In this document: piece after piece, positions 1 to 44,987 of the stretch | Layout of the letters: the number at the start of each line of letters is the position of its first letter | Numbering within the stretch: position 1 is the first letter of the stretch | NCBI GenBank assembly: GCA_947624325.1 | Contig: CANQJT010000011.1 | Coordinates: 1 to 44,987 of the forward strand | Source: Candidatus Gastranaerophilales bacterium | GTDB taxonomy: Bacteria > Cyanobacteriota > Vampirovibrionia > Gastranaerophilales > Gastranaerophilaceae | DNA: 44,987 nucleotides | Direction of reading: 5' to 3' | Made by a program: the position numbers and the translations under genes | The notes under the pieces: model-generated | The model's input: only the letters and a program-made list of their open reading frames with translations | What the model was told of the DNA's origin: nothing | Database searches by the model: none

Positions 1-175
1 TATTTGAATTATTTATACATTGTTCTTCTTCAATATCAATAGGGTGTTTATATTCTTCTTGGAGGGTGTTACCAATAGTTTTTTTATCATCAACAGATTT
101 TTTCACAAAAAATCCTAAAGAAAAGGATGATGCTGATAAAAGTAATGCGATTAAAGTAATAAAAATTGTTTTCAT
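1..175 (-). CDS. 5' part of a small membrane-anchored or secreted protein (truncated by window edge)
   Basis: Reading the minus strand from the ATG at 175-173 gives an open frame to the window edge that begins MKTIFITLIALLLSASSF. This is a hydrophobic signal-peptide or anchor segment, followed by FFVKKSVDDKK. The first ~32 residues are nearly identical to the start of the 179-residue protein encoded at 1191-1730, after which the two diverge, so these are paralogues sharing an N-terminal membrane segment and an upstream region. Only 58 codons are visible and no function can be given. The context between phage lysis genes suggests a phage-borne accessory (moron-like) gene. Confidence 0.7.
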   Translation of the reverse strand, partial: MKTIFITLIALLLSASSFSLGFFVKKSVDDKKTIGNTLQEEYKHPIDIEEEQCINNSN

Positions 176-325
176 AAAGATAATTATAACAATTTTAAAT
201 AAAAAAACAATAAAATTTTAATGGAATTAAAATGTATACAAATGCAAATTAATGTATTTAATGTATAAATAGTATTACAAAAACAAGTTAAAAAATAATT
301 AAATATACAATAAAATGTAAAAAAC
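80..325. repeat. ~245-bp direct repeat, copy 1
   Basis: Roughly 90% identical by eye to 1635-1879. Each copy contains the first ~32 codons of a minus-strand anchored-protein gene and the whole AT-rich upstream region, ending at the motif AAAATGTAAAAAA. Because it carries the 5' end of a leftward gene and a spacer before a rightward gene, it may be a duplicated bidirectional promoter unit. In this copy the rightward gene is the GH24-like lysozyme. Confidence 0.85.
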
Positions 326-339
326 AGAAGGGATAAAAA

Positions 340-1182
340 ATGTTTGATAACTCAGAAGATAAATGGGAAAGAAGAGCAAGAATTTTATACCCGACAATGA
401 AAGACAAAGAGAATCCGAAAGAGATTATAAAAGATAAGCTTGTAGAAGCATTAGCCCCGAGGATAAAACAATTAAGCAGAGAGGATATCTTATATCCGAC
501 AATGAAAAGTAAAGAAGAAGAAGGTATCTTCACAGGAGGAGCCGCGGATATTTGTAAGGAAAATAAAAACTATATAGAAAATCTTAAAGAAATTAATATT
601 CTTAAAAAATATGAAAGAAATCAATTAGCAAAATTTGGAAAATATTTAGATAATGAATCAAAAGAAACACCTATTTTGTGGGATAGTAGTAATAATGCGA
701 AATTTTCTGATGAAGAATTAAAACGAGCGCGAAAATTTATACATGGTATTGAAAAATTTAGAGAAGATGCATACTATCCGACACCAAATGATAAATTGAC
801 AATAGGCTACGGACATACTGGTTTAGTTGATGGTAAACCAATTAAATTAGGGATGAAGATTACAGAAGAAAAAGCAGAAGAATTATACAGAAAAGATTTT
901 GAAACACATACAGCACCTTTAAAAAATATACAAGTACCTTTAACAAGTAATCAAAAAATAGCATTAGCAAGTTTTCTTTTTAATCTTGGTCCTGGGGTAC
1001 TTAAGGAAAACTCCGATATAGTGAATAAACTAAATAAAGGAGACTTTAAAGGAGCATCTGATGAAATGGATAAATATATCAAACAAAGAAATAAAAAAAC
1101 AGGGAAATATGAAGTTTTAAATGGATTAGTTGACAGGAGGGCAAAAGAAAAAAAGTTATTTTTTACACTGGATGATGAATAA
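340..1182 (+). CDS. phage lysozyme (GH24/T4-like) with a 130-residue N-terminal extension
   Basis: Peptidoglycan-cleaving muramidase for host lysis, or for cell-wall entry if carried in the virion. Residues ~133-275 form the lysozyme domain. E138 in GIEKFRED is the expected catalytic Glu, and LTIGYGHT at 153-160 is the GH24 hallmark, followed by the conserved FNLG segment. Total length (280 aa) well exceeds the ~150-165 aa usual for GH24 endolysins. The extra N-terminal part has no signal peptide and contains two near-identical short motifs, RILYPTMK at ~14-21 and EDILYPTMK at ~48-56. The same motif, EDILYPNM, ends the scaffold protein encoded at 4867-5472. A ribosome-binding site (AGAAGGGA) lies just before the ATG. 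Fold assignment is firm; the role of the extension is unknown. Confidence 0.88.
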   Translation: MFDNSEDKWERRARILYPTMKDKENPKEIIKDKLVEALAPRIKQLSREDILYPTMKSKEEEGIFTGGAADICKENKNYIENLKEINILKKYERNQLAKFGKYLDNESKETPILWDSSNNAKFSDEELKRARKFIHGIEKFREDAYYPTPNDKLTIGYGHTGLVDGKPIKLGMKITEEKAEELYRKDFETHTAPLKNIQVPLTSNQKIALASFLFNLGPGVLKENSDIVNKLNKGDFKGASDEMDKYIKQRNKKTGKYEVLNGLVDRRAKEKKLFFTLDDE

Positions 1183-1190
1183 AAACATAT

Positions 1191-1730
1191 TTAGTTTTTT
1201 TTATATTTGCATAAAGCATTATAAGCTATTTCACCATTAATCCATCCACCTGCACCGTTATAACATACATCATAATTATTTGGTTCATCTGATAATATAT
1301 TATCATTTTTATCATATTGTTTTATATGTATAAGACATAACGTAGGATTGTTACAATCAGCTTCATACTTTATTAATTGATAAAATACAGGAACACCATT
1401 AATATTATCATTAAAGGTGTTTTCTGTATTATACATTTTAAACCAGCCGGAAATTGAGTATTTATTTATAGTTATTGATTTTTTATCCAAATAAATATCT
1501 TCCGATAATTCTAACCAATTTTTATCGAATTCAGTTTTCATATGATTAACAGACTTTGAAAGTTTGTAATTATCTTCCGCAAAACGATTAATTTTATTTT
1601 TAAGATATTCTTGTTCCAAATTGTAAAAATAAAATTTTTTATCATCAACAGATTTTTTCACAAAAAATCCTAGAGAAAAGGATATTGCTAATAAAAGTAA
1701 TGCGATTAAAGTAATAAATAACTTTTTCAT
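1191..1730 (-). CDS. small signal-peptide/membrane-anchored protein, function unknown
   Basis: A 179-aa protein starting MKKLFITLIALLLLAISF, a hydrophobic N-terminal segment fitting a signal peptide or single anchor, followed by a basic FFVKKS stretch and a short helical region. The C-terminal half contains several cysteines (CNNPTLCL, DVCYNGAGGW, ALCKYKKN), suggesting a disulphide-stabilised exported domain. It is oriented against the surrounding phage genes, and its stop lies 8 bp after the lysozyme stop (convergent). Its 5' end and upstream DNA are duplicated at 80-325. No family recognised. A lysogenic-conversion or superinfection-exclusion role is possible but is only inferred from location and orientation. 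Confidence 0.75.
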   Translation of the reverse strand: MKKLFITLIALLLLAISFSLGFFVKKSVDDKKFYFYNLEQEYLKNKINRFAEDNYKLSKSVNHMKTEFDKNWLELSEDIYLDKKSITINKYSISGWFKMYNTENTFNDNINGVPVFYQLIKYEADCNNPTLCLIHIKQYDKNDNILSDEPNNYDVCYNGAGGWINGEIAYNALCKYKKN

Positions 1731-1879
1731 AATGATAATTATAACAATTTTAAATAAAAAAACAATAAAATTTTAATGGAATTAAAATGTATATAAGTGC
1801 AAACTAATGTATTTAATTTATAAATAATAATACAATAACAAGTTAAAATATAATTAAACATACAAGAAAATGTAAAAAA
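1635..1879. repeat. ~245-bp direct repeat, copy 2
   Basis: Partner of 80-325. It covers the first codons of the minus-strand gene at 1191-1730 and its upstream region. Its right edge, after AAAATGTAAAAAA, falls at the point where a start-less open frame begins (1881 onward). This suggests that duplication or insertion of this unit cut the 5' end off an older gene. Confidence 0.85.
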
Positions 1880-2024
1880 TGAGGGAGAAGAAAGTAAACC
1901 TGTTATAGTAGGACGTAACAGACAAGAAAAAGGAGAGATAACTCCGTATTTTTACGCATATCGTGTTATAATACCAAGGGCGGAAATGAAATCCGCAATA
2001 AAAAATCAAAAGGATAAAGAATAA
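1854..2024 (+). pseudogene. 3' remnant of a truncated phage gene
   Basis: An open frame runs from a stop at 1851 to TAA at 2022-2024 with protein-like composition (for example PVIVGRNRQEKGEI and TPYFYAYRVIIPRAEM) but with no ATG, GTG or TTG near its beginning. Its upstream limit coincides with the right edge of the 245-bp repeat. The stop overlaps the next start (TAATG), the spacing of a translationally coupled pair. It is best read as the C-terminal ~45 codons of a gene whose 5' part was replaced. The original product is not recognised. Confidence 0.45.
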
Positions 2025-2338
2025 TGAATGACGGGAAATATGTGATATCTAAAAAAACAATAATAATATATTTAATAATTTCACTTATTTATCTTGTAAT
2101 TTCATATATGTGGAAAGCTGAATTTATGGGAGCGATAGTGTTTGAGTTATTTTTTGCATTACCGGCAATAATTGCGTTAATAATAAATTTCACAGTAAAA
2201 AAATTTAAAATACAAAATGAAAAGGGAATAAAAATAACAAGAATTATATATAATATTTTTACTGTAATATATTTAATATTAATGGGATTTATCGCAGGTA
2301 TTTTTTATTATTTAAAAGATCTTGACCTGGGACAATAG
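2024..2338 (+). CDS. small integral membrane protein, possible holin
   Basis: A 104-aa protein with three hydrophobic segments at about 13-29, 33-57 and 74-95, separated by short basic loops (VKKFKIQNEKGIKITR), and a short charged tail. Size, topology and a position just before the GH108 lysozyme fit a phage holin, which would make the membrane lesions that release the endolysin. Sequence alone does not prove this, and a lysogenic membrane protein is the alternative. The start ATG overlaps the TAA of the upstream gene remnant. No clear independent ribosome-binding site is present beyond AAGGATAAAG. Confidence 0.65.
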   Translation: MNDGKYVISKKTIIIYLIISLIYLVISYMWKAEFMGAIVFELFFALPAIIALIINFTVKKFKIQNEKGIKITRIIYNIFTVIYLILMGFIAGIFYYLKDLDLGQ

Positions 2339-2470
2339 TTAATAACTATATAATGTAATAATATCGTTTTTATGTACTTATAATATGTACAATAAATACA
2401 TTAAATTGTTAATTATTTGTTAATAAATACATAAAAATGTAAAAATTTAAAGTATGGGAAGGAGTTAGTT
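2339..2470. other. AT-rich spacer before the GH108 lysozyme
   Basis: About 130 bp, almost entirely A and T. It contains ACATAAAAATGTAAAAA, which resembles the AAAATGTAAAAAA ends of the two 245-bp repeats upstream, so it may be a third diverged copy of a phage promoter or leader motif. No gene is seen. GGGAAGGAG before the TTG start of the next gene is a good ribosome-binding site. Confidence 0.35.
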
Positions 2471-2947
2471 TTGGAAAACTCTTATATTTGTGATGCCAAT
2501 TTTAATAAGGCGGTCGGCTTTGTGCTTAAGAGTGAAGGTGGGTATTCTAATCATAAATACGATAAAGGCGGAGCTACAAATTACGGAATAACGCAGGCTT
2601 CATATAATTCGTTCAGAATACGCAAAAAAATGCCTCCGCAGGATGTGAAAAAAATTACAAAAGACGAGGCTTTAAAAATTTACTATGAAGATTATTGGCT
2701 AAAAAGCGGTGCCGATAAAATTACTGATTTCGCTCTTGCTTTAGTGCTTTTTGATTCAAGTGTTAACCATGGGGTTGGATGTGCAAGAAAGTTATATTCG
2801 CAGTCAGAGGGGAATGTTAATAAATTTTTGGAACTAAGGAAAGAAAAATATAAAAAAATTGTACAGGCTAATCCTAATCAAAAAGTATTTCTGAAAGGAT
2901 GGATGAACAGAATTAATAATTTAGAAAAATATATTTCATCGATTTAA
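2471..2947 (+). CDS. GH108-family N-acetylmuramidase endolysin
   Basis: A 158-aa peptidoglycan hydrolase of the Glyco_hydro_108/PG_binding_3 type. Residue E22 in SEGGYSNH is the expected catalytic Glu, followed by the hallmark GGATNYGIT. The segment DFALALVLFDSSVNHG starts the C-terminal peptidoglycan-binding half (~85-158). No signal peptide, so release would need a holin; the small membrane protein upstream is a candidate. The start codon is TTG at 2471, supported by GGAAGGAG nine bases upstream. This is a second lysozyme unrelated in fold to the GH24-like one at 340-1182. Confidence 0.9.
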   Translation: MENSYICDANFNKAVGFVLKSEGGYSNHKYDKGGATNYGITQASYNSFRIRKKMPPQDVKKITKDEALKIYYEDYWLKSGADKITDFALALVLFDSSVNHGVGCARKLYSQSEGNVNKFLELRKEKYKKIVQANPNQKVFLKGWMNRINNLEKYISSI

Positions 2948-2993
2948 ACGGTGAGTTAAAAGAATGACAGTTAAAAAGAGAAAGGAAAAAACT

Positions 2994-3194
2994 ATGTGTT
3001 CCACACCAAAAATGCCGGTATATCAACCGGCAGAAGTTATCAAACAAGCTACACAAGCAGATGCTTCCGTGCAAAAAGCTAATTCTGCTAACAGAACCGG
3101 AATTAAAGGCTTGGTATCGGAAAATATAAGAACTTCAAATAACGGACTGGATGAGGAAGTTAATTTATCTAAGAAAAAATTACTAGGGGAATAA
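2994..3194 (+). CDS. small phage structural protein upstream of portal
   Basis: A 66-aa protein beginning MCSTPKMPVYQP and ending SKKKLLGE. Short proteins of this pattern (Cys-Pro-rich start, a middle segment like R-x-x-GLVSENIRTSNNGL, and a basic KK-LLG end) commonly precede the portal gene of epsilon15/Bcep22-type podoviruses and are thought to be minor virion proteins; that match is from memory of the family. An ATG 30 bp upstream (2964) is also in frame, but the one at 2994 has AGAAAGGA at good spacing and gives the family-like N-terminus. It ends one base before the portal ATG. Confidence 0.7.
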   Translation: MCSTPKMPVYQPAEVIKQATQADASVQKANSANRTGIKGLVSENIRTSNNGLDEEVNLSKKKLLGE

Positions 3195-3195
3195 A

Positions 3196-4848
3196 ATGGA
3201 AGAAAAAACTTATACTAAAAGGTATTTTAATGCAAGAAAAGCAGAACTTGAAACGGCTTTTAATTCTATTAAACAAGACTGGCAGGATTTAGCGGATTAT
3301 TTTCTGCCCCGTTCTGTCAGATTTCTTGCAAGAACAGCAAATAAGCCTCCCGTAAAAAATAAAAAAATAAAAGATTCTACTCCTCTTCTTGCTGTCCGTA
3401 ATTTTTCTTCAGGGATGATGTCAGGTGCTACAAGTCCTGCAACTAACTGGTTTAAGGTAAGAGTAAGAAATTACGGGCAGGAGGTGAGTTACGAAGTGAA
3501 AAGCTGGTGTAATTCCGTAGAGAATTTGTTCAGGGATATTTTTAATTCCTCAAATCTCTACAGAATTCTTCCTTCGGTATATAAGCAAATCGGGGTATTC
3601 GGAATTTCCGTATTGGGATTATTAAATGATGAAGCTTCTATATTAAGATGTCAGCTGCTGCCAATAGGTTCATACAGAATTGCCAAAAATCATAAAGGTG
3701 AGGTTGATACTATCTGCCGGGTGTATATGGAAACGGCTAAAAATCTTTATGATAAATTCGGAGAGGAAAATGTTTCTAAATCTGTTTTAGATGCAATTCA
3801 TTCAAACAGATACGAGGAGTTATTTGAAATAGCGCATTTTGTAGAGCCGAATAAAAACTTTATGCCTGATTCTGTCTGGGCAGAGGATAAGAAATATGTT
3901 TCGGTTTATTATGAAGTTGATTCGAATGAAGAGAAATTTCTCTCTAAAAGCGGATTTGATAAATTCCCTTATGCGGTATTTGAATCGGAAGTGAATGGAG
4001 AAGATGTATACCCTTGTGAGTGTCCGGGGGTAAATGCACTGCCTGATGTTAAACAGCTGATGAGTATGGTTGTTGATGAAGGTAAAGCAATAAAAAAAAT
4101 GATAAGTCCTGCTTATAAAGGGCCTGCAAGTTTGAAGAATAAAAAACTTATTGATGCACCTGCCGCATTTATTGAGGAGGATGAAAACGGAAGAGGGTTA
4201 ACCCCGATTTATGAAGTAAATCCGAGAATTTTGGAAGTTGATTCAATTATTGAAAAATTAAAGCAGTCGATTAAAGAAATCTTCTACAATGATTTGTTTG
4301 CAATGATTTTAAATACGGCAGAGCGCTCAAGAACTGCAACGGAAGTAAATGAATTAAAAGAAGAAAAAATGGTGCTTTTATCGCCTTTGCTTCAGCAAAT
4401 TCATAACGGACTTAATCAAATTATAGATTGGGTCTTTGATGAATGTATAAGGTTAAATATTCTTCCTGAACCTCCCGTAGAAATTATGGGCGCTGATATG
4501 GATATAGAATTTGTTTCTACTTTAGCTCAGGCTCAAAAGGCTGTAAAGATATCGGCTATGGAAAGGTTTACTACCTTTACTATAAATCTTGCACAAGCTT
4601 TAGACCCGTCCTTAAGAAATAAGCTTAATGCAAATAAAATTGTGGATGATTATGCGGATTATGCAAATATTTCGCCCGAACAAATTGTTCCGACGGAAGA
4701 TGTTGAAAAGAAAAAGAAGAAAGAAGAAGAAGCTTTAGTCCAAAAACAGCTTGTTGAACAGTTAAAAGAAGGTTCTGAAATAATTAAAAATATTGCAGGC
4801 ACTGACTCTTACGGTAGTGACTTAATGGCAAGACTCGGTTTGATGTAA
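3196..4848 (+). CDS. portal (head-to-tail connector) protein, podovirus type
   Basis: A 550-aa protein matching the length of podoviral head-tail connectors. It starts with the typical helical segment YFNARKAELETAFNSIKQDW followed by LADYFLPRS. The middle contains the conserved block NALPDVKQLMSMVVDEGKAI, and the RSRTATEVNELKEEK segment, a conserved feature of this family (Thr/Ala-rich stem region), lies at ~376-391. The C-terminus is charged with a coiled-coil tendency (VEKKKKKEEE). Twelve copies would form the dodecameric channel through which DNA is packaged and ejected. It is followed after 18 bp by the scaffold gene with its own AGAAGGAG site. Confidence 0.92.
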   Translation: MEEKTYTKRYFNARKAELETAFNSIKQDWQDLADYFLPRSVRFLARTANKPPVKNKKIKDSTPLLAVRNFSSGMMSGATSPATNWFKVRVRNYGQEVSYEVKSWCNSVENLFRDIFNSSNLYRILPSVYKQIGVFGISVLGLLNDEASILRCQLLPIGSYRIAKNHKGEVDTICRVYMETAKNLYDKFGEENVSKSVLDAIHSNRYEELFEIAHFVEPNKNFMPDSVWAEDKKYVSVYYEVDSNEEKFLSKSGFDKFPYAVFESEVNGEDVYPCECPGVNALPDVKQLMSMVVDEGKAIKKMISPAYKGPASLKNKKLIDAPAAFIEEDENGRGLTPIYEVNPRILEVDSIIEKLKQSIKEIFYNDLFAMILNTAERSRTATEVNELKEEKMVLLSPLLQQIHNGLNQIIDWVFDECIRLNILPEPPVEIMGADMDIEFVSTLAQAQKAVKISAMERFTTFTINLAQALDPSLRNKLNANKIVDDYADYANISPEQIVPTEDVEKKKKKEEEALVQKQLVEQLKEGSEIIKNIAGTDSYGSDLMARLGLM

Positions 4849-4866
4849 AAAAAGAAGGAGAAAAAG

Positions 4867-5472
4867 ATGAATGATGAAAATTTAAATGAAAAACAAACTT
4901 TTGGTTTAGGTGAAAATGCACTTGATAAAAAAGAAGAAGCTCAAAATAATACTTCTTTGGAAAAAGTGCCTCAGGAGGAAAGCTGTTACGGCAAGCCTGA
5001 AAAATATGATTATTCGGGTGTAGAACTTCCTGAAAACTATTGTTATGACGAAAATTTATTAAAAGAGTTCAATGAATTGGCCGGAAAATACAACCTGTCG
5101 CAAAAAAGTGCTAATGAATTAATGTCTATGGCAGTGAAGCTGACACAGTATATGGGTGCTAATTACTCTAAAACTATGGCTGAACAACAAAGGCAAAAAG
5201 TTGAAGATTATAAGCAAAAATTAATTTATGACAGAGAAATCGGAGGCTGCAATTTTGAAAGAACTCTTAATACTGCTAATATTGCCTATACCCAATTTGC
5301 AGACAGTGATGTACAGGCACTGTTAAGTGAAACAGGGTTAAATTGCCATCCTAAAATAGTAAAAATGTTCTATAACATCGGCAAAAGAATGCAAAATGAC
5401 TCTGTTTACGGTGTAGGTATTGCTGCAGCACCAAAAGAAAACAGGGAAGATATTCTCTACCCTAATATGTAG
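4867..5472 (+). CDS. capsid scaffolding protein
   Basis: A 201-aa acidic, helix-rich protein between portal and major capsid, the usual place for scaffold. The N-terminal ~50 residues are low complexity and charged. A segment reading VELPENYCYDENLLKEF then LAGKYNLSQKSANELM is typical of podoviral scaffolds, as are the later LLSETGLNCHPKIVKMFY block and the C-terminal EDILYPNM. The extreme C-terminus of scaffolds is usually the coat-binding end. The same LYPxM peptide occurs twice in the lysozyme encoded at 340-1182. The gene has an excellent ribosome-binding site (AAGAAGGAG). Confidence 0.85.
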   Translation: MNDENLNEKQTFGLGENALDKKEEAQNNTSLEKVPQEESCYGKPEKYDYSGVELPENYCYDENLLKEFNELAGKYNLSQKSANELMSMAVKLTQYMGANYSKTMAEQQRQKVEDYKQKLIYDREIGGCNFERTLNTANIAYTQFADSDVQALLSETGLNCHPKIVKMFYNIGKRMQNDSVYGVGIAAAPKENREDILYPNM

Positions 5473-5500
5473 TATTGAAAAAACAAGAAAGGAAATTTAA

Positions 5501-6496
5501 ATGGCTACTTTAGGCTCAAGTTATTTAACACTCGCTGACAGATTTAAAAGAACCGAAAACGGTAAAATTGCCGCTGAAGTTATTGAAATGATGTCAGAAA
5601 CGAATGAAGTTCTTCAAGACGCAAATGCACTTCAATGTAATGATGGTTCTAACCATATCACAACAATAAGAACAGGACTTCCTACCGCTGTATTCAGAAC
5701 TTTATACGGCTATGTGCCTACATCTAAATCAACAACGGAACAGGTTAAAGATGTAACAGGCATGTTAGAAACTTATTCTGTTGTTGATGTTGACCTTGTT
5801 GATAAGTCTGAAAGTCCTAAAAGATTTAGAATGTCTGAAGCTTCGGCATTTATTGATGCAATGAATCAAAAATTATCCGAAACAATTTTTTACGGAAGCA
5901 TAAAAGAAAATGCAGCAGCTTTTGACGGACTTGCAATAAGATATTCTAAGAAATCAAATGATTCTAAAAAAATCGGTTATAACATAATAGATGCAGGTGG
6001 TACAGGCACAGATAATACATCTATATGGCTTGTAACCTGGGGTGATTTACATACTTCATTAATTTATCCGCAGGGTTCTCAAGCAGGTGTTCAGCATAAA
6101 GATGACGGTATATTAACCGAAACAAGTTCAACAGGCGGAAAAAGAAAAGTATATCAGGATCACTTTAAAATGGATGTCGGTTTATCTTTAAGAGATTGGC
6201 GTTCAACCTGCCGAATAGCAAATATAAGTCTTTCTGCACTCGGAAGGGAAGGCGCTCCCGATTTAGAGGCTCTTTTAAATCAGGCTTATTACAAAATAAA
6301 AAGATATGCTAAAACGGGTAAAACCTTTATTTACTGCAACTCTACCGTTCTTATGCACTTTGAAGCTCAATTAAAATCAAAAACCAATGTAAACTTCACT
6401 ATAAAAGAATATCTTAACGAAAATATCCTTCATTATAAAGATATTCCAATTCGTGAATGTGAACAAATTACTTTCAACGAAGAAAAAGTATCTTAA
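5501..6496 (+). CDS. major capsid protein (epsilon15 gp7-like family)
   Basis: A 331-aa protein starting ATLGSSYLTLADRFKR, with TVFRTLYGYVP-like text (TAVFRTLYGYVPTSKST), RMSEASAFIDAMNQKLSET, a glycine-rich G-loop-like region and DVGLSLRDWRSTCRIANI. These are features of the HK97-fold major capsid proteins of epsilon15-like and related podoviruses. It sits between scaffold and a capsid cement protein. The start is preceded by AAGAAAGGAAA. No sign of a protease domain or prodomain cleavage; maturation probably involves scaffold release only. Confidence 0.9.
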   Translation: MATLGSSYLTLADRFKRTENGKIAAEVIEMMSETNEVLQDANALQCNDGSNHITTIRTGLPTAVFRTLYGYVPTSKSTTEQVKDVTGMLETYSVVDVDLVDKSESPKRFRMSEASAFIDAMNQKLSETIFYGSIKENAAAFDGLAIRYSKKSNDSKKIGYNIIDAGGTGTDNTSIWLVTWGDLHTSLIYPQGSQAGVQHKDDGILTETSSTGGKRKVYQDHFKMDVGLSLRDWRSTCRIANISLSALGREGAPDLEALLNQAYYKIKRYAKTGKTFIYCNSTVLMHFEAQLKSKTNVNFTIKEYLNENILHYKDIPIRECEQITFNEEKVS

Positions 6497-6514
6497 TTAA
6501 AGGGGGAAAATAAA

Positions 6515-6916
6515 ATGATAATAGATGAACAAGGATTATTTTCAAATAAACAGGCTGTAACTGATACTTGTAATTCCGAAAATATTTTGGATTTGGGGAA
6601 AAGGGAAGTGTCTTTCGGTACTCCCGTTCAGTTATTTATTCAAATTGCTGATGATTTTGATAATCTTACGAGTTTGACAGTAAAGGTACAGACTTCAAAA
6701 GAAGAAACCTTCTCTGAACCGGTAGATTTAATTGAACATACAATGCTGTTAGAAGAACTGAAAAAAGGCGCATTATCAACAATTAAATTTTTACCGAAAG
6801 GTAATTTAGGTTTTATGCGTTTAAATTATGTGGTTACAGGTGAAACAAAACCGACAAAAGGCTCTATTACAGCAGGTATTGCTGACGGACTTGAAGAAAG
6901 TTTTCATAATATTTAG
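6515..6916 (+). CDS. Bbp16-like capsid cement/decoration protein
   Basis: A 133-aa protein starting MIIDEQGLFSNKQAVT, with a predicted all-beta middle (SLTVKVQTSKEETFSEPVDL; GFMRLNYVVTGETKP) and ending in GITAGIADG-like text (SITAGIADGLEESF). Length, position directly after the capsid gene and this pattern fit the Bbp16/epsilon15 gp10 family, beta-jellyroll proteins that staple the capsid surface. It is the last gene before a strong terminator, giving a separate capsid transcription unit. Preceded by AAAGGGGG. Confidence 0.78.
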   Translation: MIIDEQGLFSNKQAVTDTCNSENILDLGKREVSFGTPVQLFIQIADDFDNLTSLTVKVQTSKEETFSEPVDLIEHTMLLEELKKGALSTIKFLPKGNLGFMRLNYVVTGETKPTKGSITAGIADGLEESFHNI

Positions 6917-6938
6917 CTAAACTTATTTAATATTCTTT

Positions 6939-6973
6939 CTGAAATCCGAGACAGCTCGGATTTCAGTTTTCTT
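6939..6973 (+). terminator. Rho-independent terminator after the capsid genes
   Basis: Perfect 12-bp stem CTGAAATCCGAG (6939-6950) and CTCGGATTTCAG (6955-6966) with a 4-base loop, followed by TTTTCTT. It separates the capsid block from the tail block and probably gives high capsid mRNA levels relative to tail genes. Confidence 0.9.
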
Positions 6974-6988
6974 AAAAAAGGAGAAAAA

Positions 6989-7579
6989 ATGAATTATACA
7001 AAAGCAAAAATATTTAATATAGTTTTAAAAAATTTAAGAGTAAGTACTGGAATTCAAAATGTAAATCAGGGTGATAAAAACTCCGTTGTTTTAAATGAAT
7101 TCTATGATAGTGCAAAAGAACAGGTCTTAAAAGATTTTGACTGGAATTTCGCCAGCGCTTACAGAGAATTAACTTTAACGGGAAATATTCCGCAAAATCC
7201 GAAATTTTTATATGAATATGACTATCCGAATGATTGTGTATTTGCAAGAGAACTAATTCCTTATAGGGATGGAAGTGTTGTTGAATTTGAAATTGCATCA
7301 AATCAATCAGGGACAAAAGTAATTAATACAAATCTTACACCTGCAATTTTAAGATATACAAAACTGATAGATAATGAAATTTTTTATTCTACGGAATTTA
7401 CAATGGCATTATGCTGGTATTTGGCATTTTTAAGCGCTCCTTCAATTTCAGGAAACAGAAGTATTCAGAGCGACTGCTTGAATGTATATACAAGTATGCT
7501 TGCAAAAGCAAAAGCATTAAATGCTTCCGAGGGGTTCATAAAAAACAGTGAATATTGCAATTGGTTTGATGAAAGATAA
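6989..7579 (+). CDS. tail tubular protein A (gp11-like head-tail adapter)
   Basis: A 196-aa protein containing FYDSAKEQVLKDFDWNFA and FLYEYDYPNDCVFARE, the conserved blocks of T7 gp11-type tail tubular A proteins. These form a dodecameric ring under the portal and receive the tail nozzle. The gene follows the capsid terminator with an AAAGGAG site. The length matches the family (~190-200 aa), and it is followed after 11 bp by the tail tubular B gene. Confidence 0.9.
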   Translation: MNYTKAKIFNIVLKNLRVSTGIQNVNQGDKNSVVLNEFYDSAKEQVLKDFDWNFASAYRELTLTGNIPQNPKFLYEYDYPNDCVFARELIPYRDGSVVEFEIASNQSGTKVINTNLTPAILRYTKLIDNEIFYSTEFTMALCWYLAFLSAPSISGNRSIQSDCLNVYTSMLAKAKALNASEGFIKNSEYCNWFDER

Positions 7580-7590
7580 GGTAAATAAAT

Positions 7591-9639
7591 ATGGTAAGAT
7601 TTACTCAGAAGTCATTTACTGGCGGTGAATTAAGTCCTGCTTTATATTCCAGAAATGATTTATCAAAATATTCTGTGGGGTTAAAATGTTTAAAAAACGG
7701 CTTTGTAAGAGCAGAAGGCTGTGTAAGCAACAGAGCAGGGCTTGAACTTGTATGTGAGGTTAAAGATTCCTCAAATATAGTAAGATTAATCCCTTTTTCT
7801 TTTAATACGGAACAAACATATATTATTGAACTCGGAAATAAATACGCAAGATTTATAAAAGATGGTGCGCAAATTCTTTCGGAGAAAAATACTCCCGTAG
7901 AAATTACCACTCCCTATAACCAAGAAGATTTATTTAATATAAAATATGCACAAAATGCTGATGTACTTACACTTTGTAATAAAAATTACAGTCCTTATGA
8001 ACTTTCAAGGCTGTCTCATACAGACTGGGAATTGAAAAATATATCATTTCAACCAATGATAGAAGCCCCTAAAAACTTAAATGCAAAATGGTCAGGAGGG
8101 GGTGAAAATACAACTACATATAGTTATGTGGTTACTGCAGTAAGAAAAGAAACCTATGAAGAAAGTAACAGATCGGAAATTGTATCCGTTGTAGGCGAAA
8201 TTGAGGCTAATTGGGGAATATCGGAATATATAACAATTAATTTTGATGCAGTTGAAGATGCTGCTGAATATAATATTTATAAAAGTGTAAACGGAGTTTT
8301 CGGATTTATCGGAACAACTTCGCAAACAACATTTAAAGATGATAAAATAGAGCCGGATTTAACTTCAACTGCTCCTGTTTTTACAAATCCTTTTGAGAAT
8401 GATAATAACCCATCTTGTGTAAACTATTTTCAACAGCGAAAAGTTTATGCATGTTTAAAAAACAGTCCTCAACAGCTTGTAGCATCTCAAACTTCAACTA
8501 ATAATAACTTTAATATTTCTAGACCATTATCTGCTTCAGATTCAATTAATATAACTCTTTCGGAACGAGAAGTTAATGAAATCAGACATATTCTTGCTAT
8601 GAATGACTTAATTATATTGACCTCGGGCGGTGAATGGAAATTAAACGGTTCTGATGGTGCTTTTACGGCATCTTCCTCGCTTGTTGCATCCCCTCAAAGC
8701 TTCTACGGATGTTCTAATGTTGCCCCTGTTGTATCCGGAAATATGATTTTGTTCGTTCAGTCAGGCGGTTCTGTTCTTAGAGATCTAGGATATACCTATG
8801 TTTCAAACAGTTATGACGGCGAAGAACTGTCAATATTTGCCAATCACCTTTTTGAAGGGAAACAAATAATCGATATGGCATATGCTAAAGAACCTTATAG
8901 AATTCTTTGGTGTGTTATGTCTGACGGAACTTTGAATGCTATTACATATAATAAAAAACAGCAAGTTTCAGGCTGGCACAGGCATGAAACCAAAGGAAAG
9001 TTTGAATCTGTTGCAGTTGTAAGGGAAGGCTGTGAAGATGTTGCCTATTTTATAGTTCAAAGATACATTAACGGACAAACAAAAAGATTTATCGAAAGAA
9101 TGGCATCACGATTTGTTGAAAAAACCGAAGACGGGATATTTTTAGATTGTTCTTTAAAATATGAAGGTGAGCCGGTTAAACAAATTTCAGGACTGGACCA
9201 TTTGGAGGGTGAAACAATTAATGTCCTTGCAGATGGCGGAGTTAAATCAAATCTCGTTGTTAAAAACGGCTCTGTTACTCTAAATTTTGAAGCCTCTAAA
9301 ATAATTGCCGGTCTGCCTTATGAGTTTGAATTGGAAACTTTAAACATAGAAGGCGAAAATACTTCCGGACTTCTTAAAATTGTTAATTCAGTTGATATTT
9401 CCGTTGATAAATCAAGAGAAGATTTTTTTGTTGTCGGTACGGATGGAACAGCTGTTCAAAATGCGAGAAGTTTAAAAAGCATGAGTAATCCTAATTATCT
9501 TTATTCGGGGAATATACCTGTTTATTGCTTTTCAAATTATACAAATAATGCAACGGTTCATATTAAACAACCTTATCCCTTGCCGTTGACTATAAATGCA
9601 ATTTCAATAGATGTAACTTTAGGAGATGTAAATGATTAA
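7591..9639 (+). CDS. tail tubular protein B (nozzle)
   Basis: A 682-aa protein starting with the conserved FTGGELSPALYSRNDLSKY block, then NGFVRAEGCVSNRAGLELV and IPFSFNTEQTYIIELGNKYA, the signature N-terminus of T7 gp12/tail-nozzle proteins. Residues ~150-265 look like a fibronectin-III-type insert (YSYVVTAVRKETYEESNRSE; AEYNIYKSVNGVFGFIG). The C-terminal part is rich in beta strands. Six copies would form the tail nozzle to which fibres attach. Its 3' end overlaps the next gene by 8 bp, indicating translational coupling. Confidence 0.92.
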   Translation: MVRFTQKSFTGGELSPALYSRNDLSKYSVGLKCLKNGFVRAEGCVSNRAGLELVCEVKDSSNIVRLIPFSFNTEQTYIIELGNKYARFIKDGAQILSEKNTPVEITTPYNQEDLFNIKYAQNADVLTLCNKNYSPYELSRLSHTDWELKNISFQPMIEAPKNLNAKWSGGGENTTTYSYVVTAVRKETYEESNRSEIVSVVGEIEANWGISEYITINFDAVEDAAEYNIYKSVNGVFGFIGTTSQTTFKDDKIEPDLTSTAPVFTNPFENDNNPSCVNYFQQRKVYACLKNSPQQLVASQTSTNNNFNISRPLSASDSINITLSEREVNEIRHILAMNDLIILTSGGEWKLNGSDGAFTASSSLVASPQSFYGCSNVAPVVSGNMILFVQSGGSVLRDLGYTYVSNSYDGEELSIFANHLFEGKQIIDMAYAKEPYRILWCVMSDGTLNAITYNKKQQVSGWHRHETKGKFESVAVVREGCEDVAYFIVQRYINGQTKRFIERMASRFVEKTEDGIFLDCSLKYEGEPVKQISGLDHLEGETINVLADGGVKSNLVVKNGSVTLNFEASKIIAGLPYEFELETLNIEGENTSGLLKIVNSVDISVDKSREDFFVVGTDGTAVQNARSLKSMSNPNYLYSGNIPVYCFSNYTNNATVHIKQPYPLPLTINAISIDVTLGDVND

Positions 9640-10126
9640 AAAAAATCCAAATTATGAAGATATTTACTATATATTAAATCATTTGAGAAATGAAGATATA
9701 GAAGAACTGCAAGCTATTTGGCATAATAATTGGTTTGATAAAATGCTGGATAATTTAAAAAATAAAGAGATTTTAGTCTTATACGGAAAAGATGAAAACA
9801 ATAAGATTATACCAATAGCAATGGGCGGATTTCATGAACTATTTGAAAAAAATCCTGAAATCGCCTGTGTTTGGCTTTTATCAACAGATTATGTATCTAA
9901 AAATAAAAATTTATTTATAAAAGAATTAAAAAATCAAATAAATAAAGCTTCTGAAAAATATGCATTAATGTATAACTATATTTATAAATCAAATGCAGAA
10001 GCTAAAAGGTGGTTGCATAAGATGGGATTTAATTTTGGTTGTGAAAATCCTGAAAATCTTCATATAGATAAGGACTTTGAATTTTTTTATAAATTGGCAA
10101 AAAGGAAGGAAATAAGATGTGTGTAG
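9632..10126 (+). CDS. gp13/DUF2833-like GNAT-fold phage protein
   Basis: A 164-aa protein located exactly where T7-like phages encode the gp13 internal virion protein A. It has GNAT-like features: a central strand pair (NKEILVLYGKDENN / IPIAMGGFHEL), a helix, and a C-terminal NAEAKRWLHKMGFNFG block resembling the last strand/helix of acetyltransferases. Whether it binds acetyl-CoA or is a structural relic of the fold cannot be told from sequence. Overlaps both neighbours (8 and 10 bp), so it is co-translated with tail and internal virion proteins. Confidence 0.75.
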   Translation: MIKKNPNYEDIYYILNHLRNEDIEELQAIWHNNWFDKMLDNLKNKEILVLYGKDENNKIIPIAMGGFHELFEKNPEIACVWLLSTDYVSKNKNLFIKELKNQINKASEKYALMYNYIYKSNAEAKRWLHKMGFNFGCENPENLHIDKDFEFFYKLAKRKEIRCV

Positions 10127-10608
10127 TGGAAGCGGTAAATGCCGTTACAGAATTTATGGATTTAAACCAACAAAAAATTAAAGGAAATTATTATACTCAG
10201 CAGTTAATAAATCAAGGTAAAGAATCAGAGAATAATGCTGCAATAGTAAGACAAGAAGGTATTGAAAAAGCAAGAAGAGAGAAGCTAAATGCTATCTTAA
10301 ATATGGCAAAAACAAAAACTAATGCAGCTTCAAATAATCTTGCATTGTCTTCGGAAACTGTTTTAAATTTGGAACAGGACAATTTACAAGAAGGAAAACT
10401 TAATGCTTTAAATACTTTGAAAAGTTCCGAACGAAAAGCAGAACAATATATAAACTCTGCAAATAATTATTACCAAAAAGCAGCTTTGAATTCATATCAA
10501 ACAAAAATGAATTACAGAAAAGGAATGATTAATTTCGGTACTAAGACTTTATTAGGAGGTACTTCTGCTAATATGAGTAATCTGTCTATGATAGCAAGTT
10601 TGTTATAA
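10117..10608 (+). CDS. internal virion (ejection) protein, gp14-like
   Basis: A 163-aa protein that is almost entirely helical and rich in Ala, Asn, Gln and Lys, with long amphipathic stretches (AAIVRQEGIEKARREKLNAI; LKSSERKAEQYINSANNYY) and a glycine-containing C-terminus (GTKTLLGGTSANMS). In its place in T7-like phages lies gp14, a core protein ejected to form the outer-membrane end of the DNA channel. The identification rests on position, size and composition, not on a clear sequence signature. Start codon at 10117 preceded by AAGGAAG. Confidence 0.65.
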   Translation: MCVVEAVNAVTEFMDLNQQKIKGNYYTQQLINQGKESENNAAIVRQEGIEKARREKLNAILNMAKTKTNAASNNLALSSETVLNLEQDNLQEGKLNALNTLKSSERKAEQYINSANNYYQKAALNSYQTKMNYRKGMINFGTKTLLGGTSANMSNLSMIASLL

Positions 10609-10761
10609 ACTGTCCGAGTAAATTTTCACGATAAGCCGTTAAGTGATGTTACAAAGCGAAGTGTAACTGAGCCTCTATGCGTTAACTGGTGACGTATTGA
10701 AAAGGTTACAAAACGAGCAATCTAAGAATGAGACACCAGATTATATGGAAGTGAGGATAAT
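10609..10761 (+). other. 153-bp non-coding segment inside the late operon, possible structured RNA or promoter
   Basis: No gene is seen here although the phage genes on both sides are packed. It begins with TGTCCGAGTAAATTTT, found again at 19891-19906 before the mntP-like gene. It contains a perfect hairpin GTTACA (10648-10653)/TGTAAC (10662-10667) and repeated GTTA/TTAAC words, and it is richer in G and C than other intergenic DNA here. It ends in a GAAGTGAGG ribosome-binding site. No known riboswitch or ribozyme consensus was recognised. Confidence 0.4.
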
Positions 10762-12126
10762 ATGACACAATCTTTTTCACTGCGGAAAATTCCTTTTGTT
10801 AATGATATTCCTGCAGAAACTGTCGAAAATGAAAATACCGATAAAGTAAAAATCCTGGAATTATCCAATACAATTGATGAATGGGAAAGAGAAATTTTAT
10901 TTTCAGAAAACGGGTTTTACTCTTTAAAAGGAAAAGAAACAGAAAATAAGACAAAAGAATTTATAAATGATTTAGAAAATATTATTAATTTAAGAATTTC
11001 AAAAATAGTATTTGCCGATATAAATTCTCGTCAAAAAGCAATTTTAATAAAAAATGAAAAAATTAACTTAGTAAAAATTCAAATGGAATTATATGAAAAA
11101 TCTCAATTGAGAGAATGGGAATATGAAGTTTATGAAAATGCCATTAAAGCAGCAAAGCAAAGAGCTGTATTATATAGAACGAATTCCAAAGTTATAGCTC
11201 AGGCATATAATACTGCAATTGATATTCTTGAAATTATGCGTGATAAAGAAGGCTGGAATAATATTATTTTCAGTAACAAAGTAAAAGCTTTTGAAGCCGA
11301 TTTCTATTTATCATTGATAAATGAATTTATAAAAGATAAGGATATTAATGCTTCTGTATTTTATGAAAAATATAAAGATAAATTAAATCCTGAAGATAAA
11401 AAGAACATTGAAGAGTGTATTAATAAGTTAAAAAATAATGTTATTGCTTATAATTGGGCAAAGGAATTATTTTCTTATAATTTATCAGAAGATAAAAATG
11501 AAAAAGAAATTTCCTATATAAAAGATAAAACTTTGGTGCCTTTAATAAAATATTTTTTGAAGCAGTTTAATGATGAGAAAAAAAGAAATAAAGATGAAGA
11601 AATTAATAACAGAAATGAAGAAAATTGGAAAGAAATAATAGAAATTTTAAAGGTAGATCCTAATAAATCAATTTTGTATATAGACGGCTTTTTATCCGAG
11701 GAAAATCAGAAATATAAAAAAGAATATATTAAAAAAATTATTGAAAATAAATATATAAAGACCGATAAAGAAAAATTTTTGGAAGTGTTAAAAGAGTTAT
11801 ATGAAGATTATCAAAAATTTAAGAAAAAAAATATCTCTGACCTGCGATACTGCTTTTCTGATGAGGATTACAAAATAATTGAAAACTTTAAAAATCAAAC
11901 TGAATCTCAATATAATCTTTTTGCTTCGGATTATGAATATATTATAAAGTCTTTTTCGGAAAATTTAATAACCCGAACAGATACTATATATAACTTTATA
12001 AAGTATGTCATAACGGCAATAAACAATTATAAGGAAATAAATAAAAAAGAACCGGAGCCGGAGGTAAGAAACAGAATTATAAAATCAGCTTTGGAAAGAT
12101 ATAGTAAAAAAAAGGAAGGAAAGTAG
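10762..12126 (+). CDS. large helical internal virion/ejection protein
   Basis: A 454-aa, highly charged, Lys/Glu/Asn-rich protein predicted nearly all-helical. Near the start it has SENGFYSLKGKETENK, a segment typical of podoviral internal virion or ejection proteins that precede the tail fibre gene. Most of the rest (~130-450) is helical with coiled-coil tendency and has no recognisable enzyme motif; no lytic transglycosylase motif was seen. It is shorter than T7 gp15/gp16 and may be one member of a reduced ejection set with the 163-aa protein upstream. Its stop is followed by the tail fibre start after 3 bp. Confidence 0.65.
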   Translation: MTQSFSLRKIPFVNDIPAETVENENTDKVKILELSNTIDEWEREILFSENGFYSLKGKETENKTKEFINDLENIINLRISKIVFADINSRQKAILIKNEKINLVKIQMELYEKSQLREWEYEVYENAIKAAKQRAVLYRTNSKVIAQAYNTAIDILEIMRDKEGWNNIIFSNKVKAFEADFYLSLINEFIKDKDINASVFYEKYKDKLNPEDKKNIEECINKLKNNVIAYNWAKELFSYNLSEDKNEKEISYIKDKTLVPLIKYFLKQFNDEKKRNKDEEINNRNEENWKEIIEILKVDPNKSILYIDGFLSEENQKYKKEYIKKIIENKYIKTDKEKFLEVLKELYEDYQKFKKKNISDLRYCFSDEDYKIIENFKNQTESQYNLFASDYEYIIKSFSENLITRTDTIYNFIKYVITAINNYKEINKKEPEPEVRNRIIKSALERYSKKKEGK

Positions 12127-12129
12127 GAC

Positions 12130-14514
12130 ATGACTGTATCATCAATTCCGCCGTATAAAGTTCATTGCGGTAATAATTCATCCAAACAATTTGATTTTGA
12201 TTTTTTAATTGAAGATGAAAGTCAACTTGTTGTAAAACATATGAATAAAGAAGAAGAAACAAATTTATTAGTAAATAATCTTGATTATTCCATTAAAGAA
12301 ATAAATAATGAAAACGGAAGTTCAATTATATTCCCGTTAAAAACCTCAAAATATAAAGTATTAGGGAACGATGAAAAAATAATATTATCTTTAACCCTTC
12401 CCATAAAACAAGAATGTGTCTTTAATAATTCGGACGGGAATATATGGAAAAATGTTGAAAAAAGTTTTGATTATTTAACCAGAGTTATTCAAATATTGGA
12501 TAGAGAAGTTGAAAGAACTGTAAAAATAGATGAAGGAAAAAATCAAACTTGTGATGAATTGTTAGCTTCAATAGAAAAATCTTATATAGAGTCTAAAAAT
12601 TATTGTAAGAATGCACAGGAAGCTGCTTTGAATGCTTTAAATGATGCTGCGAAGGCAAAAAATATATCTGATGAACTTCAGGATAAAATTTCTATGATAA
12701 AACCTGCAGGTAAAGATACTTTAGGCATGATAAAGCCCGACAACAAAACGACATTCACGGATGAAGACGGCACACTTCGTTCACCAAAATGGAATTTATT
12801 CGATATAGTCCAAAAAGACCACAAATTAACTTATGAGGAAAAAGAGGGATTAGAATTATTAGGCGAATATGTGTATAAAGATACACAAGATAAACGGTAC
12901 GGTTATCCTGATTTCTATGCAAAATGTTTGGAAGAATATAACTCAGAAGATAATACCGAAGAAATAGAAGGAATAACAATAAAAATAAATTCCAACGGGC
13001 ATAAGTTTTACGATATTAAAGACAAAGAAAAAATAGATGAAATATATGAAACTACAGGTGTAGCCTGGTATTACGGAATTGATGAAGAAAATCAAAGAAT
13101 TTTATTGCCGAGAATTTCAAATATTATTTTAACGACAAAAGAAAAAATTCCTGTTATAGGTAATGGTATGACTTTCGGTGTTACAGACGGTCAAAAATAC
13201 TTTGGTTTATTGCCATCAGGAAATCACTATGAAGATTATATTGGTAAAGCTTACGGCGCTCCTGTTGGTTCAACACAACAAGATGCTGTCTTCTCATCTG
13301 GAAAATCTTTAGGTGTTACATCTGACCCTGAAAAATCAGGTATAATTGCCGATTTAAGCTTGGTAAAAAATAAAGAAATTTATCATGTCTATATGGTTGT
13401 GGGAAATACGACAATAACCCAAGCACAAACAGAGGTTACGGAAGTTGCCGCAAGTGAGAATGATACAATTCCGTTGTTCTATGGTCAATACTTTGATTTT
13501 ACACCGAACCATGTTTCATGGTTAAAAGCAGGTGCAAATGAAAGCGGTAAAATTTATCAAAGTGCATATAACGAACTCTTAAAAATATCCAAAGGTGAAG
13601 AAACAAAATACGGTGAAGGTTTCAAAGTCATAAAAGAAACAGCTAAATTGCCCGATACTGACTATAGCGAATATTGGATAGTTAATGAAGAAGAGCAAAC
13701 TTTTAGAACTCCGTTAAAAACCTCGCTTTTAAATACAATATCAAATGCAAGAATACTTATTGATAAAAAAGAACCAACGGAAGAAGATAAATCATGGTAT
13801 AACCTTTATTCTGACGGTTGGCTTGAGCAGGGCAATTGGGGTCAACCCCTAAATTCGGCAACAGGGCGAAATTTAGTTAAATTATTAAAACCATATAAAG
13901 ATACAAATTATGAAGTTTTTGCTTCAAGCACAGCCGGTCACGCATATGCAAGTGCATCTGTTAGTTCCGAAAGTGAGATTGGGTGCGAAACAAGAGGTCA
14001 TGACTTCTCGCTACAACAATGTTCTGTAAGCTGGATTACAAAAGGTTATGCACAAAAGCCGAATGTTGAAGAAATTTCAAAATCTCAAAATACAGGTCTT
14101 TATTTTAAAGTCGCAAATGCTGTTGAAAATCAGCAGTTAATTGACTGTGGGGAAGTATTAGAAGAACTAAACAATAAAATCGGGAAAACCGAGTGCAAAT
14201 CGTATGTTATTGATACATATATAAACGAAGATAGCGGTTACAGAGTGTATTCAGACGGTTATTGTGAACAATGGGGGCGCTTAACAACAAAATCAAGCGG
14301 TGATGAAAAAATGACTGTAACTCTTTTAAAAACCTATTCAAATACAGATTATAAAGTTCTAACTCAAATACTAGATACTACTGACACACCGTTTATTCCT
14401 TGGTATCTGGCTTCAGTTACAAATAAAACGGTAAATTCGTTTCAAAAATATACACATCCACATTGGCCGCTGGATTGGTATGCTTGCGGTTACTTGGCGG
14501 AAGGAGAATACTAA
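12130..14514 (+). CDS. tail fibre protein with T7 gp17-like N-terminal attachment domain
   Basis: A 794-aa receptor-binding protein. Residues 1-~140 match the T7-tail-fibre N-terminal domain that anchors to the tail tube (VSSIPPYKVHCGNNSSKQFD; IWKNVEKSFDYLTRVIQILD). A coiled coil follows at ~150-190, then a collar-like beta region at ~310-430 (LLPRISNIIL; FGVTDGQKYFGLLPSGNHY). The C-terminus carries two related tip domains at about 551-646 and 696-790, each starting with YSDGW/Y-x-EQ and containing L-L-K-x-Y-x-x-TNY/TDY; the second ends DWYACGYLA, typical of gut-phage fibre tips. Host-range determinant. The downstream gene starts 1 bp after its stop. Confidence 0.9.
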   Translation: MTVSSIPPYKVHCGNNSSKQFDFDFLIEDESQLVVKHMNKEEETNLLVNNLDYSIKEINNENGSSIIFPLKTSKYKVLGNDEKIILSLTLPIKQECVFNNSDGNIWKNVEKSFDYLTRVIQILDREVERTVKIDEGKNQTCDELLASIEKSYIESKNYCKNAQEAALNALNDAAKAKNISDELQDKISMIKPAGKDTLGMIKPDNKTTFTDEDGTLRSPKWNLFDIVQKDHKLTYEEKEGLELLGEYVYKDTQDKRYGYPDFYAKCLEEYNSEDNTEEIEGITIKINSNGHKFYDIKDKEKIDEIYETTGVAWYYGIDEENQRILLPRISNIILTTKEKIPVIGNGMTFGVTDGQKYFGLLPSGNHYEDYIGKAYGAPVGSTQQDAVFSSGKSLGVTSDPEKSGIIADLSLVKNKEIYHVYMVVGNTTITQAQTEVTEVAASENDTIPLFYGQYFDFTPNHVSWLKAGANESGKIYQSAYNELLKISKGEETKYGEGFKVIKETAKLPDTDYSEYWIVNEEEQTFRTPLKTSLLNTISNARILIDKKEPTEEDKSWYNLYSDGWLEQGNWGQPLNSATGRNLVKLLKPYKDTNYEVFASSTAGHAYASASVSSESEIGCETRGHDFSLQQCSVSWITKGYAQKPNVEEISKSQNTGLYFKVANAVENQQLIDCGEVLEELNNKIGKTECKSYVIDTYINEDSGYRVYSDGYCEQWGRLTTKSSGDEKMTVTLLKTYSNTDYKVLTQILDTTDTPFIPWYLASVTNKTVNSFQKYTHPHWPLDWYACGYLAEGEY

Positions 14515-14515
14515 A

Positions 14516-15001
14516 ATGCAAAAATTGAAAAAACCTTTTACAAAAAAAGAAAAATTAAATTTTATTGTTAAATTCAATCATCAAATGGGTTTATCCATAG
14601 AAGAAACCGAAACGGCTCTTTATGCGCTTGAACCTTGGGAGGAACTTAAAGGTGATGAAGTTATCAGCAATAAAGAAGCTTGGGAAAAAGAACAGGAACA
14701 AAAAGAAAAAGAACGAATAAAGATACTTGCATTAACTGCAGCAGATGTCGAAAGGGCTATTTATAAAGCTAAAGGTATGGATTTTGAGGATATTGTTGAA
14801 TTTATAAAATCAAATCCGCCCGAAGGCTTAGATATAAAGGCTTTAAAAATTGAGTTAAAAGCAAATAACTTTTACAGGGGCAACCCTTATGTTGAACAAA
14901 TTGGAACACTTTTAGGCTACACTTCGGAGGATATTGATTATCTGTTCAAGAATAAGGAACTGCCGATAAAAGAAGGAATAAAAGATGATAATTTGGTATG
15001 A
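14516..15001 (+). CDS. phage protein following the tail fibre, function unknown
   Basis: A 161-aa protein. The N-terminal half is helical and charged with a Lys/Glu coiled stretch (EKEQEQKEKERIK). The C-terminal half includes AIYKAKGMDFEDIVEFI and ANNFYRGNPYVEQIGTLLGY. The start at 14516 is chosen because GGAAGGAG precedes it; an in-frame ATG at 14480 lies inside the fibre gene without a ribosome-binding site. Genes in this position are often fibre-assembly chaperones or accessory tail proteins, but no known chaperone motif is visible. Overlaps the next gene by 17 bp. Confidence 0.6.
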   Translation: MQKLKKPFTKKEKLNFIVKFNHQMGLSIEETETALYALEPWEELKGDEVISNKEAWEKEQEQKEKERIKILALTAADVERAIYKAKGMDFEDIVEFIKSNPPEGLDIKALKIELKANNFYRGNPYVEQIGTLLGYTSEDIDYLFKNKELPIKEGIKDDNLV

Positions 15002-15446
15002 AGATAAAAAAATAAAAATTGAATTTGATAAAATTCCTAAAACAACAATGTTATTTCCACTCCCCGATATGACAAAACAAGAGAAAAATGATATAAAAGA
15101 TAATCCGTTTGTGAATCTTGAAAATTTATCGGTAATTATTGAGGATAAACGAAAATATAAGAAATATTCTTTTGTAATAGAAGAAGGATACAGATGGGAC
15201 GGGGCAACTATACCCCGTCTTTTTTGGCGGTTAATAGGTTCAAAAACCGAGCCTGAATTTCAAGTTGCTTCCATGCTCCATGATAAACTCTGCGAAAACC
15301 ATTCTTTTATCAATAATGACAGATATCTTTCAACATTAGTACTAATAGGATGTATGAAATGTGCTGATGTTTGCCCTCTAAAAAGATGGCTTGTTAAACA
15401 TTCGGTTGATAATTACCAAAAGATTATGGGACATTGGAATTTATGA
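14985..15446 (+). CDS. DUF1353 family phage protein
   Basis: A 153-aa protein with the DUF1353 signature: EGYRWDGATIPRLFWRLIG (~63-81) followed by ASMLHDKLCE with its conserved His-Asp pair. DUF1353 proteins are common near lysis or tail genes of phages; some are proposed to be peptidoglycan- or membrane-acting, but their reaction is not established. The conserved Asp, His and Asp residues suggest a metal or catalytic site. It ends ATGA with the next gene (15443-15446), so the two are translationally coupled. Confidence 0.85.
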   Translation: MIIWYEDKKIKIEFDKIPKTTMLFPLPDMTKQEKNDIKDNPFVNLENLSVIIEDKRKYKKYSFVIEEGYRWDGATIPRLFWRLIGSKTEPEFQVASMLHDKLCENHSFINNDRYLSTLVLIGCMKCADVCPLKRWLVKHSVDNYQKIMGHWNL

Positions 15447-15691
15447 ATTTATCGGCGGAACTATTGATTTTAATTATTATAAATGTTATATCGGCAGGAA
15501 TTTTTATCGGCGGACTTGCTATGAGTATAAAGTTTGTTGAACAGCAAATAATAAGACTAGAGCAAAAACAAGACAAGCATAATAACTTAATAGAAAGAAT
15601 GGTTGCAGTAGAACAAAGTACAAAATCAGCACATCACAGAATTACTTCAATTGAAGAACAGTATCTGGTTGAAAAAAGAAAATGGTATTAA
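15443..15691 (+). CDS. single-span membrane protein with coiled coil (XhlA/spanin-like)
   Basis: An 82-aa protein with an N-terminal transmembrane helix (LLILIIINVISAGIFIGGLA) followed by a heptad-containing, Gln/Glu/Lys-rich coiled coil (VEQQIIRLEQKQDKHNNLIE) and a short charged end. This is the layout of haemolysin XhlA-like or small i-spanin-like lysis accessories. The ATG at 15443 overlaps the stop of the DUF1353 gene as ATGA; an upstream in-frame TTG at 15434 is less likely. It is the last phage gene before the shared terminator. Confidence 0.7.
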   Translation: MNLSAELLILIIINVISAGIFIGGLAMSIKFVEQQIIRLEQKQDKHNNLIERMVAVEQSTKSAHHRITSIEEQYLVEKRKWY

Positions 15692-15726
15692 AAAAGGGTG
15701 AAAGCATTATGCTTTCACCCTTTTTT
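15691..15726. terminator. bidirectional Rho-independent terminator between prophage and lysC
   Basis: A-tract, then stem GGGTGAAAGC (15696-15705), five-base loop, GCTTTCACCC (15711-15720) and a T-tract. A-rich and T-rich flanks let it act in both directions, ending the phage late transcript on the plus strand and the kdsC-TPR-lysC transcript on the minus strand. It is the best estimate of the prophage's right limit. Confidence 0.92.
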
Positions 15727-15731
15727 TTTAA

Positions 15732-16988
15732 TTAAACATTTGGCAAATCACCTTTAACGACTGCTTCAACTTCTGTTTCAAGTCCAAATGTTTTACACAA
15801 AGCTTTTATCGCTTTATTTGAATTTTCTTTTTCAACTAAACAGCTGATTTTAATTTCACTGGTTGAAATCATTTTAATATTTATATCATTTTCCGCTAAT
15901 GCTTTAAACATATCAGCAGCAATACCTGGTCTGTCTACCATGCCTGCTCCGACAATTGAAACTTTGGAAATGTTTTTATCAACAGAAATTTCGCCTGCAT
16001 TAAATTCATTTTTAACTTTGGTAACAATTTCTATTGCACTGTCAATTTCATTTTCGTCAACGGTAAAAGCAATAGAGTTAGTTCCGTTAGAAGCTAATGA
16101 CTGAATAATCATATCAACACTTATATTATTTTTAGCTAATTCACCGAATACTTTAGCTGCAGTTCCCGGTATATCGGGAAGTTCCGAGAGTAGAATTCTT
16201 ATTTGTGAAGAATCTGCTGCAACTCCTGCGACCGGTTTATATATTTCCATATTTTCAACTCCTATAATTAAAGTACCTAAATTATCTAATTTAAAAGAAC
16301 TGCGAACCCTTAAAGGAACATTAAACTGCTTTGCGGTTTCAACACTTCTGGGGTGAAGAACATTTGCACCGACTCTAGCCAGTTCCAGCATTTCTTCATA
16401 TGAAATAATATCCGATTTTTGAATATTTGGAACTATTCTCGGATCAGTTGCATATACTCCTTCAACATCCGTGTAAATATCACATCTGTCCGCATTAAGT
16501 GCAGCTGCTATAGCTACTGCTGAAGTATCGCTTCCGCCTCTGCCTAAAGTGGTAATTTCTCCATCCGGGGTAACTCCTTGAAACCCTGCAACTACAATTA
16601 TCTTACCTTCATTTAAGTGTTTTTGAAGTTTTTCTGTTTTAATATCTACAATTCTTGCTTTTGAGTGTATACATTCCGTAATTATACCTACTTGCTGTCC
16701 GTTCATACTTACGGCTTTATATCCGTGTGATTGTATTGCCATTGCTAAAAGAGCTATGGATACTTGTTCGCCTGTAGATAAAAGCATATCCATTTCTCTT
16801 GAATCGGGGTTTTTTGTTACTTCTTTTGCAAGTTTAATAAGATAATCCGTTGTATGTCCCATTGCAGATACAACAACTACCACATCATTTCCGTTTTCTT
16901 TTTCTTTTATTACGGCTTTTGCTACATTGTGAATTTTTTCCGGATCCGCAACAGATGTACCGCCGAATTTTTGAACAATTACTCCCAC
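15732..16988 (-). CDS. lysC: aspartate kinase
   Basis: 418-aa aspartokinase (ATP + aspartate to aspartyl phosphate), first step to lysine, threonine, methionine and diaminopimelate. KFGGTS at 7-12 is the nucleotide-binding signature. SAMGHTTDYL, STGEQVS, TTLGRGGSDTSA and DVEGVYATDPR are further family blocks in the kinase domain (1-~240). Two ACT regulatory domains follow (~265-330 and ~345-410, with SIVGAGMVDRPGIAADMF), implying feedback control by amino acids. The ~410-aa length fits monofunctional, class III-like enzymes. It is the third gene of a minus-strand operon, 4 bp after the TPR gene. Confidence 0.97.
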   Translation of the reverse strand: MGVIVQKFGGTSVADPEKIHNVAKAVIKEKENGNDVVVVVSAMGHTTDYLIKLAKEVTKNPDSREMDMLLSTGEQVSIALLAMAIQSHGYKAVSMNGQQVGIITECIHSKARIVDIKTEKLQKHLNEGKIIVVAGFQGVTPDGEITTLGRGGSDTSAVAIAAALNADRCDIYTDVEGVYATDPRIVPNIQKSDIISYEEMLELARVGANVLHPRSVETAKQFNVPLRVRSSFKLDNLGTLIIGVENMEIYKPVAGVAADSSQIRILLSELPDIPGTAAKVFGELAKNNISVDMIIQSLASNGTNSIAFTVDENEIDSAIEIVTKVKNEFNAGEISVDKNISKVSIVGAGMVDRPGIAADMFKALAENDINIKMISTSEIKISCLVEKENSNKAIKALCKTFGLETEVEAVVKGDLPNV

Positions 16989-16992
16989 GACT

Positions 16993-18690
16993 TCACCCTT
17001 TATTGATTTTTAATGTCTCGCTTATATATGTTTGTACGGGATTTATATTTTTATCTTGATTGATTTCTTCAAGTTTCTTTAAATATGAATCCAGCATCCT
17101 TTTATTATAATCCGAAGGATTTTCATCTACAAGTATTTTATATGCGCAATATGATAAATATGTATGTATACTCTTATTTTTATCATCTTCTTTAATTGAA
17201 TATAAAATATTTAAAGCTTCTTGAGGTTTGTTAATATTTATTAAAGCTTGTATTTTTATTAATTTAGCTTCCTGATTATCAGGTAAAATGTTTAATAATA
17301 AATCGGATTTTTCAATTGCATCACTGTAAATTCCTGCTTTTAAATCCGTTATTGCATATACAAAAAGTATTTTTTCCGAAGTTCGGCACAATTGATATGC
17401 GGTTCTTATTTTTCGTAATGCTTCTTTTATATTCCCCGATTCTAACAGGCTGATTGTGTAATTTATATATGCTTCTATATGGTTCGGATAGTATTCTATA
17501 GTCTTTTCATAATATTCAATACTTTTCTTTAATTTATTCATCTTGTAATAAGAATTAGCTATATAAAAATATAAATATGTATTTTTAGATGAGGTATCTA
17601 TTGCACTGAAAAATAAATTAATTGCTCTTTCGTAATCGTTCTTGTTGTAGTATAAAATTCCTAAATCAGCTATTGCCATATAATTTTCGGGATTTTTTGA
17701 CAGGGCTTCTTTAAACTGTTTTTCTGCTTCGTCAAAATTATTTTCTTTAAAAAAACATTGTCCCAGTCTATATATAGCTTTGTCGTCATTTTTTAATTCA
17801 AGTGCTTTATATATTTTTTCCTTAGCTTTAGTAATTTCATTCGCTTTTATTAAAGAAATACCCCATGCAAGATAAAATTCATAGTCATTAATTCCTCTTG
17901 ATAAACCTAATTCAAAAATTTTAAAACATTCATCAACTTTATCAATATTAAAGTAATTTTGTGCCAGCATTATGTATAATAAAGGATTTTCGGGATTTTC
18001 TTCCAATGCTTTTCTTGAATATTCCATAACCGCCATAGTATTATTTTCTTTTTTGTAACATAATGCCAGATAATAATTCAGATTTTTATAATTCGGACTC
18101 ATCTCTTCAAGAATTTTAAATTCATTGAATGCTTCCGTAATTTTATTTGTTTCAAATAACATGACTCCAAGTAAAAAATATATATTTGGATTTGAAGAAT
18201 TATAATATTTTGCCTTATTTAACATTTCAATTGCTTTTAGCTTTTTCTTCTGTTTTATTAACAAAATTCCATAATTCAAATAGACTTCAGAATCAGTAGG
18301 AGCCAGTTTTAAAGCTTTTTTGATATTAATTTCAGATTCTTCAAATTTTTCAACGGCTGTTTGTACACTGCTTAAAATGGAGTATACATAAGCATTTTGC
18401 GAATCTCTGGCTATTGCCTTTTTTAAATTTTCTTCGGCTTTATCATATTCTTTTAACTTCGCATATATAATTCCTAAACTTATACAAGGCTTAGGATTTT
18501 GATTTGACATTAAAATTGCAGTTTCAAGTTTATCAATTGCACTTTTAAAATCTTTAGTCTGAGCAAAATGCATTCCCCAATTTGTATACGCAAGAGATGG
18601 TATTTCAATATTAGAGTTTTTTAAATATTGGCTCGTAAAATCATCAAGTTTTTCAATTTTTTTAAATATTTGAAGAAAAAAGTTTTTCAT
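16993..18690 (-). CDS. tetratricopeptide-repeat protein
   Basis: A 565-aa protein built from about a dozen 34-residue TPR units; recurring W/Y-x-x-LG-x-x-Y/F and A-x-x-x-A/P patterns are visible (AISLGIIYAKLKEYDKAEEN-like units through ~60-480). No signal peptide or transmembrane helix, so it is a cytoplasmic scaffold or adaptor. Its ATG overlaps the upstream kdsC-like stop (ATGA at 18690-18687), and lysC follows after 4 bp, so the three are one transcription unit. The partner and process are unknown. In the same block of type IV pilus-bearing bacteria TPR proteins can serve pilus assembly, but nothing here proves it. Confidence 0.9.
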   Translation of the reverse strand: MKNFFLQIFKKIEKLDDFTSQYLKNSNIEIPSLAYTNWGMHFAQTKDFKSAIDKLETAILMSNQNPKPCISLGIIYAKLKEYDKAEENLKKAIARDSQNAYVYSILSSVQTAVEKFEESEINIKKALKLAPTDSEVYLNYGILLIKQKKKLKAIEMLNKAKYYNSSNPNIYFLLGVMLFETNKITEAFNEFKILEEMSPNYKNLNYYLALCYKKENNTMAVMEYSRKALEENPENPLLYIMLAQNYFNIDKVDECFKIFELGLSRGINDYEFYLAWGISLIKANEITKAKEKIYKALELKNDDKAIYRLGQCFFKENNFDEAEKQFKEALSKNPENYMAIADLGILYYNKNDYERAINLFFSAIDTSSKNTYLYFYIANSYYKMNKLKKSIEYYEKTIEYYPNHIEAYINYTISLLESGNIKEALRKIRTAYQLCRTSEKILFVYAITDLKAGIYSDAIEKSDLLLNILPDNQEAKLIKIQALININKPQEALNILYSIKEDDKNKSIHTYLSYCAYKILVDENPSDYNKRMLDSYLKKLEEINQDKNINPVQTYISETLKINKG

Positions 18691-19166
18691 AATAAAGAAT
18701 CTGCAATCTCTCTTAGAACTCCATGCCCGCCTTTTGCATCAGTAATATTAATTTTTTCAAGACATTTTACTTTTTCGTGAGCATCAGCTGCCGTAAACGG
18801 AAATCCTGCTTGTTTTAAACACTCAATATCATTGATATCGTCGCCGATATATAAAACATTTTCATTGTTGATATTATATTTTCCCAGTAGCAAGTTTAAA
18901 ATATTAAGTTTATTCCGCTCATTTTGAAAAGAGTCAATTTGCGGAAACTTTTCTTGTAAGATATCAATTGCATAAGATTTTTCTCCTGAAAGAATGGCAA
19001 ACTTAATACCCTTTTTTAATATTATAGAAATTGCCATTATATCCCTGTAGCTTATTTTTTTGGAAGTTCTGCCGTCAGAAAAAACTTCCAGTTTACCGTC
19101 TGTAAAAATTCCGTCAAAATCACTTATTATTAATTTGATATTATCTGCTTTCAGGTTATTAATCAT
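18687..19166 (-). CDS. kdsC: 3-deoxy-D-manno-octulosonate 8-phosphate phosphatase (KdsC-like HAD)
   Basis: A 159-aa C0-type HAD phosphatase. Motif I is DFDGIFTDG with nucleophile D16 and acid/base D18; S60-G61 is motif II; GDDIND at 108-113 is motif IV; GGHGVLRE near the C-terminus is the KdsC-specific tail involved in oligomer and active-site closure. It removes phosphate from Kdo-8-P on the route to CMP-Kdo and LPS inner core. The very similar N-acylneuraminate-9-phosphate or YrbI-like phosphatases cannot be fully excluded. First gene of the operon with the TPR protein and lysC. Confidence 0.87.
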   Translation of the reverse strand: MINNLKADNIKLIISDFDGIFTDGKLEVFSDGRTSKKISYRDIMAISIILKKGIKFAILSGEKSYAIDILQEKFPQIDSFQNERNKLNILNLLLGKYNINNENVLYIGDDINDIECLKQAGFPFTAADAHEKVKCLEKINITDAKGGHGVLREIADSLL

Positions 19167-19195
19167 AGTAATTTAATTATATAAAATATATTTAA

Positions 19196-19223
19196 ATTAT
19201 AGTAGTAATTTTCTTTAAGTAAA
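19196..19223 (-). promoter_or_regulatory. sigma70-type promoter for the kdsC-TPR-lysC operon
   Basis: On the minus strand TTTACT (19223-19218), a 16-bp spacer and a perfect TATAAT (19201-19196) lie about 30 bp upstream of the kdsC start. The -35 matches consensus at four of six bases. Prediction only. Confidence 0.55.
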
Positions 19224-19457
19224 GTTACAAAAATATAAAAAAAAATCTTGATTTATAATTTTGCTTGTGTTTTGATTAAATTGAACTTGATAGAAGCAAT
19301 CCTCTTTCTACTTACTAAAAGTTCAACGGCTGCAGGGGCGGTAAACAGAGGGCAGAGAGGTGTATAGCACTTATCTGTAATGATTAAACAGTAAAACTTC
19401 AAAAGTTTGCCAAACCAAAAATTAAAAAGCAGTATAGATAACGGAGAGTAAAACCAC
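19224..19457 (+). promoter_or_regulatory. rpsP upstream region and leader
   Basis: No gene. It must hold the rpsP promoter, but no -35/-10 pair stands out clearly; TTGTGT with a TGATAG hexamer 17 bp later (~19265-19293) is a weak candidate. A GC-rich island at about 19325-19362 (GGCTGCAGGGGCGG, then AGAGGGCAGAGAGG) contrasts with the AT-rich surroundings and can pair in part with CCTCTTTCT upstream, suggesting a structured mRNA leader. GGAGAG sits before the rpsP start. Confidence 0.35.
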
Positions 19458-19823
19458 ATGGTTAAAATAAGATTAAGAAGATTAGGATATAAAAAGAATC
19501 CTGTATACAGAATAGTTGTATTAAACTCAACAACAAAAAGAGAAACAGCACCTATTCAACATTTAGGTTTTTATAATCCTAAAACAAAAGAAATGAAATT
19601 AGATAAAAAATCAGCATTGGAATGGGTAGCAAAAGGCGCTCAACCTACAAGAACCGTACAATTTTTAATAGATAAATGCAATGATGACGGAACTTTAAAT
19701 TACGAAAAGAAAACAACTGAAAAATTATCTAAAAAAGCTCAAGCTAAACTTCAGGCAGAAAAAGAAGCAGCTGCTCAAGCAGCAAAAGAACAGGAAGCTC
19801 CTGCCGAAGAAAAAGCCGAATAA
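19458..19823 (+). CDS. rpsP: 30S ribosomal protein S16
   Basis: 121-aa S16. VKIRLRRLGYKKNPVYRIVV at the start and GFYNPKT, EWVAKGAQPT and the later PTRTVQFLI stretch are the universal S16 blocks. The core ends near residue 80; the extra ~40 residues form an Ala/Glu/Lys-rich tail (KAQAKLQAEKEAAAQ) as in several other phyla. S16 stabilises the central and 5' domains of 16S rRNA during 30S assembly. Here it is monocistronic with its own terminator; in many bacteria it is followed by rimM and trmD, which are absent here. Confidence 0.98.
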   Translation: MVKIRLRRLGYKKNPVYRIVVLNSTTKRETAPIQHLGFYNPKTKEMKLDKKSALEWVAKGAQPTRTVQFLIDKCNDDGTLNYEKKTTEKLSKKAQAKLQAEKEAAAQAAKEQEAPAEEKAE

Positions 19824-19854
19824 AATTTTTTACAGGGAAAGAGAACACTTATTT

Positions 19855-19880
19855 ACCGCTTTAACAAAAGCGGTTTTTTT
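19855..19880 (+). terminator. Rho-independent terminator of rpsP
   Basis: Stem ACCGCTTT (19855-19862), loop AACA, AAAGCGGT (19867-19874), then a run of T. Confidence 0.9.
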
Positions 19881-19890
19881 TATATTATAT

Positions 19891-19914
19891 TGTCCGAGTA
19901 AATTTTATAGGACT
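19891..19914 (+). promoter_or_regulatory. leader element before the mntP-like gene
   Basis: TGTCCGAGTAAATTTT is followed by ATAGGAC; GTCC and GGAC can pair to form a small hairpin just upstream of the ATG at 19920. The same 16 bases occur at 10611-10626 in the prophage. It does not match the yybP-ykoY manganese riboswitch consensus that often precedes mntP genes. Confidence 0.3.
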
Positions 19915-19919
19915 CTATT

Positions 19920-20465
19920 ATGTCATTTATTGAAATTATTATATTATCCATCGCACTTGCTATAGATGCCATGCTTGTTTGCTTTTCTTACGGACTTATT
20001 ATTGATAAAAATAAGTTATTAAATTCTGTAATAATGTCATTATCTTTCGGATTTTTTCAATTCTTGATGCCCGTAATAGGCTGGCATGTATCAGAGATTT
20101 TTTATTCAAAATTATATTTATATTCAAATTTAGTAGTATTTTTAATATTTACTTTTTTGGGAATAAAGTTTATAAAAAATGCATTTGAAAAGAAAAAATC
20201 AGAAAATATAAACTGTATTTCATTTTTTTGTGTTATGGGTTTAGCCTTTGCCACAAGTGTTGATGCTTTAGGTGCCGGAATATCAATAAAATTTATGAAT
20301 ATGGAAATTTTATACCCTTCAATAACTATAGGTATAATAACTTTAATAATTTCATTATTCGGGTTTTGGATTACGGAGATATTTAAAAAAATGCCTTCAA
20401 AATATGTAGAAATAGCAGGAGGCTTACTTCTTATATTCTTGGCTGTAAAAACATTGATACAATAA
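19920..20465 (+). CDS. mntP: MntP/YtaF-like manganese efflux or related cation pump
   Basis: A 181-aa membrane protein with six hydrophobic helices arranged as two inverted three-helix repeats. Each repeat carries the family Asp motif: LAIDAM (D16) in helix 1 and FATSVDALGAG in helix 4. These buried acidic residues are needed for Mn(II) export in MntP. Length matches the family (~185 aa). The YtaF sporulation-associated subgroup has the same fold, so substrate is inferred. No strong ribosome-binding site other than AGGAC. It is followed by tRNA genes with their own promoter. Confidence 0.8.
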   Translation: MSFIEIIILSIALAIDAMLVCFSYGLIIDKNKLLNSVIMSLSFGFFQFLMPVIGWHVSEIFYSKLYLYSNLVVFLIFTFLGIKFIKNAFEKKKSENINCISFFCVMGLAFATSVDALGAGISIKFMNMEILYPSITIGIITLIISLFGFWITEIFKKMPSKYVEIAGGLLLIFLAVKTLIQ

Positions 20466-20473
20466 AAAGGCTA

Positions 20474-20502
20474 TTGCGAAATAAAAATTTTTACTGTAGT
20501 AT
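20474..20502 (+). promoter_or_regulatory. promoter for the tRNA-Gly/tRNA-Cys pair
   Basis: TTGCGA (20474-20479), 17-bp spacer, TAGTAT (20497-20502), about 30 bp before tRNA-Gly. Good spacing with moderate hexamer match. Confidence 0.5.
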
Positions 20503-20531
20503 ATATTTGAAGTTAGGACTTCAAACCAATT

Positions 20532-20604
20532 GCGGAAGTAGCTCAGTTGGTAGAGCATCTGCCTTCCAAGCAGAATGTCGCGGGTCCGAGTCCCGTCTTC
20601 CGCT
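20532..20604 (+). tRNA. tRNA-Gly (anticodon TCC)
   Basis: Full cloverleaf: acceptor GCGGAAG (20532-20538) pairs with CTTCCGC (20597-20603); anticodon stem TCTGC/GCAGA with loop CTTCCAA (TCC); T arm CGGGT-CCGAGTC-CCG. The CCA end is not encoded. Confidence 0.97.
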
Positions 20605-20622
20605 ATTTATTTTTTTAAATTT

Positions 20623-20693
20623 GGCGGCATGGCCAAGTGGTAAGGCAGAAGCCTGCAAAGCTTTTATCCCCAGTTCGAATCTGGGTGCCGCCT
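20623..20693 (+). tRNA. tRNA-Cys (anticodon GCA)
   Basis: Acceptor GGCGGCA (20623-20629) pairs with TGCCGCC (20686-20692); anticodon loop CTGCAAA gives GCA; the T loop GTTCGAAT is standard. The CCA end is not encoded. It lies 18 bp after tRNA-Gly and is probably co-transcribed. Confidence 0.97.
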
Positions 20694-20792
20694 TTTGTTA
20701 AATTTTTCACTTAAATTTCCTGCATTCGATTGACGAAAAATTATTATTAATATTATAAAATATTAAAAAATATTTATATGTAAAAATTTGAT

Positions 20793-20821
20793 TTGCCTAT
20801 TTTTACTAATACGTGTAAAAT
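20793..20821 (+). promoter_or_regulatory. candidate promoter for the type IV pilus operon
   Basis: TTGCCT (20793-20798), 17-bp spacer, TAAAAT (20816-20821), some 38 bp upstream of the first pilus gene. Confidence 0.5.
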
Positions 20822-20858
20822 ATAAAAAGAAACTTATCCTGAATAAAGAGTGAGAGAT

Positions 20859-21905
20859 ATGGTAGATAAAGAAAATCAATGGGAAGATTTGGAATATTCG
20901 GAAGATAATATGGAGCAGATTGATGGCGCTTCAACAATGTCGGATGAAGATAATTACGGTTCTGAAGAATATTCCGATGACGGTTATGAAGAAGAATATT
21001 CTGATGATGAGTCAGAGATATATAATACTCCGAAAAAGAAGAATAACGGTGCTGTTTTATTGATATTATTATTAATTATAGGATTGTTAGGTGCAGGTGT
21101 ATTTTTTGTAATGTCAAAAAACAATAATAACAGTGCTGATATACCGGCTAATAATCAACAGACAGCAGAAGCACCAAATAACCCTGCCAGCCCGGAAAAC
21201 CCTGATAATAATGATATGGCGGATATGTTTTTTGAACAAGCCAATGGTAACGGGTCAGACATGGTAAGTGTAGATTTTAATAATCAGGATGGTTCTGCAA
21301 ATGTTACAACTCAAGGGAATAACGGAGAAATTGTTGCAAATGTAACAGATCAACCTCCGGAAAATATTAATAATAGTCAAAATATTATGAATGAACAACC
21401 TCAGGATAATCAAAATAATAATGATATGTTATCAAACAACAATTTAAGTATACCTGAACCAAATAACACAATTATGGTTTCATATAATCCTACGGCGAGA
21501 CAAAATCCATTTAAACCGCCTGTATTAAATCCCAAAGATGATGAAACATATAAACAAATTAATAATACGGAATTTGAAGTAATAGAACCTCCTGTTACTT
21601 CTGTTGAGGATGAAAATTTAACAAAATTACTTCAAACTCAAATATCGGGTATTCTATATGATGATGATAGTCCTTCTGCTATTGTTAATTTAAACGGGAT
21701 GGATCAATTTGTTAAAATTGGTGATACTATTGCAGGATATAAAATACAAAATATAACAAAAGATAAAGTTCAAATAAGTTATAAAAATAACAGTTATGTA
21801 GCTTCAGTCGGAGAATTATTCGTTCGAGGTACATTAGATAAACAAAGGGCAGTTGCAAATCTTGAAAATAAATTTGCAGGAAGATATAAGAGTAATAATA
21901 ATTAG
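20859..21905 (+). CDS. PilP-like inner-membrane protein of the type IV pilus
   Basis: A 348-aa protein. Residues 1-~60 are cytoplasmic and extremely acidic (runs of Asp/Glu/Tyr/Ser such as EEYSDDGYEEEYSDDE). One transmembrane helix follows (~65-85, AVLLILLLIIGLLGAGVFFV), then a long Asn/Pro/Gln-rich linker and a C-terminal beta domain (~250-330) with ARQNPFKPP, SGILYDDDSPSAIVNLNG and FVKIGDTIAGYKI. This is the homology-region pattern of PilP/GspC proteins that link the inner-membrane complex to the secretin. The start at 20859 is preferred over GTG at 20850. The secretin gene follows after 19 bp. pilM, pilN and pilO are not adjacent. Confidence 0.72.
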   Translation: MVDKENQWEDLEYSEDNMEQIDGASTMSDEDNYGSEEYSDDGYEEEYSDDESEIYNTPKKKNNGAVLLILLLIIGLLGAGVFFVMSKNNNNSADIPANNQQTAEAPNNPASPENPDNNDMADMFFEQANGNGSDMVSVDFNNQDGSANVTTQGNNGEIVANVTDQPPENINNSQNIMNEQPQDNQNNNDMLSNNNLSIPEPNNTIMVSYNPTARQNPFKPPVLNPKDDETYKQINNTEFEVIEPPVTSVEDENLTKLLQTQISGILYDDDSPSAIVNLNGMDQFVKIGDTIAGYKIQNITKDKVQISYKNNSYVASVGELFVRGTLDKQRAVANLENKFAGRYKSNNN

Positions 21906-21924
21906 AGGAGTTTGAGTATATATT

Positions 21925-23718
21925 ATGAAAAGAAGTTTAGAAAACATTTCAAGGCTTTTATTAGTAACGGGATGTGTGTCAGTACTAGCATTGAATATGA
22001 CAGAGGCGGCTCCTCTTGTTTATGATATGTCTCAGCCGGCAGTAAGAACCGATTTATCGACACCTAATAAAATAAGGCTGGAAGGTGATATTCACTTTAA
22101 TGAAGCTGCCGCAGGTCAAAAAATTACTTTAAGTCTAAGAAATACAGATGTGCAACAAGTTTTAAGAATGTTTGCCGATAAAGCAGGAATGAATATAGTC
22201 TTTCATGATTCTGCTAAAGGTACTGTAACATTAGATTTAGTTGATGTAAGCTTAGAAGATGCTTTTAAAATGGTTATGAAAATGACCGGTTTAACTTATG
22301 TTATAAAAGATAAAACCATGCTTGTTGTATCAACCGATAAGGCGGAAACTTTAAATTTAACAAAAGATAATATAGCAGTACTACCTGTAAAATATGCAGA
22401 TGCTGCATATCTTGCACAATTCTTAAATACAAATATATTTTCTTTAAATGCTCCGGGTTTATCTTATGGCCCTATCGTAACTACGAATTCGGACAGAAAT
22501 GAATTATTAATATTCGGAACTGAAAATGATTATCAGATGGCAAAGAAAATAGTTGATAAATTTGATAAAAAACCTACAATGACAACATACAGAGTAAACC
22601 ATACAACTCCGTTTGAAATGGCAAAAATGATATGTGAAACATTATTTGATATTCCTGCAGTAAGTTCTTCAACTACAGGCTCTGGTTCAGGTACTTATCA
22701 ATCAAGGTTAAATGCGTCTGTTAAAATACAAGGTTCAGGCGGGTATTCATCTGACGGTAAACTCGGAGGCGGTACAATAGCTTGTACGGTTAAGAGTGGT
22801 GTTTCAACCGGTAATATATCTTCGTATCAAGGGAAGCCGACATTAACAATATATGTACAGCCTGAACTTGGTACGTTAACAATGGTTGGCGGTACTGAAC
22901 AGCAAGTACAAATGGTTAATGATTTTATATTGGAAAATGACAGAAAACAGCCTCAGGCATATTTAGAAGTTTCAATTATAGAATTGACGGAAGAAGGTTC
23001 AAGAAACTTTAATAACTCTTGGACATACACGGGAAAACATTTAAACCTTTCATTTGACAGCGGTGGTTCTACCAGAACAACAACTCCTTTAGTATGGCAT
23101 GGTCCAAGTAACGGGAGTGCAGTTCATTCTCTTCAACAAACAATTTCATTCTTAATTTCAAATAACAAAGCAAGAATACTAGCTAACCCTAAAATTGTTA
23201 TTACAAATGGTAAAAAATCAACGATTGACTTAACTCAAGATTATATTGAATCTACAACGGTTCAAATTTTGAACAGTTATGGCGGCGGTGAAATGGGTGG
23301 AACCGGTTCTATACAAAAAACATATAATATAGGGAATGATAACGGTATAAAAATTGAAATTCTTCCGTTTATAAGTCCTGACGGATATGTATCTCTTACA
23401 ATGAAACCTGATTATGCATCAGTACTGAGAGATATACCTGATACATATATGGGTGAAACATATACTGCGGCGACATTGCTGCAAAGACACAATCTGGATT
23501 TAAAAAATGTAAGAATAAAGGATGAAGAAACATTATTACTCGGCGGTATGATAACAGAATCCGAAAAAAATTCAACTTCTAAAATTCCTTTACTGGGTGA
23601 TATTCCTGTTATTGGTGCTTTATTTAGAAGTCAAAATAAAACAATGCAGAAAGCTGAATTATTAATAATGTTAACTCCGAGAATTATTAAGGATACGGAA
23701 GACATAGCAGAACTTTAG
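21925..23718 (+). CDS. pilQ: type IV pilus secretin
   Basis: A 597-aa outer-membrane secretin. Signal peptide at ~1-28 (LLLVTGCVSVLALNMTEA), then a STN/N0 domain at ~50-130 (LSLRNTDVQQVLRMFADKAG; DVSLEDAFKMVMKMTGL), N1-type domains at ~145-240 with a Gly/Ser-rich insert at ~245-300, and the secretin beta-barrel domain from ~345 (QPQAYLEVSIIEL) to the hallmark IPLLGDIPVIGALFRS at ~553-568 and LLIMLTPRII. It forms the channel through which the pilus or exported DNA passes. No C-terminal pilotin tail seen. Same operon as the PilP-like, ATPase and platform proteins. Confidence 0.95.
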   Translation: MKRSLENISRLLLVTGCVSVLALNMTEAAPLVYDMSQPAVRTDLSTPNKIRLEGDIHFNEAAAGQKITLSLRNTDVQQVLRMFADKAGMNIVFHDSAKGTVTLDLVDVSLEDAFKMVMKMTGLTYVIKDKTMLVVSTDKAETLNLTKDNIAVLPVKYADAAYLAQFLNTNIFSLNAPGLSYGPIVTTNSDRNELLIFGTENDYQMAKKIVDKFDKKPTMTTYRVNHTTPFEMAKMICETLFDIPAVSSSTTGSGSGTYQSRLNASVKIQGSGGYSSDGKLGGGTIACTVKSGVSTGNISSYQGKPTLTIYVQPELGTLTMVGGTEQQVQMVNDFILENDRKQPQAYLEVSIIELTEEGSRNFNNSWTYTGKHLNLSFDSGGSTRTTTPLVWHGPSNGSAVHSLQQTISFLISNNKARILANPKIVITNGKKSTIDLTQDYIESTTVQILNSYGGGEMGGTGSIQKTYNIGNDNGIKIEILPFISPDGYVSLTMKPDYASVLRDIPDTYMGETYTAATLLQRHNLDLKNVRIKDEETLLLGGMITESEKNSTSKIPLLGDIPVIGALFRSQNKTMQKAELLIMLTPRIIKDTEDIAEL

Positions 23719-23736
23719 TACGGTATAAATAAACAA

Positions 23737-25899
23737 ATGGCAAGTCAAATTTCACAAGAAGAAAAAATGGAAAAATTAAAATCTAAGATAGATTTTTCTT
23801 TAGTATCAAGATTTGATATTAAAGAAATGGAATCTGACTTGTATATTCCGATTTGTTTGGCAAAAGGTTCTGTTTTCGTAATAACAGCAAATGAATTATT
23901 AGATAATAGTGTTAAAGAAACTATTATATCAATATCTCAGAATGACAATGTAAAAATGGTAGTTGTCAGTCCTGATGAATTTAAACTTGTGTTAAATTAT
24001 GTTAAATCTAACTTACATATTGAAATTTCGCAAGATTCAACGAATGATGACTATGAAGATTATAATAATGATAATCAAATTCAATTAAAATATGATTATG
24101 TTTCTGATGAAGATGAAGTTCCAATTTCAAATGCGGAATCAAATGAACTTGGCGGAAGCGAGGGTGATAAATATTCATCAATGAAAATTGGTGAAGTTTT
24201 AGTCCAAATGGGTTTTGTAACAAATGAACAAATTTTTAACGCATTAGTTGAATCTAAGAAATCTCATATTCCGTTAGGTACAATACTTGTTCAACAAGGG
24301 ATTATAACATTAGAAGAATTAAAAAAAGCTTTGGTGGCTCAACAAGGTTATGAAACAGTTAACGAGTCTCAGTTAAAAGTTCCCGATAATGTTTTATCAA
24401 TGCTCCCTGAAGATTTTATTAAAATTAATAAAGTTATTCCTATCAGTTATGATGATAAAGTTCTTGTAGTCGGTATGGTAAATCCGAATGATAAAAAAGT
24501 AATAAATGATATTATATTTTTGACCGGATTAAAACCAAGTATATTAATTATTACACATTATGAATTTACAATGTGTATTAATAATCTTTTTAACGAGCAA
24601 AGAAAAGCTACAAAAAAGATAATTAAGAAAATTGAAAAGCAGTCACTTGCATTTGATCAGGAAGAAACTTTATTTGAACAAGCACAACGTGAGTTAAAAG
24701 ATGATTCAAATATAGTAGTTAAATTTGTAAATAAAATGATATCTGACGGTATTGATATGAAAGCGAGTGATATTCATATTGAACCAAGGCTGGATGGATA
24801 TGTAGTCAGATACAGAAAAGACGGTATATTAAGGCAGTTTTTAAAACTTCCCGAAAAGTCAGAGTCTGCAATATTAACTCGTTTAAAAGTAATATCCAAA
24901 ATGAATATTGCGGAGCACAGACGACCTCAGGATGGTTCATTTTCAATTACATATAAAGAACAAGATTATGACTTCAGAATCAACACACTTCCCGTGGGTG
25001 ATGCAGAAAAAATGGTAATAAGAATACTTGCCCCTGCTGTATCTTTGTCGCAGTCTAAAGATGAACTGCAGTTGAATGGTGCATCTCCTGAAGAAATGGA
25101 ATTAATAAAGAAAATGGAAAGTGTACCTAACGGAATAATATTAACGACAGGTCCTACAGGTTCAGGTAAAACAACAACGTTATATACATTATTAAGAGCA
25201 ATTAATGATGAAAAAATTAATATAACAACAATTGAAGACCCTATAGAAATTAGAATTGACGGAATAAATCAGTCACAAGTTAATCCGAAAGCAGGTATTA
25301 CATTTGCATCTTGTATGCGTGCAATATTAAGACAAGACCCCGATGTTATACTTGTAGGTGAAATTCGTGATATTGAAACATTGGAAACAGCTATATCAGC
25401 TGCATTAACAGGTCACTTGGTATTGTCAACACTTCACACGAATTCAGCTGCATCAACAATTACAAGATTAATTGATATGGGTGCAAAGGATTATTTAGTT
25501 TCATCTACATTAGTTGGAATTGTTGCACAACGTTTGGTTAGAAGATTGTGTCCGCATTGTCATTCACAATATTTTGCCACAAGAGAAGAAGCTGAACTTG
25601 TAGTACATGGCGGTGAAAAAGAAATACAAGAATTTATGAAAACACCGATATACAGACCAAATGGCTGTGATAAATGTAATTTTGAAGGATATTCGGGACG
25701 TTTGGGTGTATATGAAATAATGCCTGTAAATAAAGAAATAAAAAGATTAATTGCACAAGGTGCGCATGATATTGAAATTGAAGAAGCTGCAATAGGTGCA
25801 GGTATGAAAACATTACATCAAGTCTGCTTACAACATATTATAGAAGGCAGAACCACGATTGAAGAATTCTTAAGAGTACTTGGTCCGGTTAAGGAATAG
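23737..25899 (+). CDS. pilB: type IV pilus/type II secretion assembly ATPase
   Basis: 720-aa GspE/PilB-family hexameric ATPase. An MshEN/GspE N-terminal domain begins near residue 149 (IGEVLVQMGFVTNEQIF; PLGTILVQQGIITLEEL). The motor domain has SDIHIEPRLDGYVVRYR, Walker A GPTGSGKT at 472-479, Asp box, Walker B DPDVILVGEIRD (~532-543), His box LTGHLVLSTLHTN, and a tetracysteine zinc site (CPHC ... CDKC). It drives pilin extraction and assembly. The ~145 residues before MshEN are an additional N-terminal region with an acidic stretch, absent from the shortest PilB proteins. Start weakly supported by TAAATAAACAA only; 18 bp after pilQ. Confidence 0.95.
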   Translation: MASQISQEEKMEKLKSKIDFSLVSRFDIKEMESDLYIPICLAKGSVFVITANELLDNSVKETIISISQNDNVKMVVVSPDEFKLVLNYVKSNLHIEISQDSTNDDYEDYNNDNQIQLKYDYVSDEDEVPISNAESNELGGSEGDKYSSMKIGEVLVQMGFVTNEQIFNALVESKKSHIPLGTILVQQGIITLEELKKALVAQQGYETVNESQLKVPDNVLSMLPEDFIKINKVIPISYDDKVLVVGMVNPNDKKVINDIIFLTGLKPSILIITHYEFTMCINNLFNEQRKATKKIIKKIEKQSLAFDQEETLFEQAQRELKDDSNIVVKFVNKMISDGIDMKASDIHIEPRLDGYVVRYRKDGILRQFLKLPEKSESAILTRLKVISKMNIAEHRRPQDGSFSITYKEQDYDFRINTLPVGDAEKMVIRILAPAVSLSQSKDELQLNGASPEEMELIKKMESVPNGIILTTGPTGSGKTTTLYTLLRAINDEKINITTIEDPIEIRIDGINQSQVNPKAGITFASCMRAILRQDPDVILVGEIRDIETLETAISAALTGHLVLSTLHTNSAASTITRLIDMGAKDYLVSSTLVGIVAQRLVRRLCPHCHSQYFATREEAELVVHGGEKEIQEFMKTPIYRPNGCDKCNFEGYSGRLGVYEIMPVNKEIKRLIAQGAHDIEIEEAAIGAGMKTLHQVCLQHIIEGRTTIEEFLRVLGPVKE

Positions 25900-25911
25900 G
25901 GGTAGTGCAAA

Positions 25912-27111
25912 ATGGCCAGATATGAATATGAAGCGGAAAAATGGAACGGTGAAAAAGTAAAAGGTCATATTGATGCGAAATCGACTGTTGAAGCTCGTGT
26001 TCGTGTTAGAAATATGGGCTATAAAGTAATATCTGTTCTTGAAATAAAATCAGTGCAAACGATGAGAGTTGCACATCTTCAATCCTTAACATTAAAAGAA
26101 AAAATAGATTTTACTCAAACATTTTTGACCTTGAATAAAGCAGGTCTGCCGATTATTGAAAGTTTAATATTTATTGAAAAAGATGCGGCATCAAGGCAGG
26201 TAAGACTGCTTGCACAAGAAATTAAAAGGCAGATTATTTCAGGTTATACACTTTCTGATACAATTTCTAAATATCCTAATTTATTCGGTCAGGTATATAT
26301 TGGTCTGGCCAAAGCGGGTGAAGATTCCGGTGAAATTGATAAGACTTTTGAAAGATTGGTTCAACTTCTAAAAAAACAAGGAGATATAAAAGGTAAAGTA
26401 ATTAGTGCGGTTACATATCCTATATTTGTTGTTATTTTGGCAATTGCTGTTGTATTAATTATGTTGATGTTTGTATTTCCTGCTTTTAAAGAAATGTTTG
26501 AACAACAGGGTAAAACTTTGCCGTTTATTACTCAATGTTGCATAAATATGGGAGAATTTTTAAAAGATAAGTGGATGATTATTCCAATAGGTATATTTGT
26601 AATTATTGCTTCATTTATGTATTTATTAAGATGGGAACCTTCAAGAAGAAAATTGGATGAGTTTGTTCTTAATATTCCTTTAATTTCTGATTTGGTGAAA
26701 TCTGCAGCTTTTTCTAACTTTCTGACAGTACTTCAAATTGCATATGATGCCGGTATTCCGATTATTGAGTGTTTGTACTTATCAAGAACAACCTTTTCAA
26801 ATTATGTAATGCAGGATGCAGTAAAAATATCAATAAAAAAGATGCAGGCAGGTGCGCATTTGTCAGAATCGTTAAAAGCTTCAAATTTATTTCCTAAAAT
26901 GATTTTATTTATGGTTGCCACAGGTGAGCAATCGGGCAGACTCGGCGAGTTAATGATACAAAGTGTACAATATATAGATCAACAGCTTGATGTAATTATA
27001 GACACAATGGGAAAATTAATAGAACCTATTTTGTTAATCTTTATTGGTGTTGTAGTTTGTTTCTTGGCTTTGTCATTATACTTACCATTATTCCAATCAT
27101 ATACTGTATAA
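25912..27111 (+). CDS. pilC: type IV pilus/type II secretion inner-membrane platform protein
   Basis: A 399-aa GspF/PilC protein with two T2SSF domains (~65-190 and ~265-390). Signatures include FTQTFLTLNKAGLPIIESL, GLAKAGEDSGEIDKTFERL and the parallel second-half ATGEQSGRLGEL. Three transmembrane helices lie around 168-190, 219-240 and 368-392. It couples ATPase rotation to pilin polymerisation. Length fits the family. The start has GGGGTAG upstream, 12 bp after pilB. No pilT retraction ATPase or pilin genes in this window. Confidence 0.95.
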   Translation: MARYEYEAEKWNGEKVKGHIDAKSTVEARVRVRNMGYKVISVLEIKSVQTMRVAHLQSLTLKEKIDFTQTFLTLNKAGLPIIESLIFIEKDAASRQVRLLAQEIKRQIISGYTLSDTISKYPNLFGQVYIGLAKAGEDSGEIDKTFERLVQLLKKQGDIKGKVISAVTYPIFVVILAIAVVLIMLMFVFPAFKEMFEQQGKTLPFITQCCINMGEFLKDKWMIIPIGIFVIIASFMYLLRWEPSRRKLDEFVLNIPLISDLVKSAAFSNFLTVLQIAYDAGIPIIECLYLSRTTFSNYVMQDAVKISIKKMQAGAHLSESLKASNLFPKMILFMVATGEQSGRLGELMIQSVQYIDQQLDVIIDTMGKLIEPILLIFIGVVVCFLALSLYLPLFQSYTV

Positions 27112-27132
27112 AAAGAAAGGTCACATAAAATT

Positions 27133-27423
27133 ATGGGAAAACAAAATATTGAAGAAGAAAATAACAGTTTTATTACTGGAGTATGGTCAGAAAAAGTATT
27201 AGTTATTACAAAAGACTATGAAATAAAAGGAAACGTCTTTATGCCTAAAACGGGCAGAAAAGATAGAGTGCTCTCTGATATTTTAAATGGTGCAAAAAGA
27301 TTTGTTGCAATAAAAAATTGTGAAATAGTACATAGAGAATTTCCCAACAGAAAAGCTGAAACACATGAATTTCTTCAGTTAAACTTAAATTCAATAATAA
27401 TATTGCGCCCATTAAACGAATAG
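27133..27423 (+). CDS. small conserved protein at the end of the pilus operon, function unknown
   Basis: A 96-aa soluble protein with VLVITKDYEIKGNVFMPKTG, then RVLSDILNGAKRFVAIKNCEIV, and a C-terminal strand SIIILRPLNE. The alternating strands suggest a small beta-barrel (Sm- or PilZ-like size); the ITKDYEIKGNVFMP ... RLSDILN pattern recalls small uncharacterised families found near pilus or tRNA genes. It has AAAGAAAGG before the ATG and follows pilC by 21 bp, so it is likely co-transcribed. No catalytic residues stand out. Confidence 0.75.
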   Translation: MGKQNIEEENNSFITGVWSEKVLVITKDYEIKGNVFMPKTGRKDRVLSDILNGAKRFVAIKNCEIVHREFPNRKAETHEFLQLNLNSIIILRPLNE

Positions 27424-27479
27424 AAATGCTTGATTTTAAAATGTGTTTGTGTAAGTATATAAACAAAGAGAGAGAATAA

Positions 27480-27556
27480 GGGCTATTAGCTCAGGTGGTT
27501 AGAGCGTACGCCTGATAAGCGTAAGGTCCCTGGTTCGAGTCCAGGATGGCCCACCA
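27480..27556 (+). tRNA. tRNA-Ile (anticodon GAT), CCA encoded
   Basis: Acceptor GGGCTAT (27480-27486) pairs with ATGGCCC (27546-27552, one G-U); anticodon stem TACGC/GCGTA with loop CTGATAA (GAT); T arm GGTTCGAGTCC. ACCA at 27553-27556 encodes the CCA end, unlike the Gly and Cys tRNAs upstream. The accessory element begins shortly after it. Confidence 0.97.
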
Positions 27557-27562
27557 TTTTAC

Positions 27563-27606
27563 AAAAGAGGCAATATCGACTAAAGGTCTAAATGCCTCTT
27601 TTATTA
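27563..27606 (+). terminator. stem-loop terminator after tRNA-Ile
   Basis: AAAAGAGGCA (27563-27572) pairs perfectly with TGCCTCTTTT (27593-27602), with a 20-base loop and a short T-rich tail. It marks the end of host-type sequence before the accessory element. Confidence 0.75.
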
Positions 27607-27956
27607 TTATGACAAATTTTTCGCCATCATATTGTAGTTAATTGTGTTGTAAAGAAACAGGACAATACAGAAAAGGGGAACTAGCCTTAAAGCCCCTGAA
27701 CTCAAAGGTTCTTTATGGTAATTTAGGGTTACAGAAAAGTCCGGTATGTCCGATTTCCATCAAAATTAAGTCCGGTAAAAGTCAAATTTTTCATATTGAT
27801 ATACCGCAAAGTCTTATTTCTGTATGACAATAGCCAATGACAGATATCGGACTTTTGCAATAAAATAGTAACACAGGTTCCGGAAAGAATTATTTTTCTG
27901 TTACAAAACGGAACCTTGACGGAACTTTTTGCGGAACCTAAGCGGAACCCTAATAT
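27607..27956. other. ~350-bp non-coding left border region of the accessory element
   Basis: No convincing gene. It contains GTCCG words at 27739, 27748 and 27770 and the inverse CGGAC at 27848; the motif AGTAACACAGGTTCCGGAA (27867-27885), which recurs in both orientations at the right side (44604-44625 and 44879-44900); a GTAACA/TGTTAC pair (27868-27873/27899-27904); and the phased CGGAAC array listed separately. This density of short repeats is what a transposon end or recombination site looks like. Confidence 0.5.
27909..27948 (+). repeat. helically phased CGGAAC array, left copy
   Basis: Four CGGAAC hexamers begin at 27909, 27920, 27932 and 27943, spaced 11, 12 and 11 bp, i.e. one helical turn each. 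A fifth related word, TTCCGGAA, is at 27878-27885. The array stops about 9 bp before the gmrSD stop codon. The same words in opposite orientation form the array at 30732-30772. Such phasing suggests cooperative binding of a transposase or repressor along one DNA face. Confidence 0.75.
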
Positions 27957-30368
27957 TTATGTATAAAATTTGGGAATGTCATTTTCTGTTGTTTTTCTAA
28001 TATATCTAAAAAATGATTTAATAAAACGTTTTAATATATCTGGGAAATTATCACTATTTTCAAAGTAATATTCTCCGTCGTCATTCCACGTATTTATCCA
28101 TAGTTTATTGTCTATAAAATTATATTGAATTCTATAAGCTTTTCCATTAATTTCAGTTCCACATTTAAAAAATTTCAAGTTATTTTCATAATCTTTTTCT
28201 ATTACATAGGTATATTTAGAATTCAGGTATGAAATATTAGAAGGATTTTTCTTCATATGAAACACGTCTTTATCAAAAAAAGATTCTAGTTTTTTAACAT
28301 ATAAGTTATCCTCTGGTAGACTTTTTAATTTTTGTTCAGCTTCATTTCTTTCTAGAGAAGTATCAATACCTTTTAATTTATTTTTTAGATCTTCATAGGC
28401 TGTATTATCTAATTTATTGTATTCGAAATTATATAAATTGAGGTCATTTACTTTGGCATCCCATTCTTCTTTATTAATATATAATTTTAGCCAATTTTCG
28501 TACATAAAATTAAAAAGCTCAGTTGAACGTTCATATATTTGTTTTAATGTCCAAACTTCTTCCTTTGAAATTTTGATAGCAGAACGTGAACCGTAGCAAT
28601 ATGCGAATTTCCCAGATTCTACAGAAATATCTTTCTTTACTGGAAAACTATAATTTTTTAAACTGCTATTTTCTGAACCTGTTGATAATAGTAAAAGATT
28701 TCCTAAGGAATTAATAGTATTTAATCTCTGTTCTTCACTGTCTGCACCTAATAAGTTATATTTCTCTAGCATACATTGCCAGTACTCTCTTTTAGGATCT
28801 TGAGGAAGAATATGTTCAATAGAAATCTCTTTATTTTTATACCATTCAACAATGGCAGCATTCTGTATTTGTAATGAATTGTTATATTCAAATAAAAAAT
28901 ATTTTAAACCATTCCAATTGTAATAATTTTTATTCATAATGTATTCATGGAATCTTTCGATTGCCTGCATTATACAATTTTTATTTAGAGGCAAGATATC
29001 ATGCTGTTTTATGGAATTTATTAATGCTTTGATTTTTTTATTTTTTTCATTTTTGTCACACCATAATAAATTTCTTGTTGCTGCAATTAGAAAACTCATA
29101 TCATTCTTATCTTGTGCCATTAATTTAAATATAAAAATAAATTTTTCTAAAATATTATAAAATTCTATCTTGTCTTCAGAGCAAATATCCTTTTCCGCTA
29201 AAACAACCATTGTAGATACTTTTGCGTAAAATAGATCAGGCAATCTTGAAAGCCTTTTTAACCAAATTTTCTCTTCATCAGGGATTTTTAAATCTATATT
29301 ATCAGGAATATTAACAATTGCCCAAAATTTGCTGTATAGTTCCAAACTTTCAATATAGTTATATAACAACTCGAATGCTTTTTTGTAATCTAGATCCTTG
29401 CAACAAGCTTGGTAAAATTCTCCATTGTCAACTGAAAACTCATTATTTAATATATCATCAATAAAAGCATTTCCATTTTTTTTACTTAATCTTTTATATA
29501 CTATCCAATGAGCTTTTAAATATAAATCATCTGATAAATTTGAGTTTTCATAATTTAAATAATCATAGATATTTTTCCAAGCTATATCAATTTTATTTTG
29601 CAATCTATTTTCATAATTATTATTGTCGTTTTTATTAAAGAAAGTTGATAAATACATTAATCGATTTTTTAATAATTCTAAATTCGTTAAAGGTTTCCCT
29701 CTATTATTCATTGTTTCAAATGTAACTCTTACATCAAAATCTTCGGTAATGTAATAAACATTAAAAATTAACCTATTTAGTATTATATTAACAATTTCAA
29801 CAATATTATCGTCATCAAATTGATCTAATTCTTTTGCTATATATTCTGCTGCAAAGTTAATATTTGATAAATATTGACTGCTATGTTCCATATCAGTTCT
29901 ATAATCATATATTCTTCGACTAAAATATTCCTCTGCCTTATCTTGTCTTTTTACAGAATATCCAAAACGATGTATTTTACTTGTATTTTCTAAAATATTT
30001 TTTACAGTATTATAATCAAAACTTTTAATATTTTCTTCTTTTGCATATTCAAAAATTGTTTTCAAAATAATTATTATAGATGTAATTCTTTGTTGTCCGT
30101 CAACTATATAAAAAGAAGTTGTCTCCTGTAAACATTCTTGCATTAAGTCGATTTCTTGTTTTATTTCATCTAAAGCTAACATTCCCACATAATGCTTTCT
30201 TGAGATGTTATTTATATGAAATAATCTAATTATATCATTCCATAATTCTATAAATTCTTTGTTCCAAGAATACCCTCTTTGATAATCTGGAACTCTATAA
30301 AAATGATCTGCCGAAAAAAGCTCTTTAATTGTTTTCAAGTTATTTTGGTTTGTTATTTGAGTTGTCAT
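27957..30368 (-). CDS. GmrSD-like type IV restriction enzyme (DUF262-DUF1524 fusion)
   Basis: An 803-aa single-chain GmrS-GmrD protein. The N-terminal DUF262 domain has DYQRGYSW at 28-35 and the DGQQR motif at 90-94, a ParB/Srx-like NTP-binding and hydrolysis fold. The DUF1524 His-Me nuclease motif EHILPQDP starts at E518 (H519), followed by NSLGNLLLLSTGSENS. The ~200-residue C-terminal extension ends in a beta-rich domain (YVIEKDYENNLKFFKCG). Family members cleave modified (for example glucosylated or hydroxymethylated) phage DNA, or act in BREX-like and other defence. Lies 15 bp downstream of the Mor-like gene in the same direction. Confidence 0.88.
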   Translation of the reverse strand: MTTQITNQNNLKTIKELFSADHFYRVPDYQRGYSWNKEFIELWNDIIRLFHINNISRKHYVGMLALDEIKQEIDLMQECLQETTSFYIVDGQQRITSIIIILKTIFEYAKEENIKSFDYNTVKNILENTSKIHRFGYSVKRQDKAEEYFSRRIYDYRTDMEHSSQYLSNINFAAEYIAKELDQFDDDNIVEIVNIILNRLIFNVYYITEDFDVRVTFETMNNRGKPLTNLELLKNRLMYLSTFFNKNDNNNYENRLQNKIDIAWKNIYDYLNYENSNLSDDLYLKAHWIVYKRLSKKNGNAFIDDILNNEFSVDNGEFYQACCKDLDYKKAFELLYNYIESLELYSKFWAIVNIPDNIDLKIPDEEKIWLKRLSRLPDLFYAKVSTMVVLAEKDICSEDKIEFYNILEKFIFIFKLMAQDKNDMSFLIAATRNLLWCDKNEKNKKIKALINSIKQHDILPLNKNCIMQAIERFHEYIMNKNYYNWNGLKYFLFEYNNSLQIQNAAIVEWYKNKEISIEHILPQDPKREYWQCMLEKYNLLGADSEEQRLNTINSLGNLLLLSTGSENSSLKNYSFPVKKDISVESGKFAYCYGSRSAIKISKEEVWTLKQIYERSTELFNFMYENWLKLYINKEEWDAKVNDLNLYNFEYNKLDNTAYEDLKNKLKGIDTSLERNEAEQKLKSLPEDNLYVKKLESFFDKDVFHMKKNPSNISYLNSKYTYVIEKDYENNLKFFKCGTEINGKAYRIQYNFIDNKLWINTWNDDGEYYFENSDNFPDILKRFIKSFFRYIRKTTENDIPKFYT

Positions 30369-30383
30369 TTCTCAATTCCTTTA

Positions 30384-30701
30384 TTATTTTTGTTTATTAT
30401 TCTTCCCCTCAACATGTTCTTTAATTACCTTATAAACATATCTTTGAGTTGTATCACAAGCTTTAACTAGCTCGATTATATTTCTTCTTGTCGCAGTATA
30501 GTTATCTATAATATACTGCTTTTTATATGGTTGATTACAGTGAGCATGGATTGAAAACTTGTCTCCTGCGGCATTAAACATCAATTTTTTAGTTGCTTCT
30601 AATCCAATAATTTCGCAAAGCAATTTTAAATCTTCTGTTGGAAGATTATCCTCTGTTATATATTTTGCCCATACAGGCTCAGGTTTTAATTTTATAGCCA
30701 T
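30384..30701 (-). CDS. Mor/C-like transcription regulator
   Basis: A 105-aa protein with a Mu Mor-type layout: a helical N-terminal dimerisation part (LKLLCEIIGLEATKKLMFNA), a G-D-K-F-S-I strand turn, then a C-terminal helix-turn-helix (IIELVKACDTTQRYVYKVIKEH). In Mu, Mor activates the middle promoter; here it is divergent from the transposase operon and upstream of gmrSD, so it probably controls one or both. The operator-like phased hexamer array lies in the intergenic region. ATG at 30701 preceded by AGGGGTAA. Family assignment by pattern only. Confidence 0.68.
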   Translation of the reverse strand: MAIKLKPEPVWAKYITEDNLPTEDLKLLCEIIGLEATKKLMFNAAGDKFSIHAHCNQPYKKQYIIDNYTATRRNIIELVKACDTTQRYVYKVIKEHVEGKNNKQK

Positions 30702-30731
30702 GATTACCCCTTTACCTCATTATATAACAAA

Positions 30732-30772
30732 CGGAACTAATTTCGGTTCCGTTTGGTTCCGCTTTTGCTCCG
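30732..30772. promoter_or_regulatory. operator-like phased hexamer array between regulator and transposase
   Basis: CGGAAC at 30732, then GTTCCG at 30746 and 30756 and GCTCCG at 30767, spaced 14, 10 and 11 bp. It begins ~30 bp upstream of the Mor-like gene and immediately downstream of its predicted promoter, so a protein bound here would block or control transcription start. Inverted counterpart of the array at 27909-27948. Confidence 0.7.
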
Positions 30773-30788
30773 TTTGAAAAAGGTCATT

Positions 30789-30816
30789 ATTATATACAAA
30801 AATTTTGCCTTTGCAA
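30789..30816 (-). promoter_or_regulatory. sigma70-type promoter for the Mor-like/gmrSD operon
   Basis: On the minus strand TTGCAA (30816-30811), 16-bp spacer, TATAAT (30794-30789). Transcription would start near 30782-30777, directly beside the phased hexamer array. Confidence 0.55.
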
Positions 30817-30933
30817 TACAAGAAAATCTTTGTTTTTGTAGGTTTGAAATGGCACTTGTTGATATGTTTCGATATGGATACATTGACTACCAATTTCCGG
30901 AAAGCAGAGTTAATGTGTGAAAGGAGAAAAATT

Positions 30934-32898
30934 ATGAAAAATTCAAATGTAGACTGGATTACAACAAAAGAACTCGCAGAAATTAAAGGTATATCTGAAA
31001 GAGCTGTTCGTAAGTCCATCGCTAAAAACAAGTATGTTATAAGGAAATGTTCAAAATCTTATGAAATTTTAATAACATCTTTGGAAGAAAGTGTTAGAAA
31101 AAAAGTAACAGAACGAAGAGAAAAATCAACAGCACTTGTTCCTATAAATTATGTTGTTCCTGAAGAGCAAAAGAAATTGGCTCTTGCAAAATATGACCTG
31201 ATTAAAAATTGGGATAAATTCAGGAATGAAAAAACCAACAAAACACAAGCAGGAAAAGATTTTCTTGATGCCTACAATAATAATTGTTTATGCAAAAATT
31301 TATTTGTTGCAATAGGCAAAGTTGCTATCGGAACAATTTACGAATGGCATAAAAAACTTCGGGAATATAATGACGATTGGCATAGTTTAATCAATAATTA
31401 CACATTTGGAGCCAAAACAACAAAGACATTATTAACAGAAGCCGAGAAATCAGAACTACTAAAAAATCTCTTACATCCAAACCAGTTAAATATTGGGAAA
31501 GCTATTAAATATACTAAAATGGCATTAAAAGGCAGGGGATATGAAAATTTATGCTGCGATTTAACTTACCGAAGATTTGCGAATAATTATAAGGCTGAAC
31601 ACTATGACGTTTGGGTAGAGGCAAGAGAAGGAAATAAGGCTCTGCACGATAAAGTTCTCCCATATATTACAAGAGATGTTTCAAAACTGGAAGTTGGAGA
31701 TGTCATTATTGGTGATGGGCATAGATTAGCATTTTTTGTTAAAAACCCATACACAGGAAATCCTGTCAGACCAACGTTGGTTGCATATCAAGATTGGAAA
31801 TCCGGCGGCTTTGTAGGTTTTGAGATAATGCTTGAAGAAAATACTCAATGTATTGCTTCTGCGTTAAGAAATTCGATTATAAATCTTGGTAAAGTTCCTA
31901 AGTTTGTATATCAAGATAACGGTAAAGCTTTTAAAGCGAAATATTTTACCGAAGATGGAATAGCAGGATTATTTAAAAATCTTGGTATTCAAGCTATATC
32001 TGCAAAACCATATAATGCAAAAGCAAAACCTATTGAAAGATTATTTAGAGAATTACAAGATAGTTTTGAAGTTATGCTCCCGTCATACACAGGAACAAGT
32101 ATTATTAAAAAGCCGGCTCAATTAAAAAGGAATGAAAAACTCCATAAAGAGTTATTCAAATTAAATATTCCGACAATAGAGCAAGTTATTTTAGTTTTAA
32201 ATGCTTGGTTGCAAAAATATCATTATGAACAACCCTGTCCACATGTTGAAGGTAAAACTATCGGGGAAGTCATTAATGCCGGTAGAGGCGAGGGAGTTAA
32301 TATCAAAACTTTGGATGACCTTATGATGGCTCGCAAAATCAAGAATATTCAGAGAAACGGAATAAAATTCTTGAAAAACGATTATTTTGACCAAGCTTTA
32401 TATGGTTATAAGAAAAATGTAATTATAAAATACAGCCTGTTTAATTTAAGTTCAATTAAAGTTTATAAATTAAGCGGTGAGTTTATTTGCGAAGCTAAAA
32501 GAGTAGATCCGTCAGACCCGTTAGCGAATTATCTTGGAACTCCAAAAGATATTGAAGATTTAAAACAAAAAACAAAATTGAAGAAGCAATTAGAAAAAAG
32601 AACAGAAACTGAATTTGTAAATCACTTAAAAAGAACACAAGTACATAATCCGTTATTAACAATGGATTTGCCTGAGAAACAGGAAGCAGATGAGATACAA
32701 GAATTTAGTATTGAAGTTAAAAAGCAAGCAAATGAAGAAATTTTCAATGGAATTTTCAAAAATAAATACGAAAAATATGAATATTTACTCCAAAAAGATA
32801 CTCTAACCAAAGACGAACAAGACTGGATTAAAGAATACGAAAACACTGATGAATACGAGCAAATATATGGCGAAGATAAGGAGGTAATTGATGCATAA
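30934..32898 (+). CDS. Mu/Tn7-like DDE transposase (MuA/TnsB/TniA family)
   Basis: A 654-aa retroviral-integrase-superfamily transposase. An N-terminal MuA-type winged HTH is seen at ~6-50 (WITTKELAEIKGISERAVRK). The catalytic core has D261 in IIGDGHRLAFF, D328 in YQDNGKAFKA and E368 in PIERLFREL, a complete DDE triad. A beta-barrel domain follows (~450-530), then a charged helical C-terminus that in MuA/TnsB relatives contacts the AAA ATPase. The start at 30934 is supported by AAAGGAG; the frame is open 43 codons further up without a ribosome-binding site. It overlaps the ATPase gene by 8 bp. Confidence 0.93.
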   Translation: MKNSNVDWITTKELAEIKGISERAVRKSIAKNKYVIRKCSKSYEILITSLEESVRKKVTERREKSTALVPINYVVPEEQKKLALAKYDLIKNWDKFRNEKTNKTQAGKDFLDAYNNNCLCKNLFVAIGKVAIGTIYEWHKKLREYNDDWHSLINNYTFGAKTTKTLLTEAEKSELLKNLLHPNQLNIGKAIKYTKMALKGRGYENLCCDLTYRRFANNYKAEHYDVWVEAREGNKALHDKVLPYITRDVSKLEVGDVIIGDGHRLAFFVKNPYTGNPVRPTLVAYQDWKSGGFVGFEIMLEENTQCIASALRNSIINLGKVPKFVYQDNGKAFKAKYFTEDGIAGLFKNLGIQAISAKPYNAKAKPIERLFRELQDSFEVMLPSYTGTSIIKKPAQLKRNEKLHKELFKLNIPTIEQVILVLNAWLQKYHYEQPCPHVEGKTIGEVINAGRGEGVNIKTLDDLMMARKIKNIQRNGIKFLKNDYFDQALYGYKKNVIIKYSLFNLSSIKVYKLSGEFICEAKRVDPSDPLANYLGTPKDIEDLKQKTKLKKQLEKRTETEFVNHLKRTQVHNPLLTMDLPEKQEADEIQEFSIEVKKQANEEIFNGIFKNKYEKYEYLLQKDTLTKDEQDWIKEYENTDEYEQIYGEDKEVIDA

Positions 32899-33580
32899 AT
32901 TGTTTGTTAAAACTCGTAATGTCAAAAATTTTATTGGATTGATGAATAACTTAATTGATAAATCCAATGGAGTTCCAAAAATGGGATTAGTTTATGGCGA
33001 TCCCGGATTAGGAAAAACTCAAACTGCTGTTTGGTGGACAACAAGAAATGATGCGGTTTATGTCAGAGCCCAAAACAAAATGACCAGCCGATGGCTAATG
33101 GAAAAAATTGTTTTTGAACTCGGAGAATCCCCATCAAGAAAAATGGCTAATCTTATGGAACAATGTATTGCCCATTTAAGGTTAAAACCGCAAGTAATAA
33201 TCATTGATGAAGTTGATTATCTTATCAGCCGTTGCAAAATCGTAGAAACTTTGCGTGATGTTCACGATTTAACAGGAGCACCTGTTGTATTAATCGGTAT
33301 GCAGGAAGCTAAAACAAAACTCGGTAAATACAGGCATTTGTACGACAGGTTATCTGAAATTATAGAATTTAAACCTTTTTCTAAAGAGGATATGGAGGTA
33401 ATTGTTGAAGAATTATCCGAAATAAAGATAACAGATGAGGCTAAAGAGATATTTTTTGAAAAAACTAACCGCTTCCGCCAGATTATAAAAGGAATTTCAT
33501 TGCTTGAAAATTTGGCGGCAACAAACGGATTAAACAAAATTGATGTAAAACAAGTGAAAGGATTGACCATTGAAAAGTAG
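32891..33580 (+). CDS. MuB/TniB-like AAA+ ATPase, transposition target regulator
   Basis: A 229-aa AAA+ protein with Walker A GDPGLGKT at 36-43, Walker B IIIDEVDYL (D106-E107) and a sensor region VVLIGMQEAK. The C-terminal lid continues to residue ~225. Proteins of this family form ATP-dependent filaments or rings on target DNA, recruit and activate the transposase, and enforce target immunity. The ATG at 32891 has a perfect AAGGAGGT five bases upstream; it overlaps the transposase stop by 8 bp and the next gene by 11 bp, so all three are translationally coupled. Confidence 0.92.
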   Translation: MHKLFVKTRNVKNFIGLMNNLIDKSNGVPKMGLVYGDPGLGKTQTAVWWTTRNDAVYVRAQNKMTSRWLMEKIVFELGESPSRKMANLMEQCIAHLRLKPQVIIIDEVDYLISRCKIVETLRDVHDLTGAPVVLIGMQEAKTKLGKYRHLYDRLSEIIEFKPFSKEDMEVIVEELSEIKITDEAKEIFFEKTNRFRQIIKGISLLENLAATNGLNKIDVKQVKGLTIEK

Positions 33581-35219
33581 AGATTTAATAATAAAAACAG
33601 CAAGAAGATTAGATAAATTTAATCTTGATGAATTAATAGTAGTATCAGAACTTGACGAAAAAGAAGTTACGGAAATTTTATCGGATTTAATTAAACAACA
33701 AATTATTTTGAAAAATAATAATACATATTTTTTCAACACTAAAAAGTCCGCAGAAATTACCAATAATGACGGTGATGAAACAATAAGCGAATTTAAACCG
33801 ATAGTTATAGAGGAAGAGGAAGGTTATGGGGATTTTCTGAAATTTGGAGAAGAAACTCAAAATCGGGTAAGAGCCTATGTGGGATTATTAAACTTAATTC
33901 ACCAAGCAGGAACTAAAAATATAAATAAAGTTGTAGAGTTGTTTAATGAAACCTCCGGTTATCCAAGAATTGCACCCTCAACTTTTACAAGAATCCGCAG
34001 GAAATACAGCCAATACGGTTTTAGAGGAATTCTTCCAAAATTCAGTAAGCATATAACAGTTGCTATTCCTGATGAAATATATACTTGTTTCAAAAAATAT
34101 TATTTAACTAATGAAAAATTATCCGTTCAAGAAGCAATATACAGAGCTCAAAAGGAATTACAATCAGAGCAAAAGATAGAACAGCCTTATGCTTATACTT
34201 CTACCCCTTTTGTAAGAAAAGTAAGAACGGAATTTACAAAAGAGCAAATTGAATATTTCAGAAATAATATTGAGGCTCAAAAGCCTAAATTTGAGCCAAT
34301 TAAAGTAAAAGAACCTCTTGATATGAAGTTTGAGAAAGCCGCATACATATATTTAAAACATCTAAAAATGGAAAATAAACTTGAAAGATTAATGCACGAT
34401 AAAACTAATTATAAAAACCATTTAAAACCATATTTTGATAATTTATCAATAAGAGAAATAACGACAAAAGTTGTAGCTCAATTTAAACAAAGTATGTTTG
34501 ATAATGGATTTCAATTAGTATCAGTAAATATTTATATTACATTACTGAAATTAATTATAAAAACCGTTTGTCCTCTAACAAATAGTCTTGTTGTAAGAAA
34601 TAACTCTAAACAAAAAGTTTATAGCGTTGATATGAATATTTTATCAGATGAGAAAATTGCCGAATTACTAAATATTTGTAAGAAAAAATATCCTGCGGCA
34701 TACCCTGTAATTTATTTGAGTTTATCTACGGGAGCAAGTGTTCCTGAAATATTAGCTTTAACTTGGGAAAGGATAAATTTTGAAGATAATACAATATTTT
34801 TGAAATATTTTCTATACGAACAACGTCTTGTTATGAATAGATGCGGATCAACAATACGAAAATTAAAATTTGATGACAATATTTCCGATATTCTGAAAAA
34901 GAAATTTGAAGGAACAAAACCTGAATTAACAGATTTTGTATTCAAATTTGACTCTCCAAAATCTCCTCAACAGTATATAGAAAATGTTGTATTAAGAGGA
35001 TTATCTGCCCATCTTGTGATAGTAAGACTACACCCAAGCGATTTACAGCATAATTTTGTTAATATGTGTCTAAAACAAAATGTTCCGATTACTTTTATTC
35101 AAAAAGCATTAGGATACTATGGCTTACCCAATTTTATAAGAATATACAAAGATTTAATCGCAAATTTGGATAACGGAAATTATAATCCGCTCAATAAAAT
35201 TTTAGAAAGTAAGGAGTAA
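33570..35219 (+). CDS. tyrosine-recombinase-like protein lacking catalytic Arg/His residues
   Basis: A 549-aa protein with an N-terminal winged-helix-like part (~12-55), a helical middle, a SAM-like core-binding domain (~255-345) and a C-terminal domain shaped like a tyrosine recombinase (~355-530). At the first Arg position (TG-L-R-x-x-E in active enzymes) it has TGASVPE with S390. The H-x-L-R-H block reads SDLQHNF with S490 and Q493. The LGH block reads LGYYG with Y516. Only the nucleophile-position tyrosine, Y526 in RIYKDL, remains. It should therefore bind DNA but not recombine it. TTG start at 33570 with GAAAGGA upstream; overlaps the ATPase gene, 2 bp before the next. Confidence 0.8.
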   Translation: MKSRDLIIKTARRLDKFNLDELIVVSELDEKEVTEILSDLIKQQIILKNNNTYFFNTKKSAEITNNDGDETISEFKPIVIEEEEGYGDFLKFGEETQNRVRAYVGLLNLIHQAGTKNINKVVELFNETSGYPRIAPSTFTRIRRKYSQYGFRGILPKFSKHITVAIPDEIYTCFKKYYLTNEKLSVQEAIYRAQKELQSEQKIEQPYAYTSTPFVRKVRTEFTKEQIEYFRNNIEAQKPKFEPIKVKEPLDMKFEKAAYIYLKHLKMENKLERLMHDKTNYKNHLKPYFDNLSIREITTKVVAQFKQSMFDNGFQLVSVNIYITLLKLIIKTVCPLTNSLVVRNNSKQKVYSVDMNILSDEKIAELLNICKKKYPAAYPVIYLSLSTGASVPEILALTWERINFEDNTIFLKYFLYEQRLVMNRCGSTIRKLKFDDNISDILKKKFEGTKPELTDFVFKFDSPKSPQQYIENVVLRGLSAHLVIVRLHPSDLQHNFVNMCLKQNVPITFIQKALGYYGLPNFIRIYKDLIANLDNGNYNPLNKILESKE

Positions 35220-35221
35220 TT

Positions 35222-35650
35222 ATGAAAAAGCAATTATTGGCAGACTCTGCCGCTAAACTATATATTGAAAAATTAATGACATTAGAAAATATCGCACAAA
35301 AGTTAAATGTGAATGAAAGAACTCTTCGCCGTTGGAAATCAGCAGATAAATGGGATGACAAACGCTCTGAATATCTTAAAAACAATACGACATTCCACGA
35401 AGATTTGTATAAATTTGGGAGAAACTTGTTGGATTCTATACAAAATGATATGGCAAAAGGTGAAAAGATTGGACCTGCAAGAATGTATGCGGTTACAAAG
35501 ATTATGACAATGCTTAAGAATGTAAAAATCTATGAGGATAAAGTAACTAGTGAAAAACACATGCCGGAAGCGACAAAACCTGAAGGTTTATCTCCTGAAG
35601 TTATAAGAGAAATTGAAGAGAAAATTTTAGGAATAAATTATGAGGATTAA
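35222..35650 (+). CDS. HTH protein resembling Mu-like/terminase small subunit (DUF1804-like)
   Basis: A 142-aa protein. The N-terminal helix-turn-helix (TLENIAQKLNVNERTLRRWK, then SADKWDDKR) is the typical start of phage terminase small subunits and of DUF1804 proteins of Mu-like phages. The remainder is helical (FHEDLYKFGRNLLDSIQNDM; ARMYAVTKIMTMLKNV) with a charged end. It starts 2 bp after the recombinase-like gene and closes the transposition operon. With no other packaging gene present, it is either a relic of a Mu-like phage or a DNA-binding accessory of transposition. Confidence 0.72.
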   Translation: MKKQLLADSAAKLYIEKLMTLENIAQKLNVNERTLRRWKSADKWDDKRSEYLKNNTTFHEDLYKFGRNLLDSIQNDMAKGEKIGPARMYAVTKIMTMLKNVKIYEDKVTSEKHMPEATKPEGLSPEVIREIEEKILGINYED

Positions 35651-35652
35651 TT

Positions 35653-35680
35653 TTTAAAATCGTTTTTTAACGGTTTTAAA
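35653..35680. terminator. stem-loop between converging operons
   Basis: TTTAAAATCGTT (35653-35664) and AACGGTTTTAAA (35669-35680) form a 12-bp stem with one G-T pair. There is no clean T-tract after it, so terminator activity is uncertain. It lies between the transposition operon and the NACHT gene on the opposite strand. Confidence 0.4.
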
Positions 35681-35812
35681 TATATTCAAATGAGGTTTTA
35701 TATATAAATTGCATTTACCCCATCTTAATCGACCGGTTGAACACTTTTTGAACAATGTTTGAATATAGTTTACATTAATTTAATTTTTTTGCTATTTTGT
35801 TATAAATTAATA

Positions 35813-38800
35813 TTAGAAAATTGTTATAGAATTTCCTGTCAAATCTATATTCTCATTTTGAGCAATATTATTATATATTTTATTTATTTCATCTGAAACT
35901 TTTTTTGTAACATATTCCTCTATTGATTCTATTAGTGGCATTATCATCCATCCGCAGTAATCATCATCTAGAATATCGGCATATTTCATTTTAATAGGTG
36001 TTTCTTGCTGTTGTTTCATAAGAATACTATAGTGGAAACTACAATATAAAGAATTATTTATTTTTTTATCATCAATATCTTTTATATTATATTCTACTAA
36101 TAATGGAAGATTAGAATACATAAATAACATATCTTTTATAGTTGGGAAGAATTCTTCTACAAATTTCACATAAGCAATATGCATTTTATAAAAAAGCATT
36201 TGGCAGTATTTGTTTCTTTGTTCTTTGCTATATGAATCAATAATAATACTCCCATCTATTCGTTCTTTGATTTCACCATTAATAGATTCACAAATTATAT
36301 GCGGAAGTTTAGCCTCTGCATCTGCTCTTGGTAAAGGGGAATCTAGTGTTTTGCTATATTTTTGATATTCTATTAGATAATTTTCTAAGATATCAATCCC
36401 TGCAATTTTTATATTGGGTATTACTTTTTGTGTTTGTATAAATTGTTCTATTAAAACATCATTGTATTGTACAATTTTATTATTGGGTTCTATTAAAATT
36501 GTTTGATTAGAAAAATCGATTTTATTCTTACCATCAAGATATATTTTTATTTTTAATCTATTTATTTTGTCTAAAATATCACTTATTAAAATTGGAAAAA
36601 TATTTTTTTTGTATCTATTGTATGAATAATTCCCGTTTTTACTTATATTTTCTTCCTTATAACCAAGCAAACAAGAATATACTTCAAAAAGATTGAATGT
36701 TCGTTCGTTTAATATAATTTCATTATTTTTTGGATCAAAATAGGAATTGGGATAATATTCTGGAGAACCTCCAAGACCATTGTGGCGAGGGTTTTTTAAT
36801 ATTCTAAAAACATCTTCTATTAATCTTATGAATGCTTTTGATTTCATACTATTTTCATCATTAATCTTTAATCCACTTGAAATGCCGCCTAATTTATGGA
36901 AAGTGTCATTATATTTTTTGCTGTCATCAAAGATCGTTACCATATCTTTGCTATTTTTAGTGGGATATAAGAAATAGCGTGGTTCAACAGGATTTTTTAA
37001 AAAGGCGATTGCAATTTTGTCAATACATTCTGGGTAGAGTGTATTTTTAATTTCTTTAAAATATTTATTTAATAGATCATTGTATTTATTTATAAATAAT
37101 AAAATTTTACTCATAAAATAATCTTCAATTAATTTTTTATGAGATGTATCAGCAAATTGATAGTACCACTGAATAATGCTCGTTCCTATTTTGCTCAAAT
37201 ACAATGTTGGCAACATATTTTTAAAATCTACTATTGATAATTTGTCAATTTTTAAGAGTTTAAATCCAATAATATAATCTCGAAATCTAGTATAATAAAA
37301 ACTTATTAAAGGTTCGTCATATATCACTTTTTGCAGAATCTTGTGTTCAAAAAGCTTATGCGGTATAGTTTCAGTGACACGTAGTTGAAGATTTTTATTT
37401 AACTCTTGTTCTGAAATTTTGTCGGACATGTTGTAAATATCATACAAAACATTTATGTATTTTCCTATAGAGCTGTTCCAAATATATTTACTTACTTCTA
37501 AAAGGATGTTGTACGTAATTTCCTCGTCCTCTTTGTTGGTACACATTTTTGAAAACTTTTCTTTTAAGTATTCGTCCATCATTTCTAAAATATTTTTAAA
37601 TTGAAATTTTCTTTTATTTTTATGTATTTCTGCATAAATTCGCAATATAAATCCATTTCTGAGTTCGTAATCAATTTCTCTTGGAATTTCTAATAAATTA
37701 TATTTCTCTATATATTTAGATTTTATAGTATCAAATTCTTGTTCAGAAAAATTTTCTAAATATAAACTTATACCATTTTTATCTCCATATACATTTTTTA
37801 AAATTATTGTCGGATTGCCTTTATTATTTATAAATCTTTCATATTCAATATCCTTACAAGTAAAGCATATTTTAATATTATAATCTTTTATTTTTCTTAT
37901 AAAATCATTAAATTCAACACAGAAATTATCATTTAAACTTTCATCAATAGCATCAAAAAATATAATAGTTTGTTTATCTGAAATAGCTGATATTCTTTTT
38001 ATAATTTGGTCTGTTGAATGTTGAGATGTGAAATGCCAATTAAAATCTTCTTTTATATTTTCAATAATACTGCTATACATTTCATGACAACTAAAAAAAT
38101 ATGATAAATTATCTGGATGCAAATTAGAAGCATATTTTTGTGCTAAATCACATATAACATTTGTTTTTCCAGTACCAGATTCTCCAATTATCGAAAAACA
38201 AGTCTTTTCGGATGCTAAAAATTGTTCAAATTCATTATATACATTACCACGTTCAATAAATAGTTCTGGAATATATTTTTCATCTGATGCAATACTATTC
38301 CCTCTTAATGTTTCCATTCTTGAATCAATTTGTTGTTGGCAGAATACTGACAAATTATGGGAAGACATACCTATAAGATATTTAGTTGCATTATAAAAAT
38401 TTTCTTCTATATCAAGAGATAATGTATAATCATAATTTTTTATATTAATATTAAAATTGTCATCATTCAAATTAAGTTCTTTACCATCATATTTGAATAC
38501 TCTAGTATCTTTTCCATTAGTTATAACTACAAATGGGGTAATTTGCTTTGTTAATCTAGCATATGATAGACCCTGTTCTATATCATTATCATCAATTTTT
38601 ACATTTTCTGCTTTTATTTCAAAAATAAATAGATTTTTATCATCTTTTTTAACTAATATGTCTGCTCTTGGACAAGCTATGGTTGCTGAAACTAAGGTAT
38701 CTACCTTGACAACGCCTTTACCAAATCTAATTGTGAAACTCTTTTCTAAATTGATTTCATTAGCTTCAAAACCCCATTTTTGTATGGTGTTTAATACTAT

Positions 38801-38836
38801 ATGCTTGATATTTTCTTCGTTTAAAGCATTCTTCAT
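35813..38836 (-). CDS. PD-(D/E)XK nuclease-NACHT-type STAND NTPase (anti-phage sensor/effector)
   Basis: A 1007-aa protein with three parts. Residues ~1-120 form an HsdR-N/PD-(D/E)XK-type nuclease domain with D59 and E73-x-K75 (PRADILVKKDD; FIFEIKAENV). A STAND/NACHT NTPase follows, with Walker A GESGTGKT at 218-225 and Walker B IIFFDAIDES at 291-300. The ~500-residue C-terminus has no obvious repeats and is the likely sensor. The layout is that of Avs/bNACHT-like defence proteins, where binding of a phage component opens the NTPase and activates the nuclease. The start at 38836 lacks a clear ribosome-binding site. No known C-terminal sensor family recognised. Confidence 0.82.
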   Translation of the reverse strand: MKNALNEENIKHIVLNTIQKWGFEANEINLEKSFTIRFGKGVVKVDTLVSATIACPRADILVKKDDKNLFIFEIKAENVKIDDNDIEQGLSYARLTKQITPFVVITNGKDTRVFKYDGKELNLNDDNFNINIKNYDYTLSLDIEENFYNATKYLIGMSSHNLSVFCQQQIDSRMETLRGNSIASDEKYIPELFIERGNVYNEFEQFLASEKTCFSIIGESGTGKTNVICDLAQKYASNLHPDNLSYFFSCHEMYSSIIENIKEDFNWHFTSQHSTDQIIKRISAISDKQTIIFFDAIDESLNDNFCVEFNDFIRKIKDYNIKICFTCKDIEYERFINNKGNPTIILKNVYGDKNGISLYLENFSEQEFDTIKSKYIEKYNLLEIPREIDYELRNGFILRIYAEIHKNKRKFQFKNILEMMDEYLKEKFSKMCTNKEDEEITYNILLEVSKYIWNSSIGKYINVLYDIYNMSDKISEQELNKNLQLRVTETIPHKLFEHKILQKVIYDEPLISFYYTRFRDYIIGFKLLKIDKLSIVDFKNMLPTLYLSKIGTSIIQWYYQFADTSHKKLIEDYFMSKILLFINKYNDLLNKYFKEIKNTLYPECIDKIAIAFLKNPVEPRYFLYPTKNSKDMVTIFDDSKKYNDTFHKLGGISSGLKINDENSMKSKAFIRLIEDVFRILKNPRHNGLGGSPEYYPNSYFDPKNNEIILNERTFNLFEVYSCLLGYKEENISKNGNYSYNRYKKNIFPILISDILDKINRLKIKIYLDGKNKIDFSNQTILIEPNNKIVQYNDVLIEQFIQTQKVIPNIKIAGIDILENYLIEYQKYSKTLDSPLPRADAEAKLPHIICESINGEIKERIDGSIIIDSYSKEQRNKYCQMLFYKMHIAYVKFVEEFFPTIKDMLFMYSNLPLLVEYNIKDIDDKKINNSLYCSFHYSILMKQQQETPIKMKYADILDDDYCGWMIMPLIESIEEYVTKKVSDEINKIYNNIAQNENIDLTGNSITIF

Positions 38837-38886
38837 ATAAAAATTATAATATAAATATTAATTATTCTTTTAATACATTGAGGATT

Positions 38887-39117
38887 TTAAGTCTTTTGTT
38901 TTTTTATCCCATCTACATCTATAAAAAATACATTTAATAAATCCGCATTATTCCTTAAATTTTTAACAACGGGAGCAAGGTTATAGCACTCTTCAATCTC
39001 CGGCTGATTACAAACAAAGTAATCCACAATTACGGCGATATTATACACATCTTCTGCCCACTTGCTGACTTTCTTAAACTCTTGCTCGCTGATGTTGTAT
39101 CCGCTAACTTCTTTCAT
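38887..39117 (-). CDS. small helical protein, function unknown
   Basis: A 76-aa protein (ISEQEFKKVSKWAEDVYNIA; CNQPEIEECYNLAPVVKNL) predicted mostly helical, with two cysteines and an IDVD strand near the C-terminus. The ATG at 39117 is preceded by a strong AAGGAGG. It lies between the NACHT gene and the restriction endonuclease, oriented with NACHT but ~50 bp upstream of it. It could be a regulator, antitoxin-like or sensor partner of the NACHT protein; nothing in the sequence decides. Confidence 0.65.
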   Translation of the reverse strand: MKEVSGYNISEQEFKKVSKWAEDVYNIAVIVDYFVCNQPEIEECYNLAPVVKNLRNNADLLNVFFIDVDGIKKQKT

Positions 39118-39252
39118 GTTTCCTCCTTATATCAGGAAACACATTAGCGTAAAAGCAGACAAAAAGCATTGAAATATTTACATATCAACACAAAATACTA
39201 AGGGATTTTCTCTTGATTATTTTTATGATAAAAGTATCTATAGGAGAAACTA

Positions 39253-40131
39253 ATGAGCTACTTTAAAAATATCAAAGAACCAAGCAAAATTATTACAGCA
39301 ATAGATACATCTATAAAATTTCCAGAGATTTTAGAAGCTTCTAGAGAAAAATATATAAATGATATTAATTTGTTTATAAAATTGGTCAATAATTCTATTT
39401 CTTCAGAGTCATTACTTAAAGAAATTCGTTCAGTAGATATTGACAGTAAGCAAAGAATGTCTTTATTAAAGTTATACAGAAGATGTGTGTGTCCAATTCT
39501 AGATACTGAAATGACAAAAAAGATTAAAAAAGTTTCAACAGAAATGCTGATAGATAATTATGCATATTCCTTTAAAGATATAAATATTCTAAAAGAGCAA
39601 CTAAAAACGATGAGCTCAGATACTTTATCAGCATTAGCAGTTTTAATCGGAGAATATGATTTTAGGGGACAATCTGGCTATTTATTAACAGATAGGTTTT
39701 TCTCATGGTTTGAAAAACAATTTAAAGATAGATTTACTATTGACGGACCAAGAGGGGCCGGGCGAGATATTGAACTTTCGACGATTTGTTGTGATTTTGA
39801 TGATAATTGTCCTTGCGATTTTGTAATATTTAATGTTAACGATAATAGGTTGTTAGCCGTTGGTTTTGCAAGATATGATTCTACAAGAGGAGGTGCACAA
39901 TCTGATGATAGAACGGGTGGAAACTCCAATAAAGTAGATAAAATCCAAAGATACTGTGAGAAATCAAATAAAAAACTCAAGATAATTTTTCTTTCAGATG
40001 GACCAGGTCTTTTACATAATGATACTTGGAATGAGACTTGTCATATTGATGGTTCTTGGAATGGCAATGTAAGAGTTACCACGTTAAAACTAGCGGAAGA
40101 GAGAATTGATGCGAACTGGCTACTTAGTTAA
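39253..40131 (+). CDS. type II restriction endonuclease (partner of the adjacent methyltransferase)
   Basis: A 292-aa protein. The C-terminal half is the conserved part: GPRGAGRDIELS, CDFVIFNVNDNRLLAVGFARYD, RGGAQSDDRTGGN and KLKIIFLSDGPGLL. This block recurs in type II restriction enzymes paired with adenine methyltransferases, as I recall the family. The usual PD-(D/E)XK pattern is not obvious; the acidic RDIEL and CDFVIF residues are candidates for metal binding. It converges on the methyltransferase with a 4-bp overlap of the stops, as in many R-M pairs. Recognition site unknown. ATG preceded by TAGGAGAAA. Confidence 0.72.
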   Translation: MSYFKNIKEPSKIITAIDTSIKFPEILEASREKYINDINLFIKLVNNSISSESLLKEIRSVDIDSKQRMSLLKLYRRCVCPILDTEMTKKIKKVSTEMLIDNYAYSFKDINILKEQLKTMSSDTLSALAVLIGEYDFRGQSGYLLTDRFFSWFEKQFKDRFTIDGPRGAGRDIELSTICCDFDDNCPCDFVIFNVNDNRLLAVGFARYDSTRGGAQSDDRTGGNSNKVDKIQRYCEKSNKKLKIIFLSDGPGLLHNDTWNETCHIDGSWNGNVRVTTLKLAEERIDANWLLS

Positions 40132-41393
40132 TTTGATTCAATAGAACTTATAATTTCTTTATAACTAATATATTTAGATTTTTCTATATAGATATTGTAT
40201 TTGTGCTTGCATTTACCACTTTTAGGGAACTTCTTAGTAGGTTTTACATAATCCCCCATTGCACATAGTCCATAATTTAATCTTTTTAAACAAGTTTTTA
40301 AAGCAATAGGAGATTGGTCAATACCAATCCAGTTTCTATCTAATTCGTCCGCTGCTTGCAGTGTGGTGCCAGAACCGCAAAATGCATCTAAAATAGTATC
40401 TCCAGGGTTGCTGCTTGCAGTTATTATCATTTTTAGCATATCTAAATTTTTTTCGGTAGGATAACCTGTAATTTTTATGCTTTGGTGATAAGCATCCCTA
40501 TAATTATCCCAATAGTCAGTTATGCCTAATAACTTATTATTATCAAAATAAACCTTTCGTCTGGGATTTCCATTGCGAGACCAATGAATTTCTCCCTTTT
40601 TATCCATTTCTTCTAATTTTTCTGGAGTATATTGCCAATGTTTCCCTGGTGGTGGAAGCATATTACGCCATTTTTTCCCTGTTTCACCATTACGAATTCC
40701 CGGAGCATGGATTGGAACTAATTTGTATCTGCCATTATTATCTACTTTGGGATATTCTTTTAGAATCCACTCTTCATCTGGCATTACACCAGGTTTGTTC
40801 CAAATATAATTTTTTGTTTTTGTATAGAATAGAACAAAATCATTTAAATTTGCATATTGATTTTTTGTATAATTTTTACTGCTGCATTTTTTTCTTGTTA
40901 TTATGTTTCTAAAATTGCTTATCCCAAATATTTCATCCATTAATATTTTGATATACGCAACCATTTGATGACCAATATGAACATATATAGAACCATTATC
41001 AGATAAAACTTCTTTTAAGAGAATTAATCTTTTTCTCATAAAATCAATATACTCTTCAAGTGATAAATCATCATTATATGCTTGCTCTAAGTTTCTTGAT
41101 ATAAATTTTTCACCAGTACAATACGGGGGATCAATATATATTAAATCTACTTTGATATTATTTTTAATTAAATTATATAAAGCATAACAATTATCAGAAT
41201 ATACCAAGGCGTTTGAATCTATATTTATATTAGTTTGAACTTCGTTAATATTATAAAATGAAGTTTCAATAGGATTTAGTATAGTTTCTTCTGATTCTTT
41301 ATTTCTATATGACAATTCAACACTCCCATATTTTGATAATTGTAATATGGTACCAATCTTGTTATGTTTTTTTTCTAATAATTGATTTTGCAT
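40128..41393 (-). CDS. site-specific DNA (adenine-N6 or cytosine-N4) methyltransferase, beta class
   Basis: A 421-aa amino-methyltransferase. The catalytic motif IV DPPY is at 88-91 (LIYIDPPYCTGEKF), and the SAM-binding motif DAFCGSGTT lies far downstream at about 334-343, followed by NWIGIDQSPIA. Motif IV before motif I is the beta-group order, with the target-recognition region between (~170-310). DPPY favours adenine-N6. It should protect host DNA from the convergent endonuclease. AGGAG lies seven bases before the ATG. It lies 70 bp downstream of the Argonaute gene on the same strand. Confidence 0.92.
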   Translation of the reverse strand: MQNQLLEKKHNKIGTILQLSKYGSVELSYRNKESEETILNPIETSFYNINEVQTNINIDSNALVYSDNCYALYNLIKNNIKVDLIYIDPPYCTGEKFISRNLEQAYNDDLSLEEYIDFMRKRLILLKEVLSDNGSIYVHIGHQMVAYIKILMDEIFGISNFRNIITRKKCSSKNYTKNQYANLNDFVLFYTKTKNYIWNKPGVMPDEEWILKEYPKVDNNGRYKLVPIHAPGIRNGETGKKWRNMLPPPGKHWQYTPEKLEEMDKKGEIHWSRNGNPRRKVYFDNNKLLGITDYWDNYRDAYHQSIKITGYPTEKNLDMLKMIITASSNPGDTILDAFCGSGTTLQAADELDRNWIGIDQSPIALKTCLKRLNYGLCAMGDYVKPTKKFPKSGKCKHKYNIYIEKSKYISYKEIISSIESN

Positions 41394-41463
41394 AGATCTC
41401 CTACTAGTATTATATTACCAAGAAAATTCTTTATAAGCATCAATGTTAAGTTATTTGTTTTGA

Positions 41464-44400
41464 TTACATAAAATATCTAAAATCGTAAGATTTATTATAC
41501 AAAGCCTCTTTTTGCTTAGACATCCTCGAAAGTGTCTTTGCAAAGTCTAGTGTTACCGGCATATTTTTATACAAATTATCGCCACTGTTCCAATTCATCT
41601 TAGTTAGCATTAATATCTCTTTAACCAATGTGTCCCCGGATGCTTTGCCATAAAATCTTTTTACTAAAACCGGTATAGGTATTCCTCTTCCACCTTTATA
41701 GTATGTATTATATCTGCAATTCCCTATATCATCTCCAACAACACAACCATGTGTCCATAACAAGAAACTGTCATTTGATAATTTTATAGTAGTTCCACGT
41801 TCAAGAGGAAAACTATTAGGAAGAGCTTTTCCCTCTTTTATAAAATATTTTATCGCTCTGTAAGGAGAATAACCCTGAATTTGCAACAATTCAATATCTT
41901 CAATTCCCTCTAATGCTTCAGTAAACCCTGCAATTTCTTGAGGTGTAAAAGGTGTTGTTTTATGTATTACAATTCGTCTTAGTTTTGCAACGGGATCACA
42001 TTTATAATATTCTTCTCTCAATTTACTTATTGTTGTTCTTGCTTCATCTCGCTTCATGTATGGATTTTTACCAACATATTGAGGATCGTCTAATTTTTTC
42101 AATATTAATCTTATTCCGGTTCCTGTTGAATCAAATAATTGGCTACAACCTATACATATTCCTTTTGTGTTGGATTTTGCATAACTAATTCCAACAAAAG
42201 CAGTCTCATCATCTAAAACTACAGGATGCCACAAAACACCGGATGCTTTTGCATATAAACTGGTAGATAAAGCCCACATTACTTTGCATTTATCATAGGC
42301 CGTTAGAGAACGCTCTTCTATAAATTGAATTTTTACACCTTTATTGGTTCCGTAAAGCTTTATAGCATCGTGCAAATTAAAATCTTGATCATAATTACTA
42401 TCTTCTCTAAATTTTGCAAATGATTTTGGTATATATAAAACTAAAACATCAAAATCTGATAATTGAGTTTGAAAATAATCTATTTGAGATTTTATGCTAT
42501 CGACAAAAGATGCTGTGTTTGCTTTGGAAGTTGCAGTTTCATCGTACATTCTACATAATTGCGTATTGTTTTTATCAGGTATATTTATAGCTCTTTTATA
42601 GATTTCATAAAATCCTTCATAATTCGGCAAAAACATTTCTTTAGTATTAGCAGAATGTTTTACATTAAGATTATTTAAATGTCCTATAATATTATCTATT
42701 TGTTGATTTGGAGACAAAATAGCAATTTTAATAGGCGATTTTTCGGCAGTTTCAAAAGAATAATCAATAGGTGCATACCTTTGCAAACCTTTTAACTGAT
42801 TTATGCTTGTATGATTTATATCATTAACATCAAATAACATTTCAGGTTCGTCAAATTTAAAAGAAGAAACTTGAGGGTGTTCTGGCTTAGTAGACAACTT
42901 ATATGACAAACATACCTGATTAAATATTACAGCAAAATTATTAATTTCAAATTTAATCTCTTTGCTGCCTTTCACATAAAGACTTTTGTTTAAATTTAGT
43001 AACAGATTGCCATATTCGACATTATAAATCTTGGACATTATACTGTTTATTTCAATTTGTTTATATAACTTACTAACTTCATTGCCATTTTTATTAGTCA
43101 AATAAACAGTGGGAATTATTGACAAGTAAATCTTTTCATTCAAGTATGATAATTGGATTTCAAATGCTGAATATTTTTTATATGTGAAGTTTGATTTATT
43201 TTTGTACTCGGTTTCGGAATCTACAAAATAGTATTTACTTTTTCCAAAAGATTTTATATTGGGATTTTGTAGTAACGAAACATTTATTAAATCATATAGC
43301 ATACCTACATATACAAAATTGGATTTATTTAATAATTTAGTTTCAGGAAACTCTTTATGAATTTCTGATTTAATATGAGTGAGAAATACTTCTTTTAATT
43401 TATCATAATTACAGAACGAATAAATTTTGCCTTTAAATAGCCCTGCAATTATGTTATTAGGATTTATGATCTTTCGTAAATCTTCCCAATTTGTTATGTC
43501 TGTTTCAAATACATTGCACGAAGGTAATTCTGTCGAGACAAAGGTGTTCATTTTTAATGAGCTTTGAGCTATTTTATCTGAAGAAAAATTAATTTCTTTT
43601 TTTCTATTGTCAAAATCTTTCCATCGTTCATCAATTATAGAATTTTTATGCTCATAATTTTGGTATATCAAATTTAAAAATTCATCAAAACCATCAATAT
43701 CAATTACACAGGACAGCTCATTGTTTTGGCAAGCCCTTTCCATAAAAGCATTTGCTCGTTCAGATAATGTTGTATTTTGTGGCTTACACCAATATATTCC
43801 TTTGCTTAAAAAATCTTTATTATCTATATTATCCTCAAGAACTTTCATTACAGAGTCATCATTTCCTGCATAACCTATAACAATGAGTCCTTTGTTCATT
43901 AAATTCTTGCAAAATAAATCTGATAATTGGCTTTCTAAATTTTGCAATTCCTGTTCTGTATTTTGTAGGGAATCATACCTATAATCACCATGCAATTTTA
44001 TGATATTTTGAAAGCTATTATTAACAATTTGAGAGATACTGTCTTTTTGAATCGAAGATACTACGTTAAATGAATATTGAGGGGATAATGTTTTAATGCC
44101 TGCTTCAATTAATTCATCAAAATTCGTTGTCCAAATATTTTCCACTTTATTGTTAATAAACAAATTAGCAAGGCAAAGATGTCCTCTTATGGGCTCAACA
44201 TTTGCAACGAGCTTTTTAATATATGCATTTCTCGCTAAAGTATTGTCATAGCACTTTTCAAAATAAAATGAATATTCTTCTTTTGAACCCCTTTTGGGGA
44301 ATCCATCTAAAGAGTTAAAGTAATCCTGTAATTTAGTTCTATTTCGTTCAGATTGCAGATCTTTAAATAGTTCTCTGGAAACATTATTTTCAGAACAATA

Positions 44401-44544
44401 AATTTCTTTTTTAAATTGCCAAACTAGATTTTGTCCGCTTGGAATACCCGCTAATAAAGATGCACCAGAGCCAAGAAAAAAGTCTATGTCACTACTAACT
44501 AAGAAATTGCGAATAAATGAAGTTGGATCTTTTGTATTAATCAC
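41464..44544 (-). CDS. single-chain SIR2-APAZ-PIWI short prokaryotic Argonaute
   Basis: A 1026-aa fusion. SIR2 NADase domain at ~15-280: FLGSGAS (G25-S29), TTNFDE with N141 and D143, KLHGD with H185, and IVIGYAGNDDSV. An APAZ-like beta region follows (~350-590), then MID (~605-740, IAILSPNQQ; LVLYIPKSF) and PIWI to the end, with the Argonaute tail MNWNSGDNLYKNMPVTLDFA. The first PIWI catalytic Asp is replaced in FVGISYAKS, so guide-directed cleavage is unlikely. In related SPARSA systems guide-target pairing triggers NAD+ depletion and cell death. Start is GTG at 44544 with AAGGGGTG upstream. Confidence 0.9.
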   Translation of the reverse strand: MINTKDPTSFIRNFLVSSDIDFFLGSGASLLAGIPSGQNLVWQFKKEIYCSENNVSRELFKDLQSERNRTKLQDYFNSLDGFPKRGSKEEYSFYFEKCYDNTLARNAYIKKLVANVEPIRGHLCLANLFINNKVENIWTTNFDELIEAGIKTLSPQYSFNVVSSIQKDSISQIVNNSFQNIIKLHGDYRYDSLQNTEQELQNLESQLSDLFCKNLMNKGLIVIGYAGNDDSVMKVLEDNIDNKDFLSKGIYWCKPQNTTLSERANAFMERACQNNELSCVIDIDGFDEFLNLIYQNYEHKNSIIDERWKDFDNRKKEINFSSDKIAQSSLKMNTFVSTELPSCNVFETDITNWEDLRKIINPNNIIAGLFKGKIYSFCNYDKLKEVFLTHIKSEIHKEFPETKLLNKSNFVYVGMLYDLINVSLLQNPNIKSFGKSKYYFVDSETEYKNKSNFTYKKYSAFEIQLSYLNEKIYLSIIPTVYLTNKNGNEVSKLYKQIEINSIMSKIYNVEYGNLLLNLNKSLYVKGSKEIKFEINNFAVIFNQVCLSYKLSTKPEHPQVSSFKFDEPEMLFDVNDINHTSINQLKGLQRYAPIDYSFETAEKSPIKIAILSPNQQIDNIIGHLNNLNVKHSANTKEMFLPNYEGFYEIYKRAINIPDKNNTQLCRMYDETATSKANTASFVDSIKSQIDYFQTQLSDFDVLVLYIPKSFAKFREDSNYDQDFNLHDAIKLYGTNKGVKIQFIEERSLTAYDKCKVMWALSTSLYAKASGVLWHPVVLDDETAFVGISYAKSNTKGICIGCSQLFDSTGTGIRLILKKLDDPQYVGKNPYMKRDEARTTISKLREEYYKCDPVAKLRRIVIHKTTPFTPQEIAGFTEALEGIEDIELLQIQGYSPYRAIKYFIKEGKALPNSFPLERGTTIKLSNDSFLLWTHGCVVGDDIGNCRYNTYYKGGRGIPIPVLVKRFYGKASGDTLVKEILMLTKMNWNSGDNLYKNMPVTLDFAKTLSRMSKQKEALYNKSYDFRYFM

Positions 44545-44603
44545 CTAATCACCCCTTGTAAGGCAATTTTATCATGATAAAACTAAATCTTCACTATTGT
44601 AAA

Positions 44604-44900
44604 ATTTCTGGAAATTTGTGTTACTTTTTCTGCTTTCTCATGTTAATTAACATCCTGTTTGGGTTTTAGCTGTCGGAAATAATCAAACTATCCGTTTACA
44701 AAACGGTCTTTTTGGACTTTTTTGGATAAACGGTTAGTATGATTATTACGGAAAGTTGAATTAAAACTATTCCCCTGTCTGCATTTCGGCTGTGTGTTTG
44801 AAGTGTACGCTTAGTTTGATTATTTCGGAAAAGACCGTTTTGAAAATCAGCAAAAAATTAACACTAAGTTTCGGAAAAAGTAACACAAATTTCAGAAATT
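44604..44900. repeat. 297-bp block bounded by ~26-bp inverted repeats
   Basis: ATTTCTGGAAATTTGTGTTA at 44604 (continuing CTTTTTC to 44630) is mirrored by 44874-44900 (GAAAAAGTAACACAAATTTC and onward), with one or two mismatches. Inside are three related ~28-bp sites and the pair AAAACGGTCTTTT (44700-44712)/AAAAGACCGTTTT (44829-44841). It lies upstream of the Argonaute gene and may be the right end of the transposon, a MITE-like unit, or a control region for the Argonaute gene. Confidence 0.7.
44671..44832. repeat. three related ~28-bp sites (putative transposase-binding sites)
   Basis: Sites at 44671-44700 (minus), 44724-44755 (plus) and 44801-44832 (plus) share the core TTAGTTTGATTATTTCGGAA; the second reads TTAGTATGATTATTACGGAA and the first has TTTCCGA at its end. 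A shortened version (AAGTTTCGGAAAAAG) is at 44866-44880. Multiple spaced copies of a 20-30 bp site, one inverted, are what MuA/TnsB-type transposases bind at element ends. Confidence 0.65.
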
Positions 44901-44926
44901 TTTAATTGATACAAAACAGACACAAT

Positions 44927-44957
44927 ACTCGGAAGTGGTGTTCCAATGCTTCCGAGT
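44927..44957. repeat. perfect inverted repeat near the window end
   Basis: ACTCGGAAG (44927-44935) and CTTCCGAGT (44949-44957) with a 13-base loop. No T-tract, so it may be an operator or a stem-loop belonging to whatever lies to the right. Confidence 0.6.
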
Positions 44958-44987
44958 TGGATTTATGGTGTTTGTGCTATGAATAAT

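Follow-up and report, generated by a model that had tools for sequence, protein, structure and literature searches.

Phased CGGAAC arrays in the left end and at a regulator promoter of a MuA/MuB-type transposon as putative sites of its own transposition machinery

Two clusters of the hexamer CGGAAC flank a restriction gene and a Mor-like regulator gene in a 44,987-nucleotide stretch of Candidatus Gastranaerophilales DNA (hereafter the window, meaning the whole stretch analysed), and they raise the question of which protein would read the same short site at two places in one mobile element, and to what effect. A preliminary description made from the sequence had placed four copies at 27909-27948 and a second array at 30732-30772, and both are confirmed. 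The features on which the argument draws are the following, in window coordinates.

27648..44652, no strand: whole transposon, 17,005 bp, TGT...ACA ends, boundaries set by conservation
27648..27903, plus strand: left end, with TACAGAAAA-type repeats at 27666, 27730 and, inverted, at 27894; conserved
27877..27882, minus strand: extra inverted copy GTTCCG (GGTTCCGGAAA; GTTCCGGAA), weakly conserved
27909..27948, plus strand: array 1, four CGGAAC at 27909, 27920, 27932 and 27943, from sequence; conserved
27957..30368, minus strand: cargo, GmrSD-type (DUF262) restriction protein (Pfam GmrSD_N/GmrSD_C)
30384..30701, minus strand: Mor/C-like regulator (Pfam Mor E 0.0036, below cut-off; PHROG 836)
30719..30724, minus strand: -10-like TATAAT of the mor promoter, adjoining array 2 (sequence and conservation)
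30728..30772, no strand: array 2, CAAACGGAAC-8 bp-GTTCCGTTTG inverted repeat plus GTTCCG and GCTCCG (sequence and relatives)
30934..32898, plus strand: TniA, MuA-type transposase (Pfam Mu-transpos_C; PHROG 310 over its length)
32888..33580, plus strand: TniB/MuB-type AAA ATPase (Pfam TniB/AAA; PHROG 296, DNA transposition protein)
33570..35219, plus strand: third protein, a fusion with a catalytically degenerate tyrosine-recombinase domain (Pfam, PHROG, alignment)
35222..35650, plus strand: HTH protein resembling terminase small subunits (Pfam, PHROG)

The left boundary lies at the TGTAAA at 27648, where homology starts sharply and beyond which the flanks in other genomes are unrelated, and right-end homology across relatives ends at ...AACA (44652); the termini are imperfect inverted repeats of each other. 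Target duplications of 5 bp sit exactly at the ends in five of the nine complete elements checked (L298, L304, L305, L308 and L311), none being found in the window copy, L125, L301 or L303, and ACAGT stands on both sides of one further copy that is spread over two contigs. The TACAGAAAA-type repeats of the left end are candidate transposase end sites. Gene order runs from array 1 through cargo (gmrSD here), the mor-like gene, array 2, tniA, tniB, the third gene and the HTH gene to further cargo, and in relatives the gmrSD slot holds different cargo or is empty. TniA matches PHROG 310 at E 3.6e-101, and the MuA structure 4fcy is both its best match in a PDB profile search (E 1e-12) and the first-ranked hit in Foldseek; the transposase is thus a MuA relative, a DDE enzyme of the MuA/TnsB group. 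Because the cargo also holds a SIR2-pAgo protein and a methyltransferase, the element is a defence-carrying transposon, of MuA/MuB type and with a conserved, lineage-specific architecture whose regulatory function we infer.

Chance clustering of the motif was considered and is ruled out by simulations together with the conservation of the arrays. The window holds 24 copies of CGGAAC against 5.1 expected, 13 of them before 27.6 kb in a host/prophage part that is slightly more G+C-rich, and the 17,005-bp element holds 11, against a mean of 2.8 and a maximum of 8 in 200 order-2 Markov simulations. No other 6-mer in the element packs four copies on one strand into 45 bp, as CGGAAC does; some 6-mer reached this in 2 of 200 simulations, and three copies of CGGAAC within 45 bp never arose in 300 first-order simulations. 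The fuller half-site around the hexamer reads approximately AAACGGAACC.

Array 1 had been taken to mark the left end itself; it is instead subterminal, starting 261 bp inside the TGTAAA terminus in the window copy and 258-261 bp from the terminal TGT across elements. Its sites are all direct repeats with no dyad, spaced by 11, 12 and 11 bp here and by 11, 12-13 and 10-11 bp among relatives, so that about three helical turns are spanned. Sought in related elements, where their lack would have told against the preliminary description, the arrays were found in orthologous copies. A homology search with the left end minus its array, counting matches that reach query base 244 at E 1e-10 or stronger and leaving aside L145, a copy with under 60 bp of downstream DNA, retrieved 44 distinct left ends. 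Of these, 42 carry at least two exact sites: four sites in 26, three in 12, two in 4, one in 1 and none in 1, the last being L072/L128, an apparently decayed copy in which most of mor is gone. An alignment of 34 array 1 stretches is also conserved, conditionally on a selection pattern that itself demanded three exact sites. The right end is free of CGGAAC over its final 600 bp in all nine complete elements. We rejected array 1 as a set of terminal transposase sites, since the motif is missing from the right end and the terminus lies so far off, and as part of the cargo, since its distance to the terminus stays constant while the neighbouring cargo varies; in L311, which has no cargo, mor ends about 6 bp from array 1 and both arrays directly flank the gene.

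The strict array-1 pattern occurs in 32 loci of the species collection, most of them recorded as Candidatus Gastranaerophilales, as are almost all named hosts of array-bearing elements. A wider scan of viral contigs matched at least 120 stretches by motif alone, and the stricter pattern had no match in those contigs. Within the bacterial family, a pattern search gave matches in 37 of 288 genomes, many of the matches being regular tandem repeats that were judged unrelated by sequence and excluded from the array counts.

What tracks array 1 is the subtype of the transposase. Residues 1 to about 65 of TniA are predicted to form a winged helix-turn-helix in a short-wing form, the wing being four residues shorter than in the long-wing form. 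We compared 54 hand-chosen loci, one per element, of which 31 encode a short-wing TniA and 23 a long-wing TniA or one without the N-domain. Array 1 is present in all 29 short-wing loci whose upstream DNA is long enough to show it (L422 and L005, where that DNA is short, are uncounted) and in none of the other 23; 28 of the 29 have at least two adjacent exact sites, and L410 has two exact sites and two with one mismatch. With the family members and L410 treated apart, the similarity of TniB and of the third protein to those of the window is no higher in array-bearing than in array-less relatives. When the N-domain is left out of the tree, all 31 short-wing rows group together as a single clade (SH-aLRT 99), so the match between subtype and array amounts to one evolutionary event rather than a replicated correlation, and TniA subtype and array 1 may simply share ancestry. 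A host regulator or nucleoid protein occupying the arrays is very improbable, as they track a single transposase subtype and are missing from relatives that have a different subtype but come from the same bacterial family.

The second array had been described as lying beside the promoter of the Mor-like/gmrSD operon, and it in fact abuts the -10 box. Its sites are CGGAAC at 30732 on the plus strand, GTTCCG at 30746 and 30756 (minus strand) and GCTCCG at 30767 (minus strand, one mismatch), with spacings of 14 bp for the inverted pair and then 10 and 11 bp. Array 2 opens with a perfect inverted repeat of 10 bp, CAAACGGAAC-TAATTTCG-GTTCCGTTTG. Its layout in the window is CAAACGGAACC-N6-GGTTCCGTTT...GTTCCGTTTG, and it is conserved in relatives as CAAACGGAACC-N6-GGTTCCGTTTnGTTCCGTTTG, immediately at the mor -10 box. 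The TATAAT at 30719..30724 is a putative promoter element of the mor/gmrSD operon, and the corresponding -35 position lands in the variable N6.

This arrangement bears on the proposal that the Mor-like protein binds both arrays, with array 2 as an autoregulatory operator at a promoter lacking a -35 box and array 1 as a second site. The protein matches PHROG 836 (late transcriptional activator) at E 3.7e-6, and in Foldseek its model ranks Mu Mor (E 1.7) and Mu C (E 3.3) at the top, while no hit reaches E 0.001. In favour of the proposal are the position of array 2 against the -10 box, with variable sequence at the -35 position, the activation by Mu Mor and Mu C of promoters that have no -35 box, and the placement of mor directly between the two arrays of the cargo-free L311. 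The relatives, read as natural deletions, speak against it. Array 1 is present without mor beside tniA in L310, L421 and L420, and no mor was found by search in G095, the genome of L310; given these three elements, array 1 is unlikely to be bound by the Mor-like protein. Conversely, L413, L415, L416 and L425 have array 1 and a mor relative, but neither array 2 nor a recombinase domain, and the direct repeats of array 1, which lack a dyad, would suit monomers better than a dyad-binding Mor dimer. We consider binding of both arrays by the Mor-like protein quite unlikely.

Array 2 follows another protein domain. Array 2 is found in all 18 counted loci that encode a third protein with a tyrosine-recombinase domain and in none of the 6 whose third protein is without it; family members and L410 have array 1, array 2, mor and the domain together. 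L313, a chimera, and L298, in which tniA is truncated and no recombinase domain was found, were set aside from this count, and both have array 2. Five loci are uncounted, L420 because its contig ends and L005, L139, L320 and L332 because the locus stops before the domain; three of the latter four have a strict array 2 match and L320 retains two sites. In its inverted core half-sites, 6-8 bp spacer and accessory repeats, array 2 resembles an irs-type site.

Could array 2 then be an active resolution site, at which a working tyrosine recombinase resolves cointegrates? The inverted arms, variable short spacer and direct repeat recall the Tn4430-type irs layout (PMC7157771). Yet the catalytic arginines and histidine are replaced in the nine aligned family members and in L410, where TGAS/TGAN, LQHN/MQHN/LIHN and LGYY/IGYY/LGYF/LGIY/CGYS stand in the usual catalytic places, as judged against the canonical tyrosine-recombinase motifs. 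With these residues gone in all aligned copies we rejected an active resolution site, which is strongly disfavoured and has next to no probability. The recombinase-like protein put forward in the preliminary description does have the domain, then, although without its catalytic arginines, and could be at most a DNA-binding adaptor.

Such an adaptor, binding the half-sites through the degenerate domain with array 2 as a core-site layout and array 1 as extra sites, would fit the geometry of inverted arms around 6-8 bp followed by direct repeats and the joint occurrence of array 2 and domain, and it has a parallel in Tn5401, where TnpI sites lie in the irs and near each end and binding modulates expression (PMC7157771). 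Against it, array 1 is present in L310 and L421, whose third protein is without the domain (in L420 the contig ends before the third gene), and in L413, L415, L416 and L425, where no domain was found, and L313, whose 222-aa third protein is without it, still has both arrays, though another copy in the same genome has the domain. Array 1 thus requires neither mor nor the recombinase domain, since it occurs in elements that lack them. We regard the adaptor as unlikely to account for both arrays. For array 2, however, two candidates are kept, TniA and the recombinase-domain adaptor, because the array tracks the domain but the catalytic residues are replaced.

Both arrays most likely serve the element's own transposition machinery as landing sites, as predicted from sequence and conservation. 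Within that machinery we favour TniA, because array 1 is fixed in the left end, absent from the right end and matched to TniA subtype, and we give a probability of about 45% to CGGAAC being a recognition site of this core protein, with array 1 as an enhancer and array 2 as an operator copy. The N-terminal winged-helix domain of TniA would bind CGGAAC as monomers lined up in tandem at intervals of one helical turn; array 1 would then be a left-end-specific subterminal enhancer or end-identity element that works like the Mu enhancer and, by analogy with Mu, gives the left end its identity and promotes assembly. Array 2 would be a later copy of these sites, abutting the mor/cargo promoter at its -10 box, where the same protein might tune mor and the downstream cargo. 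Besides the restriction of the association to a single branch of the tree, three observations count against TniA. Its N-domain is not recognised as a Mu enhancer-binding domain by Pfam or by PDB profile search, Pfam giving weak general HTH matches only, and a VIA-align run was informative mainly on the catalytic core rather than on this domain. Short phased arrays built on other motifs precede tniA in other families, and one of these arrays, of AGTGCA in L016 and L019, goes with transposases lacking the N-domain. Finally, array 2 tracks the recombinase domain, which binding by TniA does not predict.

In its widest form the proposal describes a Mu-style enhancer in a non-phage defence transposon, the motif having been copied into the regulator/cargo promoter when the third protein gained a dead recombinase domain, with a single DNA-binding activity then governing transposition competence as well as defence expression; we consider this full scenario unlikely, the link between defence expression and transposition being itself conjectural. 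If one protein does read sites in the transposon end and at the defence promoter, anti-phage defence would be coupled to mobility, and this coupling could account for defence islands that remain mobile yet quiet; the element would also allow the Mu enhancer to be compared with a non-phage counterpart, in gut relatives of cyanobacteria. A literature search found no paper describing CGGAAC arrays, and one on mobile elements of gut relatives of cyanobacteria found nothing relevant.

Among known systems, Tn5053/Tn402-type transposons share the TniA and TniB genes, the TGT...ACA ends and the 5-bp duplications, all of which are characteristic of Tn5053. They differ in that TniQ and TniR were not identified among the element proteins of the window, and in that the third protein here has a degenerate tyrosine-recombinase domain. 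Defence-carrying Tn7-like transposons resemble the element in their variable anti-phage cargo (PMC8649781), whereas its gene set is MuA-like rather than Tn7. The TnpI-irs systems of Tn5401 and Tn4430, of the Tn3 family, likewise combine an inverted core with direct repeats overlapping promoters, and Tn5401 has additional recombinase sites near its ends (PMC7157771); here, in contrast, the transposase is MuA-type rather than Tn3-type, the recombinase domain is degenerate, and array 1 lies at just one end and is kept in elements that lack this domain.

The parallel drawn in the preliminary description was with Mu, whose end sites and operator/enhancer it had likened to the two arrays. In Mu, the N-terminal domain of MuA binds an enhancer nearer the left end and bridges the ends (PMC3562280). 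The operator/enhancer (IAS, O1-O2) has its counterpart in an element with MuA/MuB-type transposition genes, with a regulator gene that lies on the left side of the transposase gene and is transcribed away from it, with repeated sites in the intervening DNA, and with an enhancer-like array nearer the left end (PMC3562280 and PMC5977238). The element differs in not being a phage, in having a Mor/C-like regulator instead of the Mu repressor, in having the same motif in the left end and at the promoter, in its defence cargo, and in a TniA N-domain that profiles do not recognise as the Mu domain. The analogy thus holds for the fixed left-end array, the promoter array and the MuA-relative transposase, and fails in that array 1 is subterminal and the Mor-like protein an unlikely binder; as a guide to what array 1 may work like, the Mu enhancer is a useful and partly supported comparison.

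Short phased arrays built on different motifs precede the transposase gene tniA in other transposase families, with GTTTAA recurring at 11-bp steps upstream of tniA in one related element (locus L133) and AGTGCA at 10-bp steps in two others (L016 and L019). In a further pair of relatives, L413 and L415, which are without the CGGAAC array found at the predicted mor promoter of the window's element (30728-30772), a different inverted motif, about GGAATTACATGGTATATTATTCC, is found before the regulator gene mor, between mor and tniA, and is perhaps the operator there.

The transposases encoded at two other related loci, L313 and L307, are mosaic. That of L313 combines N-terminal and middle parts of the family type with a foreign C-terminus, and its ATPase and third protein are foreign too; the L307 transposase is, over its N-terminal and middle parts, less similar to the window's protein than the adjoining genes are to their counterparts. 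The third transposition protein of the window's element (33570-35219) is a fusion with a tyrosine-recombinase domain, from which the catalytic arginines are gone in all family copies aligned. Its N-terminal part is present alone in other families, and residues 94-243 bear a weak likeness to the transposase itself (PHROG 310, a profile also matched by the window's TniA over its length).

Immediately beyond the right end of the element, 44656-44987 resembles the leader and left end of another tni element, a relative of the first, with repeats of its own; the contig ends within this apparent element, and a 77-bp overlap is shared with another contig end from the same genome. Elsewhere in the window, a run of phage-like genes (lysozyme-like, portal-like and tail-like; 340-15446) adjoins host genes and, judged by eye, looks like a prophage or a remnant of one.

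Finally, within the element, a 76-aa reading frame (38887-39117) is found again together with its flank in many otherwise different elements of the same group, often at 65-93% protein identity, and 41464-44544 matches SIR2-pAgo defence proteins very strongly, as a single long chain.

What the first reader, a model, noticed from the sequence alone, without database searches (positions are those of the whole stretch)
41464..44544. Single-chain SIR2-APAZ-PIWI Argonaute
Short Argonautes usually come as two genes (SIR2-APAZ plus MID-PIWI); here SIR2, APAZ, MID and PIWI are on one 1026-residue chain. The SIR2 active-site residues (N141, H185) appear intact while the PIWI Asp in FVGIS is missing, which predicts an NAD-depleting suicide system rather than a slicer. 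Fused forms (the S1B type) are known but far less studied.
Basis: partly seen in the sequence, partly recalled or inferred. Interest (0 to 1): 0.68.

Follow-up and report, generated by a model that had tools for sequence, protein, structure and literature searches.

The report
One-chain SIR2-Argonaute phage defence protein
A gut bacterium carries, in a defence-gene island, one large protein that joins a guide-directed DNA detector (a dead Argonaute) to an NAD-destroying enzyme; it is a clear new member of an already described family of bacterial suicide defences, not a new kind of system.

Summary
Confirmed, but of a known kind. The gene lies on the MINUS strand, 44544→41464 (GTG start, good Shine-Dalgarno), 1026 aa. 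It matches a PADLOC single-chain "SIR2-PNTD1-PNTD2" pAgo model end to end (1202 bits). The AlphaFold model overlays GsSPARSA SIR2-APAZ on residues 1-564 and GsSPARSA Ago on 556-1026. The SIR2 dyad N141/H185 and most NAD-pocket residues are invariant in the sampled fused relatives. Three PIWI catalytic positions aligned with long pAgos are lost (S787, T863, K1003), while the 5'-phosphate pocket H725-K729-Q740-K754 is kept. Most likely it is a guide-directed, abortive-infection NADase. No activity was measured here. Fusions have been reported since 2009 (102 listed in 2018). In a tree the fused forms are one clade (100/100), sister to two-gene SPARSA. Extra findings: (i) close alleles from gut Gastranaerophilales are mosaics, and one exchange covers almost exactly the APAZ domain; (ii) the residues that read the guide 5' end in GsAgo all differ; (iii) the gene moves as a compact unit, here in a strain-variable island beside tRNA-Ile.

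The parts
41464..44544 (-). Single-chain SIR2-APAZ-MID-PIWI short Argonaute (S1A-type SPARSA), 1026 aa, stop codon included
   Evidence: ORF and translation; PADLOC PDLC02420 end to end, 1202 bits; AlphaFold pLDDT 81.5, pTM 0.82
43621..44544 (-). SIR2 NADase domain, residues 1-308
   Evidence: Pfam SIR2_2 1.1e-13; GsSPARSA SIR2-APAZ 5e-40 over 9-308
44122..44124 (-). N141, equivalent of GsSPARSA catalytic N142
   Evidence: invariant in 21 aligned sequences; N142A abolishes activity in GsSPARSA (PMC10781750)
43990..43992 (-). H185, equivalent of GsSPARSA catalytic H186
   Evidence: invariant; H186A abolishes activity in GsSPARSA
42880..43620 (-). linker plus APAZ (N-L1-L2-like) domain, residues 309-555
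   Evidence: no sequence match, but the model residues 1-564 overlay GsSPARSA SIR2-APAZ 8jl0_A, Z 30.2, 524 residues, 4.1 A
42868..43500 (-). tract whose allele differs from close relatives (residues 349-559, almost exactly APAZ): intragenic recombination
   Evidence: synonymous differences 55/142 inside against 92/759 outside; right breakpoint at codon 559/561, LLR 93.6 against at most 6.5 in shuffles
42235..42879 (-). MID domain, about residues 556-770
   Evidence: GsAgo 8y7z_B Z 38.0, 2.5 A over 442 residues for 556-1026
42283..42372 (-). 5'-phosphate pocket H725, K729, Q740, K754 (with E743 where GsAgo has N184)
   Evidence: residue mapping; H725, Q740, K754 and E743 invariant in 21 sequences, K729 in 20
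41467..42234 (-). PIWI domain, about residues 771-1026
42184..42186 (-). S787 in place of the first PIWI catalytic Asp
   Evidence: profile-profile alignment with 12 cyanobacterial long pAgos
41956..41958 (-). T863 in place of the Asp of the PIWI RDG motif
41536..41538 (-). K1003 in place of the last PIWI catalytic Asp/His
44545..44652 (-). 108-bp conserved upstream region that travels with the gene; SD AAGGGG at 44552-44557
   Evidence: identical or nearly so in L015 and L033, then similarity stops abruptly
27557..44987 (.). defence island 3' of tRNA-Ile that holds the gene (GmrSD, MuA/TniB-like genes, tyrosine recombinase, HSDR_N+ATPase protein, type II methyltransferase); right end beyond the contig

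Best explanation
It is a single-chain short prokaryotic Argonaute of the S1A type: SIR2-APAZ fused to MID-PIWI, the one-polypeptide version of SPARSA. Proposed working: the MID-PIWI-APAZ part holds a small 5'-phosphorylated guide (RNA by analogy). When the guide pairs with invading single-stranded DNA (plasmid or phage), the PIWI sensor loop moves instead of cutting, the SIR2 pocket opens, and the N141/H185 site hydrolyses NAD+, so the cell dies or stops before the invader spreads. Shown here: architecture, domain folds by prediction, intact SIR2 active site, loss of PIWI catalytic residues, kept guide 5'-phosphate pocket, purifying selection, mobility, neighbourhood of other defence genes. 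Inferred from GsSPARSA: guide type, target, NADase activity, abortive outcome.
For: End-to-end match to the PADLOC single-chain model. Best PDB relatives are the two GsSPARSA chains, in the right order. The AlphaFold model overlays both. N141, D143, H185, G186, D187, Y91, F142, Y225, D229 and F286, equivalents of GsSPARSA catalytic or NAD-binding residues, are invariant. Three PIWI catalytic positions are lost. H-K-Q-K pocket kept. One fused clade, 100/100, sister to two-gene SPARSA. dN/dS 0.15 against the nearest relative. GsSPARSA mechanism: PMC10781750, PMC10474274.
Against: No activity measured. The residues that read the 5' guide bases in GsAgo (D164, N184, R190, N195) are N723, E743, A749, K754 here, and N184A abolishes GsSPARSA activity, so guide handling need not be the same. 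Two reports differ on whether SPARSA activation needs higher-order assembly. The published S1A reference sequences themselves were not available to put in the tree.
Confidence: 0.85

Rival explanations
1. The SIR2 domain is not a plain NADase effector but a nuclease, or makes a signal molecule, as older surveys (nuclease) or comparison with Thoeris ThsA might suggest.
For: The 2009 and 2018 surveys predicted SIR2 nucleases (PMC2743648; PMC6299218). No protein of this lineage has been assayed as far as the held papers show.
Against: Closest solved relative GsSPARSA hydrolyses NAD+ and loses activity with N142A/H186A; the same pocket residues are invariant here.
Confidence: 0.06
2. An active guide-directed slicer with a SIR2 accessory.
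For: It keeps the MID pocket and the PIWI fold.
Against: Three catalytic positions aligned with long pAgos are S787, T863, K1003. The Glu position was not placed.
Confidence: 0.02
3. A decaying or non-functional copy, for instance broken by the APAZ exchange.
For: The APAZ block differs strongly from that of close relatives; related genes in other genomes of the family are broken or fragmentary.
Against: Full frame, good start and SD, dN/dS 0.15 against the nearest relative, key residues kept, AlphaFold places APAZ well. The variant APAZ aligns to the family without disruption.
Confidence: 0.05
4. A chance or assembly fusion of the usual two SPARSA genes.
For: Two-gene SPARSA exists in the same genus and family.
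Against: Two-gene forms there are only about 33-35% identical in MID-PIWI; fused forms are a separate clade over several phyla; fused relatives occur in independent assemblies.
Confidence: 0.01

Closest known systems
S1A short pAgos (SIR2-APAZ-pAgo fusions; PADLOC Aga_SIR2-PNTD1-PNTD2; group Ia of Ryazansky 2018)
   Same: domain order, length, one chain, dead PIWI, full-length profile match
   Different: host lineage (gut Gastranaerophilales); no feature found that sets it apart from the family
SPARSA of Geobacter sulfurreducens (S1B; PDB 8in8, 8jkz, 8y7z)
   Same: SIR2 dyad and NAD pocket, APAZ and MID-PIWI folds, order of the parts
   Different: one chain instead of two; about 20-30% identity; guide 5'-base-reading residues D164/N184/R190/N195 become N/E/A/K
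SPARTA (TIR-APAZ + short pAgo) and SPARDA (nuclease-APAZ + short pAgo)
   Same: APAZ + MID-PIWI sensor with a fused effector
   Different: effector is SIR2, not TIR or a DUF4365-type nuclease; one chain

Membership tests
S1A short pAgo (SIR2-APAZ-pAgo fusion) | SIR2, APAZ and MID-PIWI on one polypeptide | tested here: met
   1026-aa frame; PADLOC end to end; structure overlay of all parts
S1A short pAgo (SIR2-APAZ-pAgo fusion) | PIWI lacks the catalytic tetrad | tested here: met
   S787, T863, K1003 against GLD, RDG, YxAD/H of long pAgos; Glu position not placed
S1A short pAgo (SIR2-APAZ-pAgo fusion) | falls with the fused clade, apart from two-gene SIR2 short pAgos | tested here: met
   25 fused rows on one side of a branch, 100/100; the published S1A reference sequences were not in the tree
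SPARSA-type NADase | SIR2 Asn-His dyad and NAD pocket | tested here: met
   N141/H185 and pocket residues invariant
SPARSA-type NADase | guide/target-triggered NAD+ hydrolysis and abortive infection | not testable with these tools
   needs biochemistry and phage or plasmid challenge
SPARSA S1B (two genes) | separate SIR2-APAZ and pAgo genes | tested here: not met
Catalytic long-A pAgo | DEDX tetrad | tested here: not met
Catalytic long-A pAgo | PAZ domain | tested here: inconclusive
   the model matches SIR2-APAZ over 1-564, leaving little room for a PAZ, but its absence was not tested by itself

The most novel reading that the evidence does not exclude
In single-chain SPARSA the APAZ domain is an exchangeable cassette: closely related alleles keep the same SIR2 and MID-PIWI but swap APAZ by recombination at its borders, perhaps to escape phage inhibitors that bind APAZ or to change how the guide-target duplex is sensed. 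Together with the invariant Glu at the GsAgo N184 position, S1A proteins may follow different guide rules from GsSPARSA.
Probability: 0.12. Interest if true: 0.5.

Novelty: new member of a known kind. Interest (0 to 1): 0.27.

Why it matters
It adds a well-supported member of a short-Argonaute type whose structures and biochemistry are less reported than those of two-gene SPARSA, in a lineage of non-photosynthetic gut relatives of cyanobacteria. A one-gene system is easy to express and test. The natural allele pairs (same backbone, swapped APAZ) offer a ready experiment on what APAZ does. The family itself is known, so the discovery value is modest.

Tried and rejected
Slicer activity: rejected by the tetrad alignment. 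Fusion by frameshift or assembly: rejected. A direct Pfam Piwi hit: none at the threshold, so the PIWI part was tested by profile comparison and structure. Dedicated transposon carrying the gene: relatives L015, L016 and L032 show the gene in other surroundings in the stretches held, while L019 keeps the Mu-like genes beside it, so those genes are not its required carrier. tRNA-Ile att repeat at the right end: none in the window, but the contig ends first. Right flank of the island in the rest of the genome: the expected flanking lipid-gene cluster was not found. Promoter and terminator scans: no more hits than in shuffles. Papers on tests of fused S1A proteins: the two likely ones (Zaremba 2022, Koopal 2022) are not held; from memory only, a fused Paraburkholderia protein was tested in one of them. 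No published report on this lineage's SPARSA turned up. Structural alignment list: families not listed there are not thereby excluded.

Full report
Observation. The window is a whole 44,987-base contig (C11) of a 1.98-Mb, 20-contig genome; the nearest named relatives are Candidatus Gastranaerophilales. At the reported coordinates there is one open frame of 1026 codons, on the minus strand. Its GTG start at 44544 follows AAGGGG by 7 nt, and start, SD and 108 upstream bases are almost identical in two relatives. The finding gave no strand; the residue numbers N141 and H185 are right.

What it is. Pfam recognises only a SIR2_2 domain, residues 136-261; NCBIfam has nothing. PADLOC has a single-chain model, Aga_SIR2-PNTD1-PNTD2 (PDLC02420, 1010 positions), that matches residues 6-1026 with 1202 bits. 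By sequence the best PDB relatives are the two chains of GsSPARSA: the SIR2-APAZ chain on residues 9-308 and the Ago chain on 565-1026. An AlphaFold model on a 22-row alignment has mean pLDDT 81.5 and pTM 0.82. In the structure comparison residues 1-564 overlay SIR2-APAZ 8jl0_A (Z 30.2, 4.1 A, 524 residues) and 556-1026 overlay Ago 8y7z_B (Z 38.0, 2.5 A, 442 residues) (Foldseek). This places APAZ at about 309-555, where no sequence match was seen.

Active sites. N141, F142, D143, H185, G186, D187, Y91, Y225, D229 and F286 are invariant in the fused relatives. Their GsSPARSA equivalents include the dyad N142/H186, whose alanine mutants lose activity, and NAD-binding residues (PMC10781750). For PIWI, a profile-profile alignment with 12 cyanobacterial long pAgos puts S787 on the Asp of GLD, T863 on the Asp of RDG and K1003 on the last Asp/His; the Glu position could not be placed. 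The guide 5'-phosphate pocket H725-K729-Q740-K754 is kept. The residues with which GsAgo reads the first guide bases (D164, N184, R190, N195) are N723, E743, A749 and K754; E743 is invariant in the fused rows. So the phosphate is probably bound, but the 5'-AU preference of GsSPARSA should not be assumed.

Family and distribution. Fused relatives at 40-90% identity come from Gastranaerophilales, Clostridia, Bacteroidales and Treponema, and two from IMG/VR contigs. In a MID-PIWI tree all 25 fused rows (two of them the same contig) lie on one side of a branch with 100/100 support; the sister group holds two-gene SPARSA, including GsAgo, plasmid copies and two-gene copies from the window's own genus and family. 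Within the family, 27 of 383 genomes have any match and only a few the fused form, which with the phylum-crossing tree speaks for horizontal spread.

Known or new. Fusions of Sir2 to pAgo were described in 2009 (PMC2743648) and 102 APAZ-containing short pAgos with SIR2 were counted in 2018 (group Ia, PMC6299218). A study of another Argonaute argued that one-chain and two-chain forms need not differ in function (PMC10954474). So this is a new member of a known kind.

Mechanism. By analogy with GsSPARSA, guide plus target DNA moves the PIWI sensor loop, the SIR2 pocket opens and NAD+ is hydrolysed (PMC10781750, PMC10474274). Reports differ on oligomer state: no higher-order assembly in one, tetramers cited in another. 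None of these steps was measured for this protein.

Mosaic alleles. Between the window allele and L015 synonymous divergence is low in most of SIR2 and MID-PIWI, with one further high patch at about residues 121-180, and high across APAZ. The best single segment is residues 349-559, with 55/142 synonymous differences inside and 92/759 outside, log-likelihood ratio 25.7 against at most 13.6 in 40 shuffles. In a triplet with L016, L015 is L016-like up to codon 559 and window-like from 561 on (LLR 93.6; shuffles at most 6.5); L019 gives a breakpoint at 567/573. That is the APAZ/MID border within about ten to fifteen codons. The left border is less sharp, about 341-360. Other tracts exist elsewhere, for instance 564-683 between two Lachnospiraceae alleles, so recombination in the gene is general; that one tract fits APAZ so well may be chance. 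dN/dS is about 0.25 or less in every comparison where it could be computed.

Surroundings. Similarity to relatives stops at 44652 upstream and at the stop codon downstream, so the gene moves as a compact unit. In the window it sits in a stretch that begins right after tRNA-Ile (27480-27556) and holds a GmrSD-type protein, MuA/TniB-like genes, a tyrosine recombinase, an HSDR_N plus ATPase protein and a type II methyltransferase. The gspF-tRNA-Ile junction is widespread in the genus, but four of six relatives inspected have a lipid-biosynthesis-like cluster directly after the tRNA and none of the six has the window's island there. The right end lies beyond the contig.

Noticed in passing
window 27480-44987: Strain-variable defence island starting directly after tRNA-Ile, with MuA/TniB-like genes and a tyrosine recombinase next to each other; relatives have other genes there.
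   Followed up: partly
window 44600-44904: About 305-bp imperfect palindrome upstream of the gene with two inverted copies of GTAACACAAATTTC..GAAATTT (0.01 expected by chance) and inner inverted repeats; one copy is in the conserved 108-bp upstream region. Meaning unknown.
   Followed up: partly
window 39253-41393: A 292-aa protein with no family match converges with, and overlaps by 4 bp, a type II DNA methyltransferase; it may be an undescribed restriction enzyme.
   Followed up: no
L019 1948-1964: A 95.7% identical relative lacks window 36923-41070, leaving truncated methyltransferase and ATPase genes; deletion or assembly effect.
   Followed up: no
L071 5920-11180: IMG/VR prophage-like contig carries a fused SPARSA next to serine recombinases and a caspase-like protein gene (both named by eye, not by a family search).
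   Followed up: no
L033 1195-2931: A gene that looks like a reverse transcriptase (by eye) lies upstream of the SPARSA gene in a relative.
   Followed up: no
window 340-15446: Phage-like structural and lysis genes (judged by eye from the translations) at the left of the contig.
   Followed up: no
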